This document shows, piece by piece, positions 1-45,169 of a stretch of DNA of 45,169 nucleotides; within the stretch, counting starts at the first letter, position 1; each line of letters starts with the position of its first letter. The translations under genes and the position numbers were made by a program. Below the pieces are notes generated by a model. That model searched no databases. It saw only the letters and a program-made list of their open reading frames with translations, and was not told the origin of the DNA. Source of the stretch: an uncultured Oscillospiraceae bacterium (GTDB lineage: Bacteria; Bacillota; Clostridia; Oscillospirales; Ruminococcaceae); NCBI GenBank assembly GCA_949299455.1, contig CASGAN010000011.1:1-45169 (forward strand). Direction: 5' to 3'.

Positions 1-22
1 GCAAAAGCCTGCACTTGAATAT

Positions 23-98
23 TCCTCCATAGCTCAGTCGGTAGAGCACCTGACTGTTAATCAGGGTGTCACTGGTTCGAGTCCAGTTGGGGGAGCCA
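23..98 (+). tRNA. tRNA-Asn (GTT)
   Basis: A full cloverleaf can be folded. The acceptor arms (TCCTCCA with TGGGGGA) pair, T8 and A9 are present, the D stem is GCTC/GAGC, the anticodon stem is CCTGA/TCAGG with loop CTGTTAA, and the T stem is ACTGG/CCAGT around TTCGAGT. The anticodon GTT reads Asn codons. The discriminator is G and the CCA end is encoded (96-98). A rho-independent terminator follows at once, so this is a single tRNA or the last of a cluster that begins left of the window. Confidence 0.97.
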
Positions 99-101
99 CA
101 C

Positions 102-137
102 CTGCGGTGAGCAACTTAATGCTTACCGCAGTTTTTT
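102..137 (+). terminator. Terminator after tRNA-Asn
   Basis: An 11-bp perfect stem (CTGCGGTGAGC with GCTTACCGCAG) around an 8-nt loop is followed by TTTTTT. It sits 4 nt after the tRNA CCA end. Confidence 0.9.
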
Positions 138-393
138 ATTTTATTGTGAGTGTTCTTTTAAAGTAGAATAGTGGAAACAGGCTTAGCCTGCGCAGGTGCG
201 CGTCGGAGATGAGAGAGGAAAGGCGGGCGTGCCCGCGGCGCGGGATGGATTGCTTTATTTTAATTCGTGATGTTCGTGCGCGAGGGAATCAGGCTTAGCC
301 TGCACCACAGGTGCGGACTTAGTTCGCGTGACATGCTCACGACAGATGTGCGTTGGAAGTGAGGAAAAAATGAGATTAGCCTTGCTAATGAAT
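138..393. repeat. Gene-free stretch with two copies of a palindromic repeat
   Basis: I see no credible gene between the tRNA terminator and the terminator of the membrane protein gene on the minus strand. The stretch holds two copies of the near-palindrome CAGGCTTAGCCTGC (178-191 and 290-303), each followed by a related tail containing CAGGTGCG and a G/A-rich end (roughly 192-222 and 304-370). A further small inverted repeat, ATTAGC-CTT-GCTAAT, lies at 374-388. The two minus-strand frames open here have no recognisable product. This may be a degenerate intergenic repeat family. Confidence 0.5.
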
Positions 394-425
394 ACAAAAA
401 AAACGGCACAGCCAGCAGCTGTGCC
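394..425 (-). terminator. Terminator of the flippase-like gene
   Basis: Read on the minus strand, GGCACAGC and GCTGTGCC form an 8-bp stem around a 5-nt loop, followed by GTTTTTTTT. It lies just beyond the stop codon of the membrane protein gene. Confidence 0.85.
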
Positions 426-447
426 ATTTTCATATTCAATAAAATAA

Positions 448-1488
448 TTAGTTTGTTGAGCAAGATGGTGTGCCTTTGCTGCCTTTCGTTTTTCGCAGTG
501 CGAATACAAACACACAAAGCCCAACAATGATCGGCAGATAGAACGTCAATAAACGCCATAATAATAGGATCAAATTGATGAGTGATGTATCTCTGAAAAA
601 GGGAGAAAAGAACGTATAGAAGCTATATTCTGCGCCGCCGGATGCACCCGGAAGCGGGACAAATGATGAGATCATCGTCACAAATGCCAGTGCACAGATT
701 ACAAGTACAGGGGATAGTGTGTCAACACGAAATGTTAAACATAAAAAATATGGAATTGAAAACTGTACTGTTAATTGAAGTGCTGTGAGCAAGAATGTTG
801 TAAACATCATGCGCAGGTGCTTGCGCAGCAGCAAAAAACCTTCGTGAAATTCTGCAAGCTCTTTTGCGACACGGTTTGTGATTTCATCCGGCTTTTTTAA
901 AAGCTTTAATTTGGTCAAAAGACGAATCACGCCAAAAGCAATTTTCTGCGTAAGATTTTTAAAAAAGCAAATGGCGAATAAAAAGAACATCACACCGGTA
1001 TTGATTAAAAAGCCGATAAACACAAGATAGCCAAATCCGCTGATTTGAGAAGAAAAATATTCCCATTTTGCGACTAAAACGACAATGGAATAAATGGTTA
1101 AAACAATTTGATACACAATAAATTTAATCAGCAGACAACTGCTGGAAATTCCAAGCGGGATTCCTGTTTTCGTCATATGATATGCCTGAACAGGCTGACC
1201 GCCGCTGGAAAACGGCGTAACGCAGTTAAACAGCTGACCGATCATTGAAGTGGTTACACTGGACCGAAAACGTTGTTTTTTATGGAAGCATCGTACAATC
1301 AAATGAAAGACACTACTTTCTAAAAGCCAAAACAAAATCATCAAAAGCAGCGCAACGAACAGCCATCCGAGATTTGCGATTTTAAACGTCCGTATAATGG
1401 TGTCCCATCCTGTTGACCAAATGACGTATCCAACCAGTGCGATCAAGAAGATCCCAAGAAAAATCAGATTTCTCTTTTTAAGTTCCAT
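448..1488 (-). CDS. Flippase-like integral membrane protein (LPG synthase TM / UPF0104 family)
   Basis: This 346-residue protein is almost entirely hydrophobic, with about eight predicted membrane segments and no soluble C-terminal domain. It matches the TIGR00374/LPG_synthase_TM family: the N-terminal half has the family pattern around residues 90-105 (PFSSGGQPVQAYHM) and the C-terminal half has a PLPGASGGAE block near residue 280. The family covers the membrane (flippase) part of MprF and stand-alone relatives thought to move lipids or lipid-linked sugars; the substrate is unknown here. It lies 11 bp after a glycosyltransferase gene on the same strand, so the two probably form one operon in which the enzyme makes a lipid-linked sugar and this protein moves it. 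That link is inference. It is too short to be a full MprF, because the aminoacyl-transferase domain is absent. Confidence 0.85.
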   Translation of the reverse strand: MELKKRNLIFLGIFLIALVGYVIWSTGWDTIIRTFKIANLGWLFVALLLMILFWLLESSVFHLIVRCFHKKQRFRSSVTTSMIGQLFNCVTPFSSGGQPVQAYHMTKTGIPLGISSSCLLIKFIVYQIVLTIYSIVVLVAKWEYFSSQISGFGYLVFIGFLINTGVMFFLFAICFFKNLTQKIAFGVIRLLTKLKLLKKPDEITNRVAKELAEFHEGFLLLRKHLRMMFTTFLLTALQLTVQFSIPYFLCLTFRVDTLSPVLVICALAFVTMISSFVPLPGASGGAEYSFYTFFSPFFRDTSLINLILLLWRLLTFYLPIIVGLCVFVFALRKTKGSKGTPSCSTN

Positions 1489-1499
1489 AATACTCCTCT

Positions 1500-2552
1500 C
1501 TATTTTGTGTGAGCCTGTTTTTTAGATTGCTCATCCATCACACGCGTGTAAAACGCATCCCACATGGAAAGAACGTGCTCCCGATTGTAGAAGAGATGTC
1601 CGCGCCAAGCATCTGCCTGTGCCTTTTCATAAAATGCAGGATCAGTTGCAAGGCGTTTTAATGCACGGACAAATCCGTCCAAATCCGGCTCTTTGACATA
1701 ATAATCAAATAAAATTGCTTCATAGATGGGGATGTCACGCAGAAGGAGCGGAATGTTGCAATTCATTGCTTCAAGAATTGTCATTGGGAACAGTTCCTCA
1801 AACGAAGGCAAAAACATCACATCGCCGAGATTATAAATGGTATTCATTTCGCTGCGATCGACAATGCCCGGAAAAACAAGATTTTTCGGCGGATTTGCAA
1901 CGATTTTTTCAATTTCAGCATATCCATCGGTGATTTTTCCAAACGAAAAGCCACCTGCCCATAAAAATTGAATGTCAGGAAGGCGTTTTGCGCATTCTAC
2001 AAAGTCAAAGACACCTTTGCGTGTTTGAAGCTGACCGGCACAAACGACTGTGAATTTGTTTGGATCTAAGCCGTATTTTTGACGGGCTGCTGTCTTTTCC
2101 GCTTTGGAAAACGGGAAAAAATCTTTTTCATTCACAAAATTCGGAATGTATGTAACCTTGCTGCGGTCAATGCCATATGCGGCAAGACGGTCGATGAAGT
2201 ACGGGTTGACGGTTACAAGATAATCCATACGGCCATAAAAGGACAGCAGATATTTATAAAACACTTTTTTAAAGAGCTTCGGCAATTTTAAACTCTGCTC
2301 CAGCGTTTCCGGTAAAAAGTGAACATAGCCAACCGTGCTGCCTTTTCGCTTTGCGCGTGAGATGGAGAGATAGAATGGAAAATTCACCGTATGATAATGA
2401 TTGATGTTTCCGGGCTTTTTGGAATTATATGTGACATAAAAACGATCAGATAATCCATTTTCAACCAAAGCAACTTGTTCTTTATATGCAGAAGCCACGC
2501 CTTGACATTGAACAGAATCTGCACGAGACATCATGTTGATGCAATATTTCAT
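1500..2552 (-). CDS. Glycosyltransferase family 4 (GT-B fold)
   Basis: This 350-residue cytoplasmic or membrane-associated retaining glycosyltransferase carries the GT4 signature in its C-terminal half. Residues 170-182 (VCAGQLQTRKG) form the nucleotide-sugar loop with Arg178/Lys179, and Glu253-x7-Glu261 (in EELFPMTILE) is the E-x7-E motif. The N-terminal half is the acceptor domain. The gene starts at an ATG preceded by AAAGGAA and by a good promoter, and is followed after 11 bp by a flippase-like membrane protein, which suggests a lipid acceptor such as diacylglycerol or a lipid-linked precursor. No capsule or wall-polymer cluster surrounds it. Donor and acceptor sugars cannot be read from the sequence. 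Confidence 0.88.
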   Translation of the reverse strand: MKYCINMMSRADSVQCQGVASAYKEQVALVENGLSDRFYVTYNSKKPGNINHYHTVNFPFYLSISRAKRKGSTVGYVHFLPETLEQSLKLPKLFKKVFYKYLLSFYGRMDYLVTVNPYFIDRLAAYGIDRSKVTYIPNFVNEKDFFPFSKAEKTAARQKYGLDPNKFTVVCAGQLQTRKGVFDFVECAKRLPDIQFLWAGGFSFGKITDGYAEIEKIVANPPKNLVFPGIVDRSEMNTIYNLGDVMFLPSFEELFPMTILEAMNCNIPLLLRDIPIYEAILFDYYVKEPDLDGFVRALKRLATDPAFYEKAQADAWRGHLFYNREHVLSMWDAFYTRVMDEQSKKQAHTK

Positions 2553-2625
2553 AAGTAAATTCCTTTCGTTTTTTACTTGCTAAATATTAACAAAATACGT
2601 ATCAATAACAAAGGTTCAATATATT

Positions 2626-2654
2626 ATAATACGATATTCCCCCTATAAAGTCAA
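2626..2654 (-). promoter_or_regulatory. Promoter for the glycosyltransferase-flippase operon
   Basis: On the minus strand TTGACT (2649-2654) and TATTAT (2626-2631) are separated by 17 nt, a sigma-A type promoter upstream of the glycosyltransferase start. It begins just past the stop codon of the glycosylase gene. Confidence 0.75.
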
Positions 2655-2677
2655 GGAAAAGGGGGAAAACGAAACGA

Positions 2678-3181
2678 TTACAGCAAAATTGTATGCAATG
2701 CACTCCTATAAACATCACATAACCGTTCCAGTGTATAATATCGGCAGTTTGCCGGACTTGTGGATGGCAGTTCAATGGCTTCACGCTTTGTCTGCGGCAG
2801 ACAATATTTTTTATAGAGCGCTGCCGCTTTTTTTCCTGTCGTAAAGATTGCGCGAATATCCGCGTGATTGAGAATGATCGATAAATCATTCGCCACAGGG
2901 TCTTTGATGCTTTGATCATCCGCACCGCGAATGGTGCAGGAGGCCAGCACATCCCATAGCGCAATGCCGTGCAAAAGTGCAAAAGTGCGCCGTTCTTCCG
3001 TTGTCTGTGGAACTTCTTCACCGAATACGGCGGCTAATACCGGCCAGAAGCGGTTTTGCGGATGGGCATAGTAAAATCCTTTTTCACGTGATTTCGGCGA
3101 CGGAATCGTCCCTAAAAACAGCACGCGGGACTGCGCATTGAAAACAGAAGAAAGTTCATGCAGTACAGTAGTTGAATCCAT
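2678..3181 (-). CDS. Uracil/hypoxanthine-DNA glycosylase (UDG superfamily)
   Basis: A 167-residue protein starting at the ATG at 3181, chosen because AAGGAG lies 9 nt upstream; the frame stays open 29 codons further but those residues are not family-like. It excises deaminated bases (hypoxanthine or uracil) from DNA as the first step of base excision repair. The N-terminal block FLGTIPSPKS and HPQNRFWPVL (about residues 22-50) resembles motif 1 of MUG and family-6 HDG glycosylases, and SPAN near residue 144 is the C-terminal motif. Family-6 enzymes use Asn in place of the usual Asp, and the NRFWP segment fits this. Preference for hypoxanthine (TIGR04274 type) is more likely than G:U mismatch, but this is inferred. 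Confidence 0.85.
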   Translation of the reverse strand: MDSTTVLHELSSVFNAQSRVLFLGTIPSPKSREKGFYYAHPQNRFWPVLAAVFGEEVPQTTEERRTFALLHGIALWDVLASCTIRGADDQSIKDPVANDLSIILNHADIRAIFTTGKKAAALYKKYCLPQTKREAIELPSTSPANCRYYTLERLCDVYRSALHTILL

Positions 3182-3279
3182 CCGATTTGCTCCTTTCGTG
3201 TTACAGCACCGTTTTTCGGCTGATAGTCTGTTATAGGTATTATACCGCGTTTGTGTATGCGTGTGCAAGCGCTGTAGTG

Positions 3280-3308
3280 TTGATTTTTGGCAGTGGGAGG
3301 GTTATACT
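3280..3308 (+). promoter_or_regulatory. Promoter for the TIGR01440 gene
   Basis: TTGATT (3280-3285) and TATACT (3303-3308) are separated by exactly 17 nt, 32 bp before the start codon. Confidence 0.7.
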
Positions 3309-3340
3309 TGACTTAATGGAAAAACGGGAGGCATACAGCA

Positions 3341-3892
3341 ATGGAAGAACAAATGAAACGGGAAGCGGCCGCTGCGGTGCGAGAGCTTATCGATACCGCA
3401 CATTTAAAAAGCGGACAGATTCTGGTGGTGGGATGCTCATCGAGCGAAATTGTCGGTGAGCGGATTGGTTCCCATTCGAGCGTTGATGCGGCAGGGGCAG
3501 TTGTGTCTGCGATTTTGCCGATATTAAAAGAACATGGGATTTATCTTGCAGCACAGTGCTGTGAGCACTTGAATCGTGCGCTGATCGTAGAACAAGCGTG
3601 TGCAGATGCATATGGCCTTGAGTGTGTGAATGTTGTCCCACAGCCAAAAGCAGGCGGGTCGTTTGCGACGGCAGTCTATGCGGCCTTTGAATCTCCTGTC
3701 GCGGTGGAGTCGATTCGTGCGCATGCAGGCATTGATATCGGCGATACGCTGATTGGCATGCATTTGCGCGCGGTAGCGGTGCCAGTGCGGCTGGCTGTAA
3801 AGCAAATCGGAGAAGCACACGTCACAGCAGCGCGTACCAGACTTAAATGTATCGGCGGCATTCGTGCGCACTATGACGAATCGCTGATGTAA
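3341..3892 (+). CDS. TIGR01440 / UPF0340 family protein (YwlG-like)
   Basis: A 183-residue soluble protein with the compact alpha/beta pattern of the UPF0340 (DUF436) family, which is widespread in Bacillota but has no proven activity. Family marks include VVGCSSSE near residue 29, the AQCCEHLNRA block near 73-82, PQPKAGGSFAT near 102-112 and the C-terminal GGIRAHYD. The conserved Cys/His residues suggest a catalytic or metal site. The start ATG follows GGGAGG by 9 nt. The gene is monocistronic, with its own promoter and a terminator shared with the convergent amidase gene. Family membership is firm; function is unknown. Confidence 0.9.
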   Translation: MEEQMKREAAAAVRELIDTAHLKSGQILVVGCSSSEIVGERIGSHSSVDAAGAVVSAILPILKEHGIYLAAQCCEHLNRALIVEQACADAYGLECVNVVPQPKAGGSFATAVYAAFESPVAVESIRAHAGIDIGDTLIGMHLRAVAVPVRLAVKQIGEAHVTAARTRLKCIGGIRAHYDESLM

Positions 3893-3893
3893 G

Positions 3894-3928
3894 AAAAACA
3901 GCCATCCGTTTAAGGATGGCTGTTTTTT
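3894..3928. terminator. Bidirectional terminator between convergent genes
   Basis: CAGCCATCC pairs with GGATGGCTG around a 6-nt loop, with TTTTTT on the plus side and AAAAA on the other, so it can end both the rightward TIGR01440 transcript and the leftward nitrilase-family transcript. Confidence 0.88.
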
Positions 3929-4823
3929 AATATTCCCGCAGGAATGGCGGGGAGATTTCGGTTGAGAGTAATGGGGCATAGGTTTCCGGACGGCGGAATG
4001 TATTGCCCATCATCTCGCTCTCACGGTAGGCACGCAGTGCGTCTAAGTCGTAGTCGGCAAACAATATCCCTTCCTCCATTTCGCTTGCCAGACATAAAGT
4101 GGGGTCAACTGCATTCGTATCGTCTTCCCACTGGATTGGGCTGTATGCGCACGAGCATCCAGCACCTACACCCGGTGGATTTGCCATGATGACACCCACC
4201 ATGTTTTCATACGCACGGACACACAGTGTACGCAGCCGCGGTGCCATGATGGTGCAGTCGTTTGGAACGACGATCAGTTCTGCGCCTTTGAGCATCAGAA
4301 TGCGTGCACTTTCAGGATATTCCCGGTCATAACAGATCATTGCGCCGATTTTCACGCCGTCTACTTCGCCGACGAAAAAATCATTGCCTGGTTCAATCAT
4401 TTTTTCAAAGGAAAACGCACAGGTATGCACTTTGTGATATACAAACTGGATTTCTCCGGCTTTGTCGATGAGTATAGCTGTGTTATGGGGACGTTCTGTT
4501 CCTTTTGTCAGTGCAGTGATCAGTACGCCGATTCGATGCGTTTTTGCGGCATGGCGGATCGTTTGGAAAGTATCATCTGTGAGTAAAAGCGCTTGTACTT
4601 TCCATGATTGGTAGGCAGGATGCATCTGCAAAACAGAAAAGGGAAGCGTTTCATCGACTTCGGGAAACGCGTATCCTGTTAAAAAGCATTCAGGAAACAG
4701 GACAAGATCCGCGTGGTTTGACGCTGCTTCCTCGATCATTTGTAATGCAGTTTGCGTATTTTCTCTGACTGCAAATGGAGTACTTTTTTGCTGCACAATT
4801 CCGATGCGAAACGATTTGTTCAC
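3927..4823 (-). CDS. Carbon-nitrogen hydrolase (nitrilase superfamily amidase)
   Basis: A 298-residue enzyme with the full nitrilase-superfamily triad: Glu45 in VLFPECF, Lys131 in YHKVH and Cys164 in MICYDREYPE. Members cleave amide or nitrile C-N bonds of small molecules (N-carbamoyl amines, omega-amides and similar). The start is a GTG at 4823, selected because AAGGAGG lies 7 nt upstream. The residues after Cys164 (DREYPESAR) are like those of carbon-nitrogen hydrolases rather than true nitrilases. It stands alone between a convergent terminator and the sugar operon, so context does not suggest a substrate. Confidence 0.88.
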   Translation of the reverse strand: MNKSFRIGIVQQKSTPFAVRENTQTALQMIEEAASNHADLVLFPECFLTGYAFPEVDETLPFSVLQMHPAYQSWKVQALLLTDDTFQTIRHAAKTHRIGVLITALTKGTERPHNTAILIDKAGEIQFVYHKVHTCAFSFEKMIEPGNDFFVGEVDGVKIGAMICYDREYPESARILMLKGAELIVVPNDCTIMAPRLRTLCVRAYENMVGVIMANPPGVGAGCSCAYSPIQWEDDTNAVDPTLCLASEMEEGILFADYDLDALRAYRESEMMGNTFRRPETYAPLLSTEISPPFLREY

Positions 4824-4846
4824 TGCACTCGCCTCCTTTTTCTCTT

Positions 4847-4875
4847 ATTATAGCGAAAAAGAAAAATCCATGCAA
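4847..4875 (-). promoter_or_regulatory. Promoter for the amidase gene, nested in the upstream terminator
   Basis: On the minus strand TTGCAT (4870-4875) and TATAAT (4847-4852) are spaced 17 nt apart. The -35 lies inside the stem of the isomerase terminator, so the end of one gene and the start of the next share DNA. Confidence 0.75.
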
Positions 4876-4899
4876 TCCTTTTGGGGATTGCATGGATTT
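4852..4899 (-). terminator. Terminator of the sugar operon
   Basis: A 15-nt arm (4885-4899) pairs with 4864-4878 around a short loop. Read on the minus strand it is followed by TTTTTCTTTTTCG. It ends the xylulokinase/DUF4867/isomerase transcript. Confidence 0.85.
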
Positions 4900-4916
4900 T
4901 GTGATTCGATGTTTAA

Positions 4917-6389
4917 TCAGCAGAACGGGTTCTCGTTCGGATACGGCAGGGATTTCGGACGGTTATATGCGATGTCCGCAATGCCTAAGAAATTAAACAG
5001 CGAGAACAGTGCTTTGCCGCAGTGCGAGAATGCAACTGCGCCGTGATGCGGATACTGTTTTTCTACGAGCACATAGCGGTAGAAACGATCCATCTCCGGA
5101 ATTGCAAAGACGCCGATGCTGCCGAAGCTGCGGGATGCAACGTCGAGTGTCTGACCCTGTGCGATGTATGCTTTCAGTTCACCCGAAGCGGTACCCTGCA
5201 GACGGAAGAAGGTGATGTCGCTTGCAGCGATGTCGCCTTCCATAGTGCCGCGGGTGATGTCCGGCTCAGGCAGTTCCGGCTCAAGCTGACGTTTCATGAT
5301 GAGCTGATAGCCCATGTGCGGGTTTTTCAGTCGGCAAGCCGGTGTGTTGCCGCAGTGGAAGCCCATGAAGGTTTCATCCAGGCGGAAGTCATAACGGCCT
5401 TTGATATCCTCATCATAGATGGAAGCCGGTACGCTGTTGTTGACGTCGAGCAGGGTAACCGATTCACCAGTGACACAGATGCCGATGTATTCGCTCAGTG
5501 CGCCGAAGATGTCGACCTCACAGCTGACCGGAATGCCTCTTTCAGTCAGGCGGCTGTTGACATAGCACGGAACGAAGCCGAACTCGGTCTGGAATGCCGG
5601 CCAGCATTTGTTTGCAAATGCAATATAGTCACGGGTGCCTTTGTGCTCTTCTGCCCAGTCGAGGAGTGTGAGCTCATACTGTGCCAAACGCGGCAGAACG
5701 CCTTTGTACGGATTATTTTCGCCGAGCTCTGCTGCCATTTCTGCCATGAGTGCCGGAATACGCTCATCGTTTGCGTGTGCACGGTAAGCAACGAGCAGGT
5801 CAAGCTCGGAGTTTTCCTCTACCTCAACGCCCAAGTCAAACAGCGGTTTGATCGGTGCGTTGCAAGCGAAAAAGTCGCTCGGACGCGGACCGAAGGTGAT
5901 GATTTTGAGCGAACGCAGGCCGAGCAGTGCGGTTGCAACCGGAATAAACTCTGCGATCATTTTTGCGATATCGGAAGCGGTTCCAACCGGATACGGCGGA
6001 ATGAATGCTTTGATGTTGCGCAGTCCTAAGTTGTACGAGCAGTTGAGCATACCGCAGTAAGCGTCGCCGCGGCCGTTGATCATGTCGCCGTCGCCCTCAG
6101 CAGCAGCCACATACATCACAGGACCGTCGAAATACTGTGCAAGCATCGTTTCCGGTGTTTCCGGACCGAAGTTGCCAAGATAGACGCACAATGCATTGAC
6201 GCCGTTTGCTTTGACATCTTCGATTGCTTTTTTGACGTCTGCTTCGGTTTCAACAGTAACCGGGCAGTCGTACAGTTCGCCGTCATACGCGTTTACGATT
6301 GCATGGCGGCGGCGCTCAGAGAGCGAGATCGGGAAACATCCGCGGCTTACGGAGATGATTCCCATTTTGACAGCAGGAATGTTGTTCAT
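4917..6389 (-). CDS. L-fucose/L-arabinose isomerase family protein
   Basis: A 490-residue protein of the FucI/AraA-like ketol-isomerase superfamily, which interconverts aldoses and ketoses with a Mn2+ ion. It is shorter than classical L-fucose isomerase (about 590) and similar in length to the L-arabinose isomerase group. The N-terminal Rossmann-like domain (VKMGIISVSRG, residues 7-17) is followed by the large middle domain and a C-terminal beta domain. Conserved acidic residues near CEVDIFGALSEY (about 300) and the HHGAVAF segment near 460 are candidate metal ligands, judged by pattern only. It is the last gene of an operon with a DUF4867 protein and a xylulokinase, so its ketose product is probably phosphorylated by that kinase. 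The substrate is uncertain; a FucI-like sulfoquinovose isomerase is a less likely alternative. AAAGGAG lies 8 nt before the ATG. Confidence 0.82.
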   Translation of the reverse strand: MNNIPAVKMGIISVSRGCFPISLSERRRHAIVNAYDGELYDCPVTVETEADVKKAIEDVKANGVNALCVYLGNFGPETPETMLAQYFDGPVMYVAAAEGDGDMINGRGDAYCGMLNCSYNLGLRNIKAFIPPYPVGTASDIAKMIAEFIPVATALLGLRSLKIITFGPRPSDFFACNAPIKPLFDLGVEVEENSELDLLVAYRAHANDERIPALMAEMAAELGENNPYKGVLPRLAQYELTLLDWAEEHKGTRDYIAFANKCWPAFQTEFGFVPCYVNSRLTERGIPVSCEVDIFGALSEYIGICVTGESVTLLDVNNSVPASIYDEDIKGRYDFRLDETFMGFHCGNTPACRLKNPHMGYQLIMKRQLEPELPEPDITRGTMEGDIAASDITFFRLQGTASGELKAYIAQGQTLDVASRSFGSIGVFAIPEMDRFYRYVLVEKQYPHHGAVAFSHCGKALFSLFNFLGIADIAYNRPKSLPYPNENPFC

Positions 6390-6417
6390 TGTAAAGACTC
6401 CTTTATGTATTTAGATT

Positions 6418-7056
6418 TTAAATTAAGCGGTCGATGTTGATGTTGTCGCCAGTCAGACCCACATATGCGCCGTTTTTCGCTTCCGGTGCATCTTCGTGAG
6501 CAATGAGCCATTTGTTTTTGGCAAACAGCAGGCGGTCTTCGCTTTCGTCACTGCCGTTTTCCGGTTTTGCTTCGTTTGTGCCTTTCGGCAGAATCACAGC
6601 AACGCGGAAGCCTGCGCCTTTATACGCACTGCACGGTGCATAGTGGAGCGTTGTTGCATACAATTCGACGAGCGTGCCTGCCGGAACGCAGAACGCGTGA
6701 ACATTCGAGGTGGACAGCTTGCCGTCTTTGATTTCGTCCTGTTTTGCAAGCAACAGTACAATATCATCAGCAGCAGCGTTTAACTCGCTGTCACGGTGAT
6801 ATTCCACACAGTTGAGCATGGTGTTTGTGCCGTTGCAGTAGCCGATTTGAATCGGCATGCCGCCGTAAAAACGGTTTTGCAGAGCATCAAACAATGGCAG
6901 TGCTTCGAGTGACTTGTCAGACGGCACGTAAACAACGCCATCTGACGGGCAGTCGGTTGTTTCTTTTAAGGAAGCGAACAGTGCAGCGGTATCATAGCCT
7001 TTGATGACGCGGCCATAGGCACCAAACGCTTCGTCAAATACGGAATAAAGTTTCAT
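6418..7056 (-). CDS. DUF4867 family protein, sugar-operon associated
   Basis: A 212-residue soluble protein of the DUF4867 family, seen in Clostridia beside sugar isomerases and sugar kinases. The middle part has a cupin-like beta pattern with histidines: NCVEYHRDSE near residue 84, SNVHAFCVPAGT near 117-128 and TTLHYAPC near 135. This resembles the ureidoglycolate-lyase/cupin fold and may bind a sugar or a metal; that reading is inference. It lies between xylulokinase (19 bp upstream) and the isomerase (28 bp downstream) on one transcript, so a role in handling the same sugar, for example as a mutarotase, epimerase or isomerase partner, is plausible. No activity is known to me. Confidence 0.8.
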   Translation of the reverse strand: MKLYSVFDEAFGAYGRVIKGYDTAALFASLKETTDCPSDGVVYVPSDKSLEALPLFDALQNRFYGGMPIQIGYCNGTNTMLNCVEYHRDSELNAAADDIVLLLAKQDEIKDGKLSTSNVHAFCVPAGTLVELYATTLHYAPCSAYKGAGFRVAVILPKGTNEAKPENGSDESEDRLLFAKNKWLIAHEDAPEAKNGAYVGLTGDNINIDRLI

Positions 7057-7075
7057 ATTGGTTCATCCTTTCTTC

Positions 7076-8599
7076 TTACAGAGAAGCAAGCGCTTTGTAA
7101 GAATCTTTGAGTGCGGGATAGAGACTGCGGTAGATCGCGTAGAAATGCTCGTATGCTTCGTGTGCACAAAGATCCGGAAGCTGCGGCTCGTTTGTGCGGA
7201 TCACTTTGCGGCATGCTTCCTCGACCGACGGGTACAATCCGCAGCCGACACCTGCTAAAATCGCAACACCAAGTGCCGGACCCTCTTTGGAAGCAACCGT
7301 TTTGACTGGGCAGCCATAGAGATCTGCAAGCATCTGCCGCCACAGCGGACTGGTTCCGCCGCCGCCGCAGGCGAGCATTTCGTTTGACACAACGCCCATT
7401 TCTTTTAACACTTCCATGCAGTCACGCAGGGAGTAGGAAACACCCTCCATGACGGCGCGGATCATATCGCGTTTTGTATGGATTGCAGACAGACCGAAGA
7501 ATACGCCGCGGCAGTTTGCGTCGAGGTGCGGGGTGCGTTCACCCATCAGATACGGCAAAAACAAGAGCTTGTTTGCACCGATCGGCACGTTTGCAGCCTC
7601 TTTATCCATCAGATAGTACGGGTCAACGCCCATCTGTTTTGCAGTTTCCATTTCCGCAGTGCAGAAGTTGTTTCGAAACCACGAGAGCGACAGTCCGGCG
7701 CCCTGTGTAACGCCCATCACGTGCCAGCAGCCCGGAACAGCACAGCAGAAGGTATGTACGCGGCCTTTCGGGTCAATCACCATATTGGAGGTGTGTGCAA
7801 ACACAACGCCTGATGTGCCGATTGTGGTGAATGCTTTGCCGTCCTCGACAACGCCGGTACCGACTGCGGCTGCGGCATTGTCGCCTGCACCGCCGACAAC
7901 CGGTGTGCCGGCACAAAGTCCGGTGAGCGCGGCGATTTCCTCGGTCACATAACCGGTCACTTCCGGTGACTCATAGACTTTAGGCAGCCACGACGGATCG
8001 ATCGACAGTTTGGTGACGACCTCTTCGCTCCAGCAGCGGTTTTTCACGTCGAGCAGATTCATACCCGAAGCGTCGGAAACCTCTGTTGCAAATACGCCGG
8101 TCAGTTTGTAGCGGATGTAATCTTTCGGCAGCAAAATATGCGCGCACTGTGCATACACTTCCGGTTCATGCTTTCTGACCCAGAGGATTTTTCCGGCAGT
8201 AAAACCGGGCAGTGCCGGGTTTGCAGTCAGTTCGATCAAACGCTCCGCACCGATGGTTTCGGTGATCTCGGCGCATTCCTCCGTGGTACGGCCATCACAC
8301 CACAGAATGCTCTTGCGCAAAACAGCGCCCGAAGCATCGAGCATAACAAGTCCGTGCATCTGACCGGAAAGACCGATGCCTTTGATTGAGTCCGGCGAAA
8401 CACCGCTTGTTTCGATAACGGTGCGAATGGTTTGTACGCTTGCGCGGTACCAATCGTCCGGGTCCTGCTCTGCCCAGCCATTTTGCGGCTGATACAGCGG
8501 ATATTCGACAGTGGAGGAGGCAAGCGGGGTGCCGTTTCCGTCAAAGAGAACGGTTTTGGTACCGGAGGTACCGATGTCAATGCCAAGCAGACAGTTCAT
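7076..8599 (-). CDS. xylB: Xylulokinase (FGGY carbohydrate kinase)
   Basis: A 507-residue kinase of normal XylB length that phosphorylates D-xylulose (or a similar ketopentose) at O5 with ATP. The N-terminal phosphate loop is DIGTSGTKT (7-15), GLSGQMHGLV near residue 75 is typical of xylulokinases, and GAGDNAAAAVG near 240 carries the presumed catalytic Asp. The C-terminal FGGY domain includes ACGGGGTSPLWRQM. It is the first gene of the sugar operon, with AAAGGAG 10 nt before the ATG, and follows a strong promoter with a palindromic candidate operator in its 5' leader. The neighbouring isomerase is not a classical XylA, so the natural ketose might be one other than D-xylulose. Confidence 0.92.
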   Translation of the reverse strand: MNCLLGIDIGTSGTKTVLFDGNGTPLASSTVEYPLYQPQNGWAEQDPDDWYRASVQTIRTVIETSGVSPDSIKGIGLSGQMHGLVMLDASGAVLRKSILWCDGRTTEECAEITETIGAERLIELTANPALPGFTAGKILWVRKHEPEVYAQCAHILLPKDYIRYKLTGVFATEVSDASGMNLLDVKNRCWSEEVVTKLSIDPSWLPKVYESPEVTGYVTEEIAALTGLCAGTPVVGGAGDNAAAAVGTGVVEDGKAFTTIGTSGVVFAHTSNMVIDPKGRVHTFCCAVPGCWHVMGVTQGAGLSLSWFRNNFCTAEMETAKQMGVDPYYLMDKEAANVPIGANKLLFLPYLMGERTPHLDANCRGVFFGLSAIHTKRDMIRAVMEGVSYSLRDCMEVLKEMGVVSNEMLACGGGGTSPLWRQMLADLYGCPVKTVASKEGPALGVAILAGVGCGLYPSVEEACRKVIRTNEPQLPDLCAHEAYEHFYAIYRSLYPALKDSYKALASL

Positions 8600-8634
8600 A
8601 TTGGCAGCACTCCTTTATAATAAAAAATCCTTGT

Positions 8635-8664
8635 GATGTTTTCATACGATTCGTGTAAAACATC
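8635..8664 (-). promoter_or_regulatory. Candidate operator palindrome in the xylB leader
   Basis: A 30-bp inverted repeat: outer arms GATGTTTT/AAAACATC flank a 14-bp centre that holds a smaller palindrome, ACGAATCGT. It lies between the -10 element and the ribosome site of xylB, a position where a bound repressor blocks transcription. The ROK-family gene beside it is the obvious candidate. The same half-site (TGTTTT/AAAACA) recurs in the ROK gene promoter at 9970-9982. Confidence 0.6.
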
Positions 8665-8677
8665 TCTGTTATTTTCC

Positions 8678-8706
8678 ATAGTAAACGGGAATGAGCACTT
8701 TGTCAA
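8678..8706 (-). promoter_or_regulatory. Promoter of the xylB operon
   Basis: On the minus strand TTGACA (8701-8706) and TACTAT (8678-8683) are exactly 17 nt apart, about 80 bp upstream of the xylB start. This is a near-consensus sigma-A promoter and would need a repressor to be silent. Confidence 0.85.
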
Positions 8707-8773
8707 CAAAAATTTGTGCCCGAACACGCATTGTAACACTTCTGATGTAAAAAGAAGAAGTGTATCTGCTTTT

Positions 8774-9913
8774 TCAGGTGTCTTCGAGAATCCGCTGAAT
8801 CCAGCGAAGTGCCGCACCGGTGCAGTTTGTGAGGGAATGCAGCTTGCTTAAAGACAAGAAGTGGTGATTGGAGCCCGGCAGAATATGTGCGTTTACTTTT
8901 TCGTTGAGCCGGTCCATATAAGGTGCCAAAACAGAAGCGATTTGACCGCCGATAATGATGTCGCAGTCAAGTACAGTATAAATAGAAGAAATTCCGATTG
9001 CCAGATCGGACAGATATGTATCAAACCGTTCGCAGCATGCATTGTCACCGTTTTCTACACGGGTCAAAAATTCCTCCATTGTAATGGAAAAGTCGGAAGA
9101 AATCCGATCAGTTGAACAGTATGCTTCCAGACAGCCTTTTCTGCCGCAGGCACAGACCAGCGCATCGCTTTGCGGATGAATGCACAAATGTCCGAATTCC
9201 GCAGCGCGGCGGGTCAAGCCTTCATATGGTTCGCCGTCAAAAAAGCAAGCGCCGCCGATTCCCTTTCCGACCGAGAGATATGCCATTGTCTTTTTGTCAT
9301 GTAGGCCAAACAGCTCTGCAAAACCACCAGCACTTGCATCATTATCAAACAGGCAGGGATATGGAATGACGTCTGAAAAATGAGAGAGCGGGTAATGGGA
9401 AACACCGAGTGAGGGAGACATCTCAAGCGTTTTGGAATCGGGACTGATAATGCCCGGCAGTGAAATGCCCACACCGAGGATACGGCTGCGGTCCACACTG
9501 TTTTGCGTTAAAAAGGTTTCAAGGCTTGAGGAAAGTGTTTCAAAATAGGATTCTGTGTCGGTGAAGCGGCGGATGACCCGTGAAGAACCGATACGCTGTC
9601 CAAGCAGATCGAGCGCAATAAACCGAATGGCACTTGCACTGATTTCAATGCCGATTGCAGCAAATGCACGGTAAGCCAGCGCAATAATCGTGGGACGGCG
9701 TCCGCCTGTTGAACTGAATGTACCTGCAAACTCAATCAATCCTTCTGCATGCAGCTCTTTTAAATTTTGATTGACGGTCGGAAGGCTTAATGAAAGTGTG
9801 GTTGCAATTTCCTGACGGGAGATTTCACGCTCTGAATAAATCAGCCGAAAAATTCTATTTCTGTTTTTGCGGCGCAAGTGGTACATGGCCGTTTGATTCT
9901 CATCATGTTTCAT
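8774..9913 (-). CDS. ROK family transcriptional regulator (XylR/NagC-like)
   Basis: A 379-residue regulator with a winged helix-turn-helix (about residues 10-65: RQEIATTLSLSLPTVNQNL) followed by a ROK sugar-binding domain. The ROK zinc motif CACGRKGCLE lies near residue 244, and SVGKGIGGACF near 205 belongs to the sugar/nucleotide pocket. Repressors of this type control sugar operons and release DNA when sugar binds. I chose the ATG at 9913; a GTG four codons earlier is possible. It lies upstream of xylB on the same strand with a separate promoter. Its likely targets are its own promoter and the xylB operon, which share TGTTTT/AAAACA inverted repeats. The sensed sugar is presumably the substrate of the isomerase/kinase pair. 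Confidence 0.88.
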   Translation of the reverse strand: MKHDENQTAMYHLRRKNRNRIFRLIYSEREISRQEIATTLSLSLPTVNQNLKELHAEGLIEFAGTFSSTGGRRPTIIALAYRAFAAIGIEISASAIRFIALDLLGQRIGSSRVIRRFTDTESYFETLSSSLETFLTQNSVDRSRILGVGISLPGIISPDSKTLEMSPSLGVSHYPLSHFSDVIPYPCLFDNDASAGGFAELFGLHDKKTMAYLSVGKGIGGACFFDGEPYEGLTRRAAEFGHLCIHPQSDALVCACGRKGCLEAYCSTDRISSDFSITMEEFLTRVENGDNACCERFDTYLSDLAIGISSIYTVLDCDIIIGGQIASVLAPYMDRLNEKVNAHILPGSNHHFLSLSKLHSLTNCTGAALRWIQRILEDT

Positions 9914-9951
9914 TTTAGTCACCACTTTTATAAAAGCTAAATTTCGCGTTC

Positions 9952-9982
9952 ATTATAACACATTCCACATGTTTTGAAAACA
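9952..9982 (-). promoter_or_regulatory. ROK gene promoter with overlapping palindrome
   Basis: TATAAT on the minus strand (9952-9957) has a weak -35 (TTTTCA, 9975-9980) at 17 nt. The -35 is covered by the 13-bp palindrome TGTTTTGAAAACA (9970-9982), whose arms match those of the xylB leader operator. This layout suggests autoregulation. Confidence 0.55.
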
Positions 9983-10085
9983 GCATTTCAACAAGAAACG
10001 AAAAAAATTTACATGAACTGCACAGATGATATCACTTTTCAAAAGCCAGCGCAATCCATAAAATATGGTTTCTATGGGTAAATGC

Positions 10086-10115
10086 TTGACGGATTTGCGC
10101 CTTTTCTGATATCAT
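10086..10115 (+). promoter_or_regulatory. metA promoter
   Basis: TTGACG (10086-10091) and TATCAT (10110-10115) are 18 nt apart. The leader to the metA ATG is about 55 nt, too short for a SAM riboswitch. Confidence 0.7.
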
Positions 10116-10175
10116 GAAACAAGAGAAATCTGCGTCTATTTTTGCTTCAGAGAATTAAGGAGGAGCTTTTTTATC

Positions 10176-11135
10176 ATGCCGATTAAAATATCCGACAGTT
10201 TGCCGGCACGTGCAGTGCTCGAACAGGAGCATATTTTTGTGATGACCGAATATCGGGCGCTTCATCAGGATATCCGTCCGTTAAAAATATGTATTTTAAA
10301 TTTGATGCCGACAAAGATTGTGACTGAAACACAGCTTCTGCGCTGTCTTGCGAACACACCGCTTCAGATTGAGGTCGATCTGCTCCAGACAAAAAGCCAT
10401 GTTTCCACGCACACGCCGGAGGATCATCTGCTTTCGTTTTATCAGACATTTGACGACATTAAAGACCGGTTTTATGACGGCATGATCATCACGGGTGCGC
10501 CGGTTGAGCATCTGGCGTTTGAGGAAGTGGAATATTGGGAGGAACTGTGCCGCATCATGGAGTGGACAAAAACGAATGTCCAGTCGGTGTTTCATATTTG
10601 CTGGGCAGCACAGGCAGCGCTTTACTATCACTATGGTGTGAAAAAATATCCGCTCGCAAAAAAACTGTCCGGCATTTTTGCACATCAGATGCGCACACCG
10701 AAATCGAGACTGTTCCGCGGCTTTGACGATACATTTTTGGCGCCGCATTCCCGTCATACAGAGGTGCGTGCGGAGGATATCGAACAGATTCCGGAACTCA
10801 AGATCATGTCTGTTTCCGAGGAAGCAGGCGTTCATATTGTCTGCGATCAGGACGGACGGCAGTTTTTTGTCACCGGTCATTCGGAGTATGATGCGGAAAC
10901 GATCCGCCTCGAATACGAGCGTGACCTTCAAAAGGGATTAAATCCGGAAATTCCGAAGCACTATTTTCCGGATGATGATCCGACCAAGGCACCGAAAAAT
11001 GTGTGGCGTTCGCATGCGCACCTGCTCTACACAAACTGGCTTAACTACTTTGTGTACCAGACCACACCGTATGACATTGATCCGATGCATGCGCCGACGT
11101 TTTCAAAGACAGATGATGTGCACACGGAAAAATGA
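10176..11135 (+). CDS. metA: Homoserine O-acetyltransferase (MetA family)
   Basis: A 319-residue MetA-family homoserine acyltransferase, the first committed step of methionine synthesis in the cytoplasm. It has the nucleophile Cys142 (ICWAAQA) and the His/Glu pair of TGHSEYD near residue 235. Residue 111 is Glu ([11 protein letters not shown]); within this family Glu at 111 goes with acetyl-CoA use and Gly with succinyl-CoA use, so this enzyme is predicted to make O-acetylhomoserine although many annotations would say succinyltransferase. A perfect AAGGAGG lies 12 nt before the ATG. It is monocistronic by promoter; its stop codon is in frame with the AraC remnant that follows. Confidence 0.95.
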
Positions 11136-11138
11136 TCC

Positions 11139-11339
11139 AGACAGAAAGAAGAACGTGAAACCTTGTATCACAGATATCGCGAACCTATCGAATCTTTTAT
11201 CAAGCGGGATGAAACAAGAGCCTTTATCAGCTATCGCAGCGGAAGCAGCGGTCAAATGGCGGCGGAACATTGGCATGAGTGTGTGGAACTGCTCTATGTT
11301 TTTGGCGGTGCAGCCAGACAGACGGTCAATTCCGAAACT
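11139..11339 (+). pseudogene. Remnant of an AraC-family regulator N-terminal domain
   Basis: In the frame that continues past the metA stop codon there are about 67 codons that read like the start of an AraC cupin domain: a YREPIE segment, then HWHECVELLYVFGG, which matches the family's HWH-x4-E-x-x-Y pattern (compare HWHFCCEMVFVYRG in the AraC gene at 15 kb). The rest of the sensor domain and the whole DNA-binding domain are missing. The only possible start is a TTG at 11163 without a good ribosome site. The frame runs straight into the URO-D gene, so a deletion probably fused a regulator to the gene it once neighboured. Confidence 0.6.
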
Positions 11340-12362
11340 ATGAATCGTGTTTGCAGAACACCTGATTTTGAGAATCTCTTAAAAGTCTTGCGGCGTGAAA
11401 AACCAAGCCGTCCGACATTATTTGAATTTTCGTTAAACGACAATGTTTTTAAAGAACTGATTGGTGAGCGGCCGCAAACCGCTTCAGAAACTAAGCAGCT
11501 TTTTTATCTGGCAAAAGCGTTTGCCGCGTGTGGATATGATTATGTGAATACGTATGGATGCTCAATGACATTTTCGATTGCGAAAAAGACACAAAAGCAG
11601 ACCGTTTCGCTTAACGAGCATGCGTTGATTACAGATTGGGACTCTTTCTTTGCATATCCTTGGCCGGACCCTCAGGCATATGACTATTCCAAATTGGAAA
11701 AGATCGCACCGCTTCTTCCAGACGGAATGAAACTCATGATCTCGGGACCCGGCGGTGTACTCGAAAACGTGATTGATTTGATCGGATATGATAACTTGTG
11801 CATCATGCTGTATGATGATCCTGCGCTCTGTGAGGCGATTTTTAATAAAGTGGGAAGTATTCTGCTTGCTTATTACGAAAACTGCGTATGCTATGATACG
11901 GTAGGTGTCCTCATGCTGAATGATGACTGGGGATTTAAAACGCAGACGATGATTTCGCCAGACATGCTGCGAAAGTATATGTTCCCGTGGCACAAGAAGA
12001 TTGTTGCATTGGCGCATCGTCATCAAAAACCCGCGGTGCTTCATTCCTGCGGATGCTTGAACGATGTGATGGAAGATGTAATTGAAGATATGAAATTCGA
12101 CGGAAAGCATTCGTTTGAAGACAATATTGTGCCGGTAGAAGAGGCGTATGAGCGGTGGGGCGATCGGATTGCGATTTTAGGCGGTATTGATGTGGATTTT
12201 CTGGTTCGCTCCGATACGCAGTCGATCACAGCACGTGCAAAAGGTTTGCTCGAGCTCTCGAAAGAAAAAGGCGGTTATGCGCTTGGATCGGGAAACAGTA
12301 TTCCTGCATACATTCCAAATGAACATTATTTTGCAATGACATCTGCTGTCAATGAAGAATAA
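11340..12362 (+). CDS. URO-D family methyltransferase-like protein (HSCG type)
   Basis: A 340-residue (beta/alpha)8 protein of the uroporphyrinogen decarboxylase/MtaA-like superfamily, starting at the ATG at 11340, where family similarity begins (KVLRREKPSRPTLFEF). In corrinoid systems such proteins move methyl groups between a substrate or thiol and a cobalamin protein. It has the zinc-type motif LHSCG (His235, Cys237), AILGGIDVDFL near 290 and the end block GSGNSIPAYIP near 320. It closely resembles the first URO-D gene of the operon at 16 kb, suggesting duplication. It has no clear ribosome site; the frame is open upstream through an AraC remnant to TTG 11163, so it may be made as a 399-residue fusion. 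True haem-pathway UroD is unlikely, since the zinc motif and context differ. A strong terminator follows. Confidence 0.8.
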   Translation: MNRVCRTPDFENLLKVLRREKPSRPTLFEFSLNDNVFKELIGERPQTASETKQLFYLAKAFAACGYDYVNTYGCSMTFSIAKKTQKQTVSLNEHALITDWDSFFAYPWPDPQAYDYSKLEKIAPLLPDGMKLMISGPGGVLENVIDLIGYDNLCIMLYDDPALCEAIFNKVGSILLAYYENCVCYDTVGVLMLNDDWGFKTQTMISPDMLRKYMFPWHKKIVALAHRHQKPAVLHSCGCLNDVMEDVIEDMKFDGKHSFEDNIVPVEEAYERWGDRIAILGGIDVDFLVRSDTQSITARAKGLLELSKEKGGYALGSGNSIPAYIPNEHYFAMTSAVNEE

Positions 12363-12401
12363 AGAAAAAACGCAGTCCTTTTTGTAAGGACTGCGTTTTT
12401 T
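12363..12401. terminator. Bidirectional terminator between URO-D gene and copA
   Basis: A 10-bp perfect stem (CGCAGTCCTT/AAGGACTGCG) with TTTTTT on one side and AAAAAA on the other separates the convergent genes. Confidence 0.9.
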
Positions 12402-12412
12402 AACCGTTTCGA

Positions 12413-14656
12413 TCAGTCAAGATCATCTTTTTTGAGTTTCATATAGTTTAAGCGAAGTGCATTGGTGACAACCGATACACTTGAAAGACTCATTGCAGCC
12501 GCTGCAATCATCGGATTTAACAGCATGCCGAACACCGGGTACAGGACACCGGCCGCAATCGGAATGCCTAATACGTTATAGCCGAATGCCCAGAACAGAT
12601 TTTCTTTGATATTGCGCATCGTCATGTGACTTAGCCGAATAGCAGTCACAACGTCGCGCAGATCGTTTTTGACAAGGACGATATCTGCGGATTCGATCGC
12701 AACGTCTGTGCCGGAGCCCACTGCAATGCCGACATCTGCTGTTGTGAGGGCAGGTGCATCGTTAATGCCGTCACCCACCATGCAGACGAGATGATGGCTG
12801 TCTGTCTGGTATTGTTTGATGGTAGCCGCTTTTGTATCGGGAAGCATCTGCGCGTGGACAAGATCAATCCCTGCCTGATCGGCAATCGCGCGGGCTGTTT
12901 TTTCGTTGTCGCCCGTCAGCATCACGGTGCGGATTCCCATATTGTGGAGTGCACGGATTGCACGGACACTTGTCGGTTTGATCGGATCTGTGACAGCCAG
13001 AATGCCGCACAGCACACCGTCCGCACTCACAAGAATCGGTGTCTTTCCCTGTTCAGCAAACGTCTGTGCCTGCTCAGGCATCGGAATTTGCAGGTAGGAA
13101 GGCGTACCGATTTTTACAAATACGCCGTCGATCATGCCTTCAATGCCGTTTCCGGCAACAGCTTTGAACTGTGTCACTTCTTTGAGAGAAACGCCGCGGT
13201 TCTGTGCAAACGATACGACCGCCTGCGCGAGCGGGTGCTCACTTGCCTGTTCGAGTGAGGCGGCAAGCGTCAGCACGCTGTCCTCCGGCATGGAAAACGG
13301 CAAAAAGTCGCTGACAGTCGGTGCACCTTCGGTGATCGTTCCGGTTTTATCGAACAGAACCGTTTTGATGTGGTGCGTTTGCTGTAAAGCAGCCGCGTTT
13401 TTAAACAGTACGCCGTTCGCCGCACCTTTTCCGGTTCCTACAATGATGGCAGTCGGGGTTGCAAGTCCAAGCGCACACGGGCAGGCAATGACGAGCACGG
13501 AGATAAACACCTGCATCGAAAATGCGAAATCCCATTTGACAAAGAACCAAATGACCGCTGCGATCAGCGCAATTGACATGACCACCGGCGTAAACCATCC
13601 GGAAATCACATCCGCCAAATGTGCAATCGGTGCTTTGGAGCCGGCGGCATCCTCCACCATCTGGACAATGCGTGCCAACGCGGTGTCTTCGCCGATACGT
13701 TCCGCCGTGTAGACGATACTGCCGGTTTGGTTGATCGTCGCACCGTATACCCGGTCGCCGGGCAGTTTTTCGACCGGCAGGCTCTCGCCGGTCAGCATGC
13801 TTTCGTCAATCGATGTTTGGCCGGAAACAACCGTGCCGTCCACCGGCAAGCTTTCGCCCGGACGAATCAGTACGCTGTCGCCGAGTTTTACGTCAGAAGC
13901 GTCAATCGTGACAGGCTCGCCGTCTCTTAAAACGGTTGCGGTTTTCGGCGCAAGCGACATCAGTGCACGAATGGCTTCGCCTGTTTTGCCGCGGCTTCTC
14001 GATTCCAAAAATTTTCCGAGCAGAATCAGCGCGATGATGACACCGGCACTCTCAAAATAGAGCCGATGTGCCGCATGCATATCGCCTAAAGCGATCAGCA
14101 CCGTCGAATAGAGGCTGTACCCGAGCGCCGCCGTCGTCGATACGGCAACAAGGCTGTCCATATTCGGCGCCAACCGGAACAGTGCAGAGAATCCGCGTGT
14201 ATAAAAGCCGAATCCCGCAATCAGAATGGGGATAAGCAGAATGATCTGTGTCACGGCAAACAGCAGCGGGTTGTTGTCCGGCAGCAAAAACGGCGGATAC
14301 AGCCGGTCGAGCAGCGGAACCATCGGCGCCATCGCCGTATAGAGAAGCAGTGCGCCGAATATAACGGAAATAATCATGCGGCGTTTTTTGTCGGCAGTTT
14401 CTTTTTCTTTGCTGATGCGTTCGAGTTCCGCCGCTTTCGCGCGGTCAATCATCTCGTATCCTGCCGCTTTGACCGCCTGTGCAAGCTGTTCCTTTGACAC
14501 CTCGTTCGGGTCATAGTCAATCGTTGCGCGTTCGGTCGCAATGTTGACCTGAGCTTCCAAAACACCATGTGTTTTGTTGAGTGCACGTTCAACATTTGCG
14601 GCGCAGGCGGCACACATCATACCGCCGATTTTACAAGTCAGTTTTTCTGTTTCCAT
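12413..14656 (-). CDS. copA: Copper-exporting P1B-type ATPase
   Basis: A 747-residue Cu+ ATPase that pumps copper out of the cytoplasm. It has one N-terminal heavy-metal domain with MMCAACAA (Cys15, Cys18), about eight membrane helices, the actuator motif LTGES (288-292), the transmembrane metal site CPC (392-394), the phosphorylation motif DKTGT (Asp436) and GDGINDAP in the ATP-binding domain. One metal-binding domain and the CPC motif are typical of clostridial CopA. Its ATG directly follows the stop codon of copZ with no gap, implying translational coupling. It ends at the terminator shared with the URO-D gene. Confidence 0.96.
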
Positions 14657-14866
14657 TTACGATAAAACCTCGTATCCGGTTTCGGTGATTGCAGTACGGA
14701 TGGTATCGGAAGAAAGAGCGTCGTCTTCATATTTTACGGTGACTTCGCCTTTTTTGGCACTGGCTTTGACGGATTTTACACCATCGAGTGCACTGAGCGC
14801 ATTGGTAACACGTGCTTCGCAGTGTGCGCACATCATGCCTTTGACGGAAAATGTTTCTTTTTTCAT
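14657..14866 (-). CDS. copZ: Copper chaperone
   Basis: A 69-residue single heavy-metal-associated domain with the Cu+ site MMCAHC near residue 11-16 and the expected beta-alpha-beta-beta-alpha-beta length. It carries Cu+ to the ATPase. AAAGGAG lies 9 nt before the ATG, and the stop codon abuts the copA start. No copper repressor gene (CsoR or CopY) lies nearby, so the regulator must be encoded elsewhere. Confidence 0.95.
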   Translation of the reverse strand: MKKETFSVKGMMCAHCEARVTNALSALDGVKSVKASAKKGEVTVKYEDDALSSDTIRTAITETGYEVLS

Positions 14867-14900
14867 TTTGAATCGCTCCTTTATATCTTTAAAATATACT

Positions 14901-14945
14901 ATACAAGTATATTTGTATTATACCAAGTTCGTATACAAAAAGCAA
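14901..14945 (-). promoter_or_regulatory. copZA promoter with palindromic operator
   Basis: On the minus strand TTGCTT (14940-14945) and TATAAT (14917-14922) are 17 nt apart. A perfect inverted repeat, ATACAA-GTATAT-TTGTAT, covers 14901-14918, overlapping the -10 and the start region. A second partly matching GTATAC lies between -35 and -10. This suits a copper-responsive repressor. The -35 overlaps the AraC terminator. Confidence 0.65.
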
Positions 14946-14976
14946 CCCGGTATCTGTGCGGATACCGGGAATTTTT
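14940..14976 (-). terminator. AraC gene terminator
   Basis: CCCGGTATC pairs with GATACCGGG around a 6-nt loop (14946-14969). T-rich tracts lie on both sides, TTGCTTTTT on the minus strand. It follows the AraC stop codon directly and overlaps the copZ -35 element. Confidence 0.75.
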
Positions 14977-15856
14977 ATTTGTTTGTATGTGCCTGCCGAT
15001 AGGAGAGCGGCGTTGTGCCGGTGAGTTTTCTGAAAATGCGGCTGAAGTAGCAGGGGTCATGATAGCCGCATGCTTCTGAAATAATTGCCATCGGTTCGTT
15101 GGTATTTGTGAGCATATGCTGTGCATAGGAGATGCGGACGTGATTGACATAATCGGTAAACGTCTTTCCGTAGAGCCGTTTGAATTTGACCGCGAAATTG
15201 CTGTAACTTAAATGGCAGAATTCCAATGCGGTATCGATCAATGAATCCTCATAAAAATGTGTTGCAATATATTGTAAGAGCATATTGAACTGTTTTGTTT
15301 CTTTTTTTGAGAGCATATTGCCCGGTACAATCGATGGAAACGGCGTCAGCGTATCGCATAGGACAGACATCAGCATACAAATTGCATGACGCATTCGAAG
15401 CTGAAATCCATGGGAACGCGTTTCCGTTTCAGAAAGCAGGAGATCGAGGTAGGGTTGTACATCGGAAAGCGCATGTTCAAATGTCAAACAGCGATAGCCG
15501 CTCTCTGTTAAAAACGGGGACCAATACTCCTGCTCGATGTCGAATACTTTTTGAGAAAGGAGCAAAGAGGTGTCAAACTTTAAAAGTACAATTTCTGAAC
15601 AATCCGCACCGTTTACAAATTCGTGTACCTGCTGCGGATGGATATAGATGATGTCACCGGGATTGAGTACGAGCGTTTTTCCGCCGATGTTGACAAGCTC
15701 TCTTCCTCTGTACACAAACACCATTTCACAGCAGAAATGCCAGTGCAGAAGCGATGTGGTGTCTTTGATGGGATTGATTGAATGCAGGCACTCAATGGGG
15801 TAATTCGGAATCTGGTTTGTTGATTCGGGATTTTCAAGAAAAATGGACTCTGGCAC
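14975..15856 (-). CDS. AraC family transcriptional regulator
   Basis: A 293-residue activator with an N-terminal cupin domain (LLHWHFCCEMVFVYRG and the HPQQVHEF histidines) and a C-terminal pair of helix-turn-helix motifs (about residues 190-290; first helix pair DTALEFCHLSYSNFAVKFK, second AIISEACGYHDPCYFSRIFR). I chose the GTG at 15856 because ACGGAG lies 9 nt upstream; an in-frame TTG 11 codons earlier has no ribosome site. It is transcribed away from the methyltransferase operon and shares its upstream region, so it is the likely activator of that operon, sensing a small molecule through the cupin. The ligand is unknown. Confidence 0.9.
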   Translation of the reverse strand: MPESIFLENPESTNQIPNYPIECLHSINPIKDTTSLLHWHFCCEMVFVYRGRELVNIGGKTLVLNPGDIIYIHPQQVHEFVNGADCSEIVLLKFDTSLLLSQKVFDIEQEYWSPFLTESGYRCLTFEHALSDVQPYLDLLLSETETRSHGFQLRMRHAICMLMSVLCDTLTPFPSIVPGNMLSKKETKQFNMLLQYIATHFYEDSLIDTALEFCHLSYSNFAVKFKRLYGKTFTDYVNHVRISYAQHMLTNTNEPMAIISEACGYHDPCYFSRIFRKLTGTTPLSYRQAHTNK

Positions 15857-15898
15857 AAAAATCACTCCGTTTAAAAAAGAATAGTCCAAAAATCAAAG

Positions 15899-15937
15899 AT
15901 GTATATACATAGAATTTCGTGTGAAAGTTGCTATAAT
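15899..15937 (+). promoter_or_regulatory. Candidate activator-dependent promoter of the methyltransferase operon
   Basis: TATAAT at 15932-15937 has no -35 at the right distance (ATAGAA). In its place just upstream is the perfect 12-bp palindrome ATGTATATACAT (15899-15910). A good -10 without a -35, next to an AraC gene, suggests AraC-dependent activation. The leader is about 100 nt and shows no cobalamin riboswitch motif. Confidence 0.45.
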
Positions 15938-16043
15938 GAAGACAAAACAGACGGTCGGTTTTAAAGAAACAGTACGAAATTTTGTCAAAACACTTTTCTC
16001 TATTATATGAGCAAACGAGAAAAGAAACAAGAGGTGTTTTTAA

Positions 16044-17120
16044 ATGGAAATTATCCGCTACAAAGATTTTGAGCCGGATTACCGCAACATTGTCAAGGTT
16101 GCAAACAATGAATGGGTGGATCGTGTTCCGCTTTACGAGCACTTGGTCGGCGAAAAAGTGATTCGTGAAACAACGGGCACACGGCCGTTTGACTTAATGT
16201 TTTCCAAAGATATGGCAGAGAGCCGCGAGGGCTTCCGTCAATATTGGGACTTTTTTAAACAGATGGGCTATGATACTGCATCGATGGAGTTTTCAAGCTG
16301 CGGCATTTTGATCGACGGCGGCGCGCTTGGCGCACACAAAGAAGGTGCTATCAAAACGCGCGAGGATTTTGAAAAATATCCGTTTGACGAGCTGCCAACA
16401 CGCTTTTTTGACGCGTATGCACCATATATGCGTAATTTTGCCGAGACTTGCCCGGCAGGAATGAAAGCAATCGGCGGTGTAGGCAACGGTTTGTTTGAAA
16501 CAGTGCAGGATCTGGTCGGTTACATGGATCTTTGCTTTATGAAAAGCGATGATGAAGAACTGTATGCCGATTTGTTCAAAAAACTCGGTGATGTGCACGC
16601 ACAGATCTGGAAACGATTCCTCGATGAATTTTCCGATGTGTTCTGTGTCTGCCGGTTCGGCGATGACTTAGGTTTTAACACCATGACCTTGCTGTCTACC
16701 GAAGATATTCGTGAGCACATCCTTCCGCAGTACCGCCGGATCACCGATATGGTGCATGCAAAAGGAAAACCGTTCTTGTTGCATTCGTGCGGAAATCTGT
16801 TTAAAGTATTTGATTCGATTATTTCAGAAGCGAACATCAATGCAAAACACTCAAACGAGGATGGCATTGCACATTTCTCTGTTTGGGTCGAAAAATACGG
16901 CGACAAAATCGGCAACTTCGGCGGTATTGATACCGATGTGCTGTGCCGCAAAACACCGCAGGAAATCCGCGAATATGTGCTTGACTGCTTAGAGCGTGTC
17001 AAAGGACACGGCGGTATTGCGTTCGGTTCGGGCAACTCGATTCCTGACTATGTTCCGACCGAGGGATATCTTGCGATGGTGGATACCGTTCGTGAATGGC
17101 GCGGCGACAAACGCGCATAA
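16044..17120 (+). CDS. URO-D family methyltransferase-like protein 1 (HSCG type)
   Basis: A 358-residue (beta/alpha)8 protein of the URO-D/MtaA-like superfamily, first gene of the methyl-transfer operon. The zinc-type motif LLHSCG gives His247 and Cys249; NFGGIDTDVL near 293 and GSGNSIPDYVP near 334 follow. It resembles vanillate O-demethylase-type (MtvB/OdmB) methyltransferases in family, so transfer of a methyl group from a substrate to the corrinoid protein is a fair guess. It is the closest relative in the window of the gene at 11.3 kb. AGAGGTG lies 8 nt before the ATG. A haem-pathway role is unlikely given the context. Confidence 0.85.
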   Translation: MEIIRYKDFEPDYRNIVKVANNEWVDRVPLYEHLVGEKVIRETTGTRPFDLMFSKDMAESREGFRQYWDFFKQMGYDTASMEFSSCGILIDGGALGAHKEGAIKTREDFEKYPFDELPTRFFDAYAPYMRNFAETCPAGMKAIGGVGNGLFETVQDLVGYMDLCFMKSDDEELYADLFKKLGDVHAQIWKRFLDEFSDVFCVCRFGDDLGFNTMTLLSTEDIREHILPQYRRITDMVHAKGKPFLLHSCGNLFKVFDSIISEANINAKHSNEDGIAHFSVWVEKYGDKIGNFGGIDTDVLCRKTPQEIREYVLDCLERVKGHGGIAFGSGNSIPDYVPTEGYLAMVDTVREWRGDKRA

Positions 17121-17141
17121 GAAAAAAGAGGCGAAACATTT

Positions 17142-17675
17142 ATGGATTACAGCAAACTGGTTGAACTTGTAAAAGAAATCGGCTTCACCGATGCGGCGCT
17201 CATTTCTCCAAGCGATCTTATGCCGCTTACTGAAGTGCGGAATATGTGCGCAGTGGATCGCTGCGGCGCATACGGCAGAAAATGGAGCTGTCCGCCGTAC
17301 TGTGGCACACTCAGCGAATGCACCGACCGGATTCAGTCCCGCACACAGGGCATTGTGATGATTTCTGTTACAAAGCTTGAGGATTCCTTTGATTTAGAGG
17401 GAATGGAGGCTGCGGGAGAAGCGCATCAGAAGCTGTTTGCAAAGGCGGCGGACGAACTGCGCAAAGAGTTCCCGGATCTTTTGCCGCTTGGCGCAGGCGG
17501 ATGCACCACCTGTGAAACGTGCACCTGCCCGGATGCACCGTGCCGTTTTCCGGAAAAGCTTGTCGTTCCGATGGAGGCATATGGCCTGCTTGTGAGCGAT
17601 GTATGCAACCGCTGCGGCTTAAAATATTATAACGGCGAATCAACGGTTACCTATGTTTCGTGCATCGTTGTCTGA
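17142..17675 (+). CDS. DUF2284 Cys-rich metal-binding protein
   Basis: A 177-residue soluble protein of the DUF2284 family with many paired cysteines: NMCAVDRCGAYGRKWSCPPYC (in pieces, residues 36-55) and GGCTTCETCTCPDAPC (124-139), then CNRCG near 157. The spacing suggests iron-sulfur clusters or another metal site. Such genes often stand beside corrinoid activators or methyltransferases, which is the case here (21 bp after URO-D 1 and 31 bp before RACo). It may pass electrons to RACo or help handle the cofactor; this is inference from context. Confidence 0.85.
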   Translation: MDYSKLVELVKEIGFTDAALISPSDLMPLTEVRNMCAVDRCGAYGRKWSCPPYCGTLSECTDRIQSRTQGIVMISVTKLEDSFDLEGMEAAGEAHQKLFAKAADELRKEFPDLLPLGAGGCTTCETCTCPDAPCRFPEKLVVPMEAYGLLVSDVCNRCGLKYYNGESTVTYVSCIVV

Positions 17676-17706
17676 GCGTTAACCAATCTATTCCGGAGGA
17701 ACATTC

Positions 17707-19245
17707 ATGTTTATCGCAAAAATTCAAAACGGCGGCACACAAACCACCGTTGAATTTTCAAAGGAAACACTTCTTTCCGATTTTACAGAACCGTTTTCTG
17801 TCCCGATGCCCTGCGGCGGCAATCATACCTGCGGCAAATGCAAGGTACGTGCCGAGGGGGCGCTTTCTCCGCTGACCGAAGCGGAAAAACGCCGCTTGAC
17901 AAAAGAAGAAATTGCTTCTGGTATTCGGATGGCTTGTGCGGCTTCGGCAGTTGGAGACTGCACCATTACCATTTTGCAGAGCAAACAGGATGATCGTTCT
18001 GTGATGCTCGATGGTACGAAAAAAGCGGTTGCACAAGAGGGCGTTGGCATTGCAGTCGATATCGGAACAACGACGATTGCGGTTTACACCTATCAAAACG
18101 GTGAGCGGGTTCGCGCGATTGGCGAGCACAATAAACAAGGTACATTCGGTGCGGATGTCATTACACGTATCGGTGTAAATGAGCCGCAGACACTGCATCA
18201 GACGATCGTGTCGCAGCTTGACACACTGTTTCATCGTGCGATCGATCAAATTGCAGTACCGAGCGAAGTCAAACGGATTGTCATCACCGGCAACACAACA
18301 ATGCTCCACTTTTTCTATGGATATGATCCAGCACCGCTTTCAGTTTCGCCGTTTCGGACGGTCTCATTGTTCGATGAGGAACAGCCCGCAGCTAAATGGT
18401 TTCCTGCATATGAAAATGCAGTGCTTTATCTGCCGCCGTGCATTTCGGCGTATGTGGGTGCCGATATGGTGTGCGCAATGGAAGCCGCTGACTTTTTGAA
18501 TGGGAAAAAGACAGCGATTCTTGCCGATATCGGCACAAACGGTGAAATGGCACTTGTCCATAATGGCCAGCTTGTCACCTGTTCGACTGCGGCAGGACCG
18601 GCGCTCGAGGGCGCATGTATCCGCCAGGGAATGCCGGCAGGTGCAGGTGCAATCGACAATGTCTTTTTGAATGCGGACAAGACGATCGGCTATCATGTGA
18701 TCGGAGAAGAAGCACCGCAGGGACTTTGCGGAAGCGGACTCATCCGGCTGATGGCACTGCTTGTTGAGCTAGAAATTGTCGATGAAATGGGCGCAATCAA
18801 CGAAGAATGCGGCGTATATGAATCGCTTATCGATGAGGATGACGAGGGACTGCTTGTCCGGATTGGTGACAGCGGCATCGTGTTGACACAGCGTGATATC
18901 CGTCAGATTCAGCTTGCAAAAGCGTCGATCTGTGCCGGAATCCTCACAATGCTGCACCACTGTGGTGTGTCAGCCGACGAAGTGGAGACCTTTTATATCT
19001 GCGGCGGCTTCGGAAGCTATATTGATCCGAAGGCTGCAGCAACCATTGGATTGATTCCGGCTTCGTTGGCAGACTGTGTCAATGTACTCGGCAATGCGGC
19101 CGGTACAGGCGCTGCCGATCTTCTGAGCGAGAGCGGTCGTGAAAGTGCACGCTCGATTGCAAAACAGGCACATATCATCGAGCTTTCGGAAAGTCCGTTT
19201 TTCATGGATCAGTACGTCGAGCAGATGAGCTTTTATACCGAATAA
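17707..19245 (+). CDS. RACo-type corrinoid activation protein (2Fe-2S ferredoxin + ASKHA)
   Basis: A 512-residue reductive activator of corrinoid proteins. The N-terminal plant-type [2Fe-2S] domain has Cys36, Cys42, Cys45 (CGGNHTCGKC) and Cys77. The following ASKHA-fold DUF4445 domain begins at about residue 112 with GIAVDIGTTTIAVYTY and includes LADIGTNGEMAL and ICGGFGSYID. RACo proteins use ATP to drive an electron onto inactive Co(II) of a corrinoid protein, restoring Co(I). Here the corrinoid protein is encoded 65 bp downstream. It is shorter than RACo proteins of about 630 residues, lacking the linker region between ferredoxin and ASKHA domains. AGGAGG-like GGAGG precedes the ATG by 7 nt. 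Confidence 0.93.
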   Translation: MFIAKIQNGGTQTTVEFSKETLLSDFTEPFSVPMPCGGNHTCGKCKVRAEGALSPLTEAEKRRLTKEEIASGIRMACAASAVGDCTITILQSKQDDRSVMLDGTKKAVAQEGVGIAVDIGTTTIAVYTYQNGERVRAIGEHNKQGTFGADVITRIGVNEPQTLHQTIVSQLDTLFHRAIDQIAVPSEVKRIVITGNTTMLHFFYGYDPAPLSVSPFRTVSLFDEEQPAAKWFPAYENAVLYLPPCISAYVGADMVCAMEAADFLNGKKTAILADIGTNGEMALVHNGQLVTCSTAAGPALEGACIRQGMPAGAGAIDNVFLNADKTIGYHVIGEEAPQGLCGSGLIRLMALLVELEIVDEMGAINEECGVYESLIDEDDEGLLVRIGDSGIVLTQRDIRQIQLAKASICAGILTMLHHCGVSADEVETFYICGGFGSYIDPKAAATIGLIPASLADCVNVLGNAAGTGAADLLSESGRESARSIAKQAHIIELSESPFFMDQYVEQMSFYTE

Positions 19246-19310
19246 CATCAGCGTGATGCTGAGTTATATATTAACACGAAAAAATTTTTATTCAGAAAGG
19301 ATCATGTATT

Positions 19311-19940
19311 ATGAGCACAACATTAGTAGAACTGAGCGAATTCCTCCAGAAAGGCAGAGTAAAAAACGTTAAAGAGCTCGTCCAGAAAGCACTCGACGAA
19401 GGCATTGCACCGAACGTGATTCTCGAAGAAGGCCTGCTGAGCGGTATGTCCGTTGTCGGCGAAAAATTCAAGAAAAACGAAGTATTCGTTCCGGAAGTTC
19501 TGATCGCAGCACGTGCTATGAATGCCGGCACCACCATGCTCAAACCGTACCTTGTACAGGAAGGCGTTGAGAGCAAAGGCACCGTTGTCATCGGCACTGT
19601 TAAAGGTGACCTGCACGATATCGGCAAAAACATCGTAAAAATGATGATGGAAGGCAAAGGCATGAACGTTATCGATCTGGGTGTTGACGTTTCTGCTGAG
19701 CAGTATGTTCAGGCTGCAAAAGAGAACGATGCAGATATCATCGCTTGCTCCACACTGCTGACCACCACTATGGGTGAGATCAAAAACGTTGTTGACCTCG
19801 TCAAAAAAGAAGGCATTCGTGCAAAAGTCATGATCGGCGGCGCACCTGTTACTCAGGATTTCTGCGACAGCGTGAATGCAGATTCCTACACACCGGATGC
19901 AGCAACCGCAGCTGAAGTTGCAGTTGGTTTCTGCTCGTAA
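19311..19940 (+). CDS. Corrinoid (B12-binding) methyltransferase carrier protein
   Basis: A 209-residue carrier of the MtaC/MtbC/MtvC class. The N-terminal helical cap (about 1-85) is followed by a Rossmann B12 domain with D-x-H-x-x-G at Asp100, His102 and Gly105 (GDLHDIGKNIV); His102 is the lower cobalt ligand. STLLTTTM near 147 and GGAPVT near 177 line the nucleotide tail. It is the only corrinoid protein in the window, so all five URO-D proteins of the operon presumably share it. The raw sequence of this gene looks strongly codon-biased (AAA, GAA, CTG, GTT), suggesting high expression. AGAAAGGAT precedes the ATG. Confidence 0.95.
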   Translation: MSTTLVELSEFLQKGRVKNVKELVQKALDEGIAPNVILEEGLLSGMSVVGEKFKKNEVFVPEVLIAARAMNAGTTMLKPYLVQEGVESKGTVVIGTVKGDLHDIGKNIVKMMMEGKGMNVIDLGVDVSAEQYVQAAKENDADIIACSTLLTTTMGEIKNVVDLVKKEGIRAKVMIGGAPVTQDFCDSVNADSYTPDAATAAEVAVGFCS

Positions 19941-19966
19941 TTTAAGAAAAGGGAGGAGACGGAACC

Positions 19967-20929
19967 ATGGCTGATACCCATAAACAACGATTTGAAAAAG
20001 CGCTTCGGCGCGAACCGATCATCGGTCATGTTCCGCAGTTTGAACTCGTCTTTTTCCTGACAATGGAAGCGTTTGGGAAGGTACACCCTTCCCATCGTTT
20101 TTATGAGCAGTGGAATCAGATGTCTTATGCGGAGCAGAAACTTCACATTGAAGAAATGGCTGATATCTATATCATGACAGCACAGCGCTACAATCATGAT
20201 GCGATTTTTGTTCATCCGAATCCGGGTGATCTCGAAAATACAAAATGGCTGCTCGAAACGATCCGTGAAAAAACAGGCGATGAGTATTTCCTGATGATGC
20301 ACGGCGATACAACGGTAAGCATTCCGACCGGCGATGACATGATCGATTTTTCGGTGAGAATGTATGAAGATCCGGACAGCATTCACGATCAGCAGAAACG
20401 CTGGCAGGAAGATGCAGCAAAACGTGCAGCAGCACTTTCGGGTACTGGTCTGCTCGACGGTTTTGCACTCTGCTCGGACTACGCATTTAACGTCAATCCG
20501 TTCTTCTCGCCGGATATCTTTGCGGAACTCGTTGCACCGCATTTGAAAGAATGCATCGATACATACAGAAGCCTCGGCTTCTATACAATCAAACACACCG
20601 ACGGCAACATCAATCCGATCCTTGATCAGATTGTGGACTGCGGCCCGGACGCTGTGCATTCGATCGATCCGCAGGGTCACATGAACCTGCTTGAAGTCCG
20701 CCAAAAATACGGCGACCGTGTCTGCACGATCGGCAACGTCAACTGCGGTCTTCTGCAGACCGGTACAGTGGAAGAGGCAGAAGCAGATGTTCGCCGCTGC
20801 ATCCGTGAAGGTATGGCAGAGGGATATGGCTTCATTTTCTCTACCTCTAACTGTGCGTACACCGGACTGCCGCTCGAGCGTTACGAGCTGATGCAGAAAA
20901 TCTGGCGTGAAGAAGCAATCTACCGTTAA
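19967..20929 (+). CDS. URO-D family protein 2 (HTDG type)
   Basis: A 320-residue URO-D superfamily protein. The usual His-x-Cys zinc motif is replaced by KHTDGN, giving His210 and Asp212; a Cys (Cys260 in IGNVNCGLL) lies about 48 residues later. The C-terminal block FSTSNCAYTGLP also has a Cys. It lies 26 bp after the corrinoid gene with GGGAGGAG upstream of the ATG. In this superfamily the Cys ligands bind zinc that activates a thiol; loss of Cys suggests a different substrate, metal or mechanism, for example methyl transfer without a thiol acceptor. This is inference. Confidence 0.82.
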   Translation: MADTHKQRFEKALRREPIIGHVPQFELVFFLTMEAFGKVHPSHRFYEQWNQMSYAEQKLHIEEMADIYIMTAQRYNHDAIFVHPNPGDLENTKWLLETIREKTGDEYFLMMHGDTTVSIPTGDDMIDFSVRMYEDPDSIHDQQKRWQEDAAKRAAALSGTGLLDGFALCSDYAFNVNPFFSPDIFAELVAPHLKECIDTYRSLGFYTIKHTDGNINPILDQIVDCGPDAVHSIDPQGHMNLLEVRQKYGDRVCTIGNVNCGLLQTGTVEEAEADVRRCIREGMAEGYGFIFSTSNCAYTGLPLERYELMQKIWREEAIYR

Positions 20930-20954
20930 GAGAGAGTAAGGAGAGCAAAGAACT

Positions 20955-22001
20955 ATGAATGCAATGGAACGCGTCACCGCGATGCTTTCTCACAAAGAAG
21001 TGGACAGAATCCCGGTGTATCCGATTCTCTCAGGCGTTACCCGCAAATTGGTGGGCGCAACGTATGAAGAATGGGCGACAAACGCAGATGTCTGCGCAGA
21101 TGCACTGTACAAGGCAGTGAAACAGTTTGACTTAGATGGTGTTGTCACGCTCATTGACTTGTCTGTTGAATGCGATGCATGGGGTCAGAAACTGATTTTC
21201 CATGAAAACGATGCACCGCATCCGGATTATTCGCAGTCTGTCATTCAGGACATCGAAGACTACGCAAAAATCAAAAAAGCAGACTACAAACAGTCCAAAC
21301 GCATGATGATGCACATTGAGGTGTGTCGTCAGCTTGTAGAGAAAGCAAACGGTGAGTTCCCGGTGACTGCGTTTGTGTTCGGCCCGCTCGGTACGCTTTC
21401 GATGCTTCGCAACCAGGAAGACATGTATATGGATCTGTATGATGATCCGGACGCTGTCAAAGAAGCAGTGGGCGAAGTCACAGAAACGCTCAAAGACTAT
21501 GTGAATGCATTGATTGACACAGGCATTCAGGGTGTGATGTTTGATACCTTGTTTGCTTCCGGTACAATTATGTCGAAAGATATGTGGATCGAGATGGAGA
21601 GTGACGCAATCAAAGTGCTTGCGGATGTTTGTCATGAACGCGGTGTGCTGGTTATGATTCACAACTGCGGTGAAAAACCGTATTTTGATGCACAGATTGA
21701 AGCGACCAATCCGATTGCGTTCTCCTTCCTGCATCCGCCGGCAGACTGTGCTGATTTTGCAGAATGCAAAGAAAAATACGGCAAGACATTGGGTCTTATC
21801 GGCTGTGTGCCGCCGCCGATGGTGGTTACAAGCACCGATGAAGCATGGGTCGAAGAATGCAAGCGTCAGATTGACATTTTCGGTAAAGACAGCGGTTATA
21901 TGCTGGCAACCGGCTGTGAATATCCGTCCGGCTCTGATTTCAGAAAAGCCGAACTGATGGTCGAAGTTGCAAAAACATACACCCCTTACAAAGAAGCGTA
22001 A
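20955..22001 (+). CDS. MtaA/MtbA-like methylcobamide methyltransferase (URO-D family, HNCG type)
   Basis: A 348-residue protein and the most MtaA/MtbA-like of the group. It has H-x-C at His236/Cys238 (MIHNCGE) and a third candidate ligand at Cys321 (LATGCEYP), matching the His-x-Cys...Cys zinc site of methylcobamide:thiol methyltransferases. The N-terminus MNAMERVTAMLSHKEVDRIPVYP (in pieces) is typical of MtaA-like proteins. It could therefore be the acceptor-side enzyme moving methyl from the corrinoid protein to a thiol. Coenzyme M is not expected in Clostridia, so the acceptor would be another thiol; this is inference. AAGGAGAG lies 10 nt before the ATG. Confidence 0.87.
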   Translation: MNAMERVTAMLSHKEVDRIPVYPILSGVTRKLVGATYEEWATNADVCADALYKAVKQFDLDGVVTLIDLSVECDAWGQKLIFHENDAPHPDYSQSVIQDIEDYAKIKKADYKQSKRMMMHIEVCRQLVEKANGEFPVTAFVFGPLGTLSMLRNQEDMYMDLYDDPDAVKEAVGEVTETLKDYVNALIDTGIQGVMFDTLFASGTIMSKDMWIEMESDAIKVLADVCHERGVLVMIHNCGEKPYFDAQIEATNPIAFSFLHPPADCADFAECKEKYGKTLGLIGCVPPPMVVTSTDEAWVEECKRQIDIFGKDSGYMLATGCEYPSGSDFRKAELMVEVAKTYTPYKEA

Positions 22002-22016
22002 AGGAACGATAGGATT

Positions 22017-23033
22017 ATGGAACGTACCTCAAGACAGCTTGTATTAGACACGCTGAATTTTAAAAATACAGACGGCCGTGTTCCGCGTCAGATCTGGACA
22101 CTGCCGTGGGCGGAGTTTACATATCCCGAAATGATGAAAAAAATCCGCGAGGATTTCACATGGGATTTTGACGGCCCGCAGACAACGTATGAAGCACTTC
22201 CGAAAACACAGGGCGACCCGTATGAGGTTGGCACCTATGTGGATGAATGGGGATGCATTTTTACAAATATCCACAGAGGCATCATCGGTGAGGTCAAAGA
22301 ACCGCTCGTCAAAGATGATGACTGGGAAGATGTGGGCAATGTCCACATTCCGGAGGAATTTTTGACATTTGATATCGACCAGGTCAATGCGTCGTATCAT
22401 GCATCGGATAAATTTATGATGGCTGGCTGCTGCCCGCGTCCGTTTGAGCAGCTTCAGTTTATCCGCGGTACCGTCAATCTCTACATGGATTTGATGGACC
22501 CGCCGAAGAAAATGCTCGAATTCATGGAGAAAATGCACGACTTTTACTGCCGTCTGCTCACCAAATGGGCACAGACAGACGTCGATGCACTCAATATGAT
22601 GGATGACTGGGGTTCACAGCAAGCACTGCTGATTAACCCGGCGCTGTGGGATGAGTATTTCCGTCCGATGTACCGTGACTATATCGACATTGCACACAAA
22701 CACGGCAAAAAAATGTTCATGCACTCGGACGGCTACACGCTCGACATCATTCCGCGTTTGATTGACATCGGACTCGATGCAATGAACAGCCAGATTTTCT
22801 GCATGGGTGTTGATAAACTCAAACAGTTTAAAGGCAAAATCACCTTCTGGGGTGAGATTGACCGTCAGCACCTGATTCCGGAGGGAACACCGGAGCAGAT
22901 CGAAAACGCAGTCAAGAGCGTTTACGAGAATCTCTGGGACAACGGCGGATGTATCGCACAGTGCGAGTTCGGCCCGGGCGCAAATCCGGACAACGTTTAC
23001 CGCATCTTCAAAACGTGGGAATCGCTTCGGTAA
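22017..23033 (+). CDS. URO-D family protein 3 (HSDG type)
   Basis: A 338-residue URO-D superfamily protein. In the metal-motif position it has MHSDGY (His236, Asp238) in place of His-x-Cys. A GCCPRPFEQLQF block near 137-148 and GGCIAQCEFGPGANPDNV-like end (quoted in part) follow the family layout. It sits 15 bp after the MtaA-like gene and so is translated from the same transcript. The Asp-type motif groups it with proteins 2 and 4. A substrate-binding methyltransferase role is likely; the substrate is unknown. Confidence 0.82.
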   Translation: MERTSRQLVLDTLNFKNTDGRVPRQIWTLPWAEFTYPEMMKKIREDFTWDFDGPQTTYEALPKTQGDPYEVGTYVDEWGCIFTNIHRGIIGEVKEPLVKDDDWEDVGNVHIPEEFLTFDIDQVNASYHASDKFMMAGCCPRPFEQLQFIRGTVNLYMDLMDPPKKMLEFMEKMHDFYCRLLTKWAQTDVDALNMMDDWGSQQALLINPALWDEYFRPMYRDYIDIAHKHGKKMFMHSDGYTLDIIPRLIDIGLDAMNSQIFCMGVDKLKQFKGKITFWGEIDRQHLIPEGTPEQIENAVKSVYENLWDNGGCIAQCEFGPGANPDNVYRIFKTWESLR

Positions 23034-23073
23034 GAGATACAGGGAGAGCGAAAGATGAACAATCGCGATTTTT

Positions 23074-24168
23074 TTGACGCTGAACCGGCAGATTATCCGC
23101 GGCGAAGCAAACGGTAAAGTACTCTGGCAGCCGCGTATCATTTGCTGGTATGCTGACCGGCAGTACCGCAATGAGCCGCTTCCTGCACCGTATACCGGTA
23201 TGAGCATTCGGGAGCTTTATGATGCACTCGATTGTTCGAATCGTATCTATGACTATAACGAAGCGGTCAAGCTGATTGAAGATCCGTCGATCAAGCGGTA
23301 TTCAAAGCAGCTGGATGAACTGCGGACACAGCATTTCATCGAAACCCCTGAGGGTACGATTGACTGTATCTTAAAAAAGAACCGTTCAAACTACGGCGAG
23401 TTTTTTGAAAAATGGTGGGTCGAAGACCAAAAGGACATGGAAGTTCAGATGTACATTGAAGCACATCAGGACTATGTGTTCGATGAGGAAGCCTATAACC
23501 GGATCTATGAGATCTGGGGCAACAACGGCTTAGGTTCGATCTATTTCCCGCGCATCAATGTACAGTCGCTGTTTAACGACACCATGGGTGTTGAGGGTGG
23601 TATTTTTGCATTGATGGATATGCCGGACGTCTGTGAGGAATATTTTAAAATTAAGAGCCAGAACCATGACCGTTTCATCAAGATGATTGAAACGAGCAAG
23701 TTCGAATGGATCAACTTCGGTGATAACGTGCACTGTGCAACGCTTCCGCCGTCGCTGTTTGAGCAGTATGTACTGCCGGAATATCAGCACCGCAACGAGC
23801 TTCTGCACAAGCAAGGACAGTTCACGTTTGCGCACTGGGACGGCGATACCAAGGCAATTTTGAAATATGCAAAAGAGACCGGATTGGACGGCATTGAAGC
23901 GGTAACACCGAAACCGCAGGGCGATGTGACACTCAAGGAAATCAAAGAAGCATTCGGCGATGACGTGTACTTGGTGGACGGCATTGCAGCGCTTTTGTTT
24001 GATGAGATGTATTCGATTGAGATGCTCAAAGAGCAGACCGAGCAGATTATCGACATGTTTGCCGGACAGCTGATTCTCGGTATTTCGGATGAGATGTCTT
24101 CGACAGGCAACATCGACAGGATTAAATATGTTGGCGAGATTGTGGATCGTCACAATGCACGCTGTTAA
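23074..24168 (+). CDS. URO-D family protein 4 (HWDG type), start disturbed by a T-run
   Basis: A 364-residue open frame of the URO-D superfamily with AHWDGD (His254, Asp256) in the metal-motif position; last gene of the operon, ended by a strong terminator. The open frame begins at a TTG (23074) without a ribosome site. An ATG at 23055 with GGGAGAG 6 nt upstream is the natural start, but it is one base out of frame: after seven codons there is a run of seven T (23069-23075 region), and six T would join the ATG to this frame. Either the true gene begins at 23055 and the run differs by one base (sequence error or real mutation), or slippage at the T-run restores the frame. The body of the protein is intact. 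Confidence 0.78.
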   Translation: MTLNRQIIRGEANGKVLWQPRIICWYADRQYRNEPLPAPYTGMSIRELYDALDCSNRIYDYNEAVKLIEDPSIKRYSKQLDELRTQHFIETPEGTIDCILKKNRSNYGEFFEKWWVEDQKDMEVQMYIEAHQDYVFDEEAYNRIYEIWGNNGLGSIYFPRINVQSLFNDTMGVEGGIFALMDMPDVCEEYFKIKSQNHDRFIKMIETSKFEWINFGDNVHCATLPPSLFEQYVLPEYQHRNELLHKQGQFTFAHWDGDTKAILKYAKETGLDGIEAVTPKPQGDVTLKEIKEAFGDDVYLVDGIAALLFDEMYSIEMLKEQTEQIIDMFAGQLILGISDEMSSTGNIDRIKYVGEIVDRHNARC

Positions 24169-24182
24169 GTAAAACAGAATAT

Positions 24183-24220
24183 AAAAATCCGCGTAGGCTT
24201 TTGCCAACGCGGATTTTTTT
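24183..24220 (+). terminator. Terminator of the methyltransferase operon
   Basis: AAAATCCGCG pairs with CGCGGATTTT with a second short GGC/GCC pairing inside, followed by TTTTTTT. It follows the last URO-D gene and is convergent with the CmpB-type gene. Confidence 0.88.
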
Positions 24221-24228
24221 GCCCTGTT

Positions 24229-24999
24229 TTATTGTTTCTTCTTTCGTACATATGTACGAACGGCAGTTTTGAGTTTTTCCATTGCTTCCGGATACCGCTT
24301 GGACTGTATCTGCGGAAATGCGCGCAGAACGCGGCGTTCGAGCGCATGCGTATCTGTCTGCATTCGCTCAAGCTGTGCGCGGAGCTCCGCAACAGCAGCA
24401 GAAGCCTGTGCACGCTGTTCCTCCCGCATCGTTTTAACCGTTTGATGGAACGATTCTGCGGCGGCCTGCATCTTTTGGATGTGACCGTTGACCCGCAGGA
24501 AGGTGTATACAGTGATCAGACAGTCGCTGAACAAGATTCCGCATAAAAATCCGCCCAACAGCCCGAGCCAGAGTGTTGGCAGTGCTTCGATATACCGTGC
24601 AAACAGCGGATGAATCCACAAATCAAGCACAACGCATAAAAGCCCGAACAGCACGCTGTTGCGCAAGCATACGCGCCCGTGCAGATTTAATATCCGCTTC
24701 GAATAATCCCACAGCTTCATGTGGAAAATGGTTTCCAACAGCCAGCCGGTCACATATTCGAGGGCACTTGTTAAAACGGCGCCCACGAAAAAGATAAGCA
24801 GCGGGTTGCCGTGGAGCGGACGCAGAGCACTCAGCACAAGCAGCGCGCCGAATCCATATACCGGGCAGAGCGGCCCGTTTAAGAAGCCGCGGTTGACAAG
24901 CTTTTTTGCACCGATCGAACAATAGACTGTTTCACACATCCAGCCTAAGATGCTGTAGCAAAAAAAGTACAATACCCAGCAGACAATCAGATTCCACAT
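24229..24999 (-). CDS. CmpB-type membrane protein (putative ABC transporter permease, PF06541)
   Basis: A 256-residue protein with about five membrane helices in its first 165 residues and a charged, heptad-like coiled coil at about 175-230 on the cytoplasmic side. The family pattern is clear: YSILGWMCETVYCSI near residue 15-29, NRGFLNGPLCPVYGFG near 36-51 and LEYVTGWLLE near 82. The family was named as an ABC permease on weak grounds and its function is unproven. The start overlaps the end of the dehydratase-like gene by 13 nt, so it is the third gene of that operon. GGAGG lies 5 nt before the ATG. Confidence 0.85.
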   Translation of the reverse strand: MWNLIVCWVLYFFCYSILGWMCETVYCSIGAKKLVNRGFLNGPLCPVYGFGALLVLSALRPLHGNPLLIFFVGAVLTSALEYVTGWLLETIFHMKLWDYSKRILNLHGRVCLRNSVLFGLLCVVLDLWIHPLFARYIEALPTLWLGLLGGFLCGILFSDCLITVYTFLRVNGHIQKMQAAAESFHQTVKTMREEQRAQASAAVAELRAQLERMQTDTHALERRVLRAFPQIQSKRYPEAMEKLKTAVRTYVRKKKQ

Positions 25000-26276
25000 G
25001 TGTCCTCCTTGTTTGTAAGCTGCTCTTTTGCAACGGCGAGCATCAATTTGATACGGTTTTCCTGGTTGACACGGGTTGCACCGGCATCATAGTCGATTGC
25101 AACAATGTTTGCTCGCTCGTCGATTTCGCGGATTTTGCGGATCATACCTTTTCCGCAGATGTGATTCGGCAGACAGCCGAACGGCTGTGTGCAGACGATA
25201 TTTTCATAGCCCATTTCCACAAGCTCGAGCATCTCTGCTGTCAAAAGCCAGCCTTCCCCCATTTTATCACCGTAGCCAATCACACCTTTGACGAGCGATT
25301 TTGTGTGCTGATACGGCGACGGCGGGATAAACTGCGGCGCTTCCTTGATGCTTTCAATCAAAATGGATTCGAGCGCCTCGCAGTAACGCATCAGCTTGTT
25401 GACCACGAAAAACTTGAGTTTACTGCCGCCATAGAGCTTGATATCCTCTAATCGGTTATCCACCTTAAACAGTGCGAACGATAAAATGCCCGGCAGATTG
25501 ACTTCGCAGTCCTGTGATGCCAGAAAATCCTCGAGGTTGTTGTTGCCGAGGCTTGCGTATTTGACGTAGATTTCGCCGACCACACCGACTTTCACTTTCG
25601 GTGTGCGGCAAACCGGCACATTTGCAAAATCCGCCACAATCTGTTTGAGTGTTTCGCGGATCTCCTTTTTGGAGCAGCCTTCGCCTTTGTTTAATTTTTT
25701 GACAAGATAGTCGGTCCAATGATCGACGAGTGCGTCCGTTTGACCATCGTTTTGTTCATACGGCTTTGTCTGGTTTTTCAACAGCATCAGTGCGTCACCA
25801 TAGACAATCGCACCAACAACACGGCGGATGATCGGCAGTGTGAGCTTGAATCCCGGGTTTTTCTCCATGCCCGAGAGGTTTACAGAGACAACCGGAATGT
25901 GTTCGAGTCCCGCTTTTTTAAGCGCCTTGCGCAAAAGATAAATATAGTTGGACGCACGGCAGCCGCCGCCCGTCTGGGTAATCATCAGCGCCACCTTATC
26001 AAGGTCGTATTTTCCGCTCTGAAGCGCGTGAATCAGCTGTCCGATGACCAGAATTGCCGGATAGCAGGTGTCGTTGTGGACATATTTGAGTCCCGTCTGT
26101 GCAATCTCCGGACCAGTTGTTGTGAGCAGTTCCGGATGATAACCGAAATGACGGAATACGTTGCCTAAAATCGTGAAGTGGATCGGCGCCATCATCGGAA
26201 ACAGAAGCGTGTATTCACGTCTCATTTCCTTTGTAAAGAGCAGCCGTCCTGTTTTATCATAGATCAGTTTTGCCAT
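24987..26276 (-). CDS. 2-hydroxyacyl-CoA dehydratase-like protein (HgdB/DUF2229-linked family)
   Basis: A 429-residue protein of the HgdB/FldB-like superfamily that holds Fe-S clusters in radical dehydratases and in double-cubane cluster proteins. Conserved Cys-containing blocks are YVHNDTCYPAILVIGQ (about 65-80), TQTGGGCRASNY (100-111) and CTQPFGCLPNHICGKG (366-381). It is encoded directly after (11 bp) the large ASKHA activase that would donate electrons, a two-gene split of the activase/dehydratase fusion seen in many anaerobes. No CoA-transferase, acyl-CoA dehydrogenase or second dehydratase subunit lies nearby, so it is probably not a fermentation dehydratase. ATP-driven low-potential reduction of some substrate is a better guess. 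Confidence 0.87.
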   Translation of the reverse strand: MAKLIYDKTGRLLFTKEMRREYTLLFPMMAPIHFTILGNVFRHFGYHPELLTTTGPEIAQTGLKYVHNDTCYPAILVIGQLIHALQSGKYDLDKVALMITQTGGGCRASNYIYLLRKALKKAGLEHIPVVSVNLSGMEKNPGFKLTLPIIRRVVGAIVYGDALMLLKNQTKPYEQNDGQTDALVDHWTDYLVKKLNKGEGCSKKEIRETLKQIVADFANVPVCRTPKVKVGVVGEIYVKYASLGNNNLEDFLASQDCEVNLPGILSFALFKVDNRLEDIKLYGGSKLKFFVVNKLMRYCEALESILIESIKEAPQFIPPSPYQHTKSLVKGVIGYGDKMGEGWLLTAEMLELVEMGYENIVCTQPFGCLPNHICGKGMIRKIREIDERANIVAIDYDAGATRVNQENRIKLMLAVAKEQLTNKEDTCGI

Positions 26277-26287
26277 AGTATGCCTCC

Positions 26288-29188
26288 TCAGCGTCCGATT
26301 GCCGCAAACAAACTGCGCAGGCGGATCGTCACCGCGCCAAGGTTTGAAATTTCGTCAATTTTAATCTGGGTATAAATTTTTCCGTTTCGCTCTAAGATGT
26401 CGCGGACCTCATCGGTCGTGATCGCATCGACACCGCATCCGAACGAAACGAGCTGCACCAGTTCCATGTCGGGCTGGGTGCTCACATAATCAGCCGCCGC
26501 ATACAGCCGCGCATGATAGGTCCATTGGTTCAAAACATTTCGTTTTGTCTTTTTGGCGTGTACACTCAGCACATCCTCCGAAATGACCGTTGCACCAAAG
26601 CTTGTGATGAGCTTGTCAATACCGTGGTTGATTTCCGGGTCAACATGATACGGTCTTCCCGACAGTACGATGATCTGGCGGTTTTCGCTGCGCGCCTGTG
26701 CGATCATCTCTTCGCCTTTTTTGCGGATATCCAAAAGATATGCGTCATATTCCGCATAGGCAGCCGTTGCTGCATCCTGTACTTCTTTTAATGTGATGTC
26801 CGAGAAGTACTGCGATAAAACAGCGTGCATCTTTTTGGGAAAATCCTTTTTGCGGTGAATGCCGACATAGTCTTTAATGAGCATTTTTCCCTGAAGCGAC
26901 GCCATATTTGCGCCGATCACTTCCGGATAATACGCAACGACCGGGCAGTTATAGTGGTTGTCGCCTAAGTGCTCGTCGAAGTTATACGACATGCACGGAT
27001 AGAAAATGGTGTCAATGCCTTCGTCAATGAGGGCTTGCACATGGCCGTGCATCAGCTTTGCCGGATAACACACCGTATCCGACGGAATCGTCTGCTGACC
27101 GTTTGTGTAGAGTGCACGGCTCGACACCGGCGAGCGATGCACTTTAAACGATAGTTTTGTAAAAAAAGTATGCCAGAACGGGAGCAGTTCATACATGTTC
27201 AGTCCCATTGGGATGCCGATTGTGCCGCGCTTACCTTCTACAGGCGCATAGGAGAACAGTTTTTGCCGTTTATATGCGTAGAGATTGCGTTCATCCGACG
27301 AAGCGGCTTTTGTCACCGGACGTTCACAGCGGTTGCCGCCGATGAACTTTCTGCCGTCGTGGAAGGTGTTTACAGTCAGACGACAGTGATTGTTGCACAA
27401 TCCGCAGGTTACAACGCGGATGTCGTGCGTGAATTCTGCAAGCTCTTTCTGAGAAATGATCGTGCTTTTTTGATCCTTCTGTGCTTTCTGTTTTGCATAC
27501 AATGCCGCACCGTATGCACCCATCAATCCCGAAATATCCGGACGGATGACTTCGGTGCCGATTTCCTGTTCAAATGCACGCAGAACCGCGTCGTTTAAAA
27601 ACGTGCCGCCCTGGACCACGATTTTTTTGCCGAGTTCACCCGGAGACGATGCACGAATGACTTTATACAGTGCGTTTTTGACAACGGCCAGTGACAGTCC
27701 GGCGGAAATATCCTCGATGGATGCGCCGTCTTTCTGCGCCTGTTTGACCGATGAGTTCATAAATACTGTGCAGCGGGAGCCGAGATCGACCGGCTTTTTC
27801 GCGAGCAGTCCGAGTTTTGAAAATTCCTCCGGAGAGTAGTGGAGCGCGTTTGCAAACGTCTGCAAAAACGAACCGCATCCGGATGAGCATGCTTCGTTTA
27901 AAAAGATGTTGTCGATGGCACCGTTGTGAATTTTAAAGCACTTGATATCCTGGCCGCCGATATCGATGACAAACTGCACATCCGGCAAAAACGATTTTGC
28001 CGCCGTAAAATGCGCCACCGTTTCGACAATGCCATAATCGGCGCAAAACGCACTGCGGATCAGCTCTTCACCATAGCCGGTAACGGCTGCGGCTGCAATC
28101 TGAATATCCGGTTTTTGCTCGTATAATTCGGTTAAAAAGGTACGGATCAGCGGGACAGGATTGCCGCTGTTGGGCAGATAGACCTCGTGCAGAAGCTCGT
28201 TATGTTCACCCATTACAACGGCTTTGACTGTTGTAGAGCCGGCATCAATGCCGATGTACGTTTTGCCGTGATAGCTTAAAAGATCGCCGCGCGGTGCACG
28301 GCAGCGGTTATGGCGCGTCAAAAAGGTATCATACTCCGCCTGATCGGAAAACAGCGGCGCGCGGTAGGAGAAGTTTCCTTTTGCCTGATAATGTGCGATG
28401 GCGTCGGATGCTTTTTTAAGGTCAATGGACTGATCGGCACAGAATGCCGCGCCGATTGCCACATAGTAAAGCGAATTTTCCGGACAAACGCCGGTTGTAT
28501 GAAGTGCTTCGTCAAAGCTTTGGCGAAGCGAAGAAGAAAAGGTGAGCGGTCCGCCTAAGTACACGATATTTCCTGTAATTTCCCGGCCTTGTGCCAATCC
28601 TGCGATTGTTTGGCTTACCACCGCGTTATAAATGCTCGCAGCAACATCCGGTTTGCGCGCACCCTGATTCAAAAGAGGCTGAATATCGGTTTTCGCAAAC
28701 ACGCCGCAGCGGGATGCAATCGTATATGTTTTTTCTTTTTGTTTTGCAAGTGTGTCGAGTTCTTCGGGCGTAACGTTTAAAAGAGAAGCCATCTGATCGA
28801 TAAATGCGCCGGTTCCGCCGGCACATGAGCCGTTCATGCGTACTTCCAGCCCGTTTGTCAAAAACAGGATTTTTGCATCTTCACCGCCCAGCTCAATGAC
28901 CACATCTGTGTTCGGAAGCAGACGGTTGACGCAGACACGCGCCGCATATACTTCCTGTACAAACGGAATGGCTGCGTTTTCTGCAATACCGATTCCCGCA
29001 GAACCGGAAATTGCAAGATATGCTTCCTGCTGTTCCGGAAACCGGCTGCGAATTTTTGCAAGCAGCTGTCCGCAGCTTTCAATAATCTGCGAAAAATGAC
29101 GCTCATATGATTGATAAATAAAATGGTTCTGATCGTCTAATACAACGCATTTAATCGTAGTTGATCCGATGTCCAATCCGATTCTCAC
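26288..29188 (-). CDS. Acyl-CoA dehydratase activase, double ASKHA domain plus DUF2229
   Basis: A 966-residue ATP-dependent electron donor. Two BcrAD/BadFG-type ASKHA domains lie in tandem: the first starts GLDIGSTTIK (residue 3) and carries the cluster Cys of SCAGGTGAF (about 125), the second starts YIGIDAGSTTVK (about 311) and carries SSGCGSFLQTFA (about 435). A Cys-rich hinge, TCGLCNNHCRL (about 600), and a DUF2229 domain (about 650-950) follow. Such activases use ATP to push an electron through a [4Fe-4S] cluster into a partner, here the 429-residue protein encoded next. The start is GTG with GGAGGG 5 nt upstream; a good promoter precedes it. Confidence 0.92.
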   Translation of the reverse strand: MRIGLDIGSTTIKCVVLDDQNHFIYQSYERHFSQIIESCGQLLAKIRSRFPEQQEAYLAISGSAGIGIAENAAIPFVQEVYAARVCVNRLLPNTDVVIELGGEDAKILFLTNGLEVRMNGSCAGGTGAFIDQMASLLNVTPEELDTLAKQKEKTYTIASRCGVFAKTDIQPLLNQGARKPDVAASIYNAVVSQTIAGLAQGREITGNIVYLGGPLTFSSSLRQSFDEALHTTGVCPENSLYYVAIGAAFCADQSIDLKKASDAIAHYQAKGNFSYRAPLFSDQAEYDTFLTRHNRCRAPRGDLLSYHGKTYIGIDAGSTTVKAVVMGEHNELLHEVYLPNSGNPVPLIRTFLTELYEQKPDIQIAAAAVTGYGEELIRSAFCADYGIVETVAHFTAAKSFLPDVQFVIDIGGQDIKCFKIHNGAIDNIFLNEACSSGCGSFLQTFANALHYSPEEFSKLGLLAKKPVDLGSRCTVFMNSSVKQAQKDGASIEDISAGLSLAVVKNALYKVIRASSPGELGKKIVVQGGTFLNDAVLRAFEQEIGTEVIRPDISGLMGAYGAALYAKQKAQKDQKSTIISQKELAEFTHDIRVVTCGLCNNHCRLTVNTFHDGRKFIGGNRCERPVTKAASSDERNLYAYKRQKLFSYAPVEGKRGTIGIPMGLNMYELLPFWHTFFTKLSFKVHRSPVSSRALYTNGQQTIPSDTVCYPAKLMHGHVQALIDEGIDTIFYPCMSYNFDEHLGDNHYNCPVVAYYPEVIGANMASLQGKMLIKDYVGIHRKKDFPKKMHAVLSQYFSDITLKEVQDAATAAYAEYDAYLLDIRKKGEEMIAQARSENRQIIVLSGRPYHVDPEINHGIDKLITSFGATVISEDVLSVHAKKTKRNVLNQWTYHARLYAAADYVSTQPDMELVQLVSFGCGVDAITTDEVRDILERNGKIYTQIKIDEISNLGAVTIRLRSLFAAIGR

Positions 29189-29223
29189 GGTATCCCTCCA
29201 TTTGTTTTTTCACGTTCTTATCT

Positions 29224-29252
29224 ATTTTACAGCGGTTTTTTTTAAAATGCAA
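29224..29252 (-). promoter_or_regulatory. Promoter of the activase operon
   Basis: On the minus strand TTGCAT (29247-29252) and TAAAAT (29224-29229) are 17 nt apart, about 36 bp upstream of the activase GTG. Confidence 0.75.
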
Positions 29253-29340
29253 TATTTCATTCTTTGCGTATAGGCGTCTAAAAACGGCAGATCACCGCAT
29301 TTGTCTTTAAAAAACGATAAAACATCTGATTTTCGCCCTC

Positions 29341-29369
29341 TTTACAGGAGCGAAAAAGCAGTGTATCAT
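29341..29369 (+). promoter_or_regulatory. Promoter of the flavin reductase gene
   Basis: TTTACA (29341-29346) and TATCAT (29364-29369) are 17 nt apart, divergent from the activase promoter. Confidence 0.7.
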
Positions 29370-29408
29370 AGCATCATATAGAAACCAACAGCAGGAGGAT
29401 TTTTCATC

Positions 29409-29921
29409 ATGACTGAATTCATTCAATGTTCTCCCTATGAACTGACACAAAATCCGTTTTCATTGATCGGAAAAGATTGGGCGCTCTTAACAGGCGGTAC
29501 GCTCGGCAGCTGCAACCCGATGACAGTCAGCTGGGGCGGACTGGGTATTTTATGGAATAAGCCGGTTGCAACGGTCTATGTTCGTCCGCAGCGCCATACG
29601 TTTGGATTCATGGAATCACACCACACATTCACACTTTCGTTTTTTGAAAATGATCCGGAATACCGGAAAATGCTTGCGTTCTGCGGCAAAGAGTCTGGCC
29701 GTACAGTGAACAAGTGGGAAGCATGCGGTCTGCATCCGATTACGCTCGACAGCGGTGCCGCACCGGCGGAAGCTTCGCTTGTGCTCGTATGCCGCAAGCT
29801 GTATGCACAGGATCTCAAAGAGGAATGCTTTGTGGAGCGTTCTGTGATTGAGCCGAACTATCCGGACAAAGATTTTCACCGTATGTATATCGGTGAGATT
29901 GTGGCGTGCTATAAACGGTAA
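29409..29921 (+). CDS. Flavin reductase family protein (FMN-binding split barrel)
   Basis: A 170-residue flavin reductase-like protein. The pattern of the family is present: LLTGGTLGSCNPMTVSWGGLG (in pieces, about 27-47) forms the flavin phosphate loop, and VYVRPQRHTFGFM (57-69) the next strand and loop. Such proteins bind FMN and transfer electrons to acceptors or other proteins. Monocistronic, with AGGAGG 10 nt before the ATG and a strong terminator after. It might supply low-potential electrons to the neighbouring activase, but that is only context. Confidence 0.88.
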   Translation: MTEFIQCSPYELTQNPFSLIGKDWALLTGGTLGSCNPMTVSWGGLGILWNKPVATVYVRPQRHTFGFMESHHTFTLSFFENDPEYRKMLAFCGKESGRTVNKWEACGLHPITLDSGAAPAEASLVLVCRKLYAQDLKEECFVERSVIEPNYPDKDFHRMYIGEIVACYKR

Positions 29922-29935
29922 TCTGAAAAGAACAC

Positions 29936-29990
29936 AAAAAAATCACCTCAATTTGTTAGGAGAGATCTAACAGTTGAGGTGATTCTTTTT
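29936..29990. terminator. Bidirectional terminator after the flavin reductase gene
   Basis: An 11-bp stem (AATCACCTCAA/TTGAGGTGATT) with an inner GTTAG/CTAAC pairing, then CTTTTT; AAAAAAA lies on the other side. It also ends the leftward radical SAM pair. Confidence 0.88.
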
Positions 29991-30003
29991 ATCATGCAGT
30001 GAA

Positions 30004-30678
30004 TCAGCAGAACGATGTGCCGTCTGCCATTAAAAGCGACTCGCGGCAAATCTGCCAGCGAAGCGGCATTTGGTCGTTTGCCTGCAAAAATGCATCCAGT
30101 AAGAGCGACGGATTCAAGTTGCTTTGAATACCGGCTTCTGTTTTGAGTGTGAGTAAAACAGCGTCTTCGGCAGTTTCACAGGATAACAATGCACACATCG
30201 GACGGATGTCAATTTGTTTGGTGATTTTGCGCCGTCCCTGTTTGGCGCGTTTTTCCACCAGAATCTGTTCGCTGTCCATGAATGCACAAAACCGTGAGCG
30301 CAGTTCCTCAGCAGAACAGGTGCCGGCAAACAGCCGGATCGTGTAAATTGCATGGGTGATTGCCTGCGGCTTGTGGACGATTTTTGCAGTGGATACAACG
30401 CGGATATCCGGCGGAAGCGTTTGATTTAAACGGGTTGTCACTTCATCGAGTGAAAATTCTTCGTCGATTAAGCGCAGATCCATCACTTCGCTTTTGCTCT
30501 CGTATCCCAAAGAGAGGGGGAGTGCAAACGTCAGATAAATGTGTGGATTAAATCCCTCAGTGTACCACACCGGAAGCTTTGCACGCACAATGGCACGCTG
30601 CATACAGCGCATCATGTCAAGATGGGAAATATACCGTGCCCGGCCGGTTTTGTGATAAAAAACACGAATATCAATCAA
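30004..30678 (-). CDS. TIGR03936 family radical SAM-associated protein (DUF2344)
   Basis: A 224-residue protein of the TIGR03936/DUF2344 family. The N-terminal KTGRARYISHLDMMRCMQRA and YTEGFNPHI-type blocks are the family marks (quoted in part). It is always found fused to, or encoded after, the TIGR03960 radical SAM protein; here the two genes overlap by 8 nt. The pair probably modifies tRNA or ribosomal RNA, but the reaction is not established. In many Bacillota ribonuclease G and rplU follow; they do not here. Confidence 0.92.
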   Translation of the reverse strand: MIDIRVFYHKTGRARYISHLDMMRCMQRAIVRAKLPVWYTEGFNPHIYLTFALPLSLGYESKSEVMDLRLIDEEFSLDEVTTRLNQTLPPDIRVVSTAKIVHKPQAITHAIYTIRLFAGTCSAEELRSRFCAFMDSEQILVEKRAKQGRRKITKQIDIRPMCALLSCETAEDAVLLTLKTEAGIQSNLNPSLLLDAFLQANDQMPLRWQICRESLLMADGTSFC

Positions 30679-32509
30679 AGCATTTCCCTCCTACTAATGT
30701 ATTGGCGCCGCAGCCTGCACACTGCATCCGGCAGTTTTTAGTCACCGATGCTTCGTGCGCTTTTTTATTTTCCCGCTGCAAAAAGGCTTCGCTCACACAG
30801 TAATCGAGGTGGCTCCATGGCAGAACTTCGTCGAACGAACGGCGGCGGTTTGCATAAAAGGCAGGATCAAGACCGCATTCTTTGAATGCTTCCATCCAGC
30901 GGTCGTAGTGGAACTGGTCGTCCCAGCCGTCAAACGTGCAGCCTTTTTGGAATGCCTTGTAGATGACCTGTGAAAGCCGGCGGTCGCCGCGGGCAAACAC
31001 CGCCTCCAAAACAGAGGCATCGGAGTGGTGATATTTGAGCGAGATTTTTTTGCTGGTGACCGCATCGCGCAGAATGCGGTGTTTTTCCTCGATCTGTGCA
31101 AAGGTGTCCTGCGGTTCGTACTGGAACGGCGTAAACGGTTTCGGTACAAATGTCGAAACAGAAACCGTCACATTGACCGACTGTCCTTTCGGACGGTTTT
31201 CGGTGTGATAGTAAAGATCCACCACGCGCTGTGCAAGCTCGACGATGCCGCGGATATCCTCCTCGGTTTCTGTCGGCAGACCAATCATAAAGTAAAGCTT
31301 CACAGACGAATAGCCGCCCTCAAATGCCAGACGGCAGCTGTGCATGACGTCTTCTTCTGAGATGTTTTTGTTGATAACGTCACGCATACGCTGTGTGCCG
31401 GCTTCAGGCGCAAACGTTAAGCCGCTTTTGCGCACGGCTTTGATTTTTTCGAGCAGTTCTTCAGAGAAGTTGTCGATGCGCAAAGAGGGAAGTGTCATGT
31501 TGATATGGCGTGTCTGCGTGTAGTCAAATAATTCCGTCAGCAGCGATTCCATGTCGGAGTAGTCGCTCGTACTGAGTGACGAGAGCGACACTTCTTCATA
31601 GCCGGTCGATTCACATAAATCACGGCATTCTGCGCAGATGGTGCCCGGTTTCTTTTCACGCAGCGGACGGTACAAAAATCCTGCCTGACAGAACCGGCAG
31701 CCGCGGATACAGCCGCGCAGCACTTCAACGACAGCACGGTCATGTACCGTACCCATAAACGGAACGATGAAGTTCTCCGGATAAAACACCTTGTCAAAGT
31801 CGCGGATAATCCGTTTTTTGACGGTTTTCGGTGCGCCGTCTTTTGCGGTAATCTGTGCGACCGTTCCGTCTTCGTTGTAAGTGACATCGTAAAGCGACGG
31901 GACATAGATGCCTTCGAGCTGAGAAGCTTTTTGTAAAAACGCTGCTTTTGATTCGTTTGCTTCTTTCGATGCACGGTATAAATCCATCAGCTCGTTCATG
32001 AGTTCTTCGCCTTCACCGAGCATGAACAGATCCACAAAGTCGACAAGTGGCTCAGGGTTGCATGCACACGGACCGCCGGCGACAACAAGGTTTTTGAGCG
32101 AAGGACGATCTTTTGCGAGCACCGGCACGCCGCCCAATTTGAGCATATTCAAAATGTTTGTGTAGGAGAGCTCGTATTGAAGCGTAAAGCCGATTACATC
32201 AAAATCAGAAAGCGGGTCGAGGCTTTCGAGCGCATAAAGCGGGATGTTTTCCTGCTGTAATGCTTCTTCAAAATCGACCCACGGCGCAAATACGCGTTCA
32301 CACCAGGTGTCCTCCCGGTGGTTTAGCAGGGAATAGAGAATCTTCATGCCGAGATGCGACATGCCGATTTCATACGTATCGGGAAAGCAAAATGCAAACC
32401 GTATCGAAACGGCGTTTTTATCTTTCATGACGCTGTTTAATTCGCCGCCGGTATAGCGGGACGGCTTTTGCACACGCATCAAAATGTGGTCAAGTTGTTG
32501 TAGCTGCAT
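30671..32509 (-). CDS. TIGR03960 family B12-binding radical SAM protein
   Basis: A 612-residue enzyme beginning at the ATG at 32509, chosen because GGAGG lies 4 nt upstream; the frame is open 35 codons further without family-like residues. The N-terminal half (to about 230) is a B12-binding-like domain. The radical SAM motif is CIRGCRFCQ, Cys267, Cys271 and Cys274. The extreme C-terminus has CRMQCAGCGANTLVGGKC, in the family layout. Partner TIGR03936 protein overlaps at the end. Function is probably RNA or ribosome modification, unproven. Confidence 0.93.
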   Translation of the reverse strand: MQLQQLDHILMRVQKPSRYTGGELNSVMKDKNAVSIRFAFCFPDTYEIGMSHLGMKILYSLLNHREDTWCERVFAPWVDFEEALQQENIPLYALESLDPLSDFDVIGFTLQYELSYTNILNMLKLGGVPVLAKDRPSLKNLVVAGGPCACNPEPLVDFVDLFMLGEGEELMNELMDLYRASKEANESKAAFLQKASQLEGIYVPSLYDVTYNEDGTVAQITAKDGAPKTVKKRIIRDFDKVFYPENFIVPFMGTVHDRAVVEVLRGCIRGCRFCQAGFLYRPLREKKPGTICAECRDLCESTGYEEVSLSSLSTSDYSDMESLLTELFDYTQTRHINMTLPSLRIDNFSEELLEKIKAVRKSGLTFAPEAGTQRMRDVINKNISEEDVMHSCRLAFEGGYSSVKLYFMIGLPTETEEDIRGIVELAQRVVDLYYHTENRPKGQSVNVTVSVSTFVPKPFTPFQYEPQDTFAQIEEKHRILRDAVTSKKISLKYHHSDASVLEAVFARGDRRLSQVIYKAFQKGCTFDGWDDQFHYDRWMEAFKECGLDPAFYANRRRSFDEVLPWSHLDYCVSEAFLQRENKKAHEASVTKNCRMQCAGCGANTLVGGKCFD

Positions 32510-32552
32510 AATTCCTCCAAAACAACGGATATTCTTTCTTTTGCTTCTTTTT

Positions 32553-32558
32553 ATTGTA
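32553..32558 (-). promoter_or_regulatory. Extended -10 promoter of the radical SAM pair
   Basis: TGGTACAAT on the minus strand is an extended -10 element (TGn plus TACAAT). I find no good -35. It lies 44 bp upstream of the chosen start, which supports that start. Confidence 0.5.
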
Positions 32559-32616
32559 CCATAAATGATGCGAAAAAGAAAGAAAATCGCTGTGATTTGC
32601 CTGTTTTGCAACAAAA

Positions 32617-32683
32617 AAGCTCCTTCTTTCAGAAAATAAAACCGTCATACGGCTTTGTTTTCGTCAAAAAGGAACTTTTGCGT
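32617..32683 (-). terminator. Terminator of spo0A
   Basis: A long imperfect stem (AAGCTCCTTCTTTCAG against AAAAAGGAACTT region) caps a CCG-TCATA-CGG hairpin and is followed on the minus strand by TTTTTT. It lies 12 bp after the spo0A stop codon. Confidence 0.7.
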
Positions 32684-32694
32684 TTTTAAGCATG

Positions 32695-33477
32695 TTATCG
32701 AGCGACTGCATTCATCCGTTTGAGCTTTAAGCGAAGCTTGTCTGCGATCATTGCGATAAATTCGGAGTTTGTGGGTTTCCCGCGGCCGGTGTTGATCGTA
32801 TAGCCGAAATAGTCGTTGAGTGTGTCCACATCGCCGCGGTCCCATGCGATCTCGATGGCGTGGCGGATTGCGCGTTCCACACGGGAAGAAGTGGTCTGGA
32901 ACGTTTTTGCAATCGTCGGATACAAAAGCTTTGTCACGGAGTTGATCATCTCCTGATCGTTGACGCTCAAAATGATGGCTTCGCGGATATAGTGATATCC
33001 TTTGATATGCGCCGGAATGCCGATGTGCAGAATCAGATCGGTGACGATTGCTTCGAGATCGTCGGTTGCAGTGCCCGGATGGTTGATATCGAGCGGTTTT
33101 CCTGATTTCATTCCGCCCAAGGACAGCACACGGTCACAAAGCGCCTGATTGTCAAACGGACGGAGCATATAATAGCTTGCGCCGTTTTGCATCACTTCGT
33201 TTTCGACATATTGGTTGTCATAGCCGCTTACGACAATGACTTTCGGCGGATTCGGATGCTTGTCCAGCGCACGAAGCACGTCAATGGCATCTTTTTGGGA
33301 CATAAACGATTCCATGACGACAACATCCGGTTTCCAGTCGAAAATCGTTTGCAGGACACGATTGCCGTCTTTTGCAACGAGCGATACATCTGCGCCGCAC
33401 TGGGAGAGCAGGTCGCTGCAAGCCATGCCAAAGTGAATCGAATTATCTCCAATCAAAACTTTTAAATGCTTTTGCAT
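32695..33477 (-). CDS. spo0A: Sporulation regulator Spo0A with an altered receiver site
   Basis: A 260-residue Spo0A, starting at the ATG at 33477 with GGAGG 8 nt upstream. The C-terminal DNA-binding domain is intact: SRVERAIRHAIEIAW and FGYTINTGRGKPTNSEFIAMIADKLRL (in pieces, about 208-255), the latter nearly invariant in Spo0A. The N-terminal receiver is not. Compared with Bacillus Spo0A, Asp10 is Gly (only Asp11 remains), the phospho-acceptor Asp56 is Glu (VVMESFM), Thr84 is Ser and Lys106 is Arg (MLRPFD). Glu cannot be phosphorylated in the usual way and may mimic phospho-Asp, so this protein may be active without the phosphorelay. spoIVB lies directly upstream, the standard order. It has its own promoter. 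Confidence 0.94.
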   Translation of the reverse strand: MQKHLKVLIGDNSIHFGMACSDLLSQCGADVSLVAKDGNRVLQTIFDWKPDVVVMESFMSQKDAIDVLRALDKHPNPPKVIVVSGYDNQYVENEVMQNGASYYMLRPFDNQALCDRVLSLGGMKSGKPLDINHPGTATDDLEAIVTDLILHIGIPAHIKGYHYIREAIILSVNDQEMINSVTKLLYPTIAKTFQTTSSRVERAIRHAIEIAWDRGDVDTLNDYFGYTINTGRGKPTNSEFIAMIADKLRLKLKRMNAVAR

Positions 33478-33507
33478 AAAGGATACCTCCACTAAGTTGA
33501 TAGTTAT

Positions 33508-33536
33508 AGGATACCATATATTACCAAACAATGCAA
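33508..33536 (-). promoter_or_regulatory. spo0A promoter
   Basis: On the minus strand TTGCAT (33531-33536) and TATCCT (33508-33513) are 17 nt apart, about 30 bp before the spo0A start. No clear sigma-H promoter or 0A box is seen nearby. Confidence 0.7.
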
Positions 33537-33546
33537 CAGCAAAATC

Positions 33547-33576
33547 AAAAAAATTACTAACAAATGGAAATTTGTT
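33547..33576 (-). terminator. Terminator after spoIVB
   Basis: AACAAAT and ATTTGTT pair around TTCC, followed on the minus strand by AGTAATTTTTTT. The stem is short and A/T-rich, so termination may be partial. Confidence 0.6.
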
Positions 33577-33599
33577 TGCAAAAACAGGATTGTCGCGGT

Positions 33600-34820
33600 T
33601 TATTCCATGGTAGAAAGCATATTTTCGGCAAAAATTCCATATCCTCGCGTTGGATTGTTGACAAAAACATGCGTCACAGCGCCGACAAGTTTCCCGTTTT
33701 GAAGAATCGGTGAGCCGCTCATTCCCTGTACAATGCCACCGGTGCGTTCAAGCAGGGCTTCATCGGTGACAGTGATAATCATGTTTTTGGTGAGCGCCTG
33801 TTCGTTCATGTTGATTTCATCAATGCGGATCTGGTACTCTTGGACGCCGTCATCACCGAGTGTGCATCGAATCACAGCATCGCCCGGTTTTACTTCCTGC
33901 TTGTGCAGCACTTCCACTTCCTGCGCCTTTGCGAGTGTTTCGTCGGTAATCGTACCGAACACACCTGCCTGCGTGTTTTGACTGAGTGTACCGCACGGCT
34001 CGTTTGAGGAAAAACTGCCTTTTAATTCGCCGGGTGTGCCGACAACACCTTTTTTGATTCCCGACAAATGAACCGGACAGATCTGACCGGCAGACAGCGG
34101 CATCAAAAGGCCGGTGTCACCGTCATTGATTCCGTGGCCGAGTCCGCCGAATGCACCGGTTTCACTTTCGTAATAGGAAACTGTGCCGATGCCGGCAGTC
34201 GAATCCCGTACCCACAATCCGCCTTTATACGTTCCGTCCATTCCTTTTGCCGGCTGCAATGTCGCATGATATACCACATCGTCGCGCGAATAGGCGATGT
34301 CATAGGAGGAAGCACCGCTTGAAAACAAGGCGGCAACTTCTTCGTTGGTAAACACTTCTGTGCCGTTGATCGTCAAAATGGTGTCACCTTTTTGGATACC
34401 CGCTTCTGCGGCAGGATAGACGGTTCCGTTCGGTGTTTCCACGGCAGCGGTGTCAATTACGAGCACGCCTTTTGTAAACAGCTTGATGCCGAACAGCGTG
34501 CCGCCCGGTGTCACGGTTTCGCGTTCTTTGACGCTGACACGCGTTTGTGTAATCGGGAAAATACCGAACAGACGAACAGTCACCTGTTCGGAAGTGCCGA
34601 GCGATTGTCCCGCCAGACTTGTTTGATCATAAGAAATCGGCGAACCGCTTTTTAGATAAGAAAGCGAGGCGAATGACAGCTCTTCGCCGGGAGATACGTA
34701 AAAATTTTCGGGAATTTGCTGCTCTAAGCAAAACGCAGTGCCGAAAAAGAATGTCGCAAGCGCCGCAGCTGCAGCGGCTGTTTTATGGATGATACTGCGC
34801 ATTATTTGATTTCGCTTCAT
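33600..34820 (-). CDS. spoIVB: SpoIVB peptidase
   Basis: A 406-residue serine peptidase made in the forespore and secreted between the two spore membranes, where it triggers SpoIVFA/BofA cleavage and sigma-K activation. It has an N-terminal signal anchor (about residues 10-31), a PDZ domain (about 110-190) and the S55 peptidase domain with His229 (GLGHGI), Asp353 and Ser368 (GMSGSP), a normal triad. GGAGG lies 10 nt before the ATG. Next to spo0A, as in most spore formers. Its intact triad suggests that the sporulation programme is kept in this lineage. Confidence 0.95.
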   Translation of the reverse strand: MKRNQIMRSIIHKTAAAAAALATFFFGTAFCLEQQIPENFYVSPGEELSFASLSYLKSGSPISYDQTSLAGQSLGTSEQVTVRLFGIFPITQTRVSVKERETVTPGGTLFGIKLFTKGVLVIDTAAVETPNGTVYPAAEAGIQKGDTILTINGTEVFTNEEVAALFSSGASSYDIAYSRDDVVYHATLQPAKGMDGTYKGGLWVRDSTAGIGTVSYYESETGAFGGLGHGINDGDTGLLMPLSAGQICPVHLSGIKKGVVGTPGELKGSFSSNEPCGTLSQNTQAGVFGTITDETLAKAQEVEVLHKQEVKPGDAVIRCTLGDDGVQEYQIRIDEINMNEQALTKNMIITVTDEALLERTGGIVQGMSGSPILQNGKLVGAVTHVFVNNPTRGYGIFAENMLSTME

Positions 34821-34899
34821 AAAAAAGATTCCTCCAAATATCGATGGTGCTTTTGATAGTGTGCACCGGAATATTTATTTTATTGGAGGAAAAATCATA

Positions 34900-34938
34900 T
34901 AAAAAAAGACGGTTTTATGAAAAAACCGCCTTTTTTTA
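34900..34938 (-). terminator. Terminator of the rpsF-ssb-rpsR operon
   Basis: GGCGGTTTT and AAAACCGTC pair (one G-T) around a short loop, followed on the minus strand by TTTTTTT. It lies just after the rpsR stop codon. Confidence 0.88.
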
Positions 34939-34950
34939 AACAATGTAAAA

Positions 34951-35214
34951 TCAGTCGCTCACATACGGCAGCAGAGCAGCCTGTCTTGCACGTTTGATTG
35001 CAACAGTCAGCTCGCGCTGGTGACGTGCACAAGTGCCGGTTACACGGCGCGGAACGATTTTCGCACGCTCAGAAAGATAACGGCGCAGTTTTGCAACGTC
35101 TTTGTAATCGATGTGTTCAGCTTTATCAACGCAGAAAGCGCAAACTTTTTTGCGGGATCTTCTGCCTGCCGGACGATTCGGGCGTTCCGGTCTTTCGTTA
35201 TGGTTTCTCTCCAT
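34951..35214 (-). CDS. rpsR: Ribosomal protein bS18
   Basis: An 87-residue small-subunit protein that binds S6 and 16S rRNA. It has the zinc-binding form: KKVCAFC near residues 22-28 and a later Cys in [28 protein letters not shown] is the conserved core. It is last in rpsF-ssb-rpsR, with GGAGG-like AAGGAGG upstream. Confidence 0.97.
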
Positions 35215-35238
35215 CAGTACTTTACCTCCTTGTAAATT

Positions 35239-35703
35239 TTAAAACGGAAGATCGCTGTCGTCATCTTCGATTGCTTCAAAATCGCCGATGCTGAATCCGG
35301 TGCCTTTGGTCGGCTCCGCAAAGCTTTCGGGTTTTGGAACAGGGAAGGATGCCGGTGATTGCGAACGCGGTGCAGAATCCGATTTGCTGTCTGCAAAATA
35401 GACCTGCTCTGCAAGCACTTCAAATGCTGTGCGTTTGTTTCCGTTTTTGTCTTCGTAGTTCCTTGTTTGAATCGAGCCTTCAATCGCAATCATGCGGCCT
35501 TTTTGAAAGTAGCGGCAGATGAAATCAGCCGTCTGTCTCCAAGCCACGATGTTGATGAAGTCTGTTTGACGCGAACCGCCGTCTTTCGGTGCGTAGTTTC
35601 TGTCAACTGCGATCGAAAACGACGTAACGGATGTGCCGTTCGGAGTTTGTTTATGCTCAGGATCAGCAGTGAGCCGTCCCATCAAAATAACGCGATTCAG
35701 CAT
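35239..35703 (-). CDS. ssb: Single-stranded DNA-binding protein
   Basis: A 154-residue SSB starting at the ATG at 35703 (MLNRVILMGRL), with GGAGG 10 nt upstream. The OB fold fills the first 105 residues and a low-complexity linker leads to the acidic tip DDDSDLPF that recruits repair and replication enzymes. It lies between rpsF and rpsR, the conserved Bacillota arrangement. Confidence 0.97.
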   Translation of the reverse strand: MLNRVILMGRLTADPEHKQTPNGTSVTSFSIAVDRNYAPKDGGSRQTDFINIVAWRQTADFICRYFQKGRMIAIEGSIQTRNYEDKNGNKRTAFEVLAEQVYFADSKSDSAPRSQSPASFPVPKPESFAEPTKGTGFSIGDFEAIEDDDSDLPF

Positions 35704-35720
35704 AACCAAAACACCTCCGA

Positions 35721-36020
35721 TTATTCGCTTACGCGAAGTGTCACAACCGAACGCATTACGCCATCAGTGATGTTTAATACGCGCTCGAGCTCTGCCGGGA
35801 ACGACGGAGCAGAAGTAAAGTTGAACAGAACGTAGTAGCCCTCGGTCTCATAGTTGATCGGGTAAGCCAGTCTGCGTTTGCCCCACTCATCAACAGAATC
35901 CAGGGTTGCGTTTGCGGAAATCAGTGCATTGATTTTCTCAACCAGTGCTTTGATGCCGTCTTCGCCAACTTTGGTACTAAAAACGATGAGTGCTTCGTAT
36001 TTCTCTGTGAGTTTTGCCAT
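35721..36020 (-). CDS. rpsF: Ribosomal protein bS6
   Basis: A 99-residue S6 beginning at the ATG at 36020, with AAGGAGGTG 9 nt upstream; the frame is open 15 codons further but those codons lie in the leader. KYEALIVFS, EWGKRRLAYPI and GYYVLFNFT are conserved S6 segments. First gene of its operon; S6 and S18 form a complex and can bind their own mRNA leader. Confidence 0.97.
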   Translation of the reverse strand: MAKLTEKYEALIVFSTKVGEDGIKALVEKINALISANATLDSVDEWGKRRLAYPINYETEGYYVLFNFTSAPSFPAELERVLNITDGVMRSVVTLRVSE

Positions 36021-36075
36021 GTTGGTGCACCTCCTTTTGGACATATGCCTCTTTGCGTTTTGCAAAGGGGAAGGA

Positions 36076-36098
36076 GTTTATCCGGCATTCGGATAAAC
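36076..36098 (-). promoter_or_regulatory. Candidate S6:S18 leader hairpin
   Basis: In the rpsF leader GTTTATCCG and CGGATAAAC form a perfect 9-bp stem around AATGC, carrying the CCG bases typical of the S6:S18-binding leader motif. It lies about 60 nt before the start codon. The role is inferred from position and sequence. Confidence 0.5.
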
Positions 36099-36107
36099 AA
36101 AATGCGA

Positions 36108-36155
36108 ACAAAAGCCGCATACATCTGATATTTTATCAGTCGATGCGGCTTTTGT
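36108..36155 (-). terminator. Hairpin between the zinc-ribbon gene and rpsF
   Basis: A 13-bp perfect stem (ACAAAAGCCGCAT/ATGCGGCTTTTGT) holds an inner CTGATA/TATCAG stem. It can end transcription from the upstream zinc-ribbon gene, and the rpsF promoter lies within it. Confidence 0.65.
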
Positions 36156-36158
36156 CAA
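36130..36158 (-). promoter_or_regulatory. rpsF operon promoter
   Basis: On the minus strand TTGACA (36153-36158) and TAAAAT (36130-36135) are 17 nt apart, near consensus as expected for ribosomal protein genes. Confidence 0.88.
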
Positions 36159-36187
36159 GAATTTGTTTTTAAAAATAACGTTTTTCT

Positions 36188-37156
36188 TTATAAAAAGAAG
36201 AGAAGCATGAAAAATGCGAGAACATTGAGTGCTGCATAGGCGATCAAAAGACCGGCGATGAGTTTTGTTGCAACCGAGCCTTTTTTCGCGAGCAGTGCGC
36301 GGCATTCTTCCGGAGAAGAAGTGACAGCGCGGGCTTTTGTAATGTGCTTTTGGCAGTGGCGCATATAGAGCGTATTTGCAAAAAATCCGCAGACAAACCG
36401 CATTGCAAGCGCTAAAAGCTGGCAAATCATGCTGATTGTCGTAATAGAAGTAAAAGAGTCAGACGGCATCAGCGTCGAAGCAGATGTCATCGCCTGATAG
36501 GTCATCAAATACTGCGGCAGGGAGATGAGCAGTTGAATCAAAAAGATGAGAATGCCCGTGCCATACATTTTGCGATATAAGAAATATCCGCCCTGGAAGA
36601 AAAATGCGCTCCAGTTGATGATTTTTGTTTTGGAGCGGGCAAGCTCACGGAAACGGAGCAAAAAGTAATGCGCGTTTCTTCCAATATATGCAGCATAGTC
36701 CTGTGCCTGAATGCCTTCAATTTCTTCTTCAGGCGGAACGGACTGTGCCTGTGCAAACATGCCAAACGGCATCGGACCAAATCCCTGCGGCATGCCGTTG
36801 GTGCCTTGCTGTGCCGAATAAGGCGGTGTCTGCGCGTTTGCTTGATTCGGCATAGAAAGCGGGGTGCCGCAGGTGTTGCAAAACAGCGCAGAATTGGGAT
36901 TCTCAGCACCGCACCGCGGGCACGTTCTGCCCACTTCGGCAGAAGATTCGTCAGAAGCGGTGTGTGCGTCCGATTCGGGCTGCGGCGGCGTCCACGGTGT
37001 GTGCGATTCGTGAAGCTCCGGGAAAATGCATGCGCCCTTTTCCATCAGACAAGCACGGTGATACGGTGCACCGCAGATCGGACAGACAACGATGTCGTCA
37101 TCCTTTGTAAACGGCTTGCCGCAGATCGGACAGGGAATATGTTCATAACGGTTCAT
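36188..37156 (-). CDS. Zinc-ribbon/RING-like membrane protein (DUF2628-like)
   Basis: A 322-residue protein. The N-terminal 40 residues form a RING-like zinc module (CPICGKPFTKDDDIVVCPICG, quoted in part, then HRACL). A second zinc ribbon, CPRCGAENPNSALFCNTCG (residues about 79-97), follows. A Gly/Pro/Met/Gln-rich linker leads to a C-terminal DUF2628-type membrane domain with about three helices (about 205-322). Likely a membrane sensor or assembly protein; unproven. Start at ATG 37156 with GGAGGG 12 nt upstream. Confidence 0.82.
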   Translation of the reverse strand: MNRYEHIPCPICGKPFTKDDDIVVCPICGAPYHRACLMEKGACIFPELHESHTPWTPPQPESDAHTASDESSAEVGRTCPRCGAENPNSALFCNTCGTPLSMPNQANAQTPPYSAQQGTNGMPQGFGPMPFGMFAQAQSVPPEEEIEGIQAQDYAAYIGRNAHYFLLRFRELARSKTKIINWSAFFFQGGYFLYRKMYGTGILIFLIQLLISLPQYLMTYQAMTSASTLMPSDSFTSITTISMICQLLALAMRFVCGFFANTLYMRHCQKHITKARAVTSSPEECRALLAKKGSVATKLIAGLLIAYAALNVLAFFMLLFFL

Positions 37157-37202
37157 GTGTGTTAAAGACCCTCCAACCGGAAAAATCATGATTTTTGTTT
37201 TT

Positions 37203-37231
37203 ATTATACCGGTTTTGTGTCGAATAGTAAA
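37203..37231 (-). promoter_or_regulatory. Promoter of the zinc-ribbon gene
   Basis: On the minus strand TTTACT (37226-37231) and TATAAT (37203-37208) are 17 nt apart. Confidence 0.7.
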
Positions 37232-37294
37232 GGAAAAAGTGAGAGACAAACTGTGAACATTCTGCTAACCGCATTCCCTTTTTGACTGGTTTCG

Positions 37295-37303
37295 TGGTAT
37301 ACT
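37295..37303 (+). promoter_or_regulatory. Extended -10 promoter of nth
   Basis: TGGTATACT is an extended -10 (TGn TATACT), 25 bp before the nth start codon. The -35 at the expected place is poor. Confidence 0.5.
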
Positions 37304-37328
37304 TAAAAAAACAACAGGAGGGAGTCTT

Positions 37329-38021
37329 ATGACAAAAAAAGAACGTGCGGCACAAGCGGTCGCTATTTTGAAAGAACGATATCCGGAAGCGATCTGTTCG
37401 CTTGTCTATGATAAAGAAAAACCATATGAATTGGTAATTGCCACACGGCTTTCGGCGCAGTGCACCGATGCCCGCGTCAACATCGTGACAAAGGAGCTGT
37501 TTGCACGCTACGATTCGCTCGAAGCATTTGCAAACGCGGACCTTGCCGAGGTGGAGGAGATCGTCAAGCCGTGCGGATTTTTCCGGATGAAAGCAAAGGA
37601 TACGATCGGTATGTGTCAGGCGATGCTCTCACGCTTTGACGGGAAAGTGCCCGATACGATCGAGGAGCTGATTACACTGCCGGGTGTCGGTCGGAAAACG
37701 GCAAACCTGATTGTCGGTGATATTTACCATAAGCCGTCGATCGTGACAGATACGCACTGCATCCGCATTTGCGGCAGGCTTGGACTGACCACCGGCATCA
37801 CAGAGCCGAAAAAGGTGGAAGATGCTCTGCGGCCGATTCTTGATCCGGCGGAATCGGGTGATTTTTGCCATCGGCTTGTATTGTTCGGGCGGGATGTCTG
37901 CACTGCACGTGCACCGAAATGCGAGGAATGCCCGTTAAAACCGATCTGCAAAGAAGGACCAGCACCGAAAAAGGCGAAAAAGCCGTTGGCTCGTGCAAAA
38001 ATCAAACCCGAGGAGGCATAA
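37329..38021 (+). CDS. nth: Endonuclease III (DNA glycosylase/AP lyase)
   Basis: A 230-residue base-excision repair enzyme acting on oxidised pyrimidines. The helix-hairpin-helix LPGVGRKTA gives catalytic Lys123, and Asp141 in VTDTHC completes the site. The C-terminal [4Fe-4S] cluster has Cys191, Cys198, Cys201 and Cys207 (C-x6-C-x2-C-x5-C). A basic Lys/Ala-rich tail follows. GGAGGG lies 6 nt before the ATG. The next gene begins 4 nt after its stop codon. Confidence 0.97.
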   Translation: MTKKERAAQAVAILKERYPEAICSLVYDKEKPYELVIATRLSAQCTDARVNIVTKELFARYDSLEAFANADLAEVEEIVKPCGFFRMKAKDTIGMCQAMLSRFDGKVPDTIEELITLPGVGRKTANLIVGDIYHKPSIVTDTHCIRICGRLGLTTGITEPKKVEDALRPILDPAESGDFCHRLVLFGRDVCTARAPKCEECPLKPICKEGPAPKKAKKPLARAKIKPEEA

Positions 38022-38024
38022 GGA

Positions 38025-38501
38025 ATGCGCAGAAAAGACCGGGAGATTGTTCATATAAATGAGATCCGTGCGATTTTTGAACGCTGTGATGTGGTCACGC
38101 TTTCGATGTGCGACGATGAAAGACCGTATGCCGTGCCGCTGAATTTCGGTGTACGCGAAGAAGACGGAAAGCTTGTGGTGTATATTCACTGTGCAAAATC
38201 AGGCAGAAAGCTTTCGTGTATCGAGAAGAATCCGGCGGTCTGCGTGTCATGCGGACGTGTGATTTCGATTGTGGACGGCGATTCTGCCTGTGACATGACT
38301 GCAAAATATGAAGGCGCGGTCGGATTCGGAAATGCCGAGATTTTATCGGATGGTGATGCACTGTTTGACACGGGACTTCATGCGGTTGTTTCGCATTACG
38401 GCGAACATCCGGGCGATGCATTTGAAAAGTACCGAAAAGCGACTGCTGTCATTCGCATCGTACTCGATGAAGTTGCCGGAAAGTCGAATTGCAAGGCATA
38501 G
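38025..38501 (+). CDS. Pyridoxamine 5'-phosphate oxidase family protein (NimA-like)
   Basis: A 158-residue flavin-binding split-barrel protein of the pyridoxamine-phosphate oxidase-like/NimA group. MCDDERPYAVPLNFG (about 28-42) and IHCAKSGRKLSCIEKNP (in part) are the family's nucleotide-binding strands. Relatives reduce nitro-compounds or flavins, but many are uncharacterised. Co-transcribed with nth. Conserved His and Arg positions fit FMN or heme binding. Confidence 0.88.
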   Translation: MRRKDREIVHINEIRAIFERCDVVTLSMCDDERPYAVPLNFGVREEDGKLVVYIHCAKSGRKLSCIEKNPAVCVSCGRVISIVDGDSACDMTAKYEGAVGFGNAEILSDGDALFDTGLHAVVSHYGEHPGDAFEKYRKATAVIRIVLDEVAGKSNCKA

Positions 38502-38514
38502 GAAACATTTTTTC

Positions 38515-38543
38515 TTGACATCGTGCGCAAGAACGCGTATGAT
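38515..38543 (+). promoter_or_regulatory. ilvD promoter
   Basis: TTGACA (38515-38520) and TATGAT (38538-38543) are 17 nt apart, 43 bp before the ilvD start. No T-box or leader peptide is seen. Confidence 0.82.
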
Positions 38544-38586
38544 GAATGATAATTTAATACTGTAAAACAGAAAAGGGGTTTGCGTG

Positions 38587-40254
38587 ATGAACAGTGAAGC
38601 AATCATGCAGGGCGCGCAGAATGCGCCGCACCGTGCATTGTTTTCCGCACTTGGTTATACAAAAGAGGAGATGAACCGTCCGCTTGTCGGCATTGTCTGC
38701 TCACAGAATGAGATCGTTCCGGGACATATGGAGCTTGACCGGATTGCAGATGCTGTGAAACTGGGCGTTGCAATGGCAGGCGGCACACCGGTCGTCTTCC
38801 CGGCAATCGCGGTGTGCGATGGTATCGCGATGGGACACCAGGGAATGAAATATTCGCTGGTCACACGCGATCTGATCGCCGATTCCACCGAAGCAATGGC
38901 AATGGCGCACGGATTTGATGCGCTCGTCATGATTCCAAACTGCGACAAAAACGTGCCGGGTCTTTTGATGGCGGCGGCAAGACTGAATATTCCGACCATT
39001 TTTGTGAGCGGCGGCCCGATGCTTGCAGGCACTGTGGACGGCTGTAAGGTGAGCTTTTCGGCGGCATCCGAGGCAGTCGGCGCATATCTTTCGGGAAAAA
39101 TCTCCGCAGAAAAAATGCAGGAGTTTGAGGAAAAAACATGCCCGACATGTGGTTCCTGCTCCGGTATGTACACAGCAAACTCGATGAACTGCCTGACCGA
39201 GGTGCTTGGCATGGGCCTTTGCGGAAACGGCACGATTCCGGCAGTGTATTCTGAACGTATCCGTTTGGCAAAGCATGCCGGCATGCAGATCATGGAGCTT
39301 GTTCGCAAAGACATCCGCCCGCGTGACATTATGACCGAAGCGGCATTCCGCAATGCGCTCACGATGGATATGGCGCTCGGATGCAGTACAAACAGCATGC
39401 TTCACCTGCCGGCGATTGCACATGAGGCAGGCATCGAGCTCAATATGGACATGGCAAATGAGATCAGCGACCGCACACCGAACCTGTGCCATTTGGCACC
39501 TGCCGGCCCGCATCATATGGAAGATTTGTACGAAGCAGGCGGCGTGTATGCCGTGATGCACGAGATTAGTAAGCTTGGTCTTTTGGATGAAAGCTGCATG
39601 ACCTGTACCGGCAAAACGGTCGGCGAAAACATCCAATCGAGCAAAAACAAAAATCCCGACGTCATTCGTCCGGTCGAGAATCCATACAGTAAAACAGGCG
39701 GCATTGCAGTGCTCCGCGGCAATCTGGCACCGGATTCCTGCGTCGTCAAACGGTCGGCTGTCGCACCGGAGATGCTCTGCCATTCCGGTCCGGCACGCGT
39801 GTTTGACAGCGAAGAGGATGCGATGGCGGCAATCAACGGCGATCAGATTCACGACGGTGACGTCGTTGTCATCCGCTATGAAGGCCCGAAAGGCGGCCCG
39901 GGCATGCGCGAGATGCTCAATCCGACTTCTGCCATCATGGGACGCGGACTCGGCAGCACGGTTGCGCTCATCACCGACGGACGGTTTTCGGGTGCGACAC
40001 GCGGTGCTGCGATCGGACACGTTTCACCGGAAGCAGCGGTCGGCGGCAATATTGCGCTCGTCGAAGAGGGAGATATCATCGATATCGACATCATGGCAAA
40101 CACGATCAATGTGCGCGTGTCGGATGAAGAGCTTGCAAAACGGCGTGCCGCATGGACGCCGAAAGAGCCGCGCATCAAAACCGGCTATCTTGCACGGTAT
40201 GCATCGCTTGTCACATCCGGCAATCGCGGTGCGATTCTTGAAGTGAAGAAATAA
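38587..40254 (+). CDS. ilvD: Dihydroxy-acid dehydratase
   Basis: A 555-residue Fe-S dehydratase of valine, leucine and isoleucine synthesis, converting dihydroxy acids to 2-oxo acids. Conserved residues include Cys119/Lys121 in NCDKNVPG and Cys191 in [29 protein letters not shown] near the start and [13 protein letters not shown]-type end ([19 protein letters not shown] in part) are typical. I take the ATG at 38587; a GTG one codon earlier is possible. GGGG lies 9 nt before the ATG. No other ilv genes are adjacent. Confidence 0.96.
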
Positions 40255-40282
40255 ACAGAAATACACTTGTTTGTCGAGTTGC

Positions 40283-40311
40283 TTGCAAAAGAAGTCGATT
40301 TATGGTATGCT
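40283..40311 (+). promoter_or_regulatory. fabV promoter
   Basis: TTGCAA (40283-40288) and TATGCT (40306-40311) are 17 nt apart, 35 bp upstream of the fabV ATG. Confidence 0.72.
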
Positions 40312-40345
40312 GTGTAAAACAATCTTTGTGTAAAGGAGAACCGAC

Positions 40346-41524
40346 ATGATTGTAAAACCGAAAATTCGTGGATTCATCTGCACAACCGCACATCCGGACG
40401 GATGCAAAGCGATTGTCAAAGAGCAGATCGATTATGTAAAATCACAGGCAAAAACTGAGGGCCCGAAAAAAGTGCTCGTCATCGGTGCTTCGATGGGATA
40501 TGGACTCGCTTCCCGTATTTCTGCGGCATATTCGTGCGGTGCGGCAACGCTCGGCGTGATTTTTGACCGCAACGGCAGCGAAAAACGCACCGGTACAGCC
40601 GGCTGGTATAACACCGCTGCATTCGAAGAATTTGCAAAAGCAGACGGACTGTATGCAAAAACAGTAAACGGCGATGCATATTCAAAAGAGATCAAAGACA
40701 AAGTGATCGAAACGATCAAAGCGGATCTCGGCAAAGTCGACATGGTCGTTTACAGCTTAGCAGCACCGAAACGTGTAGCAGCTGACGGCACGGTCTATAG
40801 CTCTGTGCTCAAAACAACCGGAGACTCGTATACAAATAAGACGATCGATTTGAAAAACCGCACTGTTTCCGATGTGACCATTGAACCGGCAACCGAGGAA
40901 GAGATCACACATACCGTGAAAGTCATGGGCGGCGAAGATTGGCGTGACTGGATCGACGCACTGCGTGCAGCTGATGCAATCGAGCCGAATGCGGTTACTG
41001 TTGCTTATTCGTACATCGGTCCGGAACTGACCCATCCGATGTATTTTGACGGCTCCATCGGCCGTGCAAAAGCACATTTGGCACGCACTGCAGAGGAAAT
41101 CAGTGCAGAATGCGGCGGGATTCGTGCGTATATTTCGGTGAACAAGGCGCTTGTGACCCAGTCGAGCGCGGCGATTCCGATCGTTCCGCTGTATATCTCG
41201 ATTCTGTATAAAGTCATGAAAGCACACGGAAATCATGAGGGCTGCATTGAGCAGATGTACCGCCTGTTCCACGACAAGCTGTACGGCGCATCGGTCTGCA
41301 CCGATGAATCGGGCATGGTGCGTATGGACGACTGGGAGATGGAAGCAGACATTCAGGAAGAGGTTTCTGCGCTTTGGGAAAACATTTCGACGGAAACACT
41401 CGGCGAATGTGCGGACATCGACGGCTACTGGCATGATTTTTACCGTCTGTTCGGCTTTGAGGCAGCAGGCGTCGACTATGATGCAGACGAGGATGTCGTT
41501 CGTCCAATCGAAGGCGTAGAATAA
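40346..41524 (+). CDS. fabV: Trans-2-enoyl-CoA/ACP reductase, FabV type
   Basis: A 392-residue short-chain dehydrogenase-type enoyl reductase of the FabV/Ter family that uses NADH to reduce trans-2-enoyl thioesters. The nucleotide loop is GASMGYG (47-53), followed by the WYNT block, and the active-site Tyr233-x8-Lys242 lies in MYFDGSIGRAK. FabV proteins have this Y-x8-K spacing, unlike FabI (x6). In anaerobes such as butyrate producers Ter acts on crotonyl-CoA; here no butyrate genes are adjacent, so fatty acid synthesis or crotonyl-CoA reduction are both possible. It overlaps the next gene by one base. Confidence 0.94.
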   Translation: MIVKPKIRGFICTTAHPDGCKAIVKEQIDYVKSQAKTEGPKKVLVIGASMGYGLASRISAAYSCGAATLGVIFDRNGSEKRTGTAGWYNTAAFEEFAKADGLYAKTVNGDAYSKEIKDKVIETIKADLGKVDMVVYSLAAPKRVAADGTVYSSVLKTTGDSYTNKTIDLKNRTVSDVTIEPATEEEITHTVKVMGGEDWRDWIDALRAADAIEPNAVTVAYSYIGPELTHPMYFDGSIGRAKAHLARTAEEISAECGGIRAYISVNKALVTQSSAAIPIVPLYISILYKVMKAHGNHEGCIEQMYRLFHDKLYGASVCTDESGMVRMDDWEMEADIQEEVSALWENISTETLGECADIDGYWHDFYRLFGFEAAGVDYDADEDVVRPIEGVE

Positions 41525-41982
41525 TGGCACGCGAAGAACGCGCTGTTTTTACAAATATGTGCATGATCTCCGATGCGTCGGGAAACGTGCTGGTGCAGAA
41601 TCGAAACAGCAAAGACTGGCCGGGCGTTACGTTTCCGGGCGGTCATGTGGAGCCGGGTGAATCGTTTGTGCAGTCGGTGATCCGTGAGGTGCAGGAAGAA
41701 ACGGGACTGACGATAGAGAATCCCCGTCTGTGCGGCGTAAAACAGTTTCAGACAGAGGATGGCGCACGGTATGTTGTGCTGTTTTATCGGACCGAGATAT
41801 TTTCGGGCGCGCTCAAAAGTTCGGATGAAGGCGAAGTCTTTTGGGTGAAAAGAGAAGCGCTTGAAAAACTTTCGCTGTCGGTCGATTTTCTGCCGATGGT
41901 CGAGGTGTTTGAGTCAGAAGAACTGACAGAATGTTATTATGAGCAGACACCGCAGGGCGCTTGGGAGATGCGTTTGATGTAA
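41524..41982 (+). CDS. NUDIX hydrolase (8-oxo-dGTP diphosphatase-like)
   Basis: A 152-residue NUDIX protein that hydrolyses nucleoside diphosphate derivatives. The Nudix box G-x5-E-x7-REVQEETGL is complete (about 40-62: GGHVEPGESFVQ then REVQEE). The start overlaps the fabV stop (ATG/TAA, TAATG), indicating translational coupling. Sequence resembles MutT-like 8-oxo-dGTP enzymes; the true substrate is unknown. Confidence 0.92.
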   Translation: MAREERAVFTNMCMISDASGNVLVQNRNSKDWPGVTFPGGHVEPGESFVQSVIREVQEETGLTIENPRLCGVKQFQTEDGARYVVLFYRTEIFSGALKSSDEGEVFWVKREALEKLSLSVDFLPMVEVFESEELTECYYEQTPQGAWEMRLM

Positions 41983-41984
41983 AC

Positions 41985-42022
41985 AAAAAAGCAAGCCGGA
42001 TTTGTTCGGCTTGCTTTTTTTT
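41985..42022 (+). terminator. Terminator of fabV-NUDIX
   Basis: AAGCAAGCCG pairs with CGGCTTGCTT around GATTTGTT, followed by TTTTTT. The next gene has its own ribosome site 8 nt after this tail. Confidence 0.9.
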
Positions 42023-42038
42023 AAACGGGAGGAGAAGT

Positions 42039-42560
42039 ATGATTCTTAATACAGAGCGTCTTATTCTGCGGCCGCTTGATGACAATGATTTTGATGCACT
42101 CGCCGCCATTTTACAGGACGAACGTGTGATGACCGCGTATTGCCATACGTTCACGGATGCGGATGTTCGCGCATGGCTTGTGCGGCAAAAACAGCGCAAT
42201 GCGCAGGAGGGACTCGGTCTGCTGGCAGTGTGCCGAAAGGAATCGGGTGAGATGATCGGACAAGCGGGACTGACCTATCAAACTTGTGAAGAGGAGCAGG
42301 TGCTTGAAGTCGGCTATCTGTTCCGATTTGACATGTGGCATCACGGATATGCCAGAGAAGCCGCACGTGCGTGTGTATCCTACGCTTTTTCTGAGCTGAA
42401 TGCGCCGCGGGTGCATGCGATTGTCAAACAGACGAACGAACCATCCGTTCGGGTGGCGCAGTCGCTCGGCATGACCGTGCGAAAGACGTTTTTGTCGGGA
42501 TTCGGCGGGCAGAACACGCCGCATTTTCTGTTTGCGGTGGACAGAGAAGAATGGAATTGA
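42039..42560 (+). CDS. GNAT family N-acetyltransferase (RimJ/RimL-like)
   Basis: A 173-residue acetyltransferase that uses acetyl-CoA. It starts at the ATG at 42039 with GGGAGGAG 6 nt upstream; the frame opens earlier but runs through the terminator. TERLILRPLDDNDF opens the fold, VGYLFRFDMWHHGYAREAAR (in part) is the acetyl-CoA binding segment, and NEPSVRVAQSLGM near 145 is motif-like. RimJ/RimL type proteins acetylate ribosomal N-termini or small molecules; the substrate is unknown. Confidence 0.92.
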   Translation: MILNTERLILRPLDDNDFDALAAILQDERVMTAYCHTFTDADVRAWLVRQKQRNAQEGLGLLAVCRKESGEMIGQAGLTYQTCEEEQVLEVGYLFRFDMWHHGYAREAARACVSYAFSELNAPRVHAIVKQTNEPSVRVAQSLGMTVRKTFLSGFGGQNTPHFLFAVDREEWN

Positions 42561-42621
42561 TTGCATAAAAAAAGAACGGCAGATTAGAGTCGTACTCTTA
42601 AGGACAGTCGCTATGTAGGAT

Positions 42622-42655
42622 GCGGTGTAGCCCGTGAGGGCTGCACCGTTTTCCT
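42622..42655 (+). terminator. Hairpin between GNAT and recombinase genes
   Basis: CGGTGTAGCCC pairs with GGGCTGCACCG (one mismatch) around GTGA, followed by TTTTCC. It can end the GNAT transcript. On the minus strand there is no T-run. Confidence 0.6.
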
Positions 42656-42660
42656 TTGTT

Positions 42661-44163
42661 TCAAGCAGATTTCAGTGGGTTCTCTCTCATTTCTTCCATT
42701 GCCGCAATCAGTTCCTTTTCGGTCGGGATATTGATAATCCCTACAGCAGTAAAAGAAATATCAATGGGAACGTGTTTCAAACCGTCTTCACCCTTTTCGC
42801 TGTTGTGGACTTCAATTCGCTTGATCAAAGTATTTACAATGGTGGGTGTTAATTCTTTTAAATCAGTACACTCACGAATCGCCTCAAGAAAAACCTTCAA
42901 ATCAATCTTTTCCTGTTCGGCTTTTCTGACTGCCTGCTCGTCGTGTTCAACTGCAGCGAGCAGTTCTTTTTGCTCTTTTTCGTAGTTTGCAGACATACGG
43001 CAGAATCGTTCATCGGAAATCTTGCCAAGCACATTGTCCTCATAAATTCGCTCAATCAGCATATCGAGTTCTTTGATGCGCCGTTTGGATTTCTCAATAT
43101 TTTGCTTCATATTACGAATACTTATCTCTTTGCCGAGTGTATTTTGCTTTGCAAAGAGATAAAGGAACACCGGTTCAAATTCCTGAACATACTTGGCGAC
43201 CTTCCGTATCGTATCAAGTACCAATTCTTTCAGCACGGAATCACGGATAAAATGAATGGTGCAGGAGCCTCGATTTTCTTTGTACTGTGAACAACGGTAA
43301 AACTCTTGTCCGTCTTTAATGCTTTTGGAAGCACAGTAATACAGCTTAGATCCACAGTCGGCACAGTAAAGAAGCCCTGAAAACATACTCGTTTTTCCCG
43401 TCGCCGTATTTCTGCGGCGATGCTTTCTGAGTTCCTGCACTCTTTCAAAAGTATCTTCATCAATAATCGCTTCTTGTGTGTTGGGAATAATCTGCCATTC
43501 TTCTTCAGGGAGATGAACAGTTTTCTTAACCTTGAAGCTGACAAACGTGCTTTTGAAATTAACGGTACATCCGGTGTACTGACGGTTTTCAAGAATGTGC
43601 CTTACCGTTACCTGATCCCACCTATACGGATTTTGCGGTCTTGGGTTGGAGGCTTTTATGCCTTTCCTGTAATAATGCTCCGTAGGGCATATGGTTTGTT
43701 CATCTTCTAACCGCCTTGCAATCTTCATTGGCCCGAGTCCTGCAAGACACAGTTCAAAGATATACTGGACAACCTTTGCGGCCGGCTCGTCGATCATCCA
43801 TTGTTTGTGATTGTCGGGAGATTTCATATACCCAAAAGGAACTGCGGCTGATACTCGCTCACCGTTTTCTGCTTTTGACTTCCAAACAGCCTTTATCTTT
43901 TTGCTCGTTTGCTCTGCGTACCACTCATTAAAAATATTATAGAATGGCATCATTTCGAGTCCCGTTCCCGTAAGAGTGTTTACATTTTCCTGAATGGCGA
44001 TAAATGTTATTCCAAGAGACGGGTAAACAACTTGCGTCAGTCTGCCCATTTCTATCGTTTCTCTGCCAAAACGAGATAAGTCTTTCACGATAATTGCACC
44101 GATTTCGCCGTTTTCCGCCATCTGCTGCATACGCTTAAATCCGGGGCGGTCAAATAATGAGGT
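42661..44163 (-). pseudogene. Truncated large serine recombinase
   Basis: A minus-strand frame of about 500 codons reads as a large serine recombinase from SLFDRPGFKRMQQMAENGEIG onward (in part), with VKDLSRFGRE, the recombinase domain, the zinc ribbon (CADCG ... YRCSQY, about codons 320-350) and the C-terminal coiled coil. The first roughly 60 residues, including the catalytic Ser segment (Y-x-RLS type), are absent. The frame stays open to 44256, but those codons (CRYRYH and before) do not resemble a resolvase start. So the 5' end was cut, probably by insertion or recombination at about 44163. It is unlikely to be active alone. Confidence 0.8.
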
Positions 44164-44257
44164 GTGATAGCGATAGCGGCAAAAAGCTAATAAAATCAAT
44201 GGTTTTGCGGACAGCGGATAAACAGGGAATGTGTTAAAAACTGAATACGCACACAAG

Positions 44258-44305
44258 CGGCGTTACCTTAACCCCTTTTTGGGGAAAAAGTAACGCCGTT
44301 TTTTT
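44258..44305 (+). terminator. Terminator near the element junction
   Basis: CGGCGTTAC pairs with GTAACGCCG and an inner CCCC/GGGG stem; TTTTTTT follows. It lies between the broken recombinase and the Cys-rich gene. Confidence 0.8.
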
Positions 44306-44334
44306 ATGCCCGCAGGAAAGGAGGCGCAGCCGGA

Positions 44335-44592
44335 ATGTATTTCACAGAGGGCAAGCAGCGGGCGTTTGAACTGCTCATGCAGCAGAAGCCGGGATTTGAC
44401 CGCTATCAACTGCTCATGCAGCAGAAGCCGGGATTTGACCGCTATCAATCCGGCTGTGCCGGAGGTGATGAAGATTGCGGCACTTGCCGTTTCTACCGCC
44501 CACAATGGAAATATGAGTTTTGCGTTTTCAAAGAGTGTCCCTACTGCCCCGGCAAGAGGACGCGGAAAACGCCCGCCAGCATGGACAAATAG
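44335..44592 (+). CDS. Small Cys-rich mobile-element protein with internal duplication
   Basis: An 85-residue protein with GGAGG about 15 nt before the ATG. Residues 13-25 (LLMQQKPGFDRYQ) are repeated exactly at 26-38, coded by a perfect 39-bp tandem duplication. The C-terminal half is Cys-rich (CAGGDEDCGTCRFY, CVFKECPYC), so it may bind zinc. Similar small proteins sit before replication initiators in clostridial conjugative elements. Function unknown. Confidence 0.75.
   Translation: MYFTEGKQRAFELLMQQKPGFDRYQLLMQQKPGFDRYQSGCAGGDEDCGTCRFYRPQWKYEFCVFKECPYCPGKRTRKTPASMDK
44371..44448 (+). repeat. 39-bp perfect tandem duplication
   Basis: Two identical, directly adjacent 39-bp units (44371-44409 and 44410-44448) within the Cys-rich gene keep the reading frame (13 codons). 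Confidence 0.95.
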
Positions 44593-44713
44593 ACGGGTAA
44601 AAAGCCTTACGCCATGCGGCTTTGCAGACGCGAAAACGGCAAAGGGCATATTGCAATACCAAAACAGCCGAAAACGGCTTTCTAATATTCCACGCAGACC
44701 AAGAGAGGAAGTG

Positions 44714-45169
44714 ATGAAAATGGCAGTTTTCAGAGTGGAACGCAATACGGGATATACCGTTATGAGCAACCACCACTTGCGAAACAAGGAACTCACCTTA
44801 AAGGCAAAAGGCTTGCTTTCGCAAATGTTGTCCTTGCCGGAGGATTGGGATTATACCCTTGCGGGCTTATCCCATATCAACCGGGAAAAGATCGACGCAA
44901 TCCGCGAAGCGGTAAAGGAACTCGAAAAAGCCGGGTATATCGTCCGCAGCCGGGAGCGCGACGAGAAAGGACGCTTGCGGGGCGCGGATTATGTCATATA
45001 TGAGCAGCCGCAGCCGCGAGAGCCGGAAGCAGCTACCAGCGGCGAACAGCCGCCTATATCGGATTTACCTACATTGGAAAATCCAACATTGGATAATCCA
45101 ACGTTGGAAAAACCTACGTTGGAAAATCCAACGCAATTAAATAAAGATATATCAAGTAAAGAACAATCA
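44714..45169 (+). CDS. Replication initiator-like protein, partial (DUF6017-type element protein)
   Basis: The first 152 codons of a gene that runs off the window with no stop codon. The N-terminal winged-helix region (VERNTGYTVMSNHHLRN, then ALSEMLSLPEDWDYTLAGLS-like, quoted in part) matches replication initiator/RepA-like proteins of clostridial conjugative elements (DUF6017 class). After residue 115 comes a string of five P-T-L-x-N/K pentapeptides (about 123-145). Starts at ATG 44714 with GAGGAAG upstream; ATG 44720 is also possible. Element membership fits the truncated recombinase nearby. Confidence 0.8.
   Translation, partial: MKMAVFRVERNTGYTVMSNHHLRNKELTLKAKGLLSQMLSLPEDWDYTLAGLSHINREKIDAIREAVKELEKAGYIVRSRERDEKGRLRGADYVIYEQPQPREPEAATSGEQPPISDLPTLENPTLDNPTLEKPTLENPTQLNKDISSKEQS

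Follow-up and report, generated by a model that had tools for sequence, protein, structure and literature searches.

A conserved corrinoid operon with five URO-D proteins and a single methyl carrier in an uncultured Oscillospiraceae bacterium

RESULTS AND DISCUSSION

Gene content of the locus

The window, i.e. the whole stretch of 45,169 nucleotides analysed here (assembly GCA_949299455.1, contig CASGAN010000011.1), harbours eight genes on one strand, identified from open frames and Pfam in the order UroA, DUF2284, RACo, CorP, UroB, UroC, UroD and UroE, with intergenic distances of 15–65 bases (Table 1). The initial annotation had described one corrinoid carrier, a RACo-type activator, a DUF2284 protein, five URO-D proteins and an AraC gene reading away from the operon; all of these were recovered, UroE by profile comparison. 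Its Pfam score is under the 23.9-bit cut-off, and its family profile matched the UroC-family profile over 300 columns (hhalign probability 97.7, E 1.4e-12). The TTG start of UroE lies at the end of a run of seven T (23069–23075) and is, because of this run, out of frame with an ATG at 23055; Merdimmobilis hominis has six T at this site. The closest solved structure to CorP is 1y80 (E 4.5e-53), and DUF2284 possibly feeds electrons to the activase. A further URO-D protein, UroF (likely ATG start, chosen by us), is encoded outside the operon downstream of a metA-like gene (named by eye) and is a possible client of the same carrier.

Table 1. Features of the corrinoid operon and its surroundings
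Feature	Position	Strand	Evidence
UroF, UroA-type URO-D outside operon	11340..12362	+	Pfam 79.9 bits
AraC-family regulator (Cupin_2/AraC_binding + HTH_18), divergent from operon	14975..15889	-	Pfam
UroA, URO-D protein	16044..17120	+	Pfam URO-D 66.9 bits
DUF2284, predicted metal-binding protein	17142..17675	+	Pfam 149 bits
RACo-type reductive activase of corrinoid protein	17707..19245	+	RACo_C_ter 235 bits, Raco_middle 118, Fer2 24
CorP, corrinoid methyl carrier, B12-binding_2 + B12-binding	19311..19940	+	Pfam
UroB, URO-D protein	19967..20929	+	Pfam URO-D 68.7 bits
UroC, URO-D protein	20955..22001	+	Pfam URO-D 174.8 bits
UroC His236-x-Cys238 codons, first two zinc ligands by homology	21660..21668	+	Alignment A1
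UroC Cys321 codon, third zinc ligand by homology	21915..21917	+	Alignment A1
UroD, URO-D protein	22017..23033	+	Pfam URO-D 57.5 bits
UroE, URO-D protein, TTG start	23074..24168	+	Pfam 19.9 bits + profile match

The divergent AraC protein may regulate the operon. Eight relatives encode an in-frame fusion of an AraC regulator with CorP, six of them with an internal ribosome site. If the fusion works as its sequence suggests, it would be a direct sensor of the state of a methyl-transfer protein.

Conservation and host genome

The host belongs to the genus that includes M. hominis. As the initial annotation had proposed, we searched for the gene set elsewhere, and the same eight genes in identical order, plus the divergent AraC gene, recur in three genomes: G007, whose contig matches NZ_JACJKY010000020 of M. 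hominis An559, G002, of the host's genus, and G076, of another genus. Given this recurrence, the gene order is more than chance. Identities to the G076 copy are 85–92 % for the URO-D proteins, 95 % for CorP, 65 % for RACo, 70 % for DUF2284 and 62 % for AraC, and the same-genus genome G003 (locus L282) encodes a protein 71 % identical to the G076 UroD beside CorP, DUF2284, a His-Cys-Cys URO-D and RACo. Two copies are imperfect: UroE of G002 is split into three frame pieces, and of the M. hominis An559 UroC residues 191–348 alone were found, the missing first 190 reflecting either a real loss or an assembly fault.

The host genome (2.22 Mb, 99.76 % complete) gave 15 URO-D matches in a profile search, 14 of them above the cut-off. 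Profile searches of the whole genome returned no MtrH (PF02007), MTTB (PF06253) or MtaB (PF12176), so that the absence of these enzymes noted in the initial annotation extends beyond the locus and nothing of this kind completes it from elsewhere. CdhC had no match either, and the best SelD match (42.9 bits) fell below the cut-off of 125. The single pterin-binding match (PF00809) lies in an 801-aa frame on contig C27 that looks like MetH, since it also contains a B12-binding domain. The B12-binding matches number four in all, namely this MetH-like frame, CorP, a 601-aa frame that is radical-SAM-like (named by eye) and a weakly matching 443-aa frame; among them, CorP alone has the appearance of a free-standing methyltransferase carrier.

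Active-site triads and phylogeny of the URO-D proteins

All triads were called from one alignment. UroC is the sole member of the operon's five with a His-Cys-Cys triad (H236, C238 and C321), and these residues are invariant across the 18 rows of alignment A1, which were chosen for that triad. Its H-x-C...C pattern aligns with CmuA and with three URO-D proteins of an Acetoanaerobium mlp-like cluster, and its H-x-C also with an MtaA fragment too short to include the third ligand. The full set is absent in the same alignment from UroA (H-C-N; LHSCG...GSGNS), UroB (H-D-N; KHTDG...TSNC), UroD (begins H-D; MHSDG, with no Cys in the third aligned column) and UroE (H-D-D; AHWDG...GISDE), the last being the most divergent.

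Based on a tree whose references included CmuA and the MtaA fragment, UroC fell into a 25-row branch with these two and the Acetoanaerobium proteins (SH-aLRT 95), albeit outside the sub-branch joining them. UroA, UroB, UroD, UroE and UroF clustered in another branch (support 80); UroA thus lies outside the MtaA branch, and UroF groups with UroA (support 100). Elsewhere in the host genome, another H-C-C URO-D (C38) belongs to that other branch, and a URO-D of UroC's branch (C5) has Phe replacing His. Relatives of UroA occur in the CorP clusters L111, L113, L114, L125 and L227, and those of UroB in the CorP clusters L194, L211 and L219 as well as in L058, L059 and L062, where no CorP is nearby. 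UroC is a candidate methyl-CorP:thiol methyltransferase, i.e. the acceptor enzyme, and UroA, UroB, UroD and UroE are candidate substrate enzymes. The initial annotation had offered several substrates feeding one corrinoid and a thiol acceptor enzyme of the same fold as alternatives; the triad and branch of UroC versus those of the other four support both jointly.

One His-Cys-Cys member in most multi-URO-D clusters

Of 138 CorP loci considered, 136 were kept (two had no CorP frame), with a URO-D gene in the same-strand run in 49 and none there in 87. DUF2284 was present in 20/49 versus 3/87 of these runs (Fisher p 5e-8, a value that is too small because the rows are kin), and MtgA-like genes in 0/49 versus 6/87, one of the six loci (L226) having URO-D genes further off.

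Multi-URO-D clusters, defined by at least two URO-D frames in CorP's same-strand run, numbered 27 (17 groups at 80 % CorP identity; nine touch a contig edge). Exactly one His-Cys-Cys URO-D was found in the run of 24 and two in none, whereas the next commonest triad type occurred in 14/27. In the remaining three, the His-Cys-Cys gene lay on the opposite strand (L168) or there was none (L120 and L149, each of which abuts a contig edge). None of 20,000 shuffles of the labels of the 79 typed URO-D proteins of these loci, both strands included, reached the observed 25 (mean 11.2, maximum 22).

The rule is weaker outside these clusters. Eleven loci have a single URO-D gene in the run that is not of the His-Cys-Cys type, and when the genomes of eight were re-searched with the UroC-family profile, four gave no match at E 1e-20 (G121, G146 and G164, of one genus, and G316). 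Locus L278 of G100 has other URO-D genes and none of the His-Cys-Cys type within 19.5 kb, and L232 has two on opposite strands. In line with a shared carrier, a free-standing CorP was found in 10 of the 12 genomes re-searched for it, out of 35 with a UroE-query match, and was absent from the drafts G006 and G086.

Proposed pathway and alternatives

We propose, with a probability of roughly 0.55, that the operon specifies a modular system for corrinoid-dependent methyl transfer in which several URO-D substrate enzymes share one CorP and UroC serves as the thiol acceptor enzyme. RACo, perhaps with DUF2284, would reduce CorP to Co(I); UroA, UroB, UroD and UroE would each act on a substrate of its own, probably an ether or another methyl donor with a hard ligand, and pass the methyl group to CorP, which further URO-D proteins of the host may also load. 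UroC would then move it onto a thiol, such as homocysteine or another cell thiol, or onto sulfide, thereby taking the place of the folate-linked enzyme that acts as acceptor in acetogens. Coenzyme M is an unlikely acceptor in this organism; folate could still be the acceptor.

It is unlikely that the operon serves O-demethylation of methoxylated aromatics, with UroC or MetH passing the methyl group to H4folate. Triads without a Cys pair fit O-substrates, and Kountz & Balskus mention the possibility that a folate methylase awaits discovery among the Mlps (PMC10418091); the aromatic O-demethylases MtvB, OdmB and VdmB also belong to the UroD superfamily. However, the host has neither an MtgA-like partner nor CdhC, UroB alone matches CdmB (E 6e-4), and CdmB (9rui) aligns with the UroB family profile (E 2.1e-8) only across about 113 residues, in which it lacks the H-x-D.

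Sugar ethers are a weak lead, and we regard it as rather improbable that the same machinery acts on O-methylated sugars or glycosides of plant glycans. Several neighbours point in this direction, i.e. GH31 behind the L190 cluster, GH95 before that of L209, GH42 beside that of L194, a heparinase-like protein before that of L128, CBM proteins behind that of L227 and GH4 adjoining the URO-D pair of L058 (no CorP nearby). In the host, UroF has a fucose-isomerase-like gene upstream, and the surroundings of four other URO-D genes include RhaA and a class II aldolase, a melibiase-like protein (28.9 bits against a cut-off of 27), a DUF3502 protein and a MalK-type ATPase. These neighbours were mostly hand-picked, though, sugar genes are plentiful in gut bacteria, and most of the 18 host neighbours scanned show no connection to sugars, either having no family or matching peptidase, FkbM methyltransferase, DAC, YbbR, CNNM, AMP-binding or other families. 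Moreover, a comparison of 102 flanking ORFs from 25 of the 27 multi-URO-D loci with 102 from 22 of the 87 URO-D-less loci did not reveal a clear excess of glycan-related families within the 25 listed of 159 and 169, respectively (GH32 twice in the former).

It is likewise improbable that UroC is an S-demethylase loading CorP, with the other URO-D proteins spending the methyl group or acting elsewhere. Such enzymes can run in either direction, and the published ClMlp2 assay ran in reverse of the proposed one (PMC10418091), but a near-invariant member with many varied partners better fits one acceptor and many donors.

The modular system with UroC as acceptor would suggest where methyl groups go in an organism without CdhC or a dedicated folate methylase, and would give a simple reading of many uncharacterised URO-D genes of gut Clostridia, i.e. 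as a hub of one carrier and one acceptor with many substrate enzymes. More tentatively, it is tempting to speculate on a general bacterial path of this kind, independent of a folate enzyme or coenzyme M, in which interchangeable URO-D proteins, some encoded far from the operon, take methyl groups from oxygen-bound, perhaps sugar, donors and an MtaA-branch URO-D ends the path on a cell thiol; where CorP is fused to AraC, methyl load could then set transcription.

Comparison with known systems

Methanogens use a single MtbA for several methylamine systems, and our locus resembles this arrangement in having one putative acceptor for several substrate enzymes and, in UroC, the zinc triad and family of MtaA/MtbA. 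Still, UroC scores under the model cut-offs (PRK06252 105/244, MtaA 67.7/400 and MtbA 66.3/600 bits), and the proposed substrate enzymes are URO-D proteins rather than MtaB or MttB types. With OdmB/MtvB/VdmB and CdmBCA the window shares a substrate enzyme of the URO-D superfamily, a corrinoid protein and an ATP-dependent activator. Unlike these, it has several URO-D proteins on one carrier, and the dedicated H4folate methyltransferase that OdmB/MtvB-type systems require (MtgA/CdmA type) is absent from the cluster, the genome having a MetH-like protein only.

The initial annotation knew of no described system of this shape, but this kind of cluster has been known since 2023, when Kountz & Balskus described mlp clusters with at least two MtaA-like URO-D proteins, a corrinoid protein, an activase and no folate methylase, for which they favour S- or Se-methyl transfer (PMC10418091). 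As in their general definition, the genes run in the same direction with no divergent gene between them and gaps of at most 2 kb, and no tetrahydrofolate methylase lies within 20 kb, the contig reaching only 16 kb upstream. Five URO-D proteins, CorP and RACo are present, but the MtaA branch holds UroC only. That the window is a type 1 mlp cluster as published, every URO-D being an S- or Se-methyltransferase that salvages methyl-selenium or methyl-sulfur compounds, is very improbable despite the matching core set, the lack of a nearby folate methylase and the His-Cys-Cys site of UroC, since type 1 requires an Mlp2 and an Mlp3, each belonging to the SCMT branch and having a His-Cys-Cys zinc sphere, and only one of five URO-D proteins qualifies, with the tree (three Acetoanaerobium proteins as Mlp stand-ins) already pointing to UroA, UroB, UroD and UroE outside the Mlp clades. 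The selenium trait, judged by SelD, was also not found, although it is not strictly required: selenocysteine synthesis is encoded by 87 % of type 1 species (PMC10418091), so some lack it.

The window thus shares with type 1 several URO-D proteins, one corrinoid protein and one RACo/Ram activase on one strand with short gaps and without a folate methylase. It differs from this dominant type in the presence of DUF2284, in having no SelD match above the cut-off, in the position of UroC outside the sub-branch of the MtaA fragment, CmuA and the Acetoanaerobium proteins, and in combining one His-Cys-Cys URO-D with four from another branch; a single His-Cys-Cys member is a countable trait that sets such clusters apart from type 1 mlp.

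Organisation of the operon and absence of partner enzymes

The operon groups five proteins of the URO-D superfamily (UroA to UroE) with a single corrinoid methyl carrier (CorP), the reductive activase RACo and the predicted metal-binding protein DUF2284, and an AraC regulator gene is divergent from it. The initial annotation had described the operon as having no MtaB, MttB or MtrH, which was borne out genome-wide, i.e. profile searches of the whole genome (2.22 Mb, 99.76 % complete, with the window as contig C11) gave no match to any of the three. The sole pterin-binding match of the genome was a MetH-like frame of 801 aa. There were 15 URO-D matches and four B12-binding matches, including a weak one in a 443-aa frame, and CorP alone looks like a free-standing methyl carrier. 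Selenium salvage is disfavoured, with SelD never above cut-off in the genome, and acetogenesis was rejected given the lack of a match there to PF03598 (CdhC), the one CODH/ACS model taken.

Positions of the operon and of the AraC-CorP fusion genes
Feature	Position	Strand	Basis
UroA, DUF2284, RACo, CorP, UroB, UroC, UroD, UroE, in that order	window, 16044-24168	+	open frames, Pfam
AraC-CorP fusion	L137:8525-10039		Pfam, BLAST
AraC-CorP fusion	L120:5284		BLAST
AraC-CorP fusion	L149:3516		BLAST
AraC-CorP fusion	L144:7598		BLAST
AraC-CorP fusion	L152:8636		BLAST
AraC-CorP fusion	L209:9107		BLAST
AraC-CorP fusion	L121:7779		BLAST
AraC-CorP fusion	L196:3225		BLAST

The same gene order, together with the divergent AraC gene, was found in Merdimmobilis hominis An559 (G007; Merdimmobilis belongs to the family Oscillospiraceae at NCBI, and the search tool places G007 in the genus of the window), in a further genome of this genus (G002) and in G076, which belongs to another genus. 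In G076, the URO-Ds and CorP share 85-95 % identity with those of the window, whereas RACo, DUF2284 and AraC share only 62-70 %; the carrier and the URO-Ds are therefore conserved more tightly than these three service proteins.

Several oddities were seen in these sequences. Within 23055-23076 of the window, the ATG at 23055 and the UroE frame are separated by a T7 run (23069-23075) that breaks the reading frame between them, while M. hominis An559 has T6 at this run and reads through from the ATG; the T7 run may reflect an error of sequencing or a start under phase variation. The UroC gene of An559 is truncated (L051:12225-12310), its first 190 residues being missing, and directly follows the remains of the ribosome site known from the window. 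The frame of UroF, a UroA-type URO-D outside the operon, opens with about 59 residues (11163-11339) that by eye resemble a portion of an AraC/cupin protein and precede the likely true start, perhaps a regulator remnant. Downstream, on the other strand (24229-29188), lie a CmpB-like membrane protein (Pfam) and two large proteins, by eye relatives of 2-hydroxyacyl-CoA dehydratase activators, and these genes are retained in G007 at 97-98 %. Across the window, a single tRNA was the sole Rfam match at the gathering threshold, a promoter scan found 12 sites vs 10.0 expected, and there were 25 terminator-like sites vs 9.1 expected.

Zinc-ligand triads and phylogeny of the URO-D proteins

In the alignment columns that hold the three zinc ligands in enzymes of the MtaA type, the URO-Ds of the operon are not equivalent. 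UroC has His-Cys-Cys, UroA His-Cys-Asn, UroB His-Asp-Asn and UroE His-Asp-Asp, and UroD has His-Asp followed by a third column without Cys; the third position is alignment-dependent, although the Asn of UroB and the Asp of UroE are invariant within their own small families.

In a tree of 55 rows, hand-picked from 138 aligned and inferred by a quick search with long branches flagged, UroC fell into a 25-row branch (SH-aLRT 95) that also holds CmuA, an MtaA fragment and three URO-Ds with His-Cys-Cys from one Acetoanaerobium cluster, and within it into a sub-branch of 18 cluster proteins (SH-aLRT 87). UroA, UroB, UroD, UroE and UroF fell into a separate branch (SH-aLRT 80), in which one join of the UroE clade was flagged as possibly false. 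CmuA and the Acetoanaerobium cluster were taken as references from a plasmid search, and one Acetoanaerobium ORF had been excluded from an earlier tree. When solved structures were searched by sequence, UroB and UroC matched MtaA (4ay7), nothing relevant was returned for UroA and UroD, and the 408-aa URO-D of L137 had no match.

Other candidates in the same genome are the URO-Ds on contigs C5 and C38. The C5 protein (L002, L242:6128-7525) belongs to UroC's branch and carries a C-terminal CxxC stretch resembling a thioredoxin domain by eye; at L123 a URO-D of this type stands directly behind CorP.

One His-Cys-Cys enzyme per multi-URO-D cluster

CorP neighbourhoods were picked by CorP similarity alone. 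They comprise the locus of G076, 77 of 80 named loci and 60 regions selected manually, in most cases starting from the best, among the matches in 394 genomes of the order. Of the 138 loci considered, 136 were kept and two without a CorP frame (L122 and L216) were dropped; L155-L157 were omitted as copies of L051, L054 and L052, of which L052 was included manually to represent the orthologs of the window and the other two do not enter the counts.

The same-strand run around CorP contained at least one URO-D in 49 of the 136 loci and at least two in 27, counts that include fragments, typing being limited to frames of 280-480 aa (n=79). Exactly one His-Cys-Cys URO-D was present in the run at 24 of the 27 multi-URO-D loci, and two at none. 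The His-Cys-Cys URO-D of L168 is on the opposite strand, and none was seen at L120 and L149, both cut by contig edges, which nine of the 27 clusters touch. When type labels were shuffled among the 79 URO-Ds, relatedness not being controlled, none of 20,000 draws reached the observed 25 (mean 11.2); the 27 loci form 17 groups at 80 % CorP identity. The next commonest triad was present at 14 of the 27, and the partners vary. DUF2284 occurred in the run at 20 of the 49 loci with a URO-D vs 3 of the 87 without, and MtgA-like genes, searched with the MetH-like pterin domain, at 0 of 49 vs 6 of 87, at one of which (L226) URO-Ds lie further off.

At one locus of G003, from the genus of the window (L282), a UroD relative, CorP, DUF2284 and RACo stand together with a URO-D of the His-Cys-Cys type that is closest to a different sub-branch. 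In this case, the plan of the cluster is constant and its parts are exchanged.

Outside multi-URO-D clusters the His-Cys-Cys rule is weaker. Eleven loci had a single URO-D in the run and none of the His-Cys-Cys type there. The UroC-family profile was searched again at E 1e-20 in the genomes of eight of these, and four (G121, G146, G164 and G316) gave no match. An HNCG...SSGCD protein is encoded elsewhere in G403 and G181 (L244 and L245, the L244 match holding a stop), G218 has an HICG...APGCE protein (L246), and the best match in G246 is an FVCG...SPGCD protein with the His missing (L247). L278 combines CorP with URO-Ds but has no His-Cys-Cys type within 19.5 kb, and at L232 there are two of this type, one per strand. 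CorP was searched again in 12 of the 35 genomes with a match to the UroE query and in two without; ten of the 12 encode a free-standing CorP, the exceptions being the drafts G006 and G086. A UroA-type URO-D near CorP was also seen in genus g115 (L111, L113, L114 and L125), with a serpin gene between the two at L111; three of these four genomes had no match to the UroC profile at E 1e-20.

Fusions of AraC and CorP

CorP lies in-frame behind an AraC regulator in eight relatives, some of them close kin, the proteins being 474-537 aa long (BLAST for all eight, Pfam for L137 alone). Their AraC part shares only 23-37 % identity with the AraC of the window over aligned stretches (BLAST). In six of the eight, AAAGGAG lies a few bases 5' of an in-frame ATG at the start of CorP, and a second CorP is absent from the stretch fetched; in the other two (L121 and L196), this site is absent and a separate CorP gene is present in the same run. 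The pattern suggests that one fusion gene may give two products, the carrier being made both on its own and joined to the regulator, and that AraC and CorP may be functionally tied. Many CorP genes, at L163, L180 and other loci, stand behind an AraC protein of 420-450 aa with a long N-terminal domain, which we presume to be perhaps PocR-like.

Proposed mechanism

Our best reading is that UroA, UroB, UroD and UroE would be four substrate enzymes sharing CorP as single carrier and RACo as single activase, with UroC as the sole thiol-directed acceptor enzyme; the direction of methyl flow, the acceptor and the substrates are what we infer within it. Against this reading speak the weaker His-Cys-Cys rule where clusters have fewer URO-Ds, the truncated UroC of An559, the other candidates on C5 and C38 and the contig edges at nine of the 27 clusters. 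From their positions, we would guess that DUF2284 is an electron donor and AraC a substrate sensor. Individual suggestive gene neighbours hint faintly at sugar substrates, and glycan enrichment in the cluster flanks gave no clear signal vs a control set.

Comparison with known systems

The initial annotation knew of no described system of this shape, which was too strong a claim because the type 1 mlp clusters, the dominant type in the account of Kountz & Balskus (2023; PMC10418091), share the plan. These clusters likewise combine several URO-Ds, CorP and an activase without a folate enzyme; as a minimum they contain Mlp2 and Mlp3, both with His-Cys-Cys and both from the MtaA/MtbA-type (SCMT) branch, and most have a selenium link. 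Among the papers listed by searches of an open-access library, none described clusters in which a single His-Cys-Cys URO-D accompanies several others, or a fusion of AraC with a corrinoid protein. The operon of the window and its relatives are a variant distinct from the type 1 mlp clusters.
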